The position numbers were made by a program, and so were the translations under genes. A stretch of DNA of 64,000 nucleotides, from the NCBI RefSeq assembly GCF_027744825.2, contig NC_071351.1, positions 12,907,501 through 12,971,500 of the forward strand, given 5' to 3'. The stretch's first letter is position 1. Each line of letters begins with the position of its first letter. Under the pieces are notes generated by a model. It saw only the letters and a list, made by a program, of their open reading frames with translations. It was not told where the DNA came from and searched no databases. Origin of the DNA: Synchiropus splendidus (lineage: Eukaryota; Chordata; Actinopteri; Syngnathiformes; Callionymidae). This document shows, piece by piece, positions 1 to 64,000 of this stretch.

Positions 1-132
1 ATGCTTTCAATCCAGAAGTGCCTATGTAGATTGTTGCACTTGTGCGATGCATGAACACCTCGACTCATTTGAGACATTTGATCGAGGAAGACACTACAAA
101 TCCAAGTTATGCATGGGTGCGTTTCGAATACT

Positions 133-264
133 CCAAGTCATTGTTTTTCATTTAACAAGTGAGTCTCAAGTCAAGACAGCCGAAATCCAAGTCAATTCTC
201 AAGTCACTTCAATTCACAAGTCCCCCATTTGACTTTCATGTTCTTATACTGGCTCCTTGGTTGA
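133..264 (+). repeat. CAAGTC-rich dispersed repeat, copy 1
   Basis: A block of about 130 bases recurs in direct orientation at 2059-2186. Both copies begin CCAAGTCATTG, share the segment AACAAGTGAGTCTCAAGTCA, and end with TATACTGGCTCCTTGGTTGA. The flanks on both sides are unrelated, so these bounds are the edges of homology. The unit is itself built from irregular CAAGTC or AAGTC words. I see no coding potential. It may be part of a transposon terminus, but no terminal inverted repeat or target duplication is evident. Confidence 0.75.
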
Positions 265-2058
265 AAGATTTGGGCAACAACAGAAATAAAAACTCTGAGG
301 GAGCACCTATACATCCCCAATGTAATTGTTTTTAATCGGTTTATATTCTAATAAATATAATATTTAACAAGTGTGAAAGGAGACGTGCCAGAGGATTACA
401 AATTACACGATGGTTGTGAAGAAAGTTCGTCTGCTGAGGCAGTCAGGAGTGCTAGGAATATATGATCCCTGGAGAACGCGTAAAGCGGAGGTAAATAAAT
501 AATAAATAGATGAATGAAAGGGATAAGATGACAGCCGTTGGGGCAGATCATGGCGAGGTGATGAGTTTGGTTTTCGCAGACACTGTCAGCGAATGTGCGA
601 GGGTGATTAAAACTGCTTTCCACCTACCTGTCAGCAGACAGATGCAGTGCTATCTCTGCAAACTGACTCACAAATCAACAGCTTAAGCCCCTGTGATGCG
701 GCACAAACAGATGTCGCTCTGCTCAACTTAGAAGTTTGACTCTTAAATGTCTTTCTGCACAGGTGAATTTTCTGTCCCATCATCAGTCGCCTCCTTCTGT
801 TCTGTGAGATGTAAGAGCTGGTCAGGTTGAGAATGAGAGTGGGGTGTCCAGGGGTACCTCATCTGTTTTGCCTCTGCAGCTAAACTAGCTTTAGAATTGG
901 TGCAAAATAATTAGAATCCAGAAGGTGATTTTCATATCTTCCTCCGCCACTCTCTCTCTTCACTATAAGAAATTGTGCTGCACCAAATTTTTAATCAGAA
1001 GCGGCCACTGATAATGCCTTATTGAGGGAAATTGAAACCAAGATAAGAAGGCGTGAATACATCAAAGCACAGCACAGCACAAGACAAAACAGCATAAATT
1101 TAGTATTGATGATCTAGAAAAAAAAGGGTTTCGAATCAGACATTCTGGAAGAAAGAAGAGTGATGAAACCTTCAGCTTGAAATTCTCTAAGTGAGCAAAA
1201 ATGTCAAGCAATTACTTCTCCATTTGAAGGGAGCGACGACACTCCTCTATTTCATTTTCCAGCTTTTACTGTGATGGAACTTGAACAACAGTTGACTTCA
1301 AGAAGTTCACCTTTCGAACGTTGGTTCACCGGCGGTAGATGTAAAAGAGGTTGTGACCTGAAAGACGGCGTATCAGATGTAAGCTGACTGTAAAGCGTAG
1401 AACACTGCGATGAGGTACTCGCCATTCAAATAAGCCGTGAAGGCTATACAGAAAGGAGTGTGAGCTATAGCTGGCACCTTGACGGGAATTAAAAGTGGAT
1501 TATAGACATTTGATAAAATAAAAATAAAAATCTCATCCATGTGATATAGTCGTGCTCATGTTTGAAAGGAAAGGACAGTGTGGAAAAGGTTTATGAGCAC
1601 AGGAAGGGTTCGTCTGATATCTTAACTCAGTATCTGCACTGGGAATACTCCCATCCCACATATGTGCAGTTCTTGAGTTATGTTATTATGTCTTCGATGT
1701 CACTCATGTGCTGAGGTGTTTTTCCAAATCCCACACTGTGTCCCCCCCTCACATGAGCTTAGTTTGGGAGTTGCTGTTTTCTCACTCTTCCTGCCTTGAG
1801 TTTTCTTTTCTCATCTTATCTACGAACACAGCTTCCGTCCCCCCTGTATGTCATGTATGTCTACCTGGACGGGAGTGATGAAATTTCGTTGCAACAAATT
1901 GTAGTATACAGTGACAAAACAAATCTTGATCCTGATACTAGTAACACGTCATCTATTACTGTATTACTACTGGATGACTGTATATGCTTGATATATATAC
2001 ACTTAAAGATCTGACTGCTTCGCCTACTGTTTTACGCATACGACCTACAGTACTGGGA
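265..2058. other. Non-coding stretch between the two direct repeats
   Basis: Only short chance reading frames occur on either strand. It carries none of the retroviral or transposase motifs expected if the flanking repeats were LTRs. AT-rich patches such as 340-370 and 1500-1540 are present, but nothing I can name. Confidence 0.5.
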
Positions 2059-2186
2059 CCAAGTCATTGTTTTTCATGTAACAAGTGAGTCTCAAGTCAA
2101 GACAGCTGAAATCCAAGTCAACTCTCAAGTCATTTCCAAGTCATCCTATTTAACTTTTCTTATTCTTATACTGGCTCCTTGGTTGA
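2059..2186 (+). repeat. CAAGTC-rich dispersed repeat, copy 2
   Basis: Second copy of the repeat at 133-264, same orientation, with scattered substitutions and a small indel in the middle (after CTCAAGTCA the copies differ for about 15 bases before realigning). Homology stops abruptly after GGTTGA in both copies. Confidence 0.75.
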
Positions 2187-5100
2187 GCAGGATATGTAAC
2201 TGTGTCAGCAGCACGTGTGTGTTCACAATAATTGTGAAACTGAAGATGTAGTATTCAAAGTTGCAATAACAGCTGTTGAGAAATGAGCTCCACTCTGTAG
2301 TCCACTGTGATGACTTGCACTGACATGGATCCGGCGTTTTCAAATATATTCACTCAGAGACCTGCAACGCAGTAAATGTCAACGGCGCATCTGTGTGGAT
2401 GACCGGCCAATTTGAGATTGAACTTGAGTGACTATGACAGTCTCCGTATTGACCACAGTTTTGGGACAAGGAACAAATCTTTTTGAGGCAAAGGGTGCAA
2501 GTGAAGTCGCGAGTGACTTGACATTTTGTCCCCAGATTCACGTCTCAACTGACTGACTCCACACCTCTCGAGTAAAGTGTCCTTGACCTTTGCCACAGAG
2601 GTTATAAGTTCTTTGGTGGGTGTCTGTGCACAAAATAGCTGATAAGGTTCTGAACGTATTGACTGGTTTCTTGATGTTCTGCAGTTCCATGTGGGGTTTT
2701 GCAGGATTTCACACATGTCCTGTTGGATCTAGAGCTTGACTATGAAGCGGAGTATATCAGTGAAATCACTGAAATATGTGTCTGTGGTAGTGGAATGTTG
2801 TTTTTGTTGTTCGACGTCACTCGATCTTATTGGCAGTGTTAAAATACCAGCTAATATTGTTAAACTAATGTTACCTTGGTGTAATGAGTCTAGGTTTTAT
2901 TCCCAGTTAGTTTCCATCATTTTTACTGGGACAATTCTTTAATCTTGGAAGTTGGTTTAATGACGTATGTTTTTAAAAAATTGCCACGGCAAGTGAGCAT
3001 CCTCCACATGCACTGGATCATCCTCCCTTCTCACATGTTCTGTATCCGCTTCCTCTTCTTCATTCTTCCTCCAGCACTGTCTCAGATGATCTTAAAAGAT
3101 TTACCTCCACAGACACTCCCACTTTATCGCTGGCTATCTTCTGTCACTGCGCACTGAAATCATCCCGAAGATTGTTTGTCACTACTTCTTCATGAGCACA
3201 CGTTTGTTTCTGACTGGTGTTACCAGTTTGTAGCACCGTGTTATTTCTTTGACAGACTGGACAGATCAGACTGTTGGGAGGAAATCAGGGCTGCCAGCTG
3301 GTGTGACTGAAGTCTGCTGTGGATGATAATAATTTCCCTCATCAGATTCTACCAACAGCTAGTGGAAGCGATCAACAGTTTTGATGTTGTTTCATTCCCA
3401 AGCATAAGCGTGTGCACATGAGCACATGTAATTACGTGTTGCTTCTTTCTCAGCTTTGAAGGGCTGATCTGAGTGTCGGATGGTGGAGTATAGACTACTT
3501 TTTAGAATCAGAGGAGAGTTGAATCGACAGCCGTAGATTAGGAGACGGCACGCGGAGGATCGGACAGATCAGACAGGTAAGGAGAAATGAAAGGGAGGAA
3601 CAATGATGGAGCGCTTTGATAAGAGTGTATCGGCCTATCGCGTCTGTTCTTTCTTCTTCCCTCATTCTTTCAGGAGCCGGAGAGAGATGAAGACTTGAAA
3701 ACAATCGTTCTTTGTCACATGAGAGCAAGCGAAAACTGCAGTAGTCGGTGTTGTCAGCGACGGCATGTGTATGGCAACGTTTCTTCTTAATTCAATGACG
3801 CCTTAAGAGTCAGAACATGTGGCGAAGCAACGCCACATTTTTAGCAGTCTTATTCTACATGATGGATTAACAACATGGCTGAAACTAGCCTCACAAAAGT
3901 AGCATTAGCATTAAACTGAAGGAGCAAAAGGTCATTGTGTAATTCCATAGCATATGTAGTTATTAAAAATAAGCATAAATCCGGTGCAATTTCCCTTTCT
4001 CAATGGCGTACTTACAAAGTATCATAAAAAGCTAAATTGCCACATCATGTCTTGACCTCGCCTGTAAATCAAACGTAACAATGGTGATGAAACACATTCC
4101 CCTTCTTGTTTGCATCATAATAATCCATTCAAGCAATCTCAGCACTTGAAATATTAATCATAGTGTTTACAACGTTTACCCAACAAGAGTGTAATGATAT
4201 ACTGCACAACACATCATTGTCCCCACAGGGGTTTTTTAAACCCTCCCCCCACGACTCCAACACTGATGTTTACGGCTTAATCTGCTTAACAGTGTTCACA
4301 TTTTCAATGATCTTGACTAACATTAGTGCGGCCGTAAACCTGCTTTATTACACCCCTCGGTATTGTTTGAAATGTCCGGCACTATGAGCCGAGAGCCTTA
4401 TGTTTACTCATAAGTAAAAAGGAGGCATCAAAATAAATAAATAAACGCCTCTTAGATATGTATTTTTTAAGCAGTGAAGGCGTCGCCACATGGCGATTAA
4501 CTGGCCGTGTTCCTCTTTATGAAGATTGACAGGACACATCTGTGTGAGGGACTCTGTGGCTCTGAGCAAAAGCAGAACAGGTGCGAGTGTTTTTGCAAGA
4601 AGGTGAGCATTTCCAACATCTGCAGCGTCGGGTAGTCGAATTATTGAGGGTGAATAAATGTGTTCCTCTGGGAACCTAAAATCGAAAATAATAAAAAAAT
4701 TCTCTGATTTAGATTTAAAAATGTGAACCTCAGCTTCCATGTCTGAGCATTTAATCGGTTGAATAAAATAGTTTCACAGTCGTTGAAGGTCAGATGTAGT
4801 CTTCCGTCGCCTTTAATTGAGGTTCTATTGCAGTTCAGTGGCTTGTGGGTGACTCAGACTTTTGCGGCTCAATTGTGGATGCATCGGGATCTTTGATGGA
4901 TGGAATGATTATCTCCTGTTTCATGGAGATCCTCTCATTTTACAAGAGTCAGGGTTCATGGACATCTTTTCATTCTATTCATCGGCGTATGTTATTTTCC
5001 CGCTTTACCTTCCGACTCATCTGTTCGGTGTGCAGCTTCAAGTGTTCCGTTTGTGCTTGTGGAATCTGCATTTTAGCCTCACTGGCCTTCACAGTTCACT

Positions 5101-5370
5101 TCTGATTTAAATAAAAAAGAAAATCTGCTGTGCCTCAACTGCCTTTTTTATGTATGTCGAACAACAAACAGTCTCAATACTCACGCCGCATGACCTTGTG
5201 TGCGGCTGCAAGAGTAATGTTTGATATCCTGAACTGAGGTCCGAATGGACAAGACAGGGAGGCACTTCTGGAGAGCATCTCACTGGGTCGTGCACATGTA
5301 TTTAATTTGACCTGCTTCATACATAAGTCATGTGATATAGTTTAGATTCTTCTACATATATTCTTCGACT
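2187..5370. other. Upstream non-coding flank
   Basis: No exon, RNA gene or recognisable transposon was found. Reading frames at 2350-2716 (minus) and 4408-4740 (minus) lack family motifs and look like chance frames. Confidence 0.45.
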
Positions 5371-5957
5371 TAGATTAGACTTTATTGATCCCTTTGCAAG
5401 AAAGGGCATGCAGTCAGGAAGAGCATCACGCAGAGAATAAAAATAATAAAATAAATAAATAAATTTTAAATTAAAATGAAACTTGATTAAAATAGCTTAT
5501 TGCACCAGAGAGACGGTTATTGCAAATTGAACAAGTGTCCATTACTATGTAGTGTAGCGTACCCTGCTACTTCCTCCCCCGAAGTGAGGAGTTGTGGAGT
5601 ACGATGGCATGGTGTACAAAAGAGTTCTTGCATCATCTGCAGCAGTTTACTGCAGATGTTGCAGTCTCCTCAGGAAGTACATCCTGCTCTGTGTCTTCCT
5701 ATAGAGGTGGCTGGTGTGTGTTGTCCAGTCCAGTTTATTGTCCAGCCAAGGTATTTGCAACAGTCCACAGCCACCACCTCAGCTCCCTCTAACATGACTG
5801 GTCGCGGTCTTGGTTTGGACCTCCCGAAGTCAATAACCAGCTCCTTCGTTTTAGAGGTGTTGAGCTGTCGGTGGTTGGTGCGGCACCATGCAGCAAGTCC
5901 CTGACCAGTCTCCGATACTCCTCCTCTCTGTCGTCCTGAATGCACCCGACAATGGCA
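5371..5957 (-). mobile_element. 5'-truncated LINE remnant (reverse-transcriptase C-terminal part and 3' end)
   Basis: Read on the minus strand, it carries the thumb-side part of a fish non-LTR retrotransposon reverse transcriptase. There is a run resembling CIQDDREEEYRRL near 5950-5900, then NTSKTKELVIDFGR and CKYLG (about 5870-5740), then RKTQSRMYFLRRLQHL (about 5706-5659). These pieces lie in at least three frames, so the coding sequence is broken by frameshifts. The 3' end at low coordinate has the motif TTAGACTTTATTGATCCC (on the + strand at about 5371), a common fish LINE 3' terminus, next to an AATAAATAAATAAA-type tail. Only about 590 bp remain, the usual result of 5' truncation during target-primed reverse transcription. 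The clade looks like the L2/CR1/Rex group, but I cannot assign it further. Confidence 0.8.
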
Positions 5958-7540
5958 ATTCTACATATATCTTTTTCACCATTTAATTTAAGTATTTACT
6001 ATTTTTTTTCTCACAATATAAAATGATTTTTGAAGTACATGCACATTAATTAAAATATATTATTTTTAGATTTTGTCCACTGGATCAATAATTTATTTAT
6101 TTAACAACACCTGCTAATTTTCACAAGCATTTATCAACCTCGAATAATTCTTTTCATTCATGTTTAATGTTATGTTTTCATTGGGGCATCTCTTTTCCTG
6201 TTCTTTACCTGTCAGCAGCGTCACTTGTAGCAAAGACTGCAAGGCTTTGTCACCATCATGTATATTCAACACGAATTATCTGCCTCTAATGTTAATTTTC
6301 AATTAGTCAAACATGATCTCTTTCATGTACATTGTTTTTCGATTCAATCCGTTGCGTTTGAAGCCCATTTGGTGACAGCTCTGTACCGCGTCCTGTATTA
6401 TTGATGGCACGTTCTTTTATATGCCGACTGGCACAGCAGGTATTTGCTTACGCGTTTGAACGCCACTCATTCTGTCCCCAGCAAAAGCATTCATTCAGTC
6501 TATGGAATTTGCTGCGATGTTCCCAGCAGTCGCCTCCAGCTGCACAATAACAACATAAAACAAAGATGCGGTTTTGGCCCCTTGTTTCAGACGCAGGTCC
6601 TCTAGGTAGTGTGCTCATTTGTTAGCACAGATATCAAAACAATCATGACCACAAAGATGTGTGGGGAAGTTGTGTGCGACTGGCTTCCTTCTCTGCTTCT
6701 TATCTTGAATGCTCTAATTACCTTTTTGTCTGAAGGAGCTGAGGTCTGTGTGTTGCACGCTGCAGAAGGTCCTTCATGGACTGGGAGGTATAAGCACTTC
6801 AGTGTGAGCGAGTGCGATTGTTTCATAGCACCCTGCGGGGACGAGACTTTTGCTTTATCACGGAGGGTCTCTCTTCCTTCCTGACATGGTCCTTTTCAGA
6901 GTGATACCGGTTCCTGTCAGTTGAAAACAGGTGGGACGACTGGCGCTGGGACTGTTTGTTCTTTGATGTGTGATTCTAGGTTAGCTTAATTGGGTTGAAT
7001 GAAATGGTCGGGGCTCGGTGGGGGGATTAGCTCACTCGTTCTGGATATGATGCTCGGAATATAGTGGCTATAAACACATAACAATCCAGCTGTTTTGACC
7101 CGATTTGGCCCCTTTCCTGCCAAGGATGCAAACGCCTGATTTCACAAGATTATTCCAAGACATAATTCTGCGATCTGAGATGTGATTTTTGTCCCGATAC
7201 TTGCCTCAGATAAACTGAATAACAATCACTTTTCACTTTTTACACTCGTATTGAGGGATTCAAACTGCAGTCAGAGCACACAGTCTGGGATCCTGAGTGA
7301 ATGGCTCAGCAAAGCAGCATCCAACTTCTGCTCAGTTGGAGCTGTTGCAATGTATCAGTTCACTTCGCGGCACTAAAAAAAATTGTAGTGCCACATGCAG
7401 ACAAGCATCATAAATGATCCAAAATTTGCAGACAGCGAGACTTCTGAAAAGTGGCAGCGGGAAAGTTTGACGACACACTAGGTTGCAAAAAAAGAAAAAA
7501 AAAATGCTGAGCTTCTGCTTAAGGGGCGAAATGCTTTCCA
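5958..7540. other. Upstream non-coding flank
   Basis: AT-rich at 5960-6160. No supported gene or repeat. Overlapping open frames near 6602-6884 on both strands show no recognisable domain. Confidence 0.45.
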
Positions 7541-8442
7541 CTAAGGCTGGGAATCTTAGGGTACCTCACAATACCATACGATATGCGATAAACGCTTCAC
7601 GCTAACAATAATATTTTGATATACTGCACTTACCAATACATTGCTCTTAATAATTGTGTTTATGGAGGTGAAACAAAAACCATCAGAAGAACTAAAATAG
7701 ATTCAACATGCCATTTGTATTTTGCAGTAGAAAAAGAAAAGCTCTTGCCTCTTGTTAAATTGCTGGAACAGTTTTTTCAGCGAAATGTTTGCGGCTGGGT
7801 ATTTCATACCTAGGCTCCAGTATACGCATCATGAAGCGAAACCCTTCGTTTTCAACAACGCTGTATGGATGAAGGTCTTTGCACGTAAACACGGAAATGG
7901 CATTTGTAACTGCTTTTGCCTTGGGCGAATTAAATGCTAGCTCCACCCAGAAAAAAAAAAAGAGTCCACACTTTGCTGTGACGATGAGCTTTTCGGCACC
8001 GTTTTCTCTGCTAGGAGCTGCGGGTGGTGGTGAACAAGGTGGAGGTGCAGGTTTGTCGTACTGCCAGTGTGTCATATTTTTGTATGACAGTTCTTACAAA
8101 CTGCAAACTCTTGATCCAGCTTTGTACCATCCACAGAATAAAAACCAAAGTGAGCCCACACTTGGAGCGTGTTTCAACTTCATTTGCTCACTCGAGTCCA
8201 CCATAGCGCCGCTGTTTATCTTGTCTTCACCCCAATTTTCATCTACGCTGGACCGCATCTAAGACGGTGACACACAGTCCCCACTGCCCTCAGTGACTAC
8301 GGAATGACGAATGCGTGTAAAGCGGCTGTACTTAATAAATAATAAATAATGGATACCCGTAAAGAGCATATCGATAATATATCTTAAGGTAAAATATCGC
8401 GATAGTTTGCCATATGGATATTTTGTCACAGTCCTACTTTCC
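7541..8442. mobile_element. Probable decayed non-autonomous DNA transposon
   Basis: The left edge (AAGGCTGGGAATC, followed by a patch with CGATATGCGATA) and the right edge (TATCGCGATAG, then CACAGTCCTACT) both carry the ATCG-palindrome-rich sequence typical of ends of fish hAT-type and related elements. The right end, reverse-complemented, begins AGTAGGACTGTGAC. The two termini are only loosely inverted copies, so this may be two nested remnants. No transposase frame survives. Boundaries are approximate. Confidence 0.4.
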
Positions 8443-11295
8443 TCAATGAGTTTGTTGCAGTTAATGCCGTAGCTATAGTAGCCATTATGGACGTGTGCGT
8501 GGGAGACGTTTATATGATAGTGGGCATGGTTTTTAATGGATCAAAATTTATAAAAATAATGAAAAATGGCTTCACTTTTGATATGTGCTGTATTACCATA
8601 AATAAAATACATATGTCTATGTCATATTGGCCTGCAATTACTCTAAGTACTGATAAGTAACTATATTTTACCCTGGAAATATTTAATATGCTCCCTAGTC
8701 TAAAGCTAAAATAAACAAATATATACGGTTGTTGGATTTCCTGCATCACAGGAGGTTCTGCAGCACAGCCACCACAGAACCTTAATGTTATTGTGTCCCA
8801 TTACTCCCCATGACTATACATCATCCGGTGCTGATAGGATGAACACAACACCTCACCAACTTTGTTGACATTACCGTGCTTCAGTCCTGACCTGTCTCAT
8901 CCAATTAATTGCTTAACTGAGTGAGAAATCCCCAATCTGTCAAAGACTAAACTCTCCAACCTGTGGGTCATGCTGATCTTAACACCCCACTAATGATCCT
9001 CTCAGTCCGCCCCGATGAATATCAATGTAAAAGTTGTATCCCGCCATCCCTCTCTGTACGTCGCATGGTTCGGGAGAAAAACAAACCCTTGCCTCCTCCA
9101 CCGTCTGGATGACACGACGCTGAATTCTTTCTCATTTGTTACATTTATTAATACACAAGGAGCCAAAACTGTGGGTGGACCGGACCATGAATTATAGATC
9201 TGTTGTTGGCATCGGGTGTGAGAATGTGAACTTTGCATGCAAGGCCAAGATAAGGCCAGCTACCACTGGCTGCCAGGCAAAGACTCCGGAAAGCTGCTCA
9301 CAAATTGCATGGAAATTGAGTGTGAGAGAGCTAATAGAATAAACTTAGCTCACTTATAAGACACCGCAGCTTCTTAGCAAACAAGCCAAGCGTGATGAGG
9401 AGATGTATTTATAGACTTTGCTTGATGACTAATGCGACTGAATGTGCTTGTATAATTTGCTCAGGAAGAACTCTTCCTCGCAGACAGAGAAACAATCAGA
9501 ACATTTCCATAAAATAATGTCTTAAAACTTGTCAATTAAATGTCATTTAAAGAGACTGTTAATGAGACTTTAAAGGAGTCTATTCTATGTCTTACTTTTT
9601 TTTGGGCAGTGGCCATTGAAAATAAAGGCTAGACCCTGATGGCACCAACTGAAGAGCCTTTGATTTTGCTTGAACCGAAGTCGTACTGTCAGCCCCGGGC
9701 CCTGGTTCTTGACTTGTCTCGCTCGCTGACTGTCGGCCCTGAAGATGGAACCCTGCTCTACATAAAACCACTCCCCCCCCTCCGCGGATGTATTGGACGG
9801 AGATCAGAAAAGGAAACCCTGGAGGTCTTGGCGGGACATTTTTGTTGTTAATTAATGACCTCCCTGAAGTGTGAGCGCGCCCCACCGCGCTGAAAGACCA
9901 CCAAATGTTGTGTTCTCATTTTCTGTTCCGTGCACCAAACGGCTATCTCTTTGCCCTGGTTTCCATGAACGACAGCGCCTGGAGAGGACTTTCATACTGG
10001 CCCTCGCTTCAACATCGATAATTTATGATCCAACACACACATAAATAAACTAAAATAAGACCTTCATAGCTCCAAATTGCTGAGGTTTTTCTTGGAATAC
10101 CACATCATACATTATACTTATCCTCTCCTTATTATACGCTGTTCATTCTTTTCCCAGAACAGAAAATCGAGGCACAAAAAATGTTGACTCACCGTCACAA
10201 TTATAGCTGACCATTCATTGTAATCGACTTTTGTGGAAGTCAATTAATTTCCTCTAACTCCAAGCGGTGCACTCAAATCTACGACAAACTATGCCAACGT
10301 CACGTTGGTCAGCTCGCAGATTAAAGAGAGAACAGGCAGTGCTCTGCCTTAAATGGGTTTTTCGGGGAGAAGGATTCCACAAAACCCATTTTCACTGGTC
10401 CATCAGAGGTTGTTTATATTTGTGGGACAAGATGTAGAATGTCGCAGGTGTAAGGCTTCAGGTTAAGAATGCATGTTATTCATCACAAATGTAAGCTTCA
10501 AGGAGATTTACTGCAAGACGGGGGTAAGTCGGATGAGGAAACACAGGCAGCCAGTAATGTGAATCATGCCAATGAGCCATTCACGGGCCAGGTGCCACCT
10601 CATTAGTCTCCCAATGACACTGGCTGAAGCATGACTTACATCCCATTGTCTCAAGCAGTCAGGAAAATAAGGTGGACAGGCCTGGTTAAATGTGAAAAAA
10701 AAAAAAAAAGAAGACGGAGAAAAACAGTTTTTCCTCTTCATTTTCTTCTCTTTTTATTTGCCGAATTCCTGTGGGATGCATTTGCTGCATTTTAAAGCTC
10801 TCATTTGCGGCGACTTTTGAATGCAGGGGTTTAATGTTTTGTCCATTACCATGATAAAAGCTTAAAGTTCAGATTCCAACTGTGAACCTTTAGTCTGCCT
10901 CGAACGAGGTCCCTAATGGTCTGGTTTAAAAGTGAGCGATGAGTCTTCTGAATTATGAGCTTTTTTTTTTTTTTTATATAACTGCTCGCAGTTAATTCAG
11001 CTCGGTCCACTTCAAGTGTCTCTCTCTCTCTCAGGATGTGTAAATGCCGAAATGCAGAGGAACGTCACTCTGCTGAGAGGAGAAGAGGATCCTATCTGTA
11101 AATACATACGATATGTTAGCGCTGATCATTTAAAGTGACTTCTTGAACAGAAAAATTAGGAGTAACAAGCAGACATGCATTTCAACTTCTCACGAATCAA
11201 CCAGCCATATTAGAATTTAGAAATTTCTGAATCAAATGTATTGCCACGGTCAGTGGGGAACCAACTAGGAAAGTGCTTCAGCATAAAGTGCTGTC
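8443..11295. other. Upstream non-coding flank
   Basis: No supported gene. Contains an A-run near 10695, a T15 run (10961-10975) and a short TC microsatellite near 11021-11034. The open frames at 9592-9885 (minus) and 9639-9851 (plus) overlap each other and have no recognised domain. Confidence 0.45.
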
Positions 11296-12525
11296 AATAA
11301 AATAATAAATAAATAAAATAAAATAACCCAACAAAGGCTGATCACAAATTCAACAGTCTGGCGGCTGAGGGGAAGAAGCTGTTCCTGTGACGGGAGGTTG
11401 TGGTCTTGATGGACCGTAGCCTCCTGCCAGAGGGAAGAGGAACAAACAGTCCATGTCCAGGGTGAGAAGGGTCGGCTCTGATCCGACCTGCACGTCTCTG
11501 GGTCCTAGAGACATACAGGTCCTGAAGAGGTAGCAGGCTGCAACCGATCACCTTCTCAGAAGAACGTACGATGCGCTGCAGTCTGCTCTTGTCCCTGGAG
11601 GTGGCGTGCTGTACCAGGCAGTGATAGAGGTGAGGATGGACTGGATGATGGCCTTGTAGAACTCCACTAGCAACTTCGTCGGCAGTCGTAGTTTCCGTAG
11701 CTGCCTCAGGAAGAACATTCTCTGCTGGGCCTTCCTGATGAGGGACCTGATGGTGGGCTCCCATTTGAGGTCCTCAGTGATGGTGGGTTCTAGGAAGCAG
11801 AAGGAGTCCACAATAGGAATGGGTAAACCAGCCAACATGAGAGGGGACAGAGAAACTGTTACTCTCCTGAAGTCTATGATCATCTCCACTGTCTTCTGAG
11901 CGTTGAGCTCCAGGTTGTTGTTGCTGCACCAGGACACCAGCCGCTCCACCTCCCTCCTGTAAGCCATCTCATCTCCATCAGAGATGAGCCCGATGATGGT
12001 GGTGGTGTCGTCCGCAAACTTGATCAGCTTCACGGACTGGTGGCTGGAGGTGCAGCAGTTGGTGTAGAGGGAGAAGAGCCCTGTGGAGACCTGATGTTGA
12101 GAGTCCGAGTGTCGGAGACAGTCGTCCCCAGCCGCACACACTGACTCCAGCTGGTCAGGAAGTCTGTAATCCATCTGCAGAGGGAGTCAGGCACGTTGAG
12201 CTGGCGAAGCTTGTCTTCTAGCAGAGCTGGGAAAATTGTGTGAAGGGCCTGGTTCACTGCATCGTCCACAGATCTGTTGGCTCTGTAGGCAAACTGCATC
12301 GAGACCAGGAGGGCAGCAGTGATGGATTTCAGGTGGGATAGAACCAGGCGCTCTAAAGACTTCATGACCACAGACGTCAGTGCCACCGGTCTGCAGTCAT
12401 TCAGCCCTGTGATCCTGGCCTTCTTGGGAACAGGAATGATAGTGGATGATGTGAAGCAGGCAGTAACATGACAGGACACCAAGGAAGCATTGAAGATGTC
12501 CGTGAACACTGGTACCCGCTCAGTA
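11296..12525 (-). mobile_element. 5'-truncated LINE with broken reverse transcriptase
   Basis: About 1.2 kb of a fish non-LTR retrotransposon (L2/CR1/Rex-like) on the minus strand. Reading from 12509 down, it shows [20 protein letters not shown] and [17 protein letters not shown], then KLIKFADDTT (the FADD catalytic box, near 12025), KTVEMIIDFRR, KAQQRMFFLRQLRKL, SEKVIGC and LPSGRRLRS near 11400. These lie in three frames (12509-12030, 12174-11548, 11764-11342), so at least two frameshifts are present. The segment that normally carries the first catalytic aspartate (palm motif A) is missing: the protein jumps from NQALH to [10 protein letters not shown] at about 12237. The 3' end abuts an A/T-rich AATAAATAAATAAAATAAA tail at 11296-11325. 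It cannot encode an active enzyme. Confidence 0.88.
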
Positions 12526-12529
12526 GCAC

Positions 12530-15500
12530 AATGATTCTGGATGGCACGGGAAATATATTGGATATTCTTTGAACGTCACAGTAGAAAAGCATTGAGACCC
12601 TGTTAACGTTCTGTGGGTGCAAATATCGGCTTTAAATTGTTTTGACTGGCTATAAAATATATGCCTCAGTAACATCAGGCGGAGAAGGTTTTCAGCGCCA
12701 TCTACTGTTACGGAGGTGTGGAAGTCATTTTTATTCCAATGTCTCCTGCTACAAATGACATTTTTGAATAAAAGTAAAAAAACATCGTAGTAATAAATGG
12801 ACATTCTTCATTATTTTTTTCATCCATCATGTATGTGCCACATAATTAGGTTCGCTGTTCACGCACCATGAACTTCCTCAAACTACACTGCACTTCCATT
12901 CCCGCAGTGAGCGCTAACGTATATTTAAAGCTAAAATCAGTGCTCACGTTGGGCAGGTTGCCAGCGTCCTGCAGGGCCGACATTTCCACAGTTTCTTTCT
13001 CGGCATGGTAGCTACTTGACTTTAATCATCTTAACTCGCCTCCTTTTCCTTTCCACATTTATTACCTAAAATATGAAATCCAGTTTCCCTTATTCAGGTT
13101 TCCTGCTCAAAAAATGCACCAGTCTTGTGAGGGGCAAAAAAAAAAACAAAAAACCTGAATGATTCTGTTCGGAAAAATGGAAGCATTACAATTATTCATA
13201 ATTCACAGCTGTATTTTATATTCCGTGACCTCACTGCCAGGTTCAAAGGCAGGGCAGCCTGAGAGTGATTTAATGACCAGGCTGTGATTGACATGGGGTC
13301 ATGCATAGTTACAAGGAGAGTAGGTGGGCTGGTATCGACGGATGAACCTTCACACTTGCTCCAGTGTTCTAATTTGCTCTATTTCTCCCCATTTCATCTG
13401 AGCTTTGTTGAGTAACGGAGTGCAGGGTTGTGTTATATTCAGCAAGGGTGTAGGAGGAAAATGAAGTGGGTCATTTAAGCCTACATGAAAAGAACTCAGA
13501 GTTGTCACTGCCTTTGCAAGCTTTGACAAGTTTTTTTTTTTTAGCTATTGGAAATAATGAGTTTGATAAAAGCCGTTGTCTGGCAGGATGATAACAGCAC
13601 CGGGCCAATTATTGTGAACCCAGCGTTCAATCGTCTTTGTTCTAAAAGTATGTGAGCCATCAAGTAAACTCATCTGATGGGGACACTTTCACCTTGTATG
13701 ACAGCCTCTGTTTTTATTCTTTTAAAGGCCATTCAGGAACTGAAATAAAATTGACAAATATATTTAACTTTGTTTTTGAATGCCGCTGTGGTTTGAGTAT
13801 TTGCAAAATGAAGTGGAATTATTCTGCTCACTCCAGGGCCTTGTTACTTCACAATCCTCGACACCGATGTATCATTTCATTTATGGAATTATTAATCTAT
13901 CTCAGTGCTTGAAGTCGATCTAAGAAAAATCTGCCTCTCGCATGATCCTCACGCTATGAATAAACAAGTCAGAAGACTCTCACCACTTTTGTTAGTGATT
14001 TTACTTTTAAAAAGATTTGGGGTTTTTTTCTGTGATGGCCACCGAATCAAGGACTGAACTAAACTCGCACAGTTCCATTGCCACTAATAAAGTTTCAGGC
14101 TGTTCGTGATGCCAATTTTAATTCGGCTGTCCATGAATGAATTAATCATGCAGGCACCAACCTTCACACCACCTCAGGAATCTGTCCAACTTGCGTGCAA
14201 TTTTTTAAGAAAGAAATTATACTTGAATCATGTTTCCTCTTTTATAATGCAATGCTTACTGATATGAGCAGCCCACTGGTTTTCCTGCATAGAGAACTGC
14301 TGTCCACTGGGACCTAGGCCACACTTACAAACCGAAGAAATATGTCGCTACAGAGCGCACACCTTTGTTGTTTTACCGTTCACATGCTCTTACTTGTAGG
14401 TTTAGTTGTGGGTTTCACCCGAGGTCCATTCCTGGCCTCCTGATCATGCTCAGTTTAGTGCCTTGTTTTTGCCAAGTTGTTTTGAATTTCCCCTCTAGAC
14501 AATTCTGGAACTTTGCCTCGGCACTTGGACTTACCAATAGTCTCTAAATGCAGCTCTGTAGCTAAAGTGGAGTTCCACTATGGTCTGTATCGACAGATAA
14601 CTGTCAGCCATTTTAAACATAGCATGCTCCCTCCAACATCCTCCAAAAAAAAACCCTACATAACTCTTCCGTGTTGAATAGACGGATAACTTTAACTTTT
14701 TAGTTCAGGGACTGACAAAGTTTGACCAATTCAACATAAGGCTATTAGACGAAGAATATTATTTATTAAAGGAGGTGTCAGTGGTTTCTGGGAACTGCAG
14801 TTGATGGACTCACGGAGAGAGTTGGATGTCAAAAGAAATGCTACGTCTTCTTGATAGGACTTGTCAAACCAGGACTATTTGAGTTATGAGGTATAAAAAT
14901 ATGCAGATATGACAAGCTGCCTCGTGAGAACGTTCCAATGTGAATTCGTCGTTGGCCAGAGCCATAAATAAATGAACACATCAGTCAATGAGGGAAGGGA
15001 ATGCTAGACGGGACACGTTCCGAGAGAATAAAAAAAACACCACCTCAACCAATCTTGGTTCTCAGGGCTCTGCCCAGCGTTATTCCCTTGTGATTGTTCC
15101 GCAGACGTCCCTCTTTGCGCAGAGTCGGCAGCTAGAATTGACTTGACAGCAGTCATGTCCTGTGAAACGTCTTGATGTCACGGTGATAAGTAGCCAATCG
15201 GACAAGTGCTCCTCTGTGTGCATGTGTGACCTCCCCAGCAATAGCATGAGAACATGAGTCAAACCAAAGGACTAGTCGATTTTAGCCAACTTTATGGAAA
15301 AATAAATTACATTTGAATGAACTCAGAGCGCACAGGCAACGGCTCTATGATCTGGTGCCTAACCTTCTGAGTAGTGTCAAGTATTGGCGAGGCTATCATT
15401 GATTTGGATGTGGTGCGACATTTCTTACAATATCTTCCCCTGCAGTATTCTTTATATTCTTGTTGTGTTGCTCCATGTTTGAGTTCTTTTACCGCAAAAT

Positions 15501-16890
15501 CATAATATAAAGTTGTAAGCGTATTCAAACAATCCTCCCAACTCTCCAGGGTCTCCATGGATTTTTATGAGAGAAAGTATGCTGAAAATGCTGTGTTTTG
15601 CATCAAGTCCACTTCAAGATTTGAAGTTAATAATAACAAGGGAGAACTATTCTGCAAGTGTGGCCTTGTTTAATTTACTCTGCATGCCAGAAATGAAGCG
15701 TTGGCTAGGAAGCTTTCGATCGCCAGTTATATGATTTACCTTCCAGTCATCCCAGGCTTTCATATTTTTATGTTTATCTCAGATGTTTATCAGGCCTTCT
15801 TCATTCAGGCGTGGATATTGACAAGCTTCTGAGGTGGCCATGATGAAATAATCTCTTTAACAGGACATGGTTTTTATACTTGACTTGTCGTCTGCATCTT
15901 TCTGAAGTGAGTGCTTTGCCATGCCCCTTCTCCTTTGGTGGCACGATGCCTTGTGAACAAACATAAAATGACTTCACTCTCTCCTCACAGCTGCAATGAG
16001 TTTGAACAAGGACTTGTTTTGGCCACAAAGCAATTCTCAGTGTTTTAGCCAGATACTGCCCATGGCCTCCACTCTGTTCCAACAAGCTTCGCATTCTCTT
16101 TAAGCATAAATAAAATATGCTCCGCTGCGGCAAAGGTGAGAAAGGAGATTACTTCCTCCAGCACCATATTGAATGGAGAGATGTGAACGAAGTCCGATAC
16201 GTAAGCGGGGACAGCGCATAATAAAGGCATCATACAATGGTGGTCCATTTTAATATGTGGAAATAGAGCAAGAAAAAACAAACTTCAGAGAATCGCGATA
16301 TTAACAAGGTCAGATGTGCCAATGTCTTCATCCTGAGATGTGGTGTTGGGGGTCGACTGTGTTTTTAGGGTGTGGTAAACTCCTCCTGGCATCAGGCATC
16401 AATCTCAAATTCTTTATATGACCAAGAAGTTGGGAGGTGAATTTGTCTATTGACTATGCTTGTTTTTCGGCATCAGTTGCTGCTATTTCCTTGTATTATT
16501 GACCTCCAAAGAAAACATTATGATGAGAAATTATTACCATCAATTCATTCTGGACTGTCTGGCTGAGACATTAATTATTCATCCAGTGTAAAGAAGCCTT
16601 TTTAAGTTTAGCCAAGCCTTTTAAAAGAAGGAGGAGACATGGCTGCTGCCAAAGAGCAACGTTCTATGTGGTGCTTCAAAAGTGTGTAATTGCTACTGCA
16701 GTTCTTGTAGAAAAAAAAAATGAATTAACTAAATTGGCATTTACCCAGAAGGCATCCAAAATGCAAGTTAGAATTTAATCATCCATGAATACAGTTCTTT
16801 GAATCCTTTGATGGTGAAAGGGTTTATAACGTAGCCACTAATCTTATGTGAGCAAGGATGAACAAAGTTCCTGGCCATTCAAATACGTAT
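12530..16890. other. Upstream non-coding flank with a cluster of unassigned minus-strand frames
   Basis: No gene can be supported. Minus-strand open frames at 15307-15558, 15801-16133 and 16045-16281 lie close together but share no frame and show no domain I recognise. The first is relatively rich in charged and Cys residues (for example YCRGRYCKKCRTT). Short poly-T and poly-A runs occur at about 13530 and 16710. Confidence 0.35.
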
Positions 16891-16899
16891 CTAGTCACC

Positions 16900-17330
16900 A
16901 AGTGCCTTCTGGTGCAACAAAAACGGGTGATAAAAGCGCAGCATGTTAAGAGATAGAAAGAAAAAAGCAGGTGAAAGTTGAAGACGAGGGAAGCCCTCTG
17001 ATATAAGTGGGCTTTGAAAGATTTAAAAGAAACTCGGTGGACCTGATCTCTTCAGGCGGGTTGTTCCAGAGATTTGGTGCCCTCGTTGCCAAGGCCCATT
17101 CACCTTTTGTTTTCAGCTGAGTTTCCGGAATTGTCAAAAGACCTTAGCCTGCGGATCTTAAAGTGCGTGCAGGTGAATTGGTTGTTAAAACCTTGGAAAT
17201 AGAACTTGGATCATGTCAGTGTGCAGCATAAAAAGTAGTTGGAAATGTCTGGAAAATCCTTTCAGAAGGTGGGAACGATATTAAGTTGGAACAATGGAGT
17301 TGATCCCCCTGCCTGTGCCGTAAAACAAAT
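16900..17330 (-). mobile_element. LINE 3'-end fragment (antisense orientation)
   Basis: On the minus strand, 17137-16946 reads LWNNPPEEIRSTEF near its middle. This matches the well-known C-terminal tail of fish L2-like reverse transcriptases, which end with a Leu-Trp-Asn-x-x-Pro-x-x-[IV]-Arg box. On the + strand the same segment reads as the familiar fish repeat GGTTGTTCCAGAG followed by TTTTGTTTTCAGC. The coding part is short and the outer limits are approximate. I recognised this from memory of the family, not by alignment. Confidence 0.55.
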
Positions 17331-17339
17331 CATTTCTGT

Positions 17340-20140
17340 ATATGCTGGCCATGGAAACAGACTGGCATCGCTCTAATAAATGGCAGCAAAAGCTTTGGTT
17401 ATACCCCAAATTGACTTGAAGTTATGGCAAGGTGCTCCCCATAAGTGTCCAAGGGCAGCTTCAAGTGGTGGCACGACTGTGTCTGCCACTCCAAAGGAAG
17501 GAAAAACAAGAGGCTGCTGGGCCTGGGAGGGAGACGTCTGGACAGTAGAGGGTGACCCCTGGCTGATAACCCAGCGATCTAACAGTACCATCACCTGTGC
17601 TTAAATGTATCTGGTACATCAATGTAGAGGTGTACCGAAACCGAACTGGATTTTTTTTTTCTTAGCAACTAAAATACACACAAAAGCCATCACACAAACA
17701 TATTAAATAACATCAATAACAGTGTCTGGCATCCATCATTATATTATATATTTGGTCTATGGCTCACTCTGTGGACCCATTTTTTATTTTAAAAATCTAC
17801 ATTTTATTGTTAAAAAAAATGAGCTCATTGATATGATGAATCTTATGTTGCTATTGCGACTCAGATGTTTAATCGCTTTCTTTTCTTCATGTGACTCGAC
17901 CTTCAGATGTACAGCAGCAAAGATAAGTGTTCACGTCATCTCGCCCATGAAAGCATTGCAAGTCGAGACTCTCCACAATGGTAGAGGTCAGTAACAAAGC
18001 ACTCAAGGTCTCTGGACAATGTACAGTGTATTGGTGGAACAACCATAAAGATATTTACAGATAACACCTGGCCATCGCAGAACAACTCTAGCAAAGCAGG
18101 ATGCACAGCCCATCGATGGCCTCATTGAAAAATGGAAGAATATGGAATTTCAAATCTGTTCATGAATAAATATGACACTCCATTCTTCAATCTCCTTATC
18201 AAAGTTGCCCAGAGCGAGGTGCAAACGGAACCACGCTGATTATTGGAACTGGTGCCGACTCCCTTGCAACAGATGTCTGGATGATGATAGAGCAACTCTG
18301 CGAACGGCAGCTTACCTGTTAAGAGATGATAAATATGAAACCGGTCGCTTCACCTCCTCATCACTCTCAAATGTTTGCCATGTTTAATGAATGTTTTAAT
18401 GAACTATTGCTACAGTAAGAGAACAGCATCCTGGATGTTTCATAATCTCACCCGCCATACACAACTGCATCACCTGACGCATCTCAATGAGGAAAGGGAC
18501 GTTGTGGCCAAACCAAAGTCTGTTTGTTGCACTTATGTCTTTTAGAAGTGTTCAGATTATAGAAGAGACATGAAGAATCACAATTCTTCCTTATCAACAT
18601 GCAGACATCTCCATCTTCTGCACATATGGATGAATGGATGAATACTAATCTTCCATGTTGAATCGAGTCCTGTAACAAAAACTAAACTGAAAGCCATTTA
18701 GACTGCTTTAAAATGGTGGGGTCAACAATCCGTTTTTAACAAGCGCTAATGTCTCCTCCGCTCATACATACAAATCATACATTTATGCATCCGTCTGCAT
18801 TCATCCCATGTACTTTACTAGTTTGTTGAACCAGCACCAGCAGATGGTCTCCGAAAAACAGAAAATCCCCTGATATTTCCGACACGCTGCTGTTTCACTT
18901 GGTTTGGAAAAGTATCAATTTCAAAAAAAAAAAAAAGTGAAATTATTTTTGGTTTCATTGTTGGCTTCAAATGGTGCCATCCTTTCCGTTTAAACGGAGC
19001 AGCGGCATTTCCTGCGCCCCTGTTTCGGTCTCTTTAAACTAATAAATGTGGGATTCATTAAAGCGAGCGAGCACTTCCACAGTGGGAGAGACATCCTCCC
19101 TTATTGCAGCGGTGGGATTAAGTGCTGGTTTAGTTTCTGTTCTTTTCATTTACCAGGGGATTACGGAATGTATTTACTCCCATTCACAAGTATTACCGCA
19201 AACCAAACGTCTTCCTGCAACAAACTGGAGCGGAATTCAGCTGCAACATTTCAAATCTTTAACTTTTTCTTTGTATTCCAAAGCAATATTCGTTTGCCAA
19301 GAATCGTAACCTTCCCTGAGATGCTAAAAAAGAGCAGCGATTTGGCACCAATGTGGATGGACTCCAGTGAAGACCTTGTGAGATGTAGATTCTTTCGTGT
19401 GGAAATTTATGTTGATTCAGACAGCGATTTAAATAGGAACAGTGCAGTGAGAAAGACCGGTGAGGGTGTTTCTTGGCCACCAAATCATGAGAACAAGTCT
19501 GTAAATTGAGTTTTAATTTGAGATACCACAAGTTTTTGTTTTTCGCCACGCAAGTATGAGTGATTATAAAGTGTAATCCAGTGGAAAGTAAATGTTTTAT
19601 TGATTTCATTGTATTGTAAAATTCCGTTGTTGATATGGCAAACCTTGTTTTTTCCTTCTGGTTTTCTCTTCAATAATGCAGGTTTTTTTATGTGGCCAAT
19701 CTATCGTGACATTTAAAGTTACCTTTACCATTAATAAAGCAGTGAGGAATCAAATATTTATCACTGAGGCCTGATCCAAAGCACTTCACACTGCAACTCG
19801 TTCTGGAGAAACTTCCCAGCATCAGTGTGAGAAGAACTACAAATACAAAGCCATTCGAAACATTGCAAAAGCTGAGGGAAGTTAAATAAATCCAAATGAG
19901 AAGGAAACATTTGGATGGAGAAACAAGGAGCAATGATTAAATGGGAACAAAAGGCACACCTTGTACCCAATATTTCTCACGAAGTTTCTAGTTTCACCTT
20001 ATAAATGAAGCAGAAACACATGGCGTTTATGATGCATCAAGCCAAAACCTTTTTTTTTTATCCACACCGGCAGCTTATTCCCAGTTAGCTAGGGTCACCG
20101 GCTGCAGTTTCACTCTATCTGGAGGATCCTGAACCTGCAG
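17340..20140. other. Upstream non-coding flank
   Basis: No supported exon. At 17624 the sequence AGAGGTGTACCGAAACCGAA resembles one terminus of a dispersed fish DNA transposon, but no partner end was found. The longest frame here, 19048-19509 (plus), has no recognised domain and overlaps an open minus-strand frame. Confidence 0.4.
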
Positions 20141-20146
20141 TAGATT

Positions 20147-20215
20147 TAGAAGCTTTGCTATTGACATTTAAAGGCCTGAATGATTTGCCTCCAAGCTATA
20201 GCTGATCATTTAACT
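20147..20215 (+). mobile_element. Possible L2-like LINE reverse-transcriptase tail fragment
   Basis: In one + frame this segment reads LLLTFKGLNDLPPSY, resembling the conserved [LV]-x-[YF]-K-[AG]-L-x-[GD]-L-[AP]-P-x-Y box near the C-terminus of fish L2-type reverse transcriptases. Only about 20 residues match, with an in-frame stop right after, so this is a short relic at best. Confidence 0.4.
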
Positions 20216-20387
20216 CACTCTGTCCTTGTGTCCCTGAACGCTGCCTTACGAAAGGTCTTATAAATCCCATGAGTGAAAGCAGCTCCACCCACAGCTCAAG
20301 TATAACTAAAGCATTAACATAACATGTTCCTTTTCCAGGATCGCCACTGACACCATTATAAAAAGAACATTATATAAGTTAGTGATC

Positions 20388-20568
20388 TAGTGATGAAGCT
20401 TCATGAAGCACTGTAGTGATTTTGGGGTCCCACTAGATGGCACTCTCGGCCCTATATTCTTTAGCGTCGTGCAACTTTGTGACTGGATCCGCCCAGCATT
20501 TTTAAACAGAGCGCCAGACGTACTGAGCCCAAAACATGAGGACACATGAAGCTTCATCAGCCCATCAC
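20388..20568. mobile_element. Short hAT-like MITE with target-site duplication
   Basis: A 181-bp element. It begins TAGTGATGAAGCTTCATG. Its right end, reverse-complemented, begins GTGATGGGCTGATGAAGC and continues TTCATG, so the two ends are imperfect inverted repeats containing the same TGAAGCTTCA palindrome. It is flanked by TAGTGATC (20380-20387) and TGGTGATC (20569-20576), which match at 7 of 8 positions and fit the 8-bp duplication made by hAT transposases. It has no transposase and would have been mobilised in trans. Exact edges depend on how the GTGATC repeats are assigned. Confidence 0.55.
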
Positions 20569-20576
20569 TGGTGATC

Positions 20577-23500
20577 ATACGAGGCTGGTGAAACTGTTGA
20601 AGAAATAATGACCCGAGCTGTAACCCTACAGTCATGGCAGCAGTATTGAAGCATTTCATTCTGTAAAAGAAAGTTTGTCCATCTGACCCTGCTTCCTAAA
20701 GTTATTGAAAGTTGTCAGTCAAGTAGATCGGTGAATGGAGTCCAACTTACTTCATGGGCCTTGACTTCTGACTTCAAGAGGTCTCACACTAACATACCTT
20801 TTTATCCTCTAGTTTCTCTCCATAACCTTTGCAGAAACTTCAATAAACTTGCTTCAGATAAAATGGACTTATGTTGTTGGAAACATTGACAGTTTGGAGG
20901 AGATGTTTTAATGGTGGAAGATAAAATCTCTTCTGAGAGGAAAATATCTGACAGGAGTTCGGAACTGAGGGGAGTCGCTCACCCTGCGGGGTGGAAATGG
21001 ACTCGTAACGGGGAACTGAGGCAAAGATCAAGCCAAGGAAACACTTAAAACTGTCAATGGGTTTTATTACTTCAAAGCTTAGAAGGATACTTGATGTGTT
21101 AATAAGACACACTGGTGAAGAGGGTGAGTGTCTACACAGGAGGTACGCTTCATTTTCCAATTGCCTTCCGATTACGAGGCATTCTTAAGACCGCCAAATG
21201 ATTTTATGTGAACCGCAACAAATTAAAATGATATTTAATCATAGCCCAAAGTGCACCAAACACTACATCAAATTCATGTCACCATCTTGCAGTAGTGCTT
21301 ACTTTATGGCTGACTGGTTTCACGCAAGATTGTAATGCCCACAAAGATGGGAAAGCCGTGATTCTGTTGAGACTCTAATAAATAAAAATGAAAATATAGC
21401 TTTTTTTTCAATCAACTTTTCATTTTTTTGCACCATTATAGCAGCAGAGGAAGCAGTGTCCTTATAATTACATGCATATTCATTATTCACGAGGTAACAA
21501 GGGTTCTTATCTGCATGTAGTTCAAACAACTGTGCGGGCTTCGTCTTACATTCTGCAGACAATTACTGTTAGCTAATGTTTTGACAGCGTCGTGGACATT
21601 TCAGACACGTGTTGGGTTGTGGAGCTGTGCTTGTTGCTAGATACAGCAACAATCGTGCTGATTCACTTTGATTCTATCCATGGGTGAAATTGCTTTTTCA
21701 TATACGTGGTCTTTGAAAAATGACTCTTGTGATGGTGGAAGTCATTTTACTTTGAAAGTGTATTTTGATAATGTGCTGTTTGATGGAGTGTCTCCAGCCC
21801 AAATTCTAGTCAAATGTATTTCTTTGTATGTTTCATTAGTGTGCTACATCAAAGTGATGAGTCACGATCTTTCCCTGAAGTGCACTCGGTCGGAGACACC
21901 TGAGCCCCACTGTATGGAATCGCAGTGCAATGAAGCCGTTCTTCCAGAGCCGCTCGGGTAAGTACAGTATCTAAATGCTCGCCCTGAGAGGGCTTGGATC
22001 GGAGATGTAGGCAAACCAGAACCGAAAATGGATTTCATTTGTATTCCTCCGACTTCAGGCGATGATGGGGAGCCACAGGTTTGAAATGCGGGGCCGATAA
22101 AGGGGTTACTTTACACAAACAATGTAAGCTGACTGGGAATGATTTTGTGAACACGGGCAGATAAGCACTGGCAAAAACAATACCTCTCTAGTGGAGGTAA
22201 TCCCAACTTTACTTTGAAAGTAAAGTTTGCGGAGCATCAGATTGCACACTGCCTGCCAATTATTTACCTCTCCTTTTGGGAGGAAATTGGAACCCCCGGT
22301 GGACAAGCCAAATCACTGACACCTATTGGTCATTTTGAGTCATCACTTGCCTTTTTGGACTGTGCGATGGAACCCAAACTGTTGCCCACTGTAGCACCAA
22401 CACCTCCTCAGATGGACCAATACAGTACAGGGCTTAGAACAAGGAAGGAACAAGGAACAATCTCGTGAGAAAACACAACGAAGATAGTGGAATAAGCCAT
22501 GTTAAATATGTGCCTCTTTATTTAGGAAAGGTCAAGCTGGGAATTCCATTTTTAGAACCAGCTGGGAATTCTGTCACAGCGATCAGGACAGATTCAATTT
22601 AACTCCTGAGTGCGTCGGACGACCAGAGGCCCAGATTCCAACCCATAAGTCTGCCTCATTTAAAGGGGATTGGGGACTTGTTCGCAAGGAGTCGTTCAAT
22701 AATTTAGCATGGCTTTAAACTGATTTATTTCGAGGGAAGCAGATGGTATTTATTCTGAGCAAAATACTATGAGTATCGCGAGCTTAACTTTTGACTCCAA
22801 GATTGAGTCACCAAAGCTAGAGTTTCACTGGGAAAGGTATGATGTCATACAGCAGGGGAATATCCCACGTGCAACAGCTGGTTTATGTATCATGTCACAG
22901 GGAATTTTGCGATGTGTGTGTTTATAGGAAAAGGAAGACGACCTGTCAACCCCTCTTTACGAACGGCCGGTTTAGTAATTCGTAATCACCCGAGAAAGAA
23001 AAGTGGCTCAGATAAAGGTCTTTAACTTTGTCTGTGCCTCAAGTGCACTAGACTGTAGAATTCTGATATTGAACGACTGCTTCTGTTGTACATTTGAATC
23101 AAATATAATTCGCAATTATCTGTACATTTATTCACACTTTGTCTCTCATCGTAATAAATAGACTGAGACAACCCTTTGAGGAAGCCAGGAGCTATTAGCA
23201 GATCATTTTTTTTTCCAGTCGTGAGACAGTGATGCGAATGGGGAAACAGGCCGGAAACCTAAAAACTGTTTTTACAACAACAGAGCAGGGGAGAAGTGAA
23301 GTGATGGCAGGGAAGCAGTTGGCTGCTGATTTTAAACAGGCATGTCCCTCCGTCTCTGATCAAAGCATCCCATCAGCCTTGGGGGCATCTCCAGCGTGCC
23401 TGGCTAACACAAATTTAAAATTCCTTGGAATATTTTTACCGTGTCAAGTCTCATAGCTCTCACGTATGTACTTTTTATAGGCCGAAGCATACGGATCTTA

Positions 23501-24590
23501 TTTGCTGCACATGAAAGCGTCGCTTCATGTTTATGGACTCGCTCACCAACTTCACTGAGCTGGAAGACGATGTCATTTTAGCTGGGATTCATGAGTAAAA
23601 CATAAAAATTTCATGAGATAAAATAATAATTTTCATCCCTTCAAGTTGACCATTGTGTTGTTTGCATGGATCCACTGAGCTTTTTACTTCATTGTGTAGC
23701 AATAATGTAGCGTGTTGGGGCATTCCAACTATTCTTTAGTTTATAGTCAAGATGTTTTCAATTGGCTTAAAATCATGGGGTGCCAGGGTCCTCTTTTGGC
23801 TCCATATGAATTCAAGATATAGATTTTTCCGTGGAGCATATTCCCTGTGTACAATCTGTGCTGTTGCATGAATAATGGAAACAGAGCCACCGGCAGTGTG
23901 GATTTCAACAGGCCGTCCTCCTTTTAATCAGTTTCATGATATATTGAGTTATATAAAGTGAAACGCAGGGGCAAAAAAAAAGCAACATGAAATCACCAGA
24001 ATCTCCAGCCAGCTTCGCAGGCAGACCAAAAAGCAATCACACTCGGAGCGCTTGACTTTGGAACCACAAACTCATTCCAACATGGCTCATTACTGGCCAG
24101 GCTGGTAATACGATACCTGCGCAGAGGTCTGCATAATCACTTCTACAAAGCTTGGCACGTCGTGGACGATCTGTTTTTTCGCTTCCATGTATTTATTCAA
24201 AGGCTGCTGGTTGATGGAACCTTCCATTTCGGGAGTTGATATTAGCAGTCTACCGCAATCATAAATGTCTTTGCAAATTCATCACAGCTTTTCCATCCAC
24301 ACTGAGCTACATGTGATCTCAGTCTGAAGTGTTTGTTTATCCTCATTTCTCTTTTGTGTCTGGGCTGTGTGCAAGGTCACGTCCTCAATGTTTTGAGGAG
24401 AATTACTCACCAATTAAAAGCAGTTTGAGATCATAAAAATGGCGTTTAATACGGTGGATCTTTTCAGCTTGCATTCACCAAAGTGGATGTCGACATATTT
24501 GGAGAAATAGTGAGCGTCCGTGGGCCAGTACCACCCTCATATATATATGCGTTCACTCATTTGATTCAGGTTTTTCCTGTTGAGTTAATG
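20577..24590. other. Upstream non-coding flank of the cadherin-type gene
   Basis: No exon or RNA gene could be supported. The 97-residue frame at 21668-21961 (plus) ends in sequence that also resembles a splice donor (GGGTAAGT), but it has no recognised domain. A perfect 23-bp palindrome lies at 22205-22227. Distal regulatory elements could be here, but sequence alone does not show them. Confidence 0.45.
22205..22227. repeat. Perfect short palindrome
   Basis: AACTTTACTTT is followed by one G and then its exact reverse complement AAAGTAAAGTT. The two 11-base arms with a 1-base centre could bind a dimeric factor or be a chance or transposon-derived inverted repeat. Confidence 0.8.
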
Positions 24591-24596
24591 GGGTGA

Positions 24597-24746
24597 AGGT
24601 CAACCCGGTGTGGTGTGGTTGAGTTTGCAGGGGTTTCCTCCCACAGTCAGAGGTCAATTGGTGACTCCAAATTGCCTGTGTGTGGTTGTCTGTCTGTGAC
24701 CTGTTCAGGGTGTCCCCCGTTTCATGCCCTTTCACCCTATGGTTGA
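24597..24746 (+). repeat. Dispersed teleost repeat fragment
   Basis: The run containing GGGTTTCCTCCCACAGTC, AATTGGTGACTCCAAATTGC and GACCTGTTCAGGGTGTCCCC is a diverged copy of a repeat found very widely in fish genomes, usually ascribed to LINE or SINE 3' regions. It lies within a few hundred bases of the proposed promoter of the cadherin-type gene. Recognised from memory; bounds approximate. Confidence 0.6.
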
Positions 24747-24799
24747 AGTTATGTTCATGCAAAGCGGAGAACAAATTAGATTTTTTTTTTTTTCACGGA

Positions 24800-25187
24800 G
24801 ACTCGCCTGGCACAATGAGATCAAAGATGACGATTGGTGATATAATTCGTCGCATACGCGTCCGGTATGAGGCGTTAAAAGGCTTGGCATCAGCAGCAGA
24901 ACGGGGCTTGTGGGATCCTCGGAGGGGCGCAGGTTGCCCGGGTTCCACTGAGTGTTTCTTTAAGCGTGTGTGTGTGGAGTTTTCCTGCGGGTGATGGGAG
25001 GGAGGAGAGAGACTGCGCCGTGGTGCTGAGCTGAGAGCTCACCTGCACATGAGAGGGGAACTCCAAAGCTGCTGCTGCACACTCACGGAGGGACATAACC
25101 GAACCGCCGACGCGGACTGTGTGGAACTTACTCCGGAGAGCAAGCTGGTTCTGGTTCTTCACTCCGGCTGCTCGCTTGTTTGCCACC
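24800..25187 (+). promoter_or_regulatory. Proposed promoter and 5' leader of the cadherin-type gene
   Basis: Sequence before the start codon becomes CpG-richer than the flank (for example CGTCGCATACGCGTCCGG at 24849-24866 and further CpGs to 25110). There is no canonical TATA box. TTAAAAGG at 24875-24882 is a weak candidate. A CACCTG E-box lies at 25040-25045. In mammals such E-boxes near the E-cadherin start site are bound by Snail, Slug and Zeb repressors, but the sequence alone does not show that happens here. Two upstream ATGs (24994 and 25049) precede the main start. The transcription start site is not determinable by eye. Confidence 0.55.
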
Positions 25188-25198
25188 ATGAGAACTGA
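25049..25198 (+). promoter_or_regulatory. Upstream ORF overlapping the main start codon
   Basis: An ATG at 25049 in a weak context (CAC before it) opens a 49-codon frame ending in TGA at 25196-25198. It overlaps the main ATG at 25188 in a different frame. If the leader begins upstream of 25049, ribosomes that start here cannot reach the main start by simple reinitiation, so this uORF could dampen translation. The strong Kozak match at 25188 would favour leaky scanning. A separate short uORF lies at 24994-25029 (11 codons plus stop). Confidence 0.5.
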
Positions 25199-25244
25199 CT
25201 TCGCTTTGGTCCTGGCAGCAGCCCTCTTTCTGGACTCGTTTACG
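25188..25244 (+). CDS. Cadherin-family gene, coding exon 1 (signal peptide)
   Basis: The start codon sits in GCCACCATGA, a near-ideal Kozak context. The 19 codons read MRTDFALVLAAALFLDSFT: a short polar start and then a hydrophobic core of about 11 residues, the form of a secretory signal peptide. A donor site GTACGC follows at 25245, so the exon ends in phase 0. In classical cadherin genes the first coding exon is likewise very short and stops within or just after the signal peptide. Joined to the exon at 25838, the N-terminus leads straight into the prodomain cysteine motif. The donor is not a perfect consensus, but the phase match supports it. The product would be a type I membrane or GPI-anchored adhesion protein entering the secretory pathway. 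An alternative is another secreted protein with a similar two-exon start. Confidence 0.75.
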
Positions 25245-25837
25245 GTACGCTATTTTATATATGAACCGCGATCCATCGCCTTAAATGCGTCTGAAATGTA
25301 ACATAAAGGTTGCCGGGAGTAGTTTCGTGACGGGATGCGGGTCCAGTCCGCAGCTGCACCAGCGCGTCGGAGCCGGGGACTGAACCTCTATCCACTCGTA
25401 CATTTGCTGACAACCAGAACAAGAAAGTAAAATGAATCCCAGTCGCCTCCAATAATGTCAATCCATGTCGCCCGTTGAAAAGAAAAGGTGTCCCCGCTTC
25501 CATTTGCGCATCAAGTAGCGTCCAGATTTTACGCAAACATTATTTGGCATCTTCAATAGCCGCATTTCTGAGCCGAAAGTCCCAGATCAGATAAAGCCCT
25601 AAGCACTGCCCGCAAAGTTCATCCAATTTTCCTTGAGCCCCACTCAATAACCGTTTATGAACTCACCCGAGGTGCTTTTTGGTGTTGATCCACAAGCTGT
25701 TCGGAGCTACTTCAAGAGGCAAAATCCTTTGGATTCAGGATGCTTAAATGTCCACTTGCAAATATGTCTGTGCCCCCCCTTTCTGCGACAAATGGGGCGC
25801 AGTGAAGCCTAATAATATCTGTGTTGTCTTGGTCCAG
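25245..25837 (+). other. Intron 1 of the cadherin-type gene
   Basis: Begins GTACGC and ends TTGTCTTGGTCCAG, with a pyrimidine-rich stretch and candidate branch-point sequence (CCTAAT at 25808-25813) before the AG at 25836-25837. Its length is 593 bp. It is GC-richer than the flanking DNA, as is common next to promoters, and carries no repeat I recognise. Confidence 0.7.
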
Positions 25838-25949
25838 GGGAATAACGGGGCGCAAGCGTCTAAAGATCCCTGTCGCCCTGGCTTCACTCAAAGTTTCTAC
25901 TCGGTTCCGGTTTTGAAGGATTTACTGCAAAGTCAAGTCAATCTGAAAG
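25838..25949 (+). CDS. Cadherin-family gene, coding exon 2 (start of prodomain)
   Basis: An exon of 112 nt between acceptor TTGGTCCAG and donor AAAG|GTAAGA. In phase 0 it encodes GNNGAQASKD, then PCRPGFTQSFYSV, then PVLKDLLQSQVNLK, plus one base. The Cys-x-Pro-Gly-Phe motif about ten residues after the signal peptide, then about 27 residues to an exon end in phase 1, is the pattern of the prodomain of classical cadherins (E-cadherin CHPGF, N-cadherin CKTGF, T-cadherin CTPGF). The E-cadherin exon 2 is of about the same length and phase. The prodomain is removed by a furin-type protease before the mature ectodomain can mediate calcium-dependent adhesion. Residue matches to CDH1, CDH2 and CDH13 are about equal, so the paralogue is unresolved. 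The remaining exons are not in the window as far as I can see. Confidence 0.78.
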
Positions 25950-28900
25950 GTAAGATTGCTTGTCTCTTGAAGTCCGACTGGACTCGCTCCATCACAGATG
26001 TATTTTCTCTTCTCAAATGTATTGAAGCATCAACACACCAGCCTGCACAACATGGTATCAAAATACTTTTTTTAAAAAGGCGTCACACAAGATCCACACC
26101 CGTTTTTGAACCGTCACTGTATGCAATACTAGTATTCTTCAACCTCATTTATGCTCAACAGCTGCCACAAATGTTTCATTTTTAAACGGGCGACACACAA
26201 ACCCTCACACACGCCGGCTCCCTACACATGTTGCTCCAATTACACAGTGAGCAAACCAAGTTTTAGGGCCCAATAGTGCAGGAAATGAAATCGACATCCT
26301 GTGTCTTGCATTGCGGCAATCTTGCACTGCTCCTGCCAAAGTGAGCTAATTGCAATTCTCCATTGATCTAATGGGTTTTTTTTTTCTCACTGCTCAGCTA
26401 AACTGTATTGTTTGGCTGTGGGTTCACAGTGGCTCTTCTGAGGGTTGACACTGTCCTGGGCAGCGGTACAGTATATATTTCCCCTTTGCTGTGAGAAAAG
26501 CGGCAGCTGTCTCCCCACACACATCACACTTTAAAGAGCTATGCTCTGTCAGAGTGTGTGTGTGTTAAGTGAGGAATTGATTCTGTTTGCTCTCCACTGA
26601 TATTTGTCTTTGAAAGATTCGTATCAGGCTTGGAACAATGGTGCACGAGCAGGTTGTTCATCACATGGTAGTGGAAATATCAGCCCAGTAGGGGGTGTCT
26701 CAATACAATCCCAATGAGTTGTCACTGCTGCACTGAAGTGTTGATATTAGTGCAGGTGTGTAGCGATGGAAAGGATCGAGTTTTCTCATTCAAATAACCT
26801 AAAATTGAATTCACAATAACTATGTGTAAAGTAATCCCCTTTAATCATGTGCTACGCTATCATGGTTACGCTGTTTGTTTTTGAAGGATTTAGCCAAAGT
26901 CACACTGGATTATCTTGTCTGTGGCAGTGTTGCCATGTGTGTACCACACACACACACACACACACTTACACGTGTGTCACGCTTGATTAACACGGCTCCG
27001 GCAGTTGATTTATGAGGGGTGAGTATATCACTCGAGGGAGGTGGATAGCTGCTGTTGGAGAGCCCAAATAATATCATTGTTTAACGCAGAACCTTCAGAT
27101 GGAGTGCAAGGGCAGCAATGAGTCCTCTTATGTGTGCGGCCAGACGGAGAGACATTTATGTGGGTATGTACTGGCTATCAGGGGAATACAGGCAGATCAA
27201 GGACCTTGGCTGTGATGGGGAGGATGTCTGGGTGGGACTCAAGGTCACCGAACAAAGACTACGTTTGTCTGCCTTTTCAGAATACAACTTTTTCACTGAG
27301 AATAAACTATGATATACATATATGGAGACTGAAGCTGGCAGGTATTGATGATACATGACCATCCAACTCTGCATAAATGTCCGGGACGTTTGTGAGGCAA
27401 CACGAAACAAGCCAGCCAGTTGTCCCAGGAGCGTGACTCAAGCAACCTCAGGTGGTGCCTGAGAGGATCATCATCTGACATACTGGTTGTTTTTGAAGTG
27501 AGATTCTGATGCTACTATCAGATCTGATGACGCCTTTATATCCCTCAAGCTAAGAACTTAATTAAGAATCTGCAAGGCTCAAGGTGTGAGGCAGAATGTC
27601 TCTTGAGATCCTGAGGTAGATACGATTTAATTTAAGTTAATGGTGGTGGGATTGCTTTTTGTTTTTCACGCAAGAGTGGCACAGTCTAATGAGACATAGT
27701 TTGCGAATGACCAGCTGTTAAAAGAGAGATAAAAAGAGAGCGCTGGACAAACACAAACACAGTTGTCAAGAGTCCATTTATTGGGTACTCTGAAGCCATC
27801 TACTTTTTATTATTTTAGAAAGCCATGCAACCTGAATTAATGATTTGTATAAAGTGGCCCTATCTGTCGCATTAAGACCTGCGCCTTCCTACCGTCTTAC
27901 ACGCAAATGCACTCCGTTCCAGAGGAGTCGCCAGGCAAATGATGCCATTTTAAATCAAAGCACACTGTCTGTGACCCACATTACTTGAGCGTACCCTTCC
28001 TGCCACCTTGTTTCCTCTCATTTTCCACTCAGAATTCCTTCTCGCTGTCGCCCATTGCTCGGAGTACCGAACCCCAGTGCTCGCATGAAGATGTGAGGTT
28101 TTCAGCTGTGCACTCGTGCAGCAGGAATCTCCACGGCCCGGGGTGTCGTCTCACTTGCACTGCCATAGAAGCTTTGTTTTTTGCTTCAGGGTGTTGCTTT
28201 TTCAGAAGTCCATCTGTTGCTTCCTTTTCGCTTTGTGAAAGCAGTTTCGTAATTATAGCACTCTTGTGAACGTATAAACCGTTCCCATCGGCAGATCAGT
28301 GCATCGGATTCCTCGCCGCCTCATCGGAGCTCTCCTTCCAGCCTTGAAAGTGAGACACTTTAAAACCTTATAATCTAAAGTAAACGGATTCATTCTTTGC
28401 TTTAAATTATTAAGCGGTTTTATTCAGGGCCAAATGTGCCCAGGAGCTGTCTAATCTCTAATCTGAGATATGTTTGATCTGGTTTGGGTGGCTATAAACT
28501 GGATGCTTAATCAGCAGAACCTTACTTATTGAACACCATGAGTGCACATTAGCAAGAACTCCTCTGTGACTCATCTAACTGTTTGTTCATTTCAGCCGCT
28601 GCTGCCTTCCATGACTGAGTATAACCCTCAAACATCTCTCATCAGAGTTGGGCAAGACGCTCAATGACCACCTCTCATGGCACTTAAAATGAAATGCACC
28701 CCCATATTTTTGGTGCAACAAGTCCATTTGCAAAGGAAAGTTGTCCCGCTCCCTTCCTCGAGCACATTTAAAGAGAATTAGATTGTTTTCATTTCCTGTT
28801 TACCTTTTGCCCCAAATCTCATAACACAGAAACTACAGTGCTATCTGGGTCGATCGCAGCCAGACGTTCTCATGGATTTTTGATATTGTGCGAATATATA

Positions 28901-29132
28901 GTCTAATTTGTTTCATCGTGTTCCTTCCTGAATCTCTCTTTATTACTTTACCTTTTGCTGTGGTGCCGGGTACACATCTACCCCAGTGATATATGCCTCC
29001 CTTTATCTTTTGTTTTTCTGGGGAATTATTGATGTATGACATTTTACGGCTGGAAAAAAAATCCCTTCATCCTGTACAACGGTATATAAAACAGACATTC
29101 TCTCATGGGCGCACATGCTTTTAGGAATGTTG
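25950..29132. other. Intronic stretch, no further feature recognised
   Basis: Apart from the CA tract, no transposon, exon or RNA gene was recognised. The open frames at 27118-27410 overlap on both strands and lack any domain. Confidence 0.4.
26945..26965. repeat. CA microsatellite
   Basis: About ten uninterrupted CA units, followed by TTACACGTGTGT. Confidence 0.95.
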
Positions 29133-29360
29133 TTAAAGGGGACCTATCATGTCTTTTTTTAATTGTAACGGAAGCTCAAGTCCCTACTGAGTATCTGAGC
29201 ATCAAAACAGCCATGAACGTGTTTATTGAGTAATGTAGTTTACTATAATGTCTGCTTCACTGAAAAGGCAGTTCCCAACAGTCTATTGAGTCCACTGAAA
29301 ACATGAATTGCTGTTGCATTTAGAGGAGCTTTGAGCGAAATGTTTGTGAGCTTGACAGGC
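29133..29360 (+). repeat. Terminus of a TTAA-associated dispersed repeat
   Basis: TTAAAGGGGACCTATCATG at 29133-29151 closely resembles one end of a very abundant vertebrate MITE type that begins TTAAAGGGGACCTATTATG. The TTAA start suggests piggyBac-type insertion. I could not find the matching right end, so the 3' limit is a guess and the copy may be truncated. Confidence 0.45.
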
Positions 29361-32163
29361 CGTCAGAGAGCGACACCCTTCATGCAGTATTGTTCCCTTG
29401 TGTTTATTTTATTTCAGTCATTAGATAGTGTTTGAAACATGAATTAACCATTGTCAGTCAATTCCTCTCTTCTTTCTTGGGTTCTCCAGCTGAAGCTTGA
29501 ATCTCAAATGAGCGTAACAAATTTTCCATAAGATTCTCGGTTCCCATTGGCAGTCTGGAACACCACTGACTAAGGTAAAAGTAATAAACTATGTGTCTAA
29601 GTTTGATACAATGTTGTTAGGGATCATTTCAAGACATCGGTTTGATTCCTTCCACTTGACTTTGTAACGTTACAAAGTGCGTCACCTTTCAGGAGAACTT
29701 CATTGAGACTCAACATTGTCTCAGTTAAGTCTTTACTGTAGGTCATGGACTCCATCGATGCAGTGGTAGAGTTCTCCAGGGCCGCGCGTCCCATCATGGC
29801 TACTAGTACTAGTGATATCTTTTTAACTCCAATTCCACGGGATTTCTCCAATTAAATGTCTGGGTACATAGATCTTTGTGGCTTGTGCCACCGTGTGTAG
29901 GCCACACCAAGGTACTTGTTGGTATCACAAAGAACACTCAGGTGAGGAATTCACCGGGCAGGGAGACCAGTGTGCTGCTCTTGAAATATTCCCCGACATG
30001 TCTCATCCAGTTGCTTCAAAGAGGTGCATTTTGAGCTGAAGCAGGATCATCTTCCCTGTTAAGGTCATAATAATAATCGCATTTTGAGGTTTCATTTATC
30101 TTCATCTGTTGGAGTTCAGTTTGATTGATACAGTTTTGGGAAACCATGTCGCGGAACAATTATCTGTTTAGACCGGCTCGATGGGTGGTGTAATGGGCAG
30201 TGGGCTTTGATGGTTCTGGGCGTCCCACAAGCTTTTCGTGAAGTCATTTGATTGGCAAGCATGAGAGGATATGTGAGGGAAAAAAATAGCGGAAATAATA
30301 ATGTAAGCAGGGGGAGGTCATTTTACTTTAATGAGATTTTTGACATCTTCAGATGTGGGACAAAGAAGGGAGGCTTTAAAGACAGCCTGCAGATGGAGTC
30401 TCTCTGTGGTGTGCGCGAACTCTGCTCCCTTGTCATCTGTTGGCGAACTTAAAGAAAAAAAAATAAACAAACACCTGCCTCGATCTGACGGGCTTCCTCG
30501 TAACCTACTGCACAAGGGTCACGTCTCCTCTGAAAGCATGAAACCTGCCTTAATGCTTTGCTTGAACACAGATGGTCTGTAGAGATGTGAGGCTGAAGGT
30601 GCCAAAAGGACACAGCAAATTCATCCCTGTCCACGTTTTCTCCTCAGTTTACCTCTGGTCATTTCTCATTTGGATTATCAGAAAGACTTGAAGCCCCCCG
30701 CTGCATTTGACCCCATTTATGGGGTCAGACTTTGGAAGTGTTCACCAACACAGAAGTTTCAAGTGAATGAAAAGTCTTCAGTTCTGGACCCTTCATTTTG
30801 GTTCTAAGAATCACAACAGAGAGAAGACGACTCAACCGTGTGTTTATAGCAGTGGGCTGGGTATCGCTATCCAACTGTTCATTAACTCTTGACTTCGTCT
30901 GGTTCTGTCGAGCTGGAGATCAGATGATTGTTCTTAATGAAAAGACTTCTCCTCATTAGAACCTTGTAATCAAGCTGAAGTAGTAAATGATCTCTCTGAG
31001 AGCGAACCGAGTACAAATCCATGAGAATTACGGCCTCATCTACTATTCCCTTTGCTGAGACATCCAGCGTCTTTGTTACGGGAGGATGAAACGACGGAAG
31101 CTCTCCGCAGACTTAGCTGCCTGCGAGTCACTAATTGTGTCCTGAACTCCCTGTGAATGTTCCCCATTACGTTCCTCAGTTCAGCACACAGTCGAATCCT
31201 TGCCCTCAAACAGGCGAGTTTCCCTGGAACACTGGGGGTGGAGAGAGAGAGTAAAGGATGAAGGCGTTGGGGGTCGCCAAACAGAGCACCAGTAATGTTA
31301 ATTAATCAGAAGACAATGATGAGTCTCTTGTGTCTGGGTCAATTCCATTCAAGCGGGTGAAAGCTAATAAGGGTTCAACAAAGGTGTGTTCTGTTCGTGC
31401 AAACAATGGCCAATGATTCAGGGCCCAGATGGATGGCCTGATCTTCATTGCTATTGTATCAGGCAGTTGTTGGTCTGAGCCTATTCGTCCTGGGTAAAGC
31501 TGTTTTTTCATCTTCAATCGGATCCTATGAACAAGTGTTAGATGGTATTGGTGAGCGTTACGTGGGTTACACACAGTAGGGTAACAGGGATGTTTTGGTC
31601 CTAGTTTTTGCTCAACCCAGCGTGGCCAATGCCTGATTGTGTTATCTCCAATAAGATATCTCCATACCTTCGTCCTGTGGTCCGAGGTGCGGTCCGCTTC
31701 CTTTAAGTGTCCGGATGTCCATGCACAACTTTTACTGTTGTTCTTGTCCGGTAGACAACCTCCTAGGTGGTAGATGGACAGTGCTTTCGTGTGTGAGGGG
31801 GAGACATTACAATCACCGCCCGATTTCTTGCTCTTTGTGTGACAGATATAAAAGAGAAGATCTTTATGTGTATAAGTAGAAGATGGAAGATCATTTGTTT
31901 TTTGAAACAGATAAAAATAGGTCTATCAATTGAGTAGGCGAATGCCAGGGCGCTGACACATCACCTGCCTGGAGGCGTGGATCAAGATACCCTACCCCCA
32001 AGAGCCTTTAGGATGATCTGGTGGGAGAAGAGAGGTGAACAAAGTATGATGTAGATTTTAATTTTAAATCTCTTGAATATAAACCTTTAAGCGCAAATGT
32101 TATGGCTCTGTATATTCTTTACATGGAGAGGTCCAAAATGCCAATAGCGTTCTACCACTTAGT
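29361..32163. other. Intronic stretch, no feature recognised
   Basis: Short chance frames only. Nothing could be assigned. Confidence 0.4.
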
Positions 32164-32289
32164 CTGGGCGTCTGAATGAAAAATGGACGCCCGATTCTCG
32201 ACCAGATTACGCTGGTATATAGCGGCATCTGGCGGGCAAGGTATGGTCGAATTGGGCATCCATTTTTTTCATGTTTTGCAGACGCCCAG
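32164..32289. mobile_element. Palindromic MITE-like element, copy A
   Basis: The ends are perfect 11-base inverted repeats: CTGGGCGTCTG at 32164-32174 and CAGACGCCCAG at 32279-32289. The complementarity continues inward for about 40 bases with small indels (ATGAAAAA, TGGACGCCCGATT and CGACC on the left against their complements on the right), leaving a loop-proximal core of about 40 bases. The whole unit would fold as a long hairpin. A second copy lies at 39519-39675 in opposite orientation. No coding capacity is present. I do not recognise the family. Confidence 0.75.
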
Positions 32290-35200
32290 ACGCCCTCCTA
32301 GCCACCAGTTGGCTGCTTCCATGATGTTTGGGGGAGCCTCAAGGGGAAGTGATATTTTCCAAAAAAGGTGTGTGGCCCTGCTGTCAGTGCGGTGAAATGT
32401 CACTGCCTCGGTGTGGTCAAACTTTATGACTAAAATGCAGCGCCTTCTTGTGTTGCGTGATTAGGCTGACAAGCTTTTAAAGTCATGCTGGCCAGAATCT
32501 TTTACTTCTTCTCCTCATGTGTCTGTTGTCTTTTCAGCACATCAGAAGAAGAGCCAAAGAGTGAGGGTAATAAAAGGCCCTGCGTTCTCCTCTGGGCCCT
32601 GCAGAATGTAGAGAAGCTGATAAGTTGTCTCGCTCGCAGTCTGAGAATGATCAAAAACAAAGTAAATCCGGTGGCCGCCGAGGGAATGAGCTGCTGTGAG
32701 GGAGCGAAGGAGGGAAGGGTATCGAGAGGAGAGAGACAGAGTGAGAAGGAGGAGGGCTGGAGGAGAAGTCACGCTGGGGAGAGAAAACGATGTTTGCTCT
32801 CGTCTGGTGCAGATGAGGAGCTGCATGCAGGTTGGGAGGATGCAGACGGCCTTCTTCTTTTCTTGCTGTAAGCTGGGACTTAGGTGGACGGAGTGACATG
32901 TTAAGCCTGGTGAGAACTCAAAGTGCAGGTGGTCTTGGGAAAGATTGACATATTGTGACTACGTGCAGAATTGTCTTGCTGTAAATATATTAGCGGCAAA
33001 ATTTCGAACGCACACGGGCGGATGGACGCTCACTTATTTATTGTCCCGAGAGACAAGAGGTTCTGGTGGGATTGTTGGTGCGTGAGCCGAGGATAGTCAT
33101 TATCGTATCCCCAGAAAGGAAAGGATTACAAAGCAATATAGTAATCCAGCTGTCAATCATGCACCTCATTATTCATCATAGGTGGAGTGGGAGGTGAGGG
33201 GCAAGGAGCGGACAATGGGGAATAGGTTGGCAGCGGCCAGTGCCCAAGTGAGTGGGGAGAGGAAAGAAGTAGAAGAGGGATGATGGCGTTAATAAGGGTG
33301 CGGGAGGAAGAGGAAAGGAGAGAAAAAGGGGGGGAGGAGCAGTTGAGGTAGCAGCTTGCTATTCTGCTCAGGGGCCTCTGCACAGAGTTTTTATTAAGCT
33401 TTCATCTGCATTTCCTTTCCTCCTTTTCCTCTCGCTACTCCTCTGCCCCAGCAGCAATAACAAAGGCAGATGCAGCAAGTGCTAGCCATGTCAGTCACGT
33501 CTCAAACCCACATATCTGCTTGTAATTCCCCGATTAATTAAGAACAGTGATTTGTTAATTTAATTGTAGGTGTCGGGTGTTTTCATGCCCCCCCCCCCGC
33601 TTCGCTTTCTTCTGCCTCTTGCTCCCTCTCATCCGCTTGGCAGGCTAATTTGCCCTGCAGCTTTGAGAATGGGAAATGAAAGGAATAGCTGAGGAAGCCT
33701 TCAGATGGTTTATTAAGAATCGATTTGCCACAGTGGCAGAGAGACGGGCTGTAGGGAGATACATGGTGATGTGCCTCCCAGGCAGCCACCTTAGGCGGCG
33801 TGGAGAGATTATTGCGATACTGTCACACCACCGGAAAAGTTCTCCAGTTTTTCAGCGCGACTGAGATCAGCGATATTTTTACGATTTCAGGCGTGTTGGC
33901 GCCGCACAGCGTCATTCAAAAAATGTGACCAATTGGATTGACGTGCCAACAAAATGCAGCGCTCAAGAAACACAGGAGGCGCTGTGACCTGTATTTGCCC
34001 CTCTGTCACCTCCTTTAAACTTTAATATAGGCGGGAGCAAACAGTTTGTTGGCTTAGGTGGCAGTATTACTGAGGGACCTGTAGTTTCATTCCCTTCGAA
34101 GTTATCTTGCAGTGACTTGCAGCTCTGTTTCATTGCAATATAAGGGGCGTTGGCTTTGACAAGATGCACTATGTTGGTGGTGTGGTTCTTTTGGTTTCTC
34201 CCTCTCATCGTGGATGATGTCTTTCAAAAAAAGTGACAGATCAGAAGCAATGACAGTTCAAAGCCCAGACTAGAGCATGGAAGCTGACCCCCTTTTTTTA
34301 CATCCACGTTCTTTAACTGTATCAGTTAAAGTTGCACATTATGTTTCCTCATTCATGCCACGTGTCAAGGAAGACTGTGGTCACTCTTTCTTATGGTATA
34401 TTGTGTTTGATTCAGTCGCTTCATCTGTGCAGGATGGTTTTCTTTCATCAGGAAACACGTTTCTCAGCATCGCTTTCCTCAAACTGTGCACAAATTATTC
34501 ATTGTTGGTGAAGTTAAGCGACAACAATTTGACGGCTCCTGTTGTGTTTTAAGGAAATGGATTTAAAATGAGGTCATGTTTGTTGTAGTCCTTGCTTGTC
34601 ATCAAATCGTGCGTGCGAGTGGAGTTAGTGTTGTTGTTTCTCCACAGTGTTGTTGTTTCTCCACACCCTTTCTGAATAAGATGATCACAGAGAAGGAAAG
34701 TGGAAAGCCAGACTGAAGGTCTCATCGTGATACAGTTTGAAATCAGTGACAGTGGTGTTGTTCATGAAAGCAGAAAATTACAATGTATTTTCGAACCCTC
34801 TGATATCCTTTTCCATGATGATGGGTTTGTTTATGTTTGCTGCTGTTGTGTACTTGTTTGTACAGCAAGCAAGGATAAGATGGAAATGAATCAATGTAAA
34901 ACAGCTCAGCATATTTGAACCTTTTTCTCCCAAAACATGAACTTATATTCTGAGTATTTTTTTGTTTTGTTTTTTTGCTTCTGTTTGGGGGTTAGCATTC
35001 TAAGTAAGCGCAAATAAAATTCATTTCATGCTGTTCTTTTCTCCCAAGGATGAAGATAAAAAAAAGAAAAAAGAAAGCTTTAAAAGAAAATAGACTCCGA
35101 ATTTCGATGGAACATATTCATCTATGGTTACATTTCAGTGGGTTTTATAGAGTAAAGTAAAAAGGGACCTCTCACTCAACCCTGGAATGGTGCTTTGCTT

Positions 35201-36559
35201 TATCAATGTGGCGGAGAGAATCTGTAGCTGCTGTGACCCTGTTAAGAAAATAAGTGGAAGGTGATCTTTTTTTTGTCACTGATGGTATCGAAATGTCTGT
35301 TTTTGGAGTCATGACCAGTCAACTTTTCCTAATATGTCTTTATCATTGAAAAATATGTATTCATAAACGTATTTTTCAGGATGAAAGTTAATTCAAACCA
35401 TGGATCTCTGTGGTGTACATGTATTCATACATTTGAAAAGGAAGGGAAGAATGCATGAATGGAACTACTCGACCCAGAATGCATTTGCATGATTGCCTGA
35501 GTGTGAATTACCATTTCCTGCTTCGCACAGTGAGGCAGTGTATGTAAATGCAGGCGAGTCCAGATATAGTGTCACATTATATTTGTTAATTTTTACGTCT
35601 TTGTGTTGTGTGTCGGAATGGCATTTCTGCGTCTGAGAGCCAGGAACCGTGCCGAGTGTGTGTTGCCTTTGCATGTCAGCAAAGAAGTGATTTGTCCGGC
35701 AGATGCAGACTAATGAATGAGGTGTCCTGCTTGTGGGCTGATATTAGCCTGGGTAGCAGTTCCTTTGATGTGATTAGCTCCGCGCTCTCTCTTGACAAAT
35801 TGGGCTGTCCCGTCCTGGCAGCCCAAACACTCGCTCTCTGACAAGAACAAAACCCAATATTTCCTCATAATGGATCACGCGGCGACGCATGTGCATGTAC
35901 TGTAGCGCCGTGTGTCGTCCGACAGATTGGCGCTGACGCCGCCGCCGATTTATTTGATTTACAAAGATCATTTTTCCTTTCTTTGTAAACATTCGGTGAT
36001 AAACGATGAGGCTGGGCGCTCCAGTCATAGTTGAGAGGCTATTGTTAAAGCTCAACTTTTGTTCATACTCAGAAGTTTAAAATTCATCTAAGCAATTTAT
36101 CATTTTGTTTTTTTTCTTTTTCAAGTCCCATCCTATTTCACATCTACGTGCTCTGGTGACCGTTCACGTACTGTATCTTTCCACTGATACACAGATTTAC
36201 TCACCAACAATGGAGTCTCTCTGGCATTGGCATTCCTTCAGCTGAGTCACTCAAGTCTCTCCATCATGAAACCCTTGTCAAAAACACAACTGTTAGTAGC
36301 CCTAAATCCATCCTACTTGAATTTGACAGTGAGGCTTCTGACTGAGGGCAAGTGCATCAGCCTATTGCTAACTATTCCACACTGTAGAAATGCTGCACCC
36401 ACACCAGCAAGCTAGCACGCTTAGATCCTGAGGTAGGCCCTTGCTATTCGTCCCTCAATTGAGACTAACCTTTGCTGTCAGGGGCCCTTGACTCTTGATC
36501 AATTTGCAGAGGCGGTTCAAAAGACAACCCCCACCTTTAGGACACTCAAAAACATACCA
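32290..36559. other. Intronic stretch with purine-rich tracts
   Basis: Long purine-rich runs occur at 32690-32770 and 33280-33345 (GGA/GAA-rich). The open frames over them come from this composition bias. TTGTCTTTTCAG at 32527-32538 is a fair splice acceptor, but what follows does not encode cadherin prodomain. A/T-rich sequence occurs at 34950-35090. Confidence 0.45.
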
Positions 36560-36730
36560 TGCCAAGTTGATTTATAAAGCACTTAAAAAGCAATGCAAGA
36601 TTGTCACTAAGTGCTGTACAGCAGTAAAGTCAGGATAAAACAGACATTAAAGACAATACATACATAAAGTTAAAACAGGGCGGATAAAACAACAAAAACA
36701 AATTATTAAAAAGATCAGCTGTGTGGTTGT
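36560..36730 (-). mobile_element. LINE 3' tail (antisense orientation)
   Basis: On the + strand, TTGATTTATAAAGCACTT, then CACTAAGTGCTGTACAGCAG, then A-rich sequence with ATAAAACA words matches the common fish repeat in which an L2-like element's 3' untranslated region reads inverted (a TTTATAAAGCGCTTT-type terminus). The neighbouring minus frame to 37048 shows no reverse-transcriptase boxes. Only the tail appears preserved. Confidence 0.5.
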
Positions 36731-37109
36731 ATAAACACTCAAAAACAGATTTTTATTATCTTGCATGTCCTGCTCATTTCTCCTATTGGTCAGAACCTTG
36801 TCATTTTTGTAACGTCTCAGACTGTCTGTTGAACTGTGGCCACGTGAGTCAGTGAAATGCCTGAGTGCTCCAAGATGGTTGTGTTTGCCACAATAGAGGT
36901 GCAGAAGATGCTTGGAGTCAATGGGTGGAGCAATTTTTGTGACCAGCGAACATGACGTCCCATGTTTGGAAGGGAAAATTGAAGTGTTCAGTGTGCGACG
37001 GTTATTGGGAAGTGCTTTGATTTGTTGTTTCAACGCTTCTATTGTCAAGCACGTATTTTAGAATGCAAAGGAACAAAGTGTTTTTTTGGCAGTCCACCTG
37101 CGTACAGTG

Positions 37110-37807
37110 CAGTGGGACCTCGGTTTTCGAACTTCCCGAACAAATCGGAGTTCGAACAAAAATTTCTAGATTTTTTTTTGCTTTGGATTTTGAACCAAAA
37201 TCCAGAACTTGAACGCCCACGAAAACGTGCGCGGACCGACCAGCTGACCCACGACGTGGTTTGTTATTGTGTATAACACAGCCTCTATTTGCAGACGTGT
37301 CCCGTTAGCTACATTTACTGGCATTTTTTTACTTCACATTGAGGTGTAAAACCTTTCCTGTCTCCACACTGGACCGTGGTAGAGTGTCACAGGGGAGGTG
37401 CTCGCTCTCCACACCTCCGAGGCTGGAGCGCTCACTCCAGGGTTTGATGTTGGAGCTGGGACAGGGATGAGGCGAGTCTGGGACAGAGCGTTACTTGGTT
37501 TATGACTTTGTCACAGCCAAACTGCACAGAAGCGCACATTCAGAGCTGGACACGCACCGGGCACCTCTTCACTTCTGGAGAGACGTCACTCACTCAGCAA
37601 CCCCTCCCACATGCAGCGGCCACACACATAGAGGAACAGCGCACCTGCAGCAGACACTCTACATTCACTCCTACAAAAGCCTATTTTAAGGCTTGGAACG
37701 CATTATTTCTTTTTCCATCCATTGTAATGGGAAAAATCGATTCAGAGTTTGAACAAATCGCTTTTCGAACGGCCGTCAGATTGTGGTCGAGAACCGAGCT
37801 ACCAATG
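37110..37807. mobile_element. Non-autonomous DNA transposon with terminal inverted repeats
   Basis: The left end is CAGTGGGACCTCGGTTTTCG, continuing AAC. The right end, reverse-complemented, is CATTGGTAGCTCGGTTCTCG, continuing AC. These imperfect inverted repeats match a terminal motif common in vertebrate DNA elements (CAGTGG-ACCTCGGTTTTCGAAC). Subterminal blocks also pair: TCGGAGTTCGAACAAA near 37146 against TTTGAACAAATCGCTTTTCG near 37747. TA follows the right end, consistent with a TA-targeting Tc1/mariner-type insertion, but the left flank is TG, so the duplication is not confirmed. The 698-bp interior has an open frame (from 37502) without transposase motifs. Confidence 0.65.
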
Positions 37808-39518
37808 TATTTCCGTTGTGTTCCGGTCTCTCAGGCCATATGATAGACTCAGAAGTGTCTCACGTGGATGTAAATGTCGTGATGACCACGCGTCAGAAGG
37901 AATGGCTTAAGTGAAGACTTGTGCAGCTTTTCAATATCATATTTCTGCCGGCGAAAGAGTTGGTACTCGAGATGCACTACCTCTATATAATGAACCTGAA
38001 AACTGACGTTTAAATCCTCTGTTTTCAGAATGACTGAAGTGTTTTTAAATGAACACACATGTAAGTTCATCCCTCCTGAAGCTCTTTGGAGAGCATCTCT
38101 GCACTTGGATTTAACTCCATTGCCAGGCGATAATTTAACCCGTTGACTCATGAAAGTTTTATGAATAATAAACCAAGTCATTTCCGCTACTTAAGATGGC
38201 TTTTAATGAATTAAACAGTCCCTGGATGGGTGACCCGCAGCGGAAGACAAAGAGGTTGCATAAATGACACTTATCTGATAGACTGTCCTTAATTCAAGCA
38301 CGACAAGTCACCAGAGGGAGAGGGCGTTCATCCATCATGGAAATGGAAGCTGCACTTCATGTGAAGACTTTTATCAAGTAAACATTCACCCCCTTCCCTT
38401 CACAAGTGGACACTCATCTTATTGATTTTCTCTTTGGTGTGGTCACTCACTGCGGAGCGTCTCAACTTACCTGGCTCTGACAGGACAATGCTGCGACGGA
38501 AGGTCATTCAAGGACAGATTAGGATTATCATTCCTGACTTTCTTTTCATACTTCGCCAACTCCCGTGCACATTCCGATCCCTGTGTTGATACAGCTGGCG
38601 ACGGCAACAGCCTCTCGGACAGGATATTAATCTCCGGCTTGTTTCTGTCTATTTTCATTGTGCATTTGCGGATTACTTGGAAATGTATTTAAGTCGCGCA
38701 TCCAAGTGTGTGTGCACGCTCAGCACACTGGGAGTTTGCGGTGTTAGCGCCGCCACTGTCTGAGCCCTGGTAATTACTGTGGTTCACTGCCTCTGTTGAA
38801 GTCAATGAAGCTGAACTCATTGTGTCTCTCTGTACATGGAAGACACAGGCAGCGCCTTGTTTCCTCTCACTCACCTCCACAGTTGTGTACTTCCAGGTGT
38901 AATTAAACTTCTTAAAAATATCCATGTATTCTGCGTTGAAATTCAATAGTGCCTTCTGTTGAAAGTGGCTAACAGCAGCCTAATCAAATTTTCAGCTGGA
39001 AGGATTCTTCATGAAAGTTTAATGCGTTTTAGTTGGAAAACGAATTAGTCACCATTCTTATTTCTTTTTATTAAATGCCACGTGGATCCCCTTCAGCTGT
39101 GTGTACAGTCACTCTGCTACAGCACTTCTGAGAGGAGGAAGGAAATGACACCCCGAATGTTGTTTTTTCCTCTTTTAAGCAACGGCAAGAGTCAGTTTTG
39201 GCCTCATCCAATTGTTTGATGTGGTTGAGAACCATAGGGAGTCAATCACCCACTGAAGCTTAAATGAATATGATCAACATGTTATGAAACTCCATACATA
39301 ATTTTTAATATGAGTGTACTTTACTATTAAAAATAAAGGCTTGAGAAGGAGCGATTCTAATTGCACTTCCTGTAACTGTTTGGATGAAATTTAAAAAATG
39401 AAAAGAAGCAAATTAAACTTGTGAAATGTTTCTATTATAAAAATATGGAAGTCGTAATGCCCAACAGTAGAATATTTCTGCATGTTCAGTTTCATAGTTT
39501 CACACCAGGCTTCAGGCT
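37808..39518. other. Intronic stretch, no feature recognised
   Basis: No repeats or exons that I can name. Confidence 0.4.
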
Positions 39519-39675
39519 TCTAGCAAGAAGGGCGTCTGGGCGTCTGCAAAACATGAAAAAATGGACACCCGATTCTCGACCGTAGATGCCGCCATATGCC
39601 AGCGTAATCTGGTGGCCAAGTTATGGTCGGAAATCGGCCGTCCATTTTTTCACGTTTTGCAGATGCCCTCCTAGC
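39519..39675. mobile_element. Palindromic MITE-like element, copy B
   Basis: The arms begin GGGCGTCTGCAAAACATG (39538) and, on the other strand from 39668, GGGCATCTGCAAAACGTG. They stay complementary for about 44 bases (roughly 37 matches), through GAAAAAATGGAC and CCGATT to a GACC. The core (AGATGCCGCCATATGCCAGC, then GTAATCT) is the reverse complement of copy A's core with few changes, so the two copies are inverted relative to each other. Outside the arms both ends carry CTAG (TCTAGCAAGAAGGGCG and GCCCTCCTAGCT), which probably marks the true termini. The left arm has a tandem GGGCGTCT duplication that is also seen in copy A. Confidence 0.75.
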
Positions 39676-41239
39676 TAAAAGCCAGCCAGGCTTGCGACGG
39701 CTGGATGGATCATAGTAGGTCAGAAGGGCAGCATCGGGCTCCGGGGTCGCACTTTGCTTTGCGTCAAATGCCTTGCAAGTAACACGAGCTGCTGGACACT
39801 TTAAAGGTTCCTGGATTAGTTGGTTGTCATTCAGGGACTACGACTGTGCTTGTAAAGAACGGCCGCGGCGTGCAAACTGTATTTTGTGTTGATGAAACAT
39901 TTGTCCTTTGTTCCCCATTTTCCACGACCTCCTGGGATATCGGCCTTCTAAACTCGGCCAGCAGGAACAGACGTTCACACTCAAAGGCTAATGGAATGCA
40001 TGATTCTGCCGAGAGCTTCGTTGCCTTTTCGTTGTTGCACTGCACTGCTCCTTTATTCATGCCCCAATGAGGTGGTTTTAGAAATGGTTATTTGCCTCTG
40101 CGTGTCAGTCGGGTGGCTGCGGCGGCTCAAATGGAGAAAGGCTGCAGGGAGGCCACAAAGCACAATCACATTGTCATCCTTTAATGGAGGCCAGGGACTC
40201 GTCATGTCTCATGCTCTTCTTTACAATAGTCATGGTCTGTCTTAAGACTCATTTATTGTTTCCCCAGGCTGTGTTGTGAAAAAACAACTCTAATGATCAT
40301 GGTATTACCCAGTGGGTTTTGGAGACTGAAAGAAAAAAAAATGTCTTTGCATAACCTCCCGAATGACCTCGGGGTGTCAAGCAACCTGTTGAAGACGGAA
40401 GTGTTTTTCAAAGGACACCTTCAAATACTCATTTATCAGCAAAAAACAGCCTTCAGGAAGTCATGAATGGATTTTATGTGAAATTGAAGTGAACATGTTT
40501 GACTCCATTAGAGCGGCTGAATTATTACTCTGACTCTGTTCATTTTTTAGCAGCTGTTTCAGTGCCTCACTTCACTTGGTCGTGCATTTTTTTTTCTTTT
40601 CTACCTTGTGACCGCAGTAATCGTGACATCATTTGATAAAACGTCTCAGAGCCTGGGGAAATTTAAGATAACCGACAAGGAGAAACGCGCAATCATGGAT
40701 GGCGAGGGTCTGAGAAAAGTTAATTTGCTCTGGTAAATACCATTGTAATTAGCCGTAGCGTATAATTTCCTAATTTGGTTTGACATTTTAGAGAGTAGCT
40801 GGAGGTGTGGGGAGCAGTTTACAGAATCCTCGTGTTAACTCACTTCCAACTTCCTTTTATTTTCCGTGCGGCCTTGCCACTTTAGGGGAGTCATTGCAAA
40901 GTCTTTGGCCTTGGTGACTCATTTTCATGCAAAGCTCTTTTTCTCCGGAAACGCTTCAAACTGTATCTTGTTTTCCTTTCGCTTCGAGTTTGTTTCTTTT
41001 TGCAGCTTCACAGAGAAATACTGTGTCGCGATTAAATCATGAAATGTAGCTTCATTTTATTGTGGGATTGATTTACAATTGTGAGTCAAATAATTCACCA
41101 TGTTTTCAATGTTGGAAACGTCTGGATTTGGAACATAAACCTGAATAGATGAAGACATGTTTTACAGTGCATCAACCAATCAGAGCACAGACTTTACGGA
41201 TGCAGGGGCAGCTAAACGGAAGAGATGCTGATCCTAGCA
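39676..41239. other. Intronic stretch, no feature recognised
   Basis: No supported feature. Confidence 0.4.
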
Positions 41240-41242
41240 GTT

Positions 41243-41490
41243 GCTTACATTCTTACCATACTCATCCAAATCTTTTGTTACATTTAAGTCAAGTGGCGTT
41301 TCCAATCCGCCATATAAAGATTCATCTAACTTGAGACCCGCCTCTAGATTGGCAGGTGTCACCAAGTCACCTTTAGATCTATATGGCGTGCGACTTCTCA
41401 TGACTCCCAGCCGATGGCACTTTTCCTTCCACACCGTAATCCTGACATCAAGTATATCACAGGTGTCCTTTTTTGCAAAAATTCCTAGAT
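41243..41490 (-). pseudogene. Unidentified reading frame, possibly a decayed coding fragment
   Basis: The minus strand is open from about 41490 to 41234 without an internal stop. It reads FAKKDTCDILDVRITVWKEK near its start and LYGGLETPLDLNVTKDLDEY near its end. Composition is charged and protein-like. I recognise no domain. The + strand is also open across the same span, which argues for chance. There are no convincing splice sites at either end. Listed because its composition differs from most frames here. Confidence 0.25.
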
Positions 41491-41573
41491 AACAAAGTCA
41501 TGGCTTCTGAGCTGAGAAACTATTGGGCGGGAGTCGTGCGTCCGCCGTGTTGGAATCACCCTGGTGATGAGTT

Positions 41574-41880
41574 TCAGTGGTTATTTATGAGGGCATGCTT
41601 TGTTAGGGCGACGACTTCTTCTTCGTGAGCTCTCCTCCCTTTCACCTTGAGCATCCTCCATATTGACACCCTTCCTTTTCCTTTCCTCCGAATGTCTTCC
41701 CTTTTGCTCCTCTCCACATGGCCAAGCCACCTGAGTCTGGCCTCCCTGAGTTTCACCCTGGACTTTTTGACTGTCAAACCTGGGCCTTTCTGGAGCTTCC
41801 AGTCTTTCATAGCCTGCTGAGGGAGAAGAAGTTTTTGCATCTCATGTATATTGACAGCCAATAGTAAACAGTCGTCGCTA
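41574..41880 (-). mobile_element. Possible LINE C-terminal fragment
   Basis: The minus-strand frame contains KLREARLRWLGHVERSKRED at about 41755-41696. This resembles the [RK]-L-[RQ]-W-[LFY]-G-H-[VL] box found downstream of the reverse-transcriptase domain in several animal non-LTR retrotransposons. The residues after it are basic and unremarkable. No FADD box is nearby, so it is a short relic whose family cannot be named. Confidence 0.5.
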
Positions 41881-41989
41881 ACCATTCCTTGTTGACTGCA
41901 GCGTTTCTGAGAATCCAATAATCTCTGCAGTTGAAAGGAGATCAAAAACGAAAGGAGGAAAAAAACCAGCGCCATCCCTCTATTCATCT

Positions 41990-44900
41990 GGCCTTGGCTG
42001 TCTCTAGATCAATCTCTGTGTTTCCTGCATTCACATCCCTATTTTTGTCTTCTCTTATACAAAACGCTTTCCTCCTATTTATTCATTCAGGTCGTCTTGT
42101 TGCAGCAGTTGACTTTCAGGATTCTTTCCGTGATCGTTCCTGCGGTTTGTCTTCACAAGCTGAACCTTTTGACCTTCTCGATTTCCCCCAACCATGAAAT
42201 CACTGTGGGGTAGCTTCACTGTCTTACCTGTCTCTTTGGTGGAGCCCCAGTCAGCAGTTTTTTTTTCTCCTTCATGTGAAGTCTGAGGGAAGAAACCAGT
42301 GGCAGGTATATCAAACTCATCTGGAAAAAGAACCAAAGCTTGCGGTGTCAGCCACAAACATCAAAGATACCCTCGCCAGGGGATAAACACCGCGATCAAT
42401 GCAGAGGGCTGTGTATGAGTGAGACTGCCAGTGCCATGGTTGGTGGTTTGTTTTTAGGATTCAAGCAAGCCTCTGTTTATCCCGAAGGAGTTCAACTCCC
42501 GCTTCAGCACCCACTGAACTTTGACATATTGGACCATTTGTAGCACTGGGGATATAAGCAAAGTGAGCGGCCATTTTACACTGAGGGAATTGTGCTGCTC
42601 AGGTCTCTATGGGTTTCATGTTTGCCAGTGTTTGTAGCGCTCTCATTATCCAACTCTTCACCAGGTCATTACAGCCTTGTTTTGATTGGAAAGCCTTTAA
42701 TTAGTTGCTCATTAGCATTGTTTAATTAAACTCACCCCACGCCTTTTAAAACATAGCGATGCTGTTTGTCCATTTTATTAGATCATCAAGAGAAGATGTG
42801 TGACCGCCGGCGAGTCAGTGGAAGATGACGGTCGGAGCCTGATATTGAGGCGACGTGTCTGCAACTAAGAAAGGATCCGACTGCATGAAACTACAGTGCT
42901 CATGCACTGAAAGACTCAATGGATCTCCAGGGGATGAAAAGTAGTGGGATAAATAAAACAAAGTTTTATAACAGATTTGAGGGAAAATGTAGGAAACAAC
43001 CTGTTTGAAAGAAAGGCCTTCAGAACTTCACAGTGGAGTAGCTGGAAAAGACAGATGGCAGAGAATGCCAAATGCTTTAGCAAAGGCTCTTGCATTACTT
43101 TTTTGTCTGTCAAGCTCTTTCCTCTGTCATTCTGTGTCTGTCTGCTGCCTGGTTATTTCTCTATTCTCCGTCTTTCAGTCTCCTGAAATCTTTCATGCAG
43201 CCTTCCGCCTGAATTCTCCCCTACACTTCTACAATTCTTTATCTCGGCTTATTTTCTCTTTCAGTCCTTGTCCAGCTCCAGTGAGTGATCGCCGGTGCAG
43301 TTCATGGGTGGATTTGTTTGCGCTTGTGCGTACATATGGACACAAGTCCAACAGTCAAGGTTTTGTTTTCCCCTCACGTTCTGGTGGAGAGTGACCGAGA
43401 ACAAAGCGTCAAGTGTCTGAGGGTGGAAAGAAAGCCTTCCCGAAGTGCCAGTCCGGCGGTGAGATCTAAAACACAGGGAGTTCATAGCTATGGCCACTGG
43501 CTGAAGGCTGTTGATGGAATAAAAAAAAAGTCTACCGAAGCAACATCACAATTGGGGACAAGCCAGAGCTCCAAAAATCATATGACACTTACTAGAGCAT
43601 TTAAAATCACCATTTCTTCTACCGAAGGTGTCAAGTGGACTTTTGTGTGTGGCTGGTGATGCCATCTGAGTTGCATGCTGATGCTATAGGCAACTGAATT
43701 TGAATCAAACATTTCCCCACCTGCAACATTTCCTGACACTGTTTCTTCACTCCCATGGCGTAATACATTGACATGGACGTTTGCGTCCTACGCCAAAGGT
43801 AGCCGTCCATGTTGCATGTTGACACATAGGCATTTCAGTGGAGTAAAAATACGTTTTCCTTCCCATGAATTGTTCCAGGTGGGGATGTGGATCACCCCTT
43901 ATTGTATTATAAGTGACGGAATATATAGTGTGCCATAGTCACACAAGGTACTCCATGTGTCAAGTGACACTGTATCATGATCCTCTCACCTGAACAATTG
44001 TTTTTGAATGTCAGGAAATGCTGACAAACTCAGGGAAGACATTTGATTCCATTAATACCCCATTGGAGGCAAACTTAATAATTGTCAATATGTGGTTCAA
44101 TGAAATTTTCACATTGAAAATTGGAGCTAGAATAGGTGATGCGCCATATACAACTGTGTGTGGCACAAGCAAGTTCCGGAATAGCCACTTGCAGTACCAC
44201 TGACGTAATTGCTATGAAAGATTTGAATGTTTTTTTTTTTTTATTTAAAGCTCCTTTTCCATAGACAAAGCTCTTAATATAATTGAGGCTTTTGATATTC
44301 ATTTCAGTCTTTGTCACATGACATTGGTCCAGCGTCATGTCGCATGCTCACAGTGCTGATGTACCTGAAAGCTTATATTGAATTAAGTCATCCTGTGTCT
44401 AAACCCCTTCGCTCTCACATCCTCCTCGAGCTGAGCCTTCTTCTCTAATTCTCTTCCTATGCTGCACCTGCATATACATTAACCTGCCATCGTCTCTCTT
44501 CTCTTCAACATGAATTTAGTCTGCGCACATCCGTCGCTCATCACCTTCTCCCTTTATCCTGGAATTGAGGAGCCAGCCGCGATGCACACGGCAGCACTTC
44601 ACTCTCTAAATTAGAATAAGTCAGCAGCATTTGTTCTCCACCAAAGCTTCCCAACACTTATGGACGCTTTATTCAAAGCACAGAGTTTGAGGATTCGTAT
44701 GATCAAACATCAGTCAAAAATGGCTCCACTAAAAGCTTTTGAACAAAGGTGGCGACAGAAAATGCATATTTGATAAAAATAGAAGCTGGACTCCCCGTTT
44801 AAAAGTGGATGTGTAGCACTATGCAAATATATATACACACAACTCTCCCAACTTCAGCCGCTCTGACGCCTTTTTTTGTGTGCGTTGTAGATTTTAAAGA

Positions 44901-46317
44901 CGTTTTCACGGGTGAGTGGGGGGCAGCAAAAGCTCGCTGATGCATCACGCTCATTTAATGTAACATTTAAAGGAACCAGTCTGCAAGAGTTGCCAGAAGC
45001 ACAATGGAGGAGGGATTGAAAAGGGGTGGAGAAAACGGCGGCGTGGCATCGTCAGCAGTTTCCGTTGACTAGACAGCGTGTGAGAAAATGAGAGATAAGC
45101 CAGAAGCCATCAATTCATTACTTCACGTATTACTCATTTTCTGCTCTCCCTATACATCGCTGTAACACCACTCCATCAATTCTTCCTTGATCTCTCCCTT
45201 GCTGAACATGAACCTGGATTCTGAGGAGTCTTGCAAATCACGCTGAGCGAATGTTTCCTGCCGCTTATTGACAAGTCAGACTTCATGCGTGCGTGTGTTG
45301 GGAGTTCAAAGGGGCAGGGTGTGGAGCAGGTTCAGGGTTTTCTTGCACCATCAGCAGGGCTATATTGGCTCTGGCAGAGATGCTTCTCAGCGATTTCTGC
45401 CATATAAAGAGTTAAGATGGCTCCGCTCTTGACTTCTGCTAATCCTATTACTTGTGAGTGCTGCTCTTAGTGGGCTCCAACCTTACTTTTATTGGAAATC
45501 CTCTGGCGTTATAAAGCCTTTTAGCCTTTGGCGGGCTATTGCCCTCGTAAATCTAGTTCCAAGTCCTGGAGCTATTCCCTCATATTTGTACCATCACAGT
45601 GTTATTTAAACTGTAAACTCCCTTCATATACTGACAGAGTCCTTGTGGGTGACATCTTTGTGTGACGCAGGATTCAATAATTGCTGAGTAAAGCTCACAT
45701 TTGGAGTGATGTTCTGACAATTATGTGACAGCAGAATGCAACATAAGGCTTTTTTTTTGACACACTATGAGTGCACATGCTGTGCGGTCATCCTCACACC
45801 TGAGTGGTGCCTAGTCTCCTGCAACTAAAGTCACTCCCTCCAGCTTCTCAAGTCGCCTTAGAAAAGTAAATAATATGCGGGACTTAAGCTAGTGGAAAGT
45901 CCACATGGCGGCTCAGTGAGGCCGAATTGTCTATTGAAATCCAAAAATGTTATAGATGGGGCCTTTTCTGGCTCCATTAGATCATTCGGAGGTGCCATCA
46001 GCTCAGTCTTGAATGTGAGATGATCTTCAAATCTGTGCTCTGATTGGTTAACATGTCACACCAGGGATCAGATTCTTCAACTGGAGCATTTGAAGTAGCT
46101 GAAATGTGTCACTGGAAATGCACAGAAACATGTTGCATCCCATGTTGTCGGGTGACAGTTGGTCACACGGAATTGCACCGCTGCATGCGCTTTCTGTATA
46201 TCAGTTGCTTTTGGTGCGTGCATCGTATTTGTTGTGAGCATTCCACTTGAGTCTATAAACAAAAATATACACGTATAGCAGACTGTAAAAATACTGTAAA
46301 CTATACAACTGACAACG
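41990..46317. other. Intronic stretch, no feature recognised
   Basis: Pyrimidine-rich tracts ending in AG occur (for example before 43265), but the following sequence does not fit the expected cadherin exon. A T-run lies near 44230-44242. Confidence 0.4.
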
Positions 46318-46889
46318 CGGAGAAGCAGCGGCTCTACTTCGAGTCTCTCCCGAGTGACTGAACTTCTCATGGTATCTCGAAGGAAGACGCCCGCCACCCG
46401 TCGCAGAAAACTCATTTCAACCGCTTGTGTCCGGGTTCTTATTCTTTCGGTCATGACCCACAGCTCATGACCATAGTTGAGGGTTGGGACGGAGATTGAT
46501 CGGCAAATTGAGAGGTTTGCCTTTTGGCTCAGCTCTCTCTTACACACAACAGTGCGGTAGAGCAACTGCAATACTGCCCTTGCTGTGTCGCTGACCAATC
46601 TCGAACTCCCTTACCGCCCCCACTTGAGAACAAGACAGACAAGACAAGACACTCATTCCTCAAAGAGAGAGCAATCCACCCTTTTCCAGTTGAGAACCAT
46701 GGCCTTGGACTTCAAGGTGCTGATCCACATCCTAGCCGCTTCACACTCAGATGCAAACCAATCCAGCGAGAGTTGATGGTCGCACCCTGATGAAGCCATG
46801 CAAACCACATCATCTGCAAATAGCAGTGACTGAATCCTCAGGTCACCAAACCGCAAACTTTCCCCACCAGAGCTGCGCCTCAAAACCAA
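46318..46889 (-). mobile_element. Truncated LINE reverse-transcriptase fragment
   Basis: On the minus strand, 46889-46653 encodes FGDLRIQSLLFADDVVCMAS, which includes the FADD catalytic box, and then CEAARMWISTLKSKAMVLNW. After a stop and about 50 bases of unrelated sequence, the same frame resumes (46598 down) with VVCKRELSQKANLSICRSIS, VPTLNYGHELWVMTER, FLRRVAG and SSVTRERLEVEPLLLRV. Homology stops at about 46318. This protein type is very frequent in fish genomes. The segment that normally joins the two blocks is missing, so there is an internal deletion plus truncation at both ends. Clade not assigned (RTE/Rex3-like is possible). Confidence 0.85.
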
Positions 46890-49800
46890 AACAGCATGTA
46901 AACCAAAAACAGGATTGATGTTTCCTTCCTGACTAACTCAGATTAAAACAACCAAAGTCAAACTGAAACCAACTCTGTCCGTAATGCCTCTAATTTCCTG
47001 TTAAGCTGATCTTTAAGTACTTGTACTTTATCACTGTCACGATACCAACGAGTAAACTCACTGTTTCACCTCCTCTCGCCTCCATCCGCACATTGGCTAA
47101 TTCATCTCATTTCCGTCTGGGGGTTACTTTTATCTCCCGCTTTCCTATGTTAGCCTCCGCAGCGTCAGACGAGTGCTGCCGGCTGCTCCGTATTCAGGGG
47201 ATGTTGTGCCTCTGGTGGAGAGTGATTGTGCCAGTGGCAAGGAGGTCAATTGGAAGAAATTGTGTTGCACCCACTGTGGAGCTGCAGCGAGGGGGAACAA
47301 ACTGGATATTAGCCCGATCCATGTAGGCTGGCATGTTTACACCATCTATCCCCCACCACTTCCACCACCCACTCACACAAAGGCACTTGCACATCTCTGC
47401 AGTTTGGTCAGCAGCTGACAGGGAGGACGACATTGTCCGGGGCCTTATGAAATCTTGTCGTACTTTGGTGTAAATGTGGATGAGATTTCTAAATAAGGAA
47501 CACCGGCGCGTCTATACCCGCTATCTAGTTTTCCAGCACATAGAAAACCACACTCCTTGAATGGAGCTGGGTCAGCGGTTCTGAGTGATTCATTCAAAGT
47601 ACTACTTTATTTTGTCAAGGTAAGAGCTGAGTCTGTAGTTGAGTGGGATACATTGTAAAGCCTCGAAAATTCAAAGGTCAGCAGGTAATGTCTTTACACC
47701 CATGCTACAGAAGGCTGTTCTGTGAGCCAAAAGCTTCAGAATACATCTGTTCGCCCTCTTTTTTTTTTTTTTTGCTTAAAGACAAGCCTTGCTGGATCGG
47801 TAGTCCGAATTTCTCCCGGAGCAGGAAGTTGAGCAAGTAAACGTGAGTCATAATTTATCACTGGAGCTCTATCTGTAGGCGTACACATACTAATGAAGTT
47901 TGACACCAACAATTTCCAGATGAGGCCTTTTGTTGTGGTGATGAGTAATTAACATCAGCCTACAAAGATGTTGGTGTGAATATTTAATCATTACAAACCC
48001 GGCCGTGTTAAAACTACAGCTCATGTATAATGCATGCTAAGTGACAGCGATTGGAGCGTCTCTCCTCCATATCTATAATTCGCCTCACCATCCTTCCCCC
48101 AGGTGAATTATGCTGTGAAGAAGCTATTGTGAAGGTGCTCTTCCGAGCCCTTTATTCAATGTTTTAATGTTGTGTACTGCATTATGTATTGATGTAACAT
48201 CCACAGCAATAAGGACTGAGCCTCTGTTTAATTCAATTACAGGCGTGGGTGTTGTAAAAAATACACCTAACCTCATTGTCTCTGCTGTCTAAACTGGGAT
48301 GCCGCTTCCTCAGCTCCAAGTTTCCCTCACCTTTCCTGCAACTGCTTCCCTTTCGTTTCTCACCATTCCATTCTTTTCTAACTAAGTTGCTCGGCCACAC
48401 ACCGGCTCTTCAGCCTCTCTCTCTCTCCAACTCGCACAATGACTTCTCAATCCTCCCACACTTTTTGCTACAGAACACCACTGCATTTGTTTCCTCAAAG
48501 ATGCCTGTGAACAAAAACCATCATCCAGGAAGCAGGTATTACCAGATTGGATTCTGTCATGTTGCGAGCACTCACTGCGGTGAAAAGGAAAGATGGATGG
48601 AGTGATTATCAAAGAACACATTGTTTGACATTTAGCTGTTAGTTTTGGAAATTATTTCCGATTTCCTTCCGGGTTTTCAGAGTAGTGTTTTTCTGGAGCA
48701 GAAATGGATTGTGCTCAGCGTCTTGTTCTTGCTCAAACGCACGTCCTCACTCAGCATGTTTTTTTTTTTTTGTCTGGAGACAGAATTGATCTATAATAAC
48801 AGAGCTTGGCTAAATTTTTCACATTCACAAGCACTTTTCTCATCAATATGTCCGCGTGGGTTCCGAGATTTTGCGAATTGCATTTATCAAATCCAAACTT
48901 TGTTTTGAGGAGCGTTGCACCTTGTGAGTGGTAGCAAGTAGAGAGACAAGATTATTTGTGCACAGTGCTCGATGCTTCCCTGAAAAGACGTGCGTGTGTG
49001 AGTCATTGTGAATCGTATTCTTCTCAGTTAAGTTTAATTCCTACTTGTAACCAGCTATTTATTAGCTTCAATCTGTTGGTGTTTTCAGGTTTGAATCGAG
49101 TATGTGTAGAGTTTAGCCACTTCACCACTGTGGCTCAATAGGCTAAATGTATTGTTTCATCTCGCATAATTTTGTTTGTTGTGCGCTTAACGGAACTACT
49201 CAGGACTCCCTCAAATGATCCTGTCTTCGAGTCAAAATACTGAATGATAAAAAGAAAAAAACATACTTAAGGACATGGAAAAAATTCAAATGTATGTATG
49301 GATTTTATGCCATACATTTCTCTCCGGTTTCCTCCCTGCCTCACACTCCCAGTTGCGACAAGTCTCCCCCAACATGACTTCAGTTGGGTGAAAAGTGGAT
49401 GAGAATGAGAGGCGACTGTTGTATGAACCCTCCCACTCAGAGCAAAATGAGGTGCACAAGCTAACAGAAGATTTATTAATTGTGACTCAGATTGTCCACC
49501 ACGATCTAGATCCCTGATTTCAAGGGATGCTTGTGAAAAAACAACAGCAAGACCTTTTCTTTTTTTTTTTTTTCTGCACTGCCCGTCAAAACAGATTAAC
49601 CTGGAGCAGGCGAATGCTAATGCCTGCTGTTTTCAAGTCTTAACTTGAGAGAATGAGTCAGCCTAGTTAAGGTGCTGCTCCTGTCACCCTGGCTTTGGCA
49701 CGGGCTCAAGACAAATCCGAGTGTGTGTGACATGGCGCAGCGCTTCATGACACGCTAATGACTAAAACGCCGTGGAATTAATGGTTATTTCCTTGGAACT

Positions 49801-52800
49801 TCGGCAAAAATTCAATACTCTGACTGAAAAATATCAGTAGTTCATGAGTTTCCATAGCCGTATTGTACTCTCCCTTAGCTAGCACCTATTGAGTATCCGT
49901 ATTTGTCTAAAGAAAGCGGTAAAAGTAGGTTTGCTGAAACCAAGTGTAGGTGTTGGAGATTGATTCTTTCAACCACCTTCCCTTTCCTTCCAAGCATCAG
50001 CGGATTTAACAAGCAAACACTGGCTGAGGTGCTTACCCTCTGAGCCACCGCAGATCAACAATATTAATTCACTCCAAATATTAGTTTTCTCCCTCATTAC
50101 CGAGCGTGGTGGTCCATGCTTGAACCCTAAGCTGTCCTCAAGGATGGAGGTAGTGGCGTGTGTGAATTAAAGCCAGCAGCGCTCTGGTTTCTCTCATCTC
50201 CAAGTTGTTTGTGTATATTGACATTGGCAATCATATATGGTTCCTTGGATCGCTCACTGAATTGTGTTGCCCTTATTTGTGCACCGTGTTTAGACAAGAG
50301 ATACGACGGCCTCACTAAAAGTAACATCGCGCTCAGCCTAAGTGGAAGAGCAGTAAATAGGGAACGCGGCCTATCGTGAAATCCCCATCTGCTGTGAAGT
50401 GGGGCGCTGACTCTTTCAATCTGGGAGGCTCTGTGTTTCCACCTCCCCAATAGTGTTCTCACTTTTTCTCCAGTTATGTCTCTCATCTTTGATCTTGCCT
50501 CTGTGGACGTTTTTATTCCTCCTGGGCAATGACTCTGGTCTACTTTGGACAAGATTCATTGATATATTTGGGCGCGGCATGATTTTAAATCAAGATGAGC
50601 GCTTGTCTTCGAAAATTAACTGCTTTAAAAGAGTGTATTTATATTTCTAGAGCAGGAAGACACGATCACAAGGCTTCAGTGAAACCATTCAGCTGACACA
50701 CGCCTTAATTACCATCTCTGCAAATGCTCCTCAGACTGATTCTACCAAAGATAAGAGAGTAAATAGCAATTCTTGGTCCTTTTTTTGATCACAATGGGCT
50801 TTTAATTCAGTTAGACCTGCAGCACAGAAAATGTCATTGGGTGTATTTCCTTATGACTGAAATAGGAAGTGAAGACATGCTGTGAAAAGGCGATGAGAAC
50901 TGAGGTAGCGTATCGAATTTATTTGAGATTCAGTAAATATTGTGTGGTGCGAACACAGGCGACGGAGAATAAGACAGTTTTTCATCTTTCTAAAATGGCC
51001 TGTCTTAATGTTAATACTGACCTACACTAAAATGGAGGCGGCAACTGAGTTTGAGTGACCCCAGATTGTGTGCCAGTTCAATATGCTTTGAAAGACAATT
51101 CATATTATTGGCAGACATGAGGATCGATCAGGGAGGGAAGCCTCATCCATACGACCTTCAGAACTGATCAAGGAATGGCGGTCGATGTGTGGAACTCGCA
51201 CACGATGTGGTGTTACTGTAGCTTTGATTCCACACTCAAAACAGACGCGCTCAGTCGCACTTACACCATTTTTTTTTTTTCCGTCTTGGACATCCCTTAG
51301 GGAGCGGCGGTTCCACATGAGACCATAGCGATAAATGAGGTCAGGATGGCAGGGTGGATTGTAGGGAGCAAACAGGAGACACTAATGAAGTATGAAGGGC
51401 TGAGCAGGGCCGTATGGTTACTGCCAAGTCCCCATTCCCTCCCCTGCAGGGAACCCGAGAGAGATGGAGGACCTTCGCAACAGGAAAGACCGCAAAGCTG
51501 ATTGAAAAAGATACCAATTTGAGACTTGGATGATAATTGTTGGGGGTCCTTTCATTTTCTATTCGTCGGGGGTGTGACAGGCAGCCAACCTTGTTGAAAA
51601 TGTCTGCGCTTATGGAATTAAAAGTCAGATAGTCCTCATATTTATGTGGTCAGCATGAAGACCACACACAGTGCTGTATCACTCTTTCAGAAAAATGATG
51701 CGATGTAAACCGACAGTCTCGATCAGCAGGCATTGCCAGGGTTACCTTGGGTGAAAGCTGCTTCTGAAAATAGTAGTTTACTCCAGTATCACTGTGCTGT
51801 ATTCATATATGCCATGAATGGATTTACGTTTACGCTAGTGCCATTTACATGGCCACCTTGTTTCGCTCTGTCCACTACTCCAGGGAAGCGGTTTCACTCA
51901 GTGAGGCAGAGAAGAATGTTCATGTCTCCACGACCCCAGTGACACCGGCACCCTTTTAGCTTGGACTCCTGTTCAAGCACACAGCTCCATTGCAACAAAC
52001 ACCTCCCAGCTGAACTCCAGAACCCCCTATTTGCTCATCGCCACCTCTGCGGTCTGATAGTTTTCTTGCTATTGGCTGCCAGCGCACACCTCTAGCCCCA
52101 TTTCTCAATCCCCCTAAGCCATACCAGAATAACCTGGGGGGTGGTTTAGTGAATGAATACCGCTCTTGTGCTGCCTGATATCTTCTTTCAATTTTCAGAT
52201 TGTTTCACGCTGTGGATTTGTAAACACTAACATTGTTTACTCAATCATATTCCCTAAAAATCCCTGGACATATGAGGCATGTTTACAGAGCTTCATAGGT
52301 CTTGAGCTGTCAGTTGCTTCCCCTGATATTCCAGTAAATATAAGCCATCTTTCATTTCTTGTGATTGGTGGGAAGGTGCCGTTGGCTATGATGAGGTGGA
52401 TTAATAAGATCAGTCACTTTGCATGGCATCTATCTTGAAAAGTGTCTGGTTTATCAGTTCGCCCTCTTGTGTCTGACTCCAGCTGACTTGATCTGCTCTG
52501 TGCAGCTTGACACCACCTTCCATCAGAAACAGATTATTCACAATTTCCTCTCCTCCTCGCAAACCCAGCCAGCGGACTCACAGGTACGTGACAGTGGCCG
52601 TCAGCACCTCTGGCAGACTCATTGCAAAACTGACACAGCTGTTCCTGGATGAATGAAGACGCTGCTTTCAATATGCATCAGTGAGCTTGCATCTGTTGTC
52701 AGGCCTTTGCTTTGACATGCCCTGAGCATGTCAGGAGCGTGGCCTTTTGCTGTCACCAGCCTCTCAGCGCGAGGTGACTGGAATTGTTTGGATGTGTCCC

Positions 52801-55800
52801 TTGGATGACCCTCCTCAGCCCCCCTTCTTCAAGTAAACATATGTGGTTGTCGCAAAATGTTTCAAAGCCCAAACAATCCGGCAGTACATCAGAGTTTTAT
52901 TGAAGAATATCGATCATCTGGTCTGAGGTACTTATGAGTCAGAAGTACACAGTAGATGCAAGCTTTAAAAATGTGTCCGCTGAAAGAACTGACGTCCAAA
53001 ACGACAATACCAGGAGTCATCGGGCTCCTACCACAATATATAGCTCTGGTCACAGCAGTATAGGGAGGCCAGATTTGCCCAAGAACCTGCATGAAACGTG
53101 TTTCATTCATGCACCGATAAGCGCTCTATAGGCTGCATCTTTCATCCCTGCCACTAAAATCGTCAATCTGCATTGGCTCCGCCCTCCATCTCTCCATAGA
53201 TGTATGTTTTTGCCAGCCCAGGACTCGACTGAGGCTGCGATAATAAAATAATAACTCTTATCAAACCGTTGCAGATAGAGTGGAGGCTTCCTCTTTTCCT
53301 CCCTTCGCTGCTTTCTAGTCTTTAGTGTTGCTTGTCTGTGTGCTCCACACTCTCAGGCTGATTCCTGAACTGAATCTTGCTGCCATTGGGGCGAAACAGC
53401 CAGTGCTGTAGCTGTTGCTGTAGAAGTAGCCAGTAATAATCGATCTGTGGTGAACCACATTGCAGACTCTGCTTATACTGACTCCAGTCGGGGAAACTGT
53501 TGGACTGAACTTATGAGTTCTGCACTCCATAAAGAAGGTCATATGCATTTTGGGAGAAAAGAACTCTGAAAAGTGAGATAGAAATGGGAAACAGTGGCGG
53601 GATATTCTTGCTAATTTTGTATGCACGAGTCATGCAATACAGATTTTCAGTGGAATATATTGTGGCTTGACAATTAAAAAACAAATAATTAAATAAAGTT
53701 AAAAACATTCTGTATCTTTAAATGACTCTTCTCCCCCACCCTCCTTGTTATTCAGTGTGATGCTCTCTCCTTGACAGTAAAATATAGCTTTCTCCTTTCT
53801 CATTGACTGCTTCCTTTTTCTCCGTCTGTCTGCTGCGGACTCACCGTTTAAAAGGACATTAAAATAGATATGAGATAAACAGGGAAAACGGTGGCGAGAG
53901 AAACGGATGAAAGGCTGATTGGAGTGAAGGAAGCGTATGAAGGTGTGAAGAAGCGAGCAGCCAGAACCCTAAGTGATGCTGACGGGGACAAATTTGCTCC
54001 AGAGATGTGGAATTGTGCTGTGTGTAATTGAAACTGCAGAGCAGTGGGGAAAAAAAAAAAGTTATTTGCTATGAAATCCAGGGCTTTGACTGCGCCCCAA
54101 AAGTCACACCTGCTACTTTAAATTCCCATTGGCTGTTTCACTTTTGTCTTCAGATTTAAATGGTTTGGTCTCCCTTGAAGTGTCTTATTTTCTTTTCCTC
54201 CTCCGCCCCCCCAAACTTGGATTTAAAGTCTCTATATAAATCATCATTATTTCCTACATTTTACCTTTTCCGTCCCATCAGGGCGATTCATTGACCAACC
54301 CCTCTCTTAGCTTTCCAACCGCAGTAACTATTGTGTCCAGCCTCGGCTGTTCCCACCCACTGCAGGCTTCCTTCTGTTGCTGTATTCCCACTAAACAGAA
54401 GCAGCAGGCGGTGATGCTCTGAGCCAACAAATGAGCGGCGATAATTTAATTTCATACCTTTTCATTTAGCCACCAATAAGCCAAGGCGCAGACTGGCAAT
54501 GTGCGTTCCATAAATTTCCCATGCTTGCTGCCTTTTTCGGGGCGTTGAAGAATCCCACTGGTTTTGGATGGGGTGAAATGAAGGTGATGTCAAAGGAAGA
54601 GCAGAAAGACACATCAGCCGTAATGACATGTATTTATATTACAATTTTAGCAATCATTTTGACTACTAGAACTATGACGGAAAGCTTGGTGTGTCAAACT
54701 TTAATAAATATTTGCTGAGCAGTCGCAGTTTCCCAAAAGAACAAGTTTGCAGACCTCATAGCATTACTTGATGGGCTGTGTTTGGCCCCCGTGCCTTGAC
54801 TTTGACACACGGTTCTGTGGTTGAAAGCTCTGCTCTGCTCACCGCTCCACAGTCCTACGTGCCATATTGCTGCCAGATATTGAATTTGTGTGAGAAAGCC
54901 CTGCCCTGCCAACAATCGAATCACTTCAACAAGGCCCACATCACAGCATCATCTACTCTCCATTAGCTACTATCTTTTGGTCAAGCAAAACGTTGCTTGG
55001 GTCTTTTCCGTTCTGCTTCAAATCAAATCAATATCCCCGCAGGGACAGAGATTATCGATCGCCCCATCATCCATGGTCCCTCACAGAACCAGATAAAAGA
55101 CGCTAGATTTGTTGTGCTAGTTAAAGAAAGTTGAAAACTGCCCAATAGAATGCATAAATAATAAACATCTCATTTTCTATGGTTTCGTGGCGTCCAGTCT
55201 TTCTTATGTACTGCACTCCACACTCTTATAAACAAACATTTAAACCTGAGAAACTGAACGCCCAGGTAGCTCTAGTGAAGATGAGACAGATGTGAAAGCC
55301 TCTGCGCTCAGAGTCAACGTTACCCCTGAGAGCTGTTTTGACAGCAGCAGCTCCGAGCTCAGACCACATTACAGCTCTGGTTTCCAAATGGGCATGAAGG
55401 CATATTTGAATACAAACATCATGAATGGGATGACGTGGTGGAGGATGATCGCACGTTTCCATCTCTGGGAAAATTCACAGTCCTCAGGTCACGTTGTAAT
55501 AATGATAGTTCCGCCGCAAGCCTCGACCCGGAGTGTCCGTGCCTTGTCTCTCATTTGATCTGCTTGATCGGAGTCTTCCCGAAGGCTGCTCCTCTTGGAT
55601 AGCTAGTTTGACTTGAGAGTGTTGTGTGCAAGAATGCTGGCAACCCTTCACCCAAGCAGGACTGTTTTATGACCAAAGTCAGTTTACAGCCGATAGGTCA
55701 GTTTGCTATTATAAGCGTTACAGACGACAGAATTTAAAGCAGAGCCCAATCTATTGCCACCAAATACCACATAGTGATGGAGGCGAGCGCTCACCTCTAA

Positions 55801-56623
55801 ACTCTTCAAAGCTTTGTTAGGTCAAAGTGCAACATCGCAATCTTAAAGTAAACACAAATGTCTATTTCCCTAGCAAATAATAGCTCATTCACGCTGTTCA
55901 GGAATAAACTAGTATGCGGTTTAAACTGTAATCTTTTGCTGTATTTACGACGCAGCTCCATACAAGTGTACATGAATGTTGGCTGAATTTGCTCTTCTGT
56001 TGTGATATTGATGTCTTAATAAAAAAGAAGGTCTCAGCTTATGACACCGTAAACGGAGGTTCTGCCGGAAAAATGCATGAAACGCAATATGAAATGTTTA
56101 CCGACGATAAATATTTCAGTGGCAAGCGCACGTGCGGTTACGGCGAGCTGTCTGTAATTAAAAAAACATGTTTACCTCCCGGTAGATTTCACATATTAAT
56201 TCCGCTGTATATTGGACATTAATTCTGCTACATGTGGTCTACATCCTGGGGGGAAACATTTAACCTGGACTTGTTTTCATTGAAAGCTTAGGGTTGAATT
56301 CATTTTTCAGCATCAATTTCTAATTCAAACTACAAAGTTAGCTTGTCTTGTGATATTTTTGGGGCGTGTGTGAGGTCTTCCCAGTGTAAGGGAGCGGTGC
56401 GGCGCATCTAGAATTGCTGGTTTAGAAGCTCATTTTCTGTTTGCCACACAGGCCCAAACTCAGAAACGGCAGGATCTTTCTCGACTGGTCATCACTGCTC
56501 ACACTTCATATTGGTCTGTTTCAGTTCCAGTCCTTCCACTTCATTTCTGTCATTCGTTGTGAAGGACTTTCAGAGGTAGAGATAACAAGTGTGTGGCAGA
56601 CGAGCACTCGTAGTACCCCTCCT
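46890..56623. other. Intronic stretch, mostly featureless
   Basis: T-runs at about 47758-47773, 48761-48771 and 49560-49574, and A-runs near 54050. A fragment at 49322-49340 (CCGGTTTCCTCCCTGCC) recalls the fish repeat seen at 24597 but is too short to assign. CTTCTTTCAATTTTCAG at 52183-52199 is a good acceptor, but the frame after it stops quickly in the required phase. No gene supported. Confidence 0.4.
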
Positions 56624-56651
56624 AAAAAAAAAAAAAAAAAAAAAAAAAAAA
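56624..56651 (+). repeat. Poly-A tract of 28 A
   Basis: An uninterrupted run, the longest homopolymer in the window, preceded by CCCCTCCT. No LINE or SINE body is recognisable just upstream. Confidence 0.9.
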
Positions 56652-59639
56652 GAAAGCTGAGTGCTGGAAGCTAATGTGTTTGACCCTTTCCTCCATGTTG
56701 AAGTGCTTCAACACACTTGCAGGCGAATACATCAGCATGTTTATTAGAGAGTGCATCATATTTCTTCTGGGGTTCAGAGAAAAATGTGATTTGCTGAACA
56801 CAATCTCCTTCCAAGTGACTGATCTTTATTGGAATACTTCACTTATAAACAACTCCTTTTTCCTCTAAATCTATTTTCTCTTCAGTCACCAGACGATTTT
56901 TTTTTTTTTTGACTTTTCATTTGTATCTGATTTATTTCATTTTCACGTCTTAGCCTCTCATGTCAACACGAGCTTGGCGACGTTTGTGGCGAATTATGAA
57001 ATATTTGTGTGTCACAGCTGCGCTTGATCGAGTCTGTGTGGGTTTGTTGAGATTCCAGCTGAAGCCATTAAAAATGAAATCACCTCAAAATATGTTGCTT
57101 TTGGGATCAGCTCTGTCTGACTTGAAAGGGTTGTTGATTCTAGATGCTCCCATTATCTTTTATATGTGTCCCACATGGGCGTTCCCAGGCCGACTTTTAG
57201 CACACAGCACCCCCGCTGGCCAGGTAGTGAATCGCTTCTGAGGATTCACTGAATCGATACCGAATTGGGGAAGGTAGGATTGCAATGAAAACAGGACCAT
57301 ATTTCGACTTGAGGGTGGTGTGGGCGGAGCTTCTTCGTTGACCTGAACTTTCGACAGCTACACCCCATCGGTTGTCACCGAAGAAATGAGTGATGAGGGT
57401 CAGCGCTCAGGTTAAGTGACCGGGCTCCAAATCCATTGTCCCGAGAAACAAGCCACCACAGTCTTTCCAGTCGAGCTCTTTCACACAGATTGCACATCGA
57501 TATGCACACAGGTGAGAAGATGGCGAACAATATCGGGCATAAATGGAAAGGTAGATGCACACAGATTTGCACATTGGCGCTAGGTAAGTGAGCTTATCCC
57601 CCCGGGGCGGAAGCTGAGTGGCTGCTCAGCGATCAGTGAAATAGAGTGTTGCTCAGCTAAGAGTGAGCTTCATTTTCCAGTATCTTTCTTGCTGAGAAAG
57701 ACGCCGGCTCTAGTATCAACACTCCGGAGATTCTTATCCTCACGGGTGAGCAAGTCCAGTGGCCTTCAGACCCTGCGCTGTAATTCTAGTGGGGAGTTTG
57801 GTGTGAAAGCGCGGAGCCCCTAACATATAAATATGTCGTATGAATAGCTTTCATGAAGTATCTTTACTGTTCCGGATTATGGTTTCAAAAGGATACATTT
57901 TACAATTGACATTTTGATATTGGAGAATTCACCTGCCAAGGGATTTCGGCGGCCATGCTTTCCCTCCTCCATGTGTGTGTTGGTTTTGTGTATATGTGTG
58001 ACTGTGTTTGTGTCAGGTCAGTGTGTAGCAGAGGGCGGTGTCAGTTCTAATCTGGGACATGGAAGGGATGGAAAGGTCAACCCTGCACCAAAACCCAGAC
58101 AGACACACGAACGCACAATGGAGCCGATGATAAGCTCACATATAGACACACTGAAGAGCACGCACACAAAGAAGATATTTATAAAAGAACAGGACACGGA
58201 CGCAAAGGTCAAGATTCACACAGGGAATTTGGTGTATGACACTGATCTTGCGTGTGGCCATGTGTGCTAGGTGCTTGTCGATTGAGTTCCCTCCGCTGGT
58301 ATTTGGATGCCTTCGGATCGTCCTCAGGGGAGGGAGAGACAATGTAACATTGTGGAGTGAGACGGAGAAGAGGAGTGAGCCAAGACAGCTGAGTGTGAAT
58401 TTCCTTTAAGTGCTCCATTTAGTGAGTCATTATTTTCGCTAAAGCCGCAAAGAGCATCTTGTTCCCCAAAGGAGTCACTCTCACCCGCCTCTTCTTCCAT
58501 CGTGCCATTGGTTTTTAAATGAGTTTTCGCGCACACCTGCTGCTCTGGGAGTATTTTGGGGGGGTACCCGACACCCCACATCAGTGGGTTTTTCATAAAT
58601 AATGATGAGCACAATGATCATTCCACTGTCTGTTTCTGGACAGTCTCCACCTTGAATGACTCTTGCCACCGTTGATCCAAGCTGAAGGATGCTTTACAGA
58701 GCTGTATTGCTTACTCATGCGTGCACGTGTTAAGGTGGTGAGTCTGTGGAATCCGTCCGCAGCCATACAATCAGCTCAGTGTGATAAACAGGATGATGCA
58801 GAGAACAAACCTTCCTGTCAGTGCAAATAAACATCTGCGGGGAGCTTCAGGGCAAGTGGGCCTTCTTTCTCTCGCACACACCGATAACAGCCAAACAGAC
58901 ATTGACTCACAAACGTCTTAATTCTCACACCCGCTAATTGAGGGATGGGAAATTACATTTACTTAGGAGCCACATTGAATCCTGGAAGTGCAATGAGAGA
59001 CTGGAGACAAAAGAAACAAAGACAGGAATCCTTCACTTGAGAGGAAAATGTTCATGAATGAAAGAACTTCAGCAAACAAGGACACCGTATTCTGCACTAG
59101 AAAATCTTTTTTATGATTCGCAATACCCTTGATCGCAGTAATTCCAATGAGCTCGATGCGACAGTTGGCGGCAGTAGCATTCTCAAAGTCGCTTGGACGA
59201 CACAGAGAAAGAAGAAAGTTGTTCAAAAGGACAGCTAGCAGGTCCATTAGTCAACATGTCCTGAAAATGAATTTGAAATTTTTGCTTTCAGCCCAGCCAG
59301 TAAGCACGAGGATGAGTCGAAGTAATAACTTCAGGAATAAAAACAGATAGTTCATCTTAAAAAATCCAAATAAATGTTGAACTAAATGAATATATTGGTG
59401 AAATATTAGAGTTTAGTGTAAAAGTACAAAACAAAGGCCTGACATTGACTCTGCTTTTTTATTTATCACAAAGGAAAATGGAGAAAACGAAGTCCTTTGT
59501 TTGTTTGATCAGTTTTACTGGCAAAAGGTCCCATGTGGCCCCTAATCAGCCCTGAGGTAAGGTTTCATTCATTAGTCAGGTGCTTTCTGAAGTGGAAAAG
59601 TCAAATTATCTATTCAGAAATTGACCTTGTTGAAGTGCC
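56652..59639. other. Intronic stretch, no feature recognised
   Basis: TG/CA-rich near 57970-58020 and 58080-58200. The open frames on both strands there reflect that composition. Confidence 0.4.
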
Positions 59640-59990
59640 TGCAATTAAAAAATAATTCCTTACTGAATTATTTTCCTTTTCTTAATTGTGAATACGTCTT
59701 TTTAAATGTTACTTTTGTGTTATTTTCCTTTTTTTAAATTACGCCTTTGAAAATGTTCAGACTTTAAAACTTTACATTTTATTATTTTCCTTTTTTAAAA
59801 TTTTCACTCCCACAAAATTTTATTTTTCTATTTTCTTTTATATTACATCTTTTCAGATTTTCCCTCAGACCTTTTAATAAAAAAAAAACATTTTTTTTTT
59901 ACATCTTTTTAAAACCGTCCCACTCACACTTTAGCATTTTTTATTTGTATTTTTATTTTTATCATGGCCTAAAATTTTCCCTCTCATATT
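59640..59990. repeat. AT-rich degenerate tandem array
   Basis: The phrase TATTTTCCTTTT, followed by A/T runs and then TTACGTCTTTT- or TTACATCTTTT-like words, recurs at irregular intervals of about 45-75 bases, with CCTCTCA, CCCTCAGAC or CCCACTCAC blocks between. The units are too diverged for a fixed period by eye, but the recurrence is clear over at least four copies. Confidence 0.55.
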
Positions 59991-62739
59991 TAATAGTCTC
60001 AAAAATCGAGGCGGAATGTGCTGTAAAATCAGTAGAAGTTGGTGGCGATAATGGATATTATTGGTAGGGAGGGAGACCAACAGAGGACGACTCATTGCGA
60101 CGGACTTGTCAGGCATGTTACTCTCTCTTTTTTTCCCTACCTGGAAAACAAAGGCCTTTGCTCGCTCTGCTTCCCGAGATAAGCAGATTGGTTTGTCTTT
60201 AGTTGAAGACAAAGGCAGCTCAGTCCACACAAAGGTTTATAAAATGGTTCCAGCGCACTGATGGAGCTCGGCGGAAAAAGCCTTTACCTGTAGCGTCTGA
60301 AAATGCCACTTCCCAGATCACCGATTAAGACATGCAAATGTCTGCCCTGATCATAGCTCATTTCCACACCAGCATGAGACTCAATCATGTGTCTGCTTCG
60401 CGGAGCGTCCATTTAAAAAGAAAACCAGTCCAAACCTCATTTCTTTCACATCAGAAAGAGACAACAAGTCAGTATCACTCCACTTTTCATATTTGATGGC
60501 AAATGTTTCATTTCTGGTTGAACTTGATGTCAGCTGCATTTCGCTTCACTGCCTTTTTCTCGCTCCCCTTCTGTCTCTTTTCATCTTGCAGAACAATGAG
60601 TGGTTCAGCAGACTTTGTGGCTCCACTAAGCGCTTGAAATGCTAATCTAAATTGATCTGGATGGGGGTATTAAAAAAAAAAAAAAAAAAATGGGGGTGAT
60701 TGCTGTCAGGGTACACAGTGTGGGGCTGATTCGGAGCGGCATTAATATTAATGGTGGATGCCCATCACCGACAGCAAGTCACTGGCGGTCCCGCGATTGC
60801 TCGCTGAATACTAAGCAAATGAATCTGTGAGTGATCAGTTCAGACACACACAAACACAGCCAAAGCAGCGGGTGATTGAGAAATCTAATTGGAAATGTAA
60901 ACAGAGGCGTTGATGTGCGTAGTTACAGGGTAGATTAGACGGGACGCTTTTACCTGGTTGGGCTTTATTACAGATCTAATGGAAGATGTCGGTGCTGGCA
61001 AAAACACTGACATTGACAAGGTAATATAAAGAGCTGGCAAATGAAATAGTCAAAGGCGCTTCCCTAAACGCCGCTCATGTCCATAGAGGAACACTCTATA
61101 AACACACTTGTTTGTCATTGTGCACAGGCTGTGGAAGCGCACATGGACAGGTCGGTTTACAGGCCGCATTCAGAGCTTTTTGGTCGTGTCGTTTCGGATG
61201 TGTGCAGCTGTGTCAATGGTGGTGCCACAGAGGGGCCGCTGGAGCCTCACCTCTTTCTGGAGGTTTTAGCGGGGGCTTTATTTTGTCACCTGCCTCTGTT
61301 TCTCCTTGTAATTGGTGTCAATCGCTGCTATGGTATTATGGGATTGATGTGCAGCTGACTGGTTTCTCCCATGTAAAGTCTGGATGAAAAACTGAATGTT
61401 TAAAAAGCATTGGTGACTGAAAAGGCTGTGAAGTTCTCTGGCAATATGAAACTCCCTCGACTTCAAATTCACTCACCAAATGAGTGGACGAGATATTCAA
61501 TCTGAATGGACCTGGAAGACCTTGACATGGAATGGAAACATTTATTTACGAGTAGAGCACAACATTATTCATGATTTTCCGGGCGACTGTGAAAGCATCT
61601 TTGATAAATGTTGCTGCTTATGTTTCTGAATTCTATTAAAGTCGACCGCCGTTTCGACAAAAGGATCTGTTTTCATTCAATCCAATGTCACAATATGAAA
61701 TTAGATGAGATTATTCCGCCACATTCTGAAGCAAAGATCATGCAAAGATTTGTCCTTATCAACCCTGAAACAGAGTTTGTGATCGACTGCAAGCCCAGGC
61801 AAGTAACATCTTACAAACTGACCCCTGGGCACAAACAGACAGCCTCCTCCCCCTCAGTCTTTTGAAGGGTGCTATTGGCTAAGCAGGGCACGTATGTATT
61901 GATGCACAGAGTTGGCAGTCTGCAGACGAGATCCACGGAACATCCAGGGCCGTGACGAAAATCAATGGTTCCCACCGTTGCTTGCTCTAACTGATCTGAG
62001 GGCAAAGGACATATCCTGTTTATCATTTCATTATCAGCGTGATCGAACTTTTTCTTTGACAAACACTATGATAATCCAGTTTTGCTCACAGCTCCACAGT
62101 TTTCTCTTGAGACTTTTAAGAGTCATTTATTACAAATCTTCCTAAACCAGGCCAGACTGATAAAATATAACAGCTCGATTACATTTTTGTGGATTAAAGC
62201 AGAGCACGACAGCGAGAGCTTCAGAAGTTACTTGACTGCTTTAAAGCAGGGATCAAACAGTGGACTACATATTCCCTTAACATCAAGATACACAAATTTG
62301 ATGTTAACTAAAGGGACTTTTTCGCTCATAACTTTGGTGTTTGTAATGAGGAGTGACTTGACGAAAATGAGATGTGATGACGTGGTTACCCAACGTTGCC
62401 AGTGACACTTGACTACACATTGAAGAGACGGGTCATATATTGGTGGGATCACATTCTGAAAACATTGGTGAGATCCTGGAGTACTGTCTGGAGCACAAAT
62501 GGTTGACTTAGAAGGCCGGTTGAGGAGTAGTGTTGTGCATCTTTTGACATCAGTATCGCTGAAATCCATGCTGTTCTTGTCAGTGAGAGTGGAAAGACCA
62601 CTTGGCTGCTCGCCCCACCACACAAGCCGAGAACACCTGGACATTGCACTTAAAAAACAATCAGGGGCGGAGCCAGCATTGGACAAGCTGACTGCATAAG
62701 TCCAGAGCTCCCTATTTGTACTTGGAAAAAAAAAACTAA
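59991..62739. other. Intronic stretch, no further feature recognised
   Basis: Contains a very strong splice acceptor at 60571-60592 (TTCTGTCTCTTTTCATCTTGCAG) that does not lead into a frame compatible with exon 2, and a poly-A run at 60672-60690. The short frames at 61077-61387 have no domain. Confidence 0.4.
60672..60690 (+). repeat. Poly-A tract of 19 A between short direct repeats
   Basis: The run is flanked by TGGGGGT on the left (60662-60668) and TGGGGGT on the right (from 60691). The only other sequence between the repeats is ATT. Confidence 0.85.
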
Positions 62740-64000
62740 AAGTCCAAAACAATATTAGTATGACTGAAAAAGAGAGACTCAAGGAAACAAAATTCTGAAC
62801 CTGACCGATGAAACCGACATGACGGAACAAGACGTGAACAGCATGCTTCATTCTGAAAGATATTTGTCAAAAGATCCAGACTTTTAAGTCGGATTTCAAA
62901 AAGGAGTTCTCAACATTCAATGAAGATATCAAAACAGAAATGCAGACTGAACTCGAAGCCTTCAAGCGTGATATTAATGAAAAACTTGCCAAAAGTTCCA
63001 GAGAGCTAACTAGCCAAAGCGCTAGATTCTATGAAGCGGAGCAAAGAATTGCCGAATTGGAAAGGTGAACGTGGCGGTGAAAGATGCGTTGCCCCATTTT
63101 TTTAAATAGCAGAAAGCATTGGAAGAGAACTTTGCGGAACAAGAGGGACGAAATAGACGAAACAATGCATATTTTGGGGATGAAAGAAGGAGCCCAGGGA
63201 AACTTGATGCAGCATTTCATTACACATCCAACGCGCATGCCAGTTCCGAGACCGAGTGCAGAAAAACCCCCAAGGTCAGTTGTGGTGAATTTTCTACAAT
63301 ATAAAACTAAAAAAAAGATCCGGAAGTCAGCTTGGAAAAAGAAGAAAAAGTTACGCACGATAGTTGACCGCTTGTTTTTGATCATGACGACGCATCTGAA
63401 AAGAAAGGAGTATATCAACATCAACAAAGGCCCTGAAAGATAAGCAAATCTGCTTCCGGACACTACTAAGATCAGAATCCACTGGGAACATTCGGTTCGG
63501 TTGTTTGGGTGCTCCGGTGGCTGCTGCAGGGCTGTACAGGAGAGGAATGAAGGTGGACTTGCCGAAGAGGAACCTGGACCTGACAGAGCTAGTGGAGCGA
63601 CTACAGAAAGCATCACAATGGCAATCTACAGGAGGAACGGAGCACACTGCAGAACAGGCCAAACAAAGATTTCAAAGTTTCCAGAGGAAATAATGATGGG
63701 TAGATCATTTTCTGACGTCTCTTCTTTTTTTCTGACTTATTGGGGGACTTTGTAACAGGACTAAATGAAGACTCTCATTGGAGGGGGCCCCAAGCAGAAG
63801 GGGGGTGTGATGAGTGGTAAATAGATTCAAATAGATGAGTATAATCAAGTTGGTTTCAATGAATGTGAATGGCCTTAACAACCCAATGAATTTGGTTGAT
63901 GCATCATCTATTTACAAGAAATACATCTTTCACAAGAAGAACACATATATACATATAGTACGCACAGAAATAGTAGGGAGCGATGATACTTGTGAAAAAT
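62740..64000 (+). mobile_element. Decayed fish L1-type LINE (ORF1 and start of ORF2), cut by window edge
   Basis: The + strand follows the order of a fish L1. First comes a coiled-coil part of ORF1, open at 62871-63068, with KRDINEKLAKSSRELTSQSA and EAEQRIAELER, then a stop. The RRM-like part follows in the same frame (63165-63443), with MHILGMKEGAQGN, KPPRSVVVNFLQYKTK and KRKEYI. The C-terminal part is shifted in frame (63505-63693), ending LTELVERLQKASQWQ and RFQSFQRK. Finally the start of ORF2, the endonuclease domain, reads VSMNVNGLNNPMN at 63850-63891 and, in another frame, IYLQEIHLSQEE. ORF1 proteins bind the element's RNA. ORF2 would nick DNA and reverse-transcribe. Stops, frameshifts and deletions show it is inactive. 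The 3' part lies beyond 64000 and the 5' limit is approximate. Confidence 0.85.

What the first reader, a model, noticed from the sequence alone, without database searches (positions are those of the whole stretch)
25188..25949. Two-exon 5' end of a classical-cadherin-type gene
Signal-peptide exon in a strong Kozak context, a 593-bp phase-0 intron, and a 112-nt exon with Cys-Arg-Pro-Gly-Phe ending in phase 1. Seen directly: splice signals, phase agreement and motif. Established knowledge: classical cadherin prodomains start this way and share this exon architecture. Inference: this is the 5' end of a cdh1/cdh2/cdh4/cdh13-like gene. The exon-2 residues after Cys-x-Pro-Gly-Phe are unusual (QSFYSVPVLKDLLQSQ), so it may be a fast-evolving or fish-specific paralogue.
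Basis: partly seen in the sequence, partly recalled or inferred. Interest (0 to 1): 0.75.

Follow-up and report, generated by a model that had tools for sequence, protein, structure and literature searches.

The report
Start of a fish R-cadherin gene
The stretch is the true beginning of an ordinary, already annotated fish cell-adhesion gene (cadherin-4-like, one of two fish copies of R-cadherin); the one small surprise is a tiny extra exon in its huge second intron that many ray-finned fish have and that was not seen in the land vertebrates checked.

Summary
Exon 1 (25188-25244) and exon 2 (25838-25949) begin a complete classical-cadherin gene that leaves the window. I found the other 14 exons in the same genome: C18:12932688-13083772, 151 kb, 2,766-nt reading frame, 921 residues, all splice phases in agreement. 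The gene is cdh4 (R-cadherin): 99% identical over its full length to 'cadherin-4-like' of the dragonet Synchiropus picturatus, in one of two teleost cdh4 clades that split after gar; the second copy is on C6. Beyond the finding: intron 2 (91.8 kb) holds a 24-nt microexon encoding DTAVSSQK (C18:12992999-12993022), included in the annotated relative. An insert of this kind is in 38 of 54 script-readable ray-finned cdh4 rows, from both copies, and in 0 of 28 readable tetrapod rows. The library searches listed no report of it. No RNA reads were available. The gene itself is ordinary.

The parts
24900..25187 (+). Probable promoter / 5' untranslated region with locally raised G+C and CpG
   Evidence: CpG observed/expected 0.86 and G+C 0.549 at 24900-25500, against 0.57 and 0.433 for the window. 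Transcription start not located.
25188..25244 (+). Exon 1 coding part: start codon and signal peptide MRTDFALVLAAALFLDSFT, phase 0 end
   Evidence: Sequence; same residues start the annotated cadherin-4-like of Synchiropus picturatus
25245..25837 (+). Intron 1, 593 bp, phase 0, GT...AG
25838..25949 (+). Exon 2, 112 nt, start of prodomain with Cys-Arg-Pro-Gly-Phe, phase 1 end
   Evidence: Pfam Cadherin_pro 66.0 bits when joined to exon 3 against 42.4 without; the C6 paralogue has an exon of the same 112 nt, 43-44% identical
25950..64000 (+). First 38 kb of intron 2 (91,782 bp in all); the microexon (C18:12992999-12993022) and exon 3 (C18:13025232) lie beyond the window

Best explanation
The stretch is the 5' end of the teleost cadherin-4-like gene (R-cadherin, one of two cdh4 copies kept, I infer, from the teleost genome duplication) in a dragonet of or near the genus Synchiropus. 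Exon 1 sends the protein into the ER; exon 2 with exon 3 makes the prodomain, which keeps the precursor non-adhesive until furin-type cleavage at RLKR|DW exposes the Trp-2 end. The mature protein, with five calcium-binding repeats and an HAV motif, joins cells by strand swapping and anchors to catenins. Gene structure and homology are shown here; the function is established knowledge of classical cadherins. An in-frame 24-nt microexon in intron 2 can add 8 residues between the two prodomain cysteines; that it is optional in this species, and that it tunes prodomain folding or export, is inference.
For: Complete 16-exon model with consistent splice phases and no internal stop, 921 aa. Pfam: 5 Cadherin stretches, Cadherin_pro 65.7 bits, cadherin tail 102 bits. 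PDB best match N-cadherin ectodomain 3q2w, 846.9 bits, then EP-cadherin 1q55, 679.2 bits. Best protein match 99% identical over 100% to cadherin-4-like of Synchiropus picturatus; then, for example, Perca cadherin-4-like 89% and Pelmatolapia cadherin-4 74%. Tree of 33 rows: window gene inside the cadherin-4-like clade (7-row set 100/99), C6 copy in the cadherin-4 clade, both within teleosts after gar. A cadherin-2-like gene of the same genome is a different locus on C13.
Against: No RNA reads were available; the exon 2 to exon 3 join over 92 kb rests on phase, profile score and the annotation of a relative. The deepest fork of this clade has only 81/67 support, and three rows (Chanos cadherin-4-like, Brienomyrus cadherin-4-like, Denticeps) have long branches that the tool flags as unsure in place. 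Exons 1-2 alone match nothing.
Confidence: 0.97

Rival explanations
1. It is the 5' end of another classical cadherin (cdh1, cdh2, cdh13).
For: The first two exons alone do not discriminate; N-cadherin is the best solved-structure match.
Against: Full-length identity and tree place it in cdh4; a cdh2-like gene lies on C13 with an exon 2 of 103 nt and a tail of N-cadherin type (the type is judged by recalled N-cadherin letters); the protein has a membrane span and a cadherin tail, which cdh13 lacks (recalled). The tree held no cdh1, cdh3 or cdh13 row.
Confidence: 0.02
2. Exons 1-2 are a chance exon pair, or belong to a separate short gene, and the C18 cadherin uses a nearer first exon.
For: The intron is 92 kb; no reads tested.
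Against: Only one such exon in 264 kb on both strands; +23.6 bits on Cadherin_pro when joined; the annotated relative has the same N-terminus; the C6 paralogue also has a remote 112-nt exon 2, about 150 kb from its exon 3.
Confidence: 0.01
3. The locus is a decaying duplicate (pseudogene).
For: It is one of two copies and its exon 2 has drifted.
Against: Open frame in all 16 exons with GT/AG at each junction; the 99% identical relative P0002 is 87-90% identical to the eight next rows of the alignment, all spiny-rayed fishes.
Confidence: 0.01

Closest known systems
cadherin-4-like (cdh4, R-cadherin), Synchiropus picturatus, P0002
   Same: 99% identical over the full length, same N-terminus
   Different: One substitution (Ala24 here, Val there) and it includes the 8-residue microexon that my 16-exon model leaves out
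Second teleost cdh4 copy ('cadherin-4'; C6 in this genome)
   Same: Same exon 2 length (112 nt), remote exon 2, similar tail; matched exons other than exon 2 are 47-93% identical
   Different: Exon 2 only 43-44% identical; separate clade. Only exons 2, 3 and 9-16 of the C6 gene were read.
Cadherin-2 (N-cadherin), PDB 3q2w and 1op4
   Same: Five repeats, prodomain, DWVIPP start, HAV
   Different: Different clade (fish cdh2); the N-cadherin prodomain 1op4 has an 8-residue gap where the microexon lies

Membership tests
Classical (type I) cadherin | Signal peptide followed by a cadherin prodomain | tested here: met
   Cadherin_pro 65.7 bits, cut-off 23; hydrophobic start FALVLAAALFL (no signal-peptide program was run)
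Classical (type I) cadherin | Furin-type site directly before D-W (single Trp-2) | tested here: met
   LRRLKR|DWVIPP in exon 4
Classical (type I) cadherin | Five extracellular cadherin repeats | tested here: met
   PF00028, 5 stretches, 295.2 bits
Classical (type I) cadherin | HAV motif in repeat 1 | tested here: met
   HLRAHAVDMNG in the translation; role of HAV recalled
Classical (type I) cadherin | Membrane span and catenin-binding tail | tested here: met
   PF01049 102 bits; hydrophobic stretch IISILICIIILLCMVLLFVVW; catenin binding itself not tested
Classical (type I) cadherin | 16-exon layout with 5' exons of this phase pattern | tested here: met
   16 coding exons and phases; exon 2 of the C6 copy 112 nt, of the C13 cdh2-like gene 103 nt; the vertebrate pattern itself is recalled
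cdh4 / R-cadherin | Falls inside the cdh4 clade, apart from cdh2 | tested here: met
   33 rows = 31 of the 120 proteins listed, plus window and partial C6; two fish cdh2 rows were the only outgroup
cdh4 / R-cadherin | Calcium-dependent homophilic adhesion | not testable with these tools
   needs experiment

The most novel reading that the evidence does not exclude
Ray-finned fishes carry an old, alternatively used 24-nt microexon in the prodomain of R-cadherin, between its two conserved cysteines and just before the V-x-F residues. It predates the teleost duplication (the insert is in sturgeon, paddlefish and reedfish proteins), was kept in both teleost copies, and is absent from the tetrapod cdh4 rows seen. 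It may tune folding, ER export or furin cleavage of the precursor by cell type.
Probability: 0.45. Interest if true: 0.4.

Novelty: already known. Interest (0 to 1): 0.17.

Why it matters
The gene is a textbook adhesion gene and is annotated under this name in many of the fishes listed. The value lies in showing that a tool-free reading of two short exons named the right family, with its other exons 92 kb and more away outside the window, and in the microexon: a switch inside a domain that is cut off before the protein works would point to control of cadherin delivery rather than of adhesion itself.

Tried and rejected
Tried without result: the 56 residues alone against Pfam, PDB and the protein database. 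Rfam on the window at gathering threshold: no match. Paper searches on cdh4 and its duplicates, and on a cdh4 or cadherin-prodomain microexon: nothing on the microexon in the listings (one search listed 20 of 36, 12 of 17); the single 'microexon + CDH4' paper (PMC13254117) was seen in the listing only and by title and abstract start concerns RAS-driven senescence. Microexon splicing cue: the nearest upstream TGC begins 47 nt before the exon, pyrimidine fraction 0.90 at the acceptor, so the UGC cue next to SRRM4-type neural microexons (recalled) is not evident. Structure model of P0002 from a 30-row alignment: mean pLDDT 62.3, pTM 0.29; too weak to place the microexon residues, so no fold search was run. 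Of the ten prodomain places I looked at L009, L012, L015, L016 and L018 and, as part of the gene, L010's place; L011, L013, L014 and L017 were not examined. L018 (C1, E 2.2) was dropped: no C-x-[PATS]-G-F exon was found in it and its centre runs into a VCVC repeat.

Considered and rejected: other cadherins, pseudogene, chance exon pair (see rivals). Species: the nearest protein is Synchiropus picturatus, but one residue differs, and the assembly is 583 Mb against 483 Mb for S. splendidus (PMC8664458, abstract), so I name only 'Synchiropus or close'.

Full report
What is there. The window is G000:C18:12907501-12971500 of a 583-Mb genome. At 25188 an ATG in GCCACCATGA opens a 57-nt exon (MRTDFALVLAAALFLDSFT) that ends in phase 0 at GT; after 593 bp an AG opens a 112-nt exon (GNNGAQASKDPCRPGFTQSFYSVPVLKDLLQSQVNLK + 1 nt) that ends at GTAAGA in phase 1.

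The rest of the gene. Pfam searches of the whole genome found a Cadherin_pro match at C18:13025219 and a cadherin tail at C18:13083578, both on the same strand downstream. I fetched 200 kb around the window in 20 stretches, located exons with tblastn using a recalled N-cadherin query, read the splice sites and joined 16 exons: C18:12932688-13083772, 2,766 nt with stop, 921 residues, every junction in frame. Exon 3 starts with TG, which completes the G left by exon 2 to GTG (Val). Intron 2 is 91,782 bp. Pfam on the joined protein: Cadherin_pro 65.7 bits, five Cadherin stretches, tail 102 bits. In the PDB the best of 188 matched sequences are N-cadherin 3q2w (846.9 bits) and EP-cadherin 1q55 (679.2 bits).

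Is the 5' pair more than chance? In 264 kb on both strands the pattern AG / open 85-155 nt with C-x-[PATS]-G-F, phase 0 to 1 / GT[AG]AG occurs at this exon only, plus a longer reading of the same donor. Exon 3 alone scores 42.4 bits on Cadherin_pro; with exons 1-2 66.0; with five shuffled versions of exon 2 43.3, 41.8, 42.4, 48.0 and 46.1. The C6 paralogue has an exon 2 of the same 112 nt, 43-44% identical.

Which cadherin. A search of 5.8 billion proteins gave 1,340 matches (of 7,991 candidates scored), best 120 listed; the best is cadherin-4-like isoform 1-T1 of Synchiropus picturatus, 99% identity over 100%. It begins with the same 56 residues except residue 24 (Ala here, Val there). A tree of 33 rows (31 of the 120 listed proteins, the window protein, and a partial C6 protein; 932 of 1,238 columns; cdh2 of two fishes as outgroup) puts turtle and mammal cdh4, then sturgeon and paddlefish, then gar, outside two teleost clades; the window gene is in the cadherin-4-like clade and the C6 copy in the cadherin-4 clade. 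The second clade has 99/99 support. The first has only 81/67 at its deepest fork; the forks from Chanos down to the 7-row set that holds the window gene are 99/96 or better. Chanos and Brienomyrus each have a member in both clades, but one of the two in each case is flagged as a long branch. I read the split as the teleost genome duplication (inference). The dragonet branch is 0.10, against 0.014 for Perca, 0.047 Mugil, 0.081 Fundulus, 0.079 Gasterosteus and 0.11 Syngnathus: not exceptional. The odd KDLLQSQ in exon 2 stands where most cadherin-4-like relatives have RDVLQGQ or similar.

The microexon. The annotated relative has eight more residues, DTAVSSQK, between exons 2 and 3. A back-translated pattern finds exactly one match in the 264 kb on both strands, inside intron 2 at C18:12992999-12993022...TTCATCTCCAG|ACACCGCCGTGTCATCACAGAAAG|GTAAGA; of 349 AG-24-GT sites in intron 2 it is also the only one that fits a looser residue pattern. 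Being 24 nt in phase 1-1 it can be used or skipped without changing the frame. Among the 120 listed proteins, 77 could be read at this place by script and 43 could not. I grouped rows by the names. Insert of this kind: 38 of 54 ray-finned cdh4 rows (36 at the standard spacing, 2 with one residue more), 14 without, 2 with other spacing; 0 of 17 tetrapod cdh4; 0 of 6 cdh2. Of the 43 unread rows I printed 18 more and four; by eye reedfish Erpetoichthys (P0072), Megalops atlanticus (P0045), Siganus (P0067) and Brienomyrus (P0091) carry it too, and the others start inside, lack the region or are unclear. A second search with residues 15-125 of turtle cdh4 (24 matches of 70 candidates) let me read ten more tetrapod rows without it (8 new, 2 unread before), including a frog (P0129); a lemming entry (P0130) has a longer unrelated insertion, and one row (P0131) lacks the region. 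So of 28 readable tetrapod rows 27 have no insertion and none has this one. Rows are 90%-identity clusters, several from one species, so an isoform can hide inside a cluster; no shark, coelacanth or lungfish row was seen. The solved N-cadherin prodomain 1op4 aligns with an 8-residue gap at this place.

What it may do. In desmocollin-2 the prodomain is needed for transport to the membrane: C32A/S, F71A/S, V52G, G77V/D/S and V79G were not found there, while C57A/S did not differ significantly from wild type (PMC10235514, abstract, section list and passages). The microexon lies between the two matching cysteines (Cys31 and Cys62 here; the matching is my inference). An effect on folding or export is a hypothesis. 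The predicted structure was too weak to add to this.

Verdict. The gene is ordinary; the microexon is a modest lead. In the open-access library, searches for microexon with CDH4, with cadherin and prodomain, with cadherin and zebrafish, and R-cadherin with alternative splicing and prodomain showed no report of it in the listings; subscription papers are mostly not covered and supplements were not searched.

Noticed in passing
G000:C18:12992999-12993022 (window coordinate 85499-85522, beyond the window): 24-nt microexon DTAVSSQK in intron 2 of this gene; inserts of this kind are in many ray-finned cdh4 proteins of both copies and in none of the 28 readable tetrapod rows.
   Followed up: yes
G000:C6:3485107-3726640 (-): Second cdh4 copy; exon 2 and exon 3 about 150 kb apart; exons 2, 3 and 9-16 read.
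   Followed up: partly
G000:C18:13125722-13130950 (-): Another cadherin-type gene on the opposite strand about 42 kb downstream (desmocollin- or cdh26-like by recall; tail match 27.7 bits).
   Followed up: partly
window 11342-12575 (-): Broken LINE-like reverse-transcriptase pieces (RVT_1 25.3 and 20.3 bits, below the cut-off of 29.6; ALKBH8_N 52.6 bits).
   Followed up: partly
window 46077-46610 (-): Open stretch of 177 aa that looks LINE-like to the eye; no Pfam match.
   Followed up: partly
G000:C11:4.33-4.71 Mb (-): Large array of long open frames with cadherin repeats, probably clustered protocadherins.
   Followed up: no
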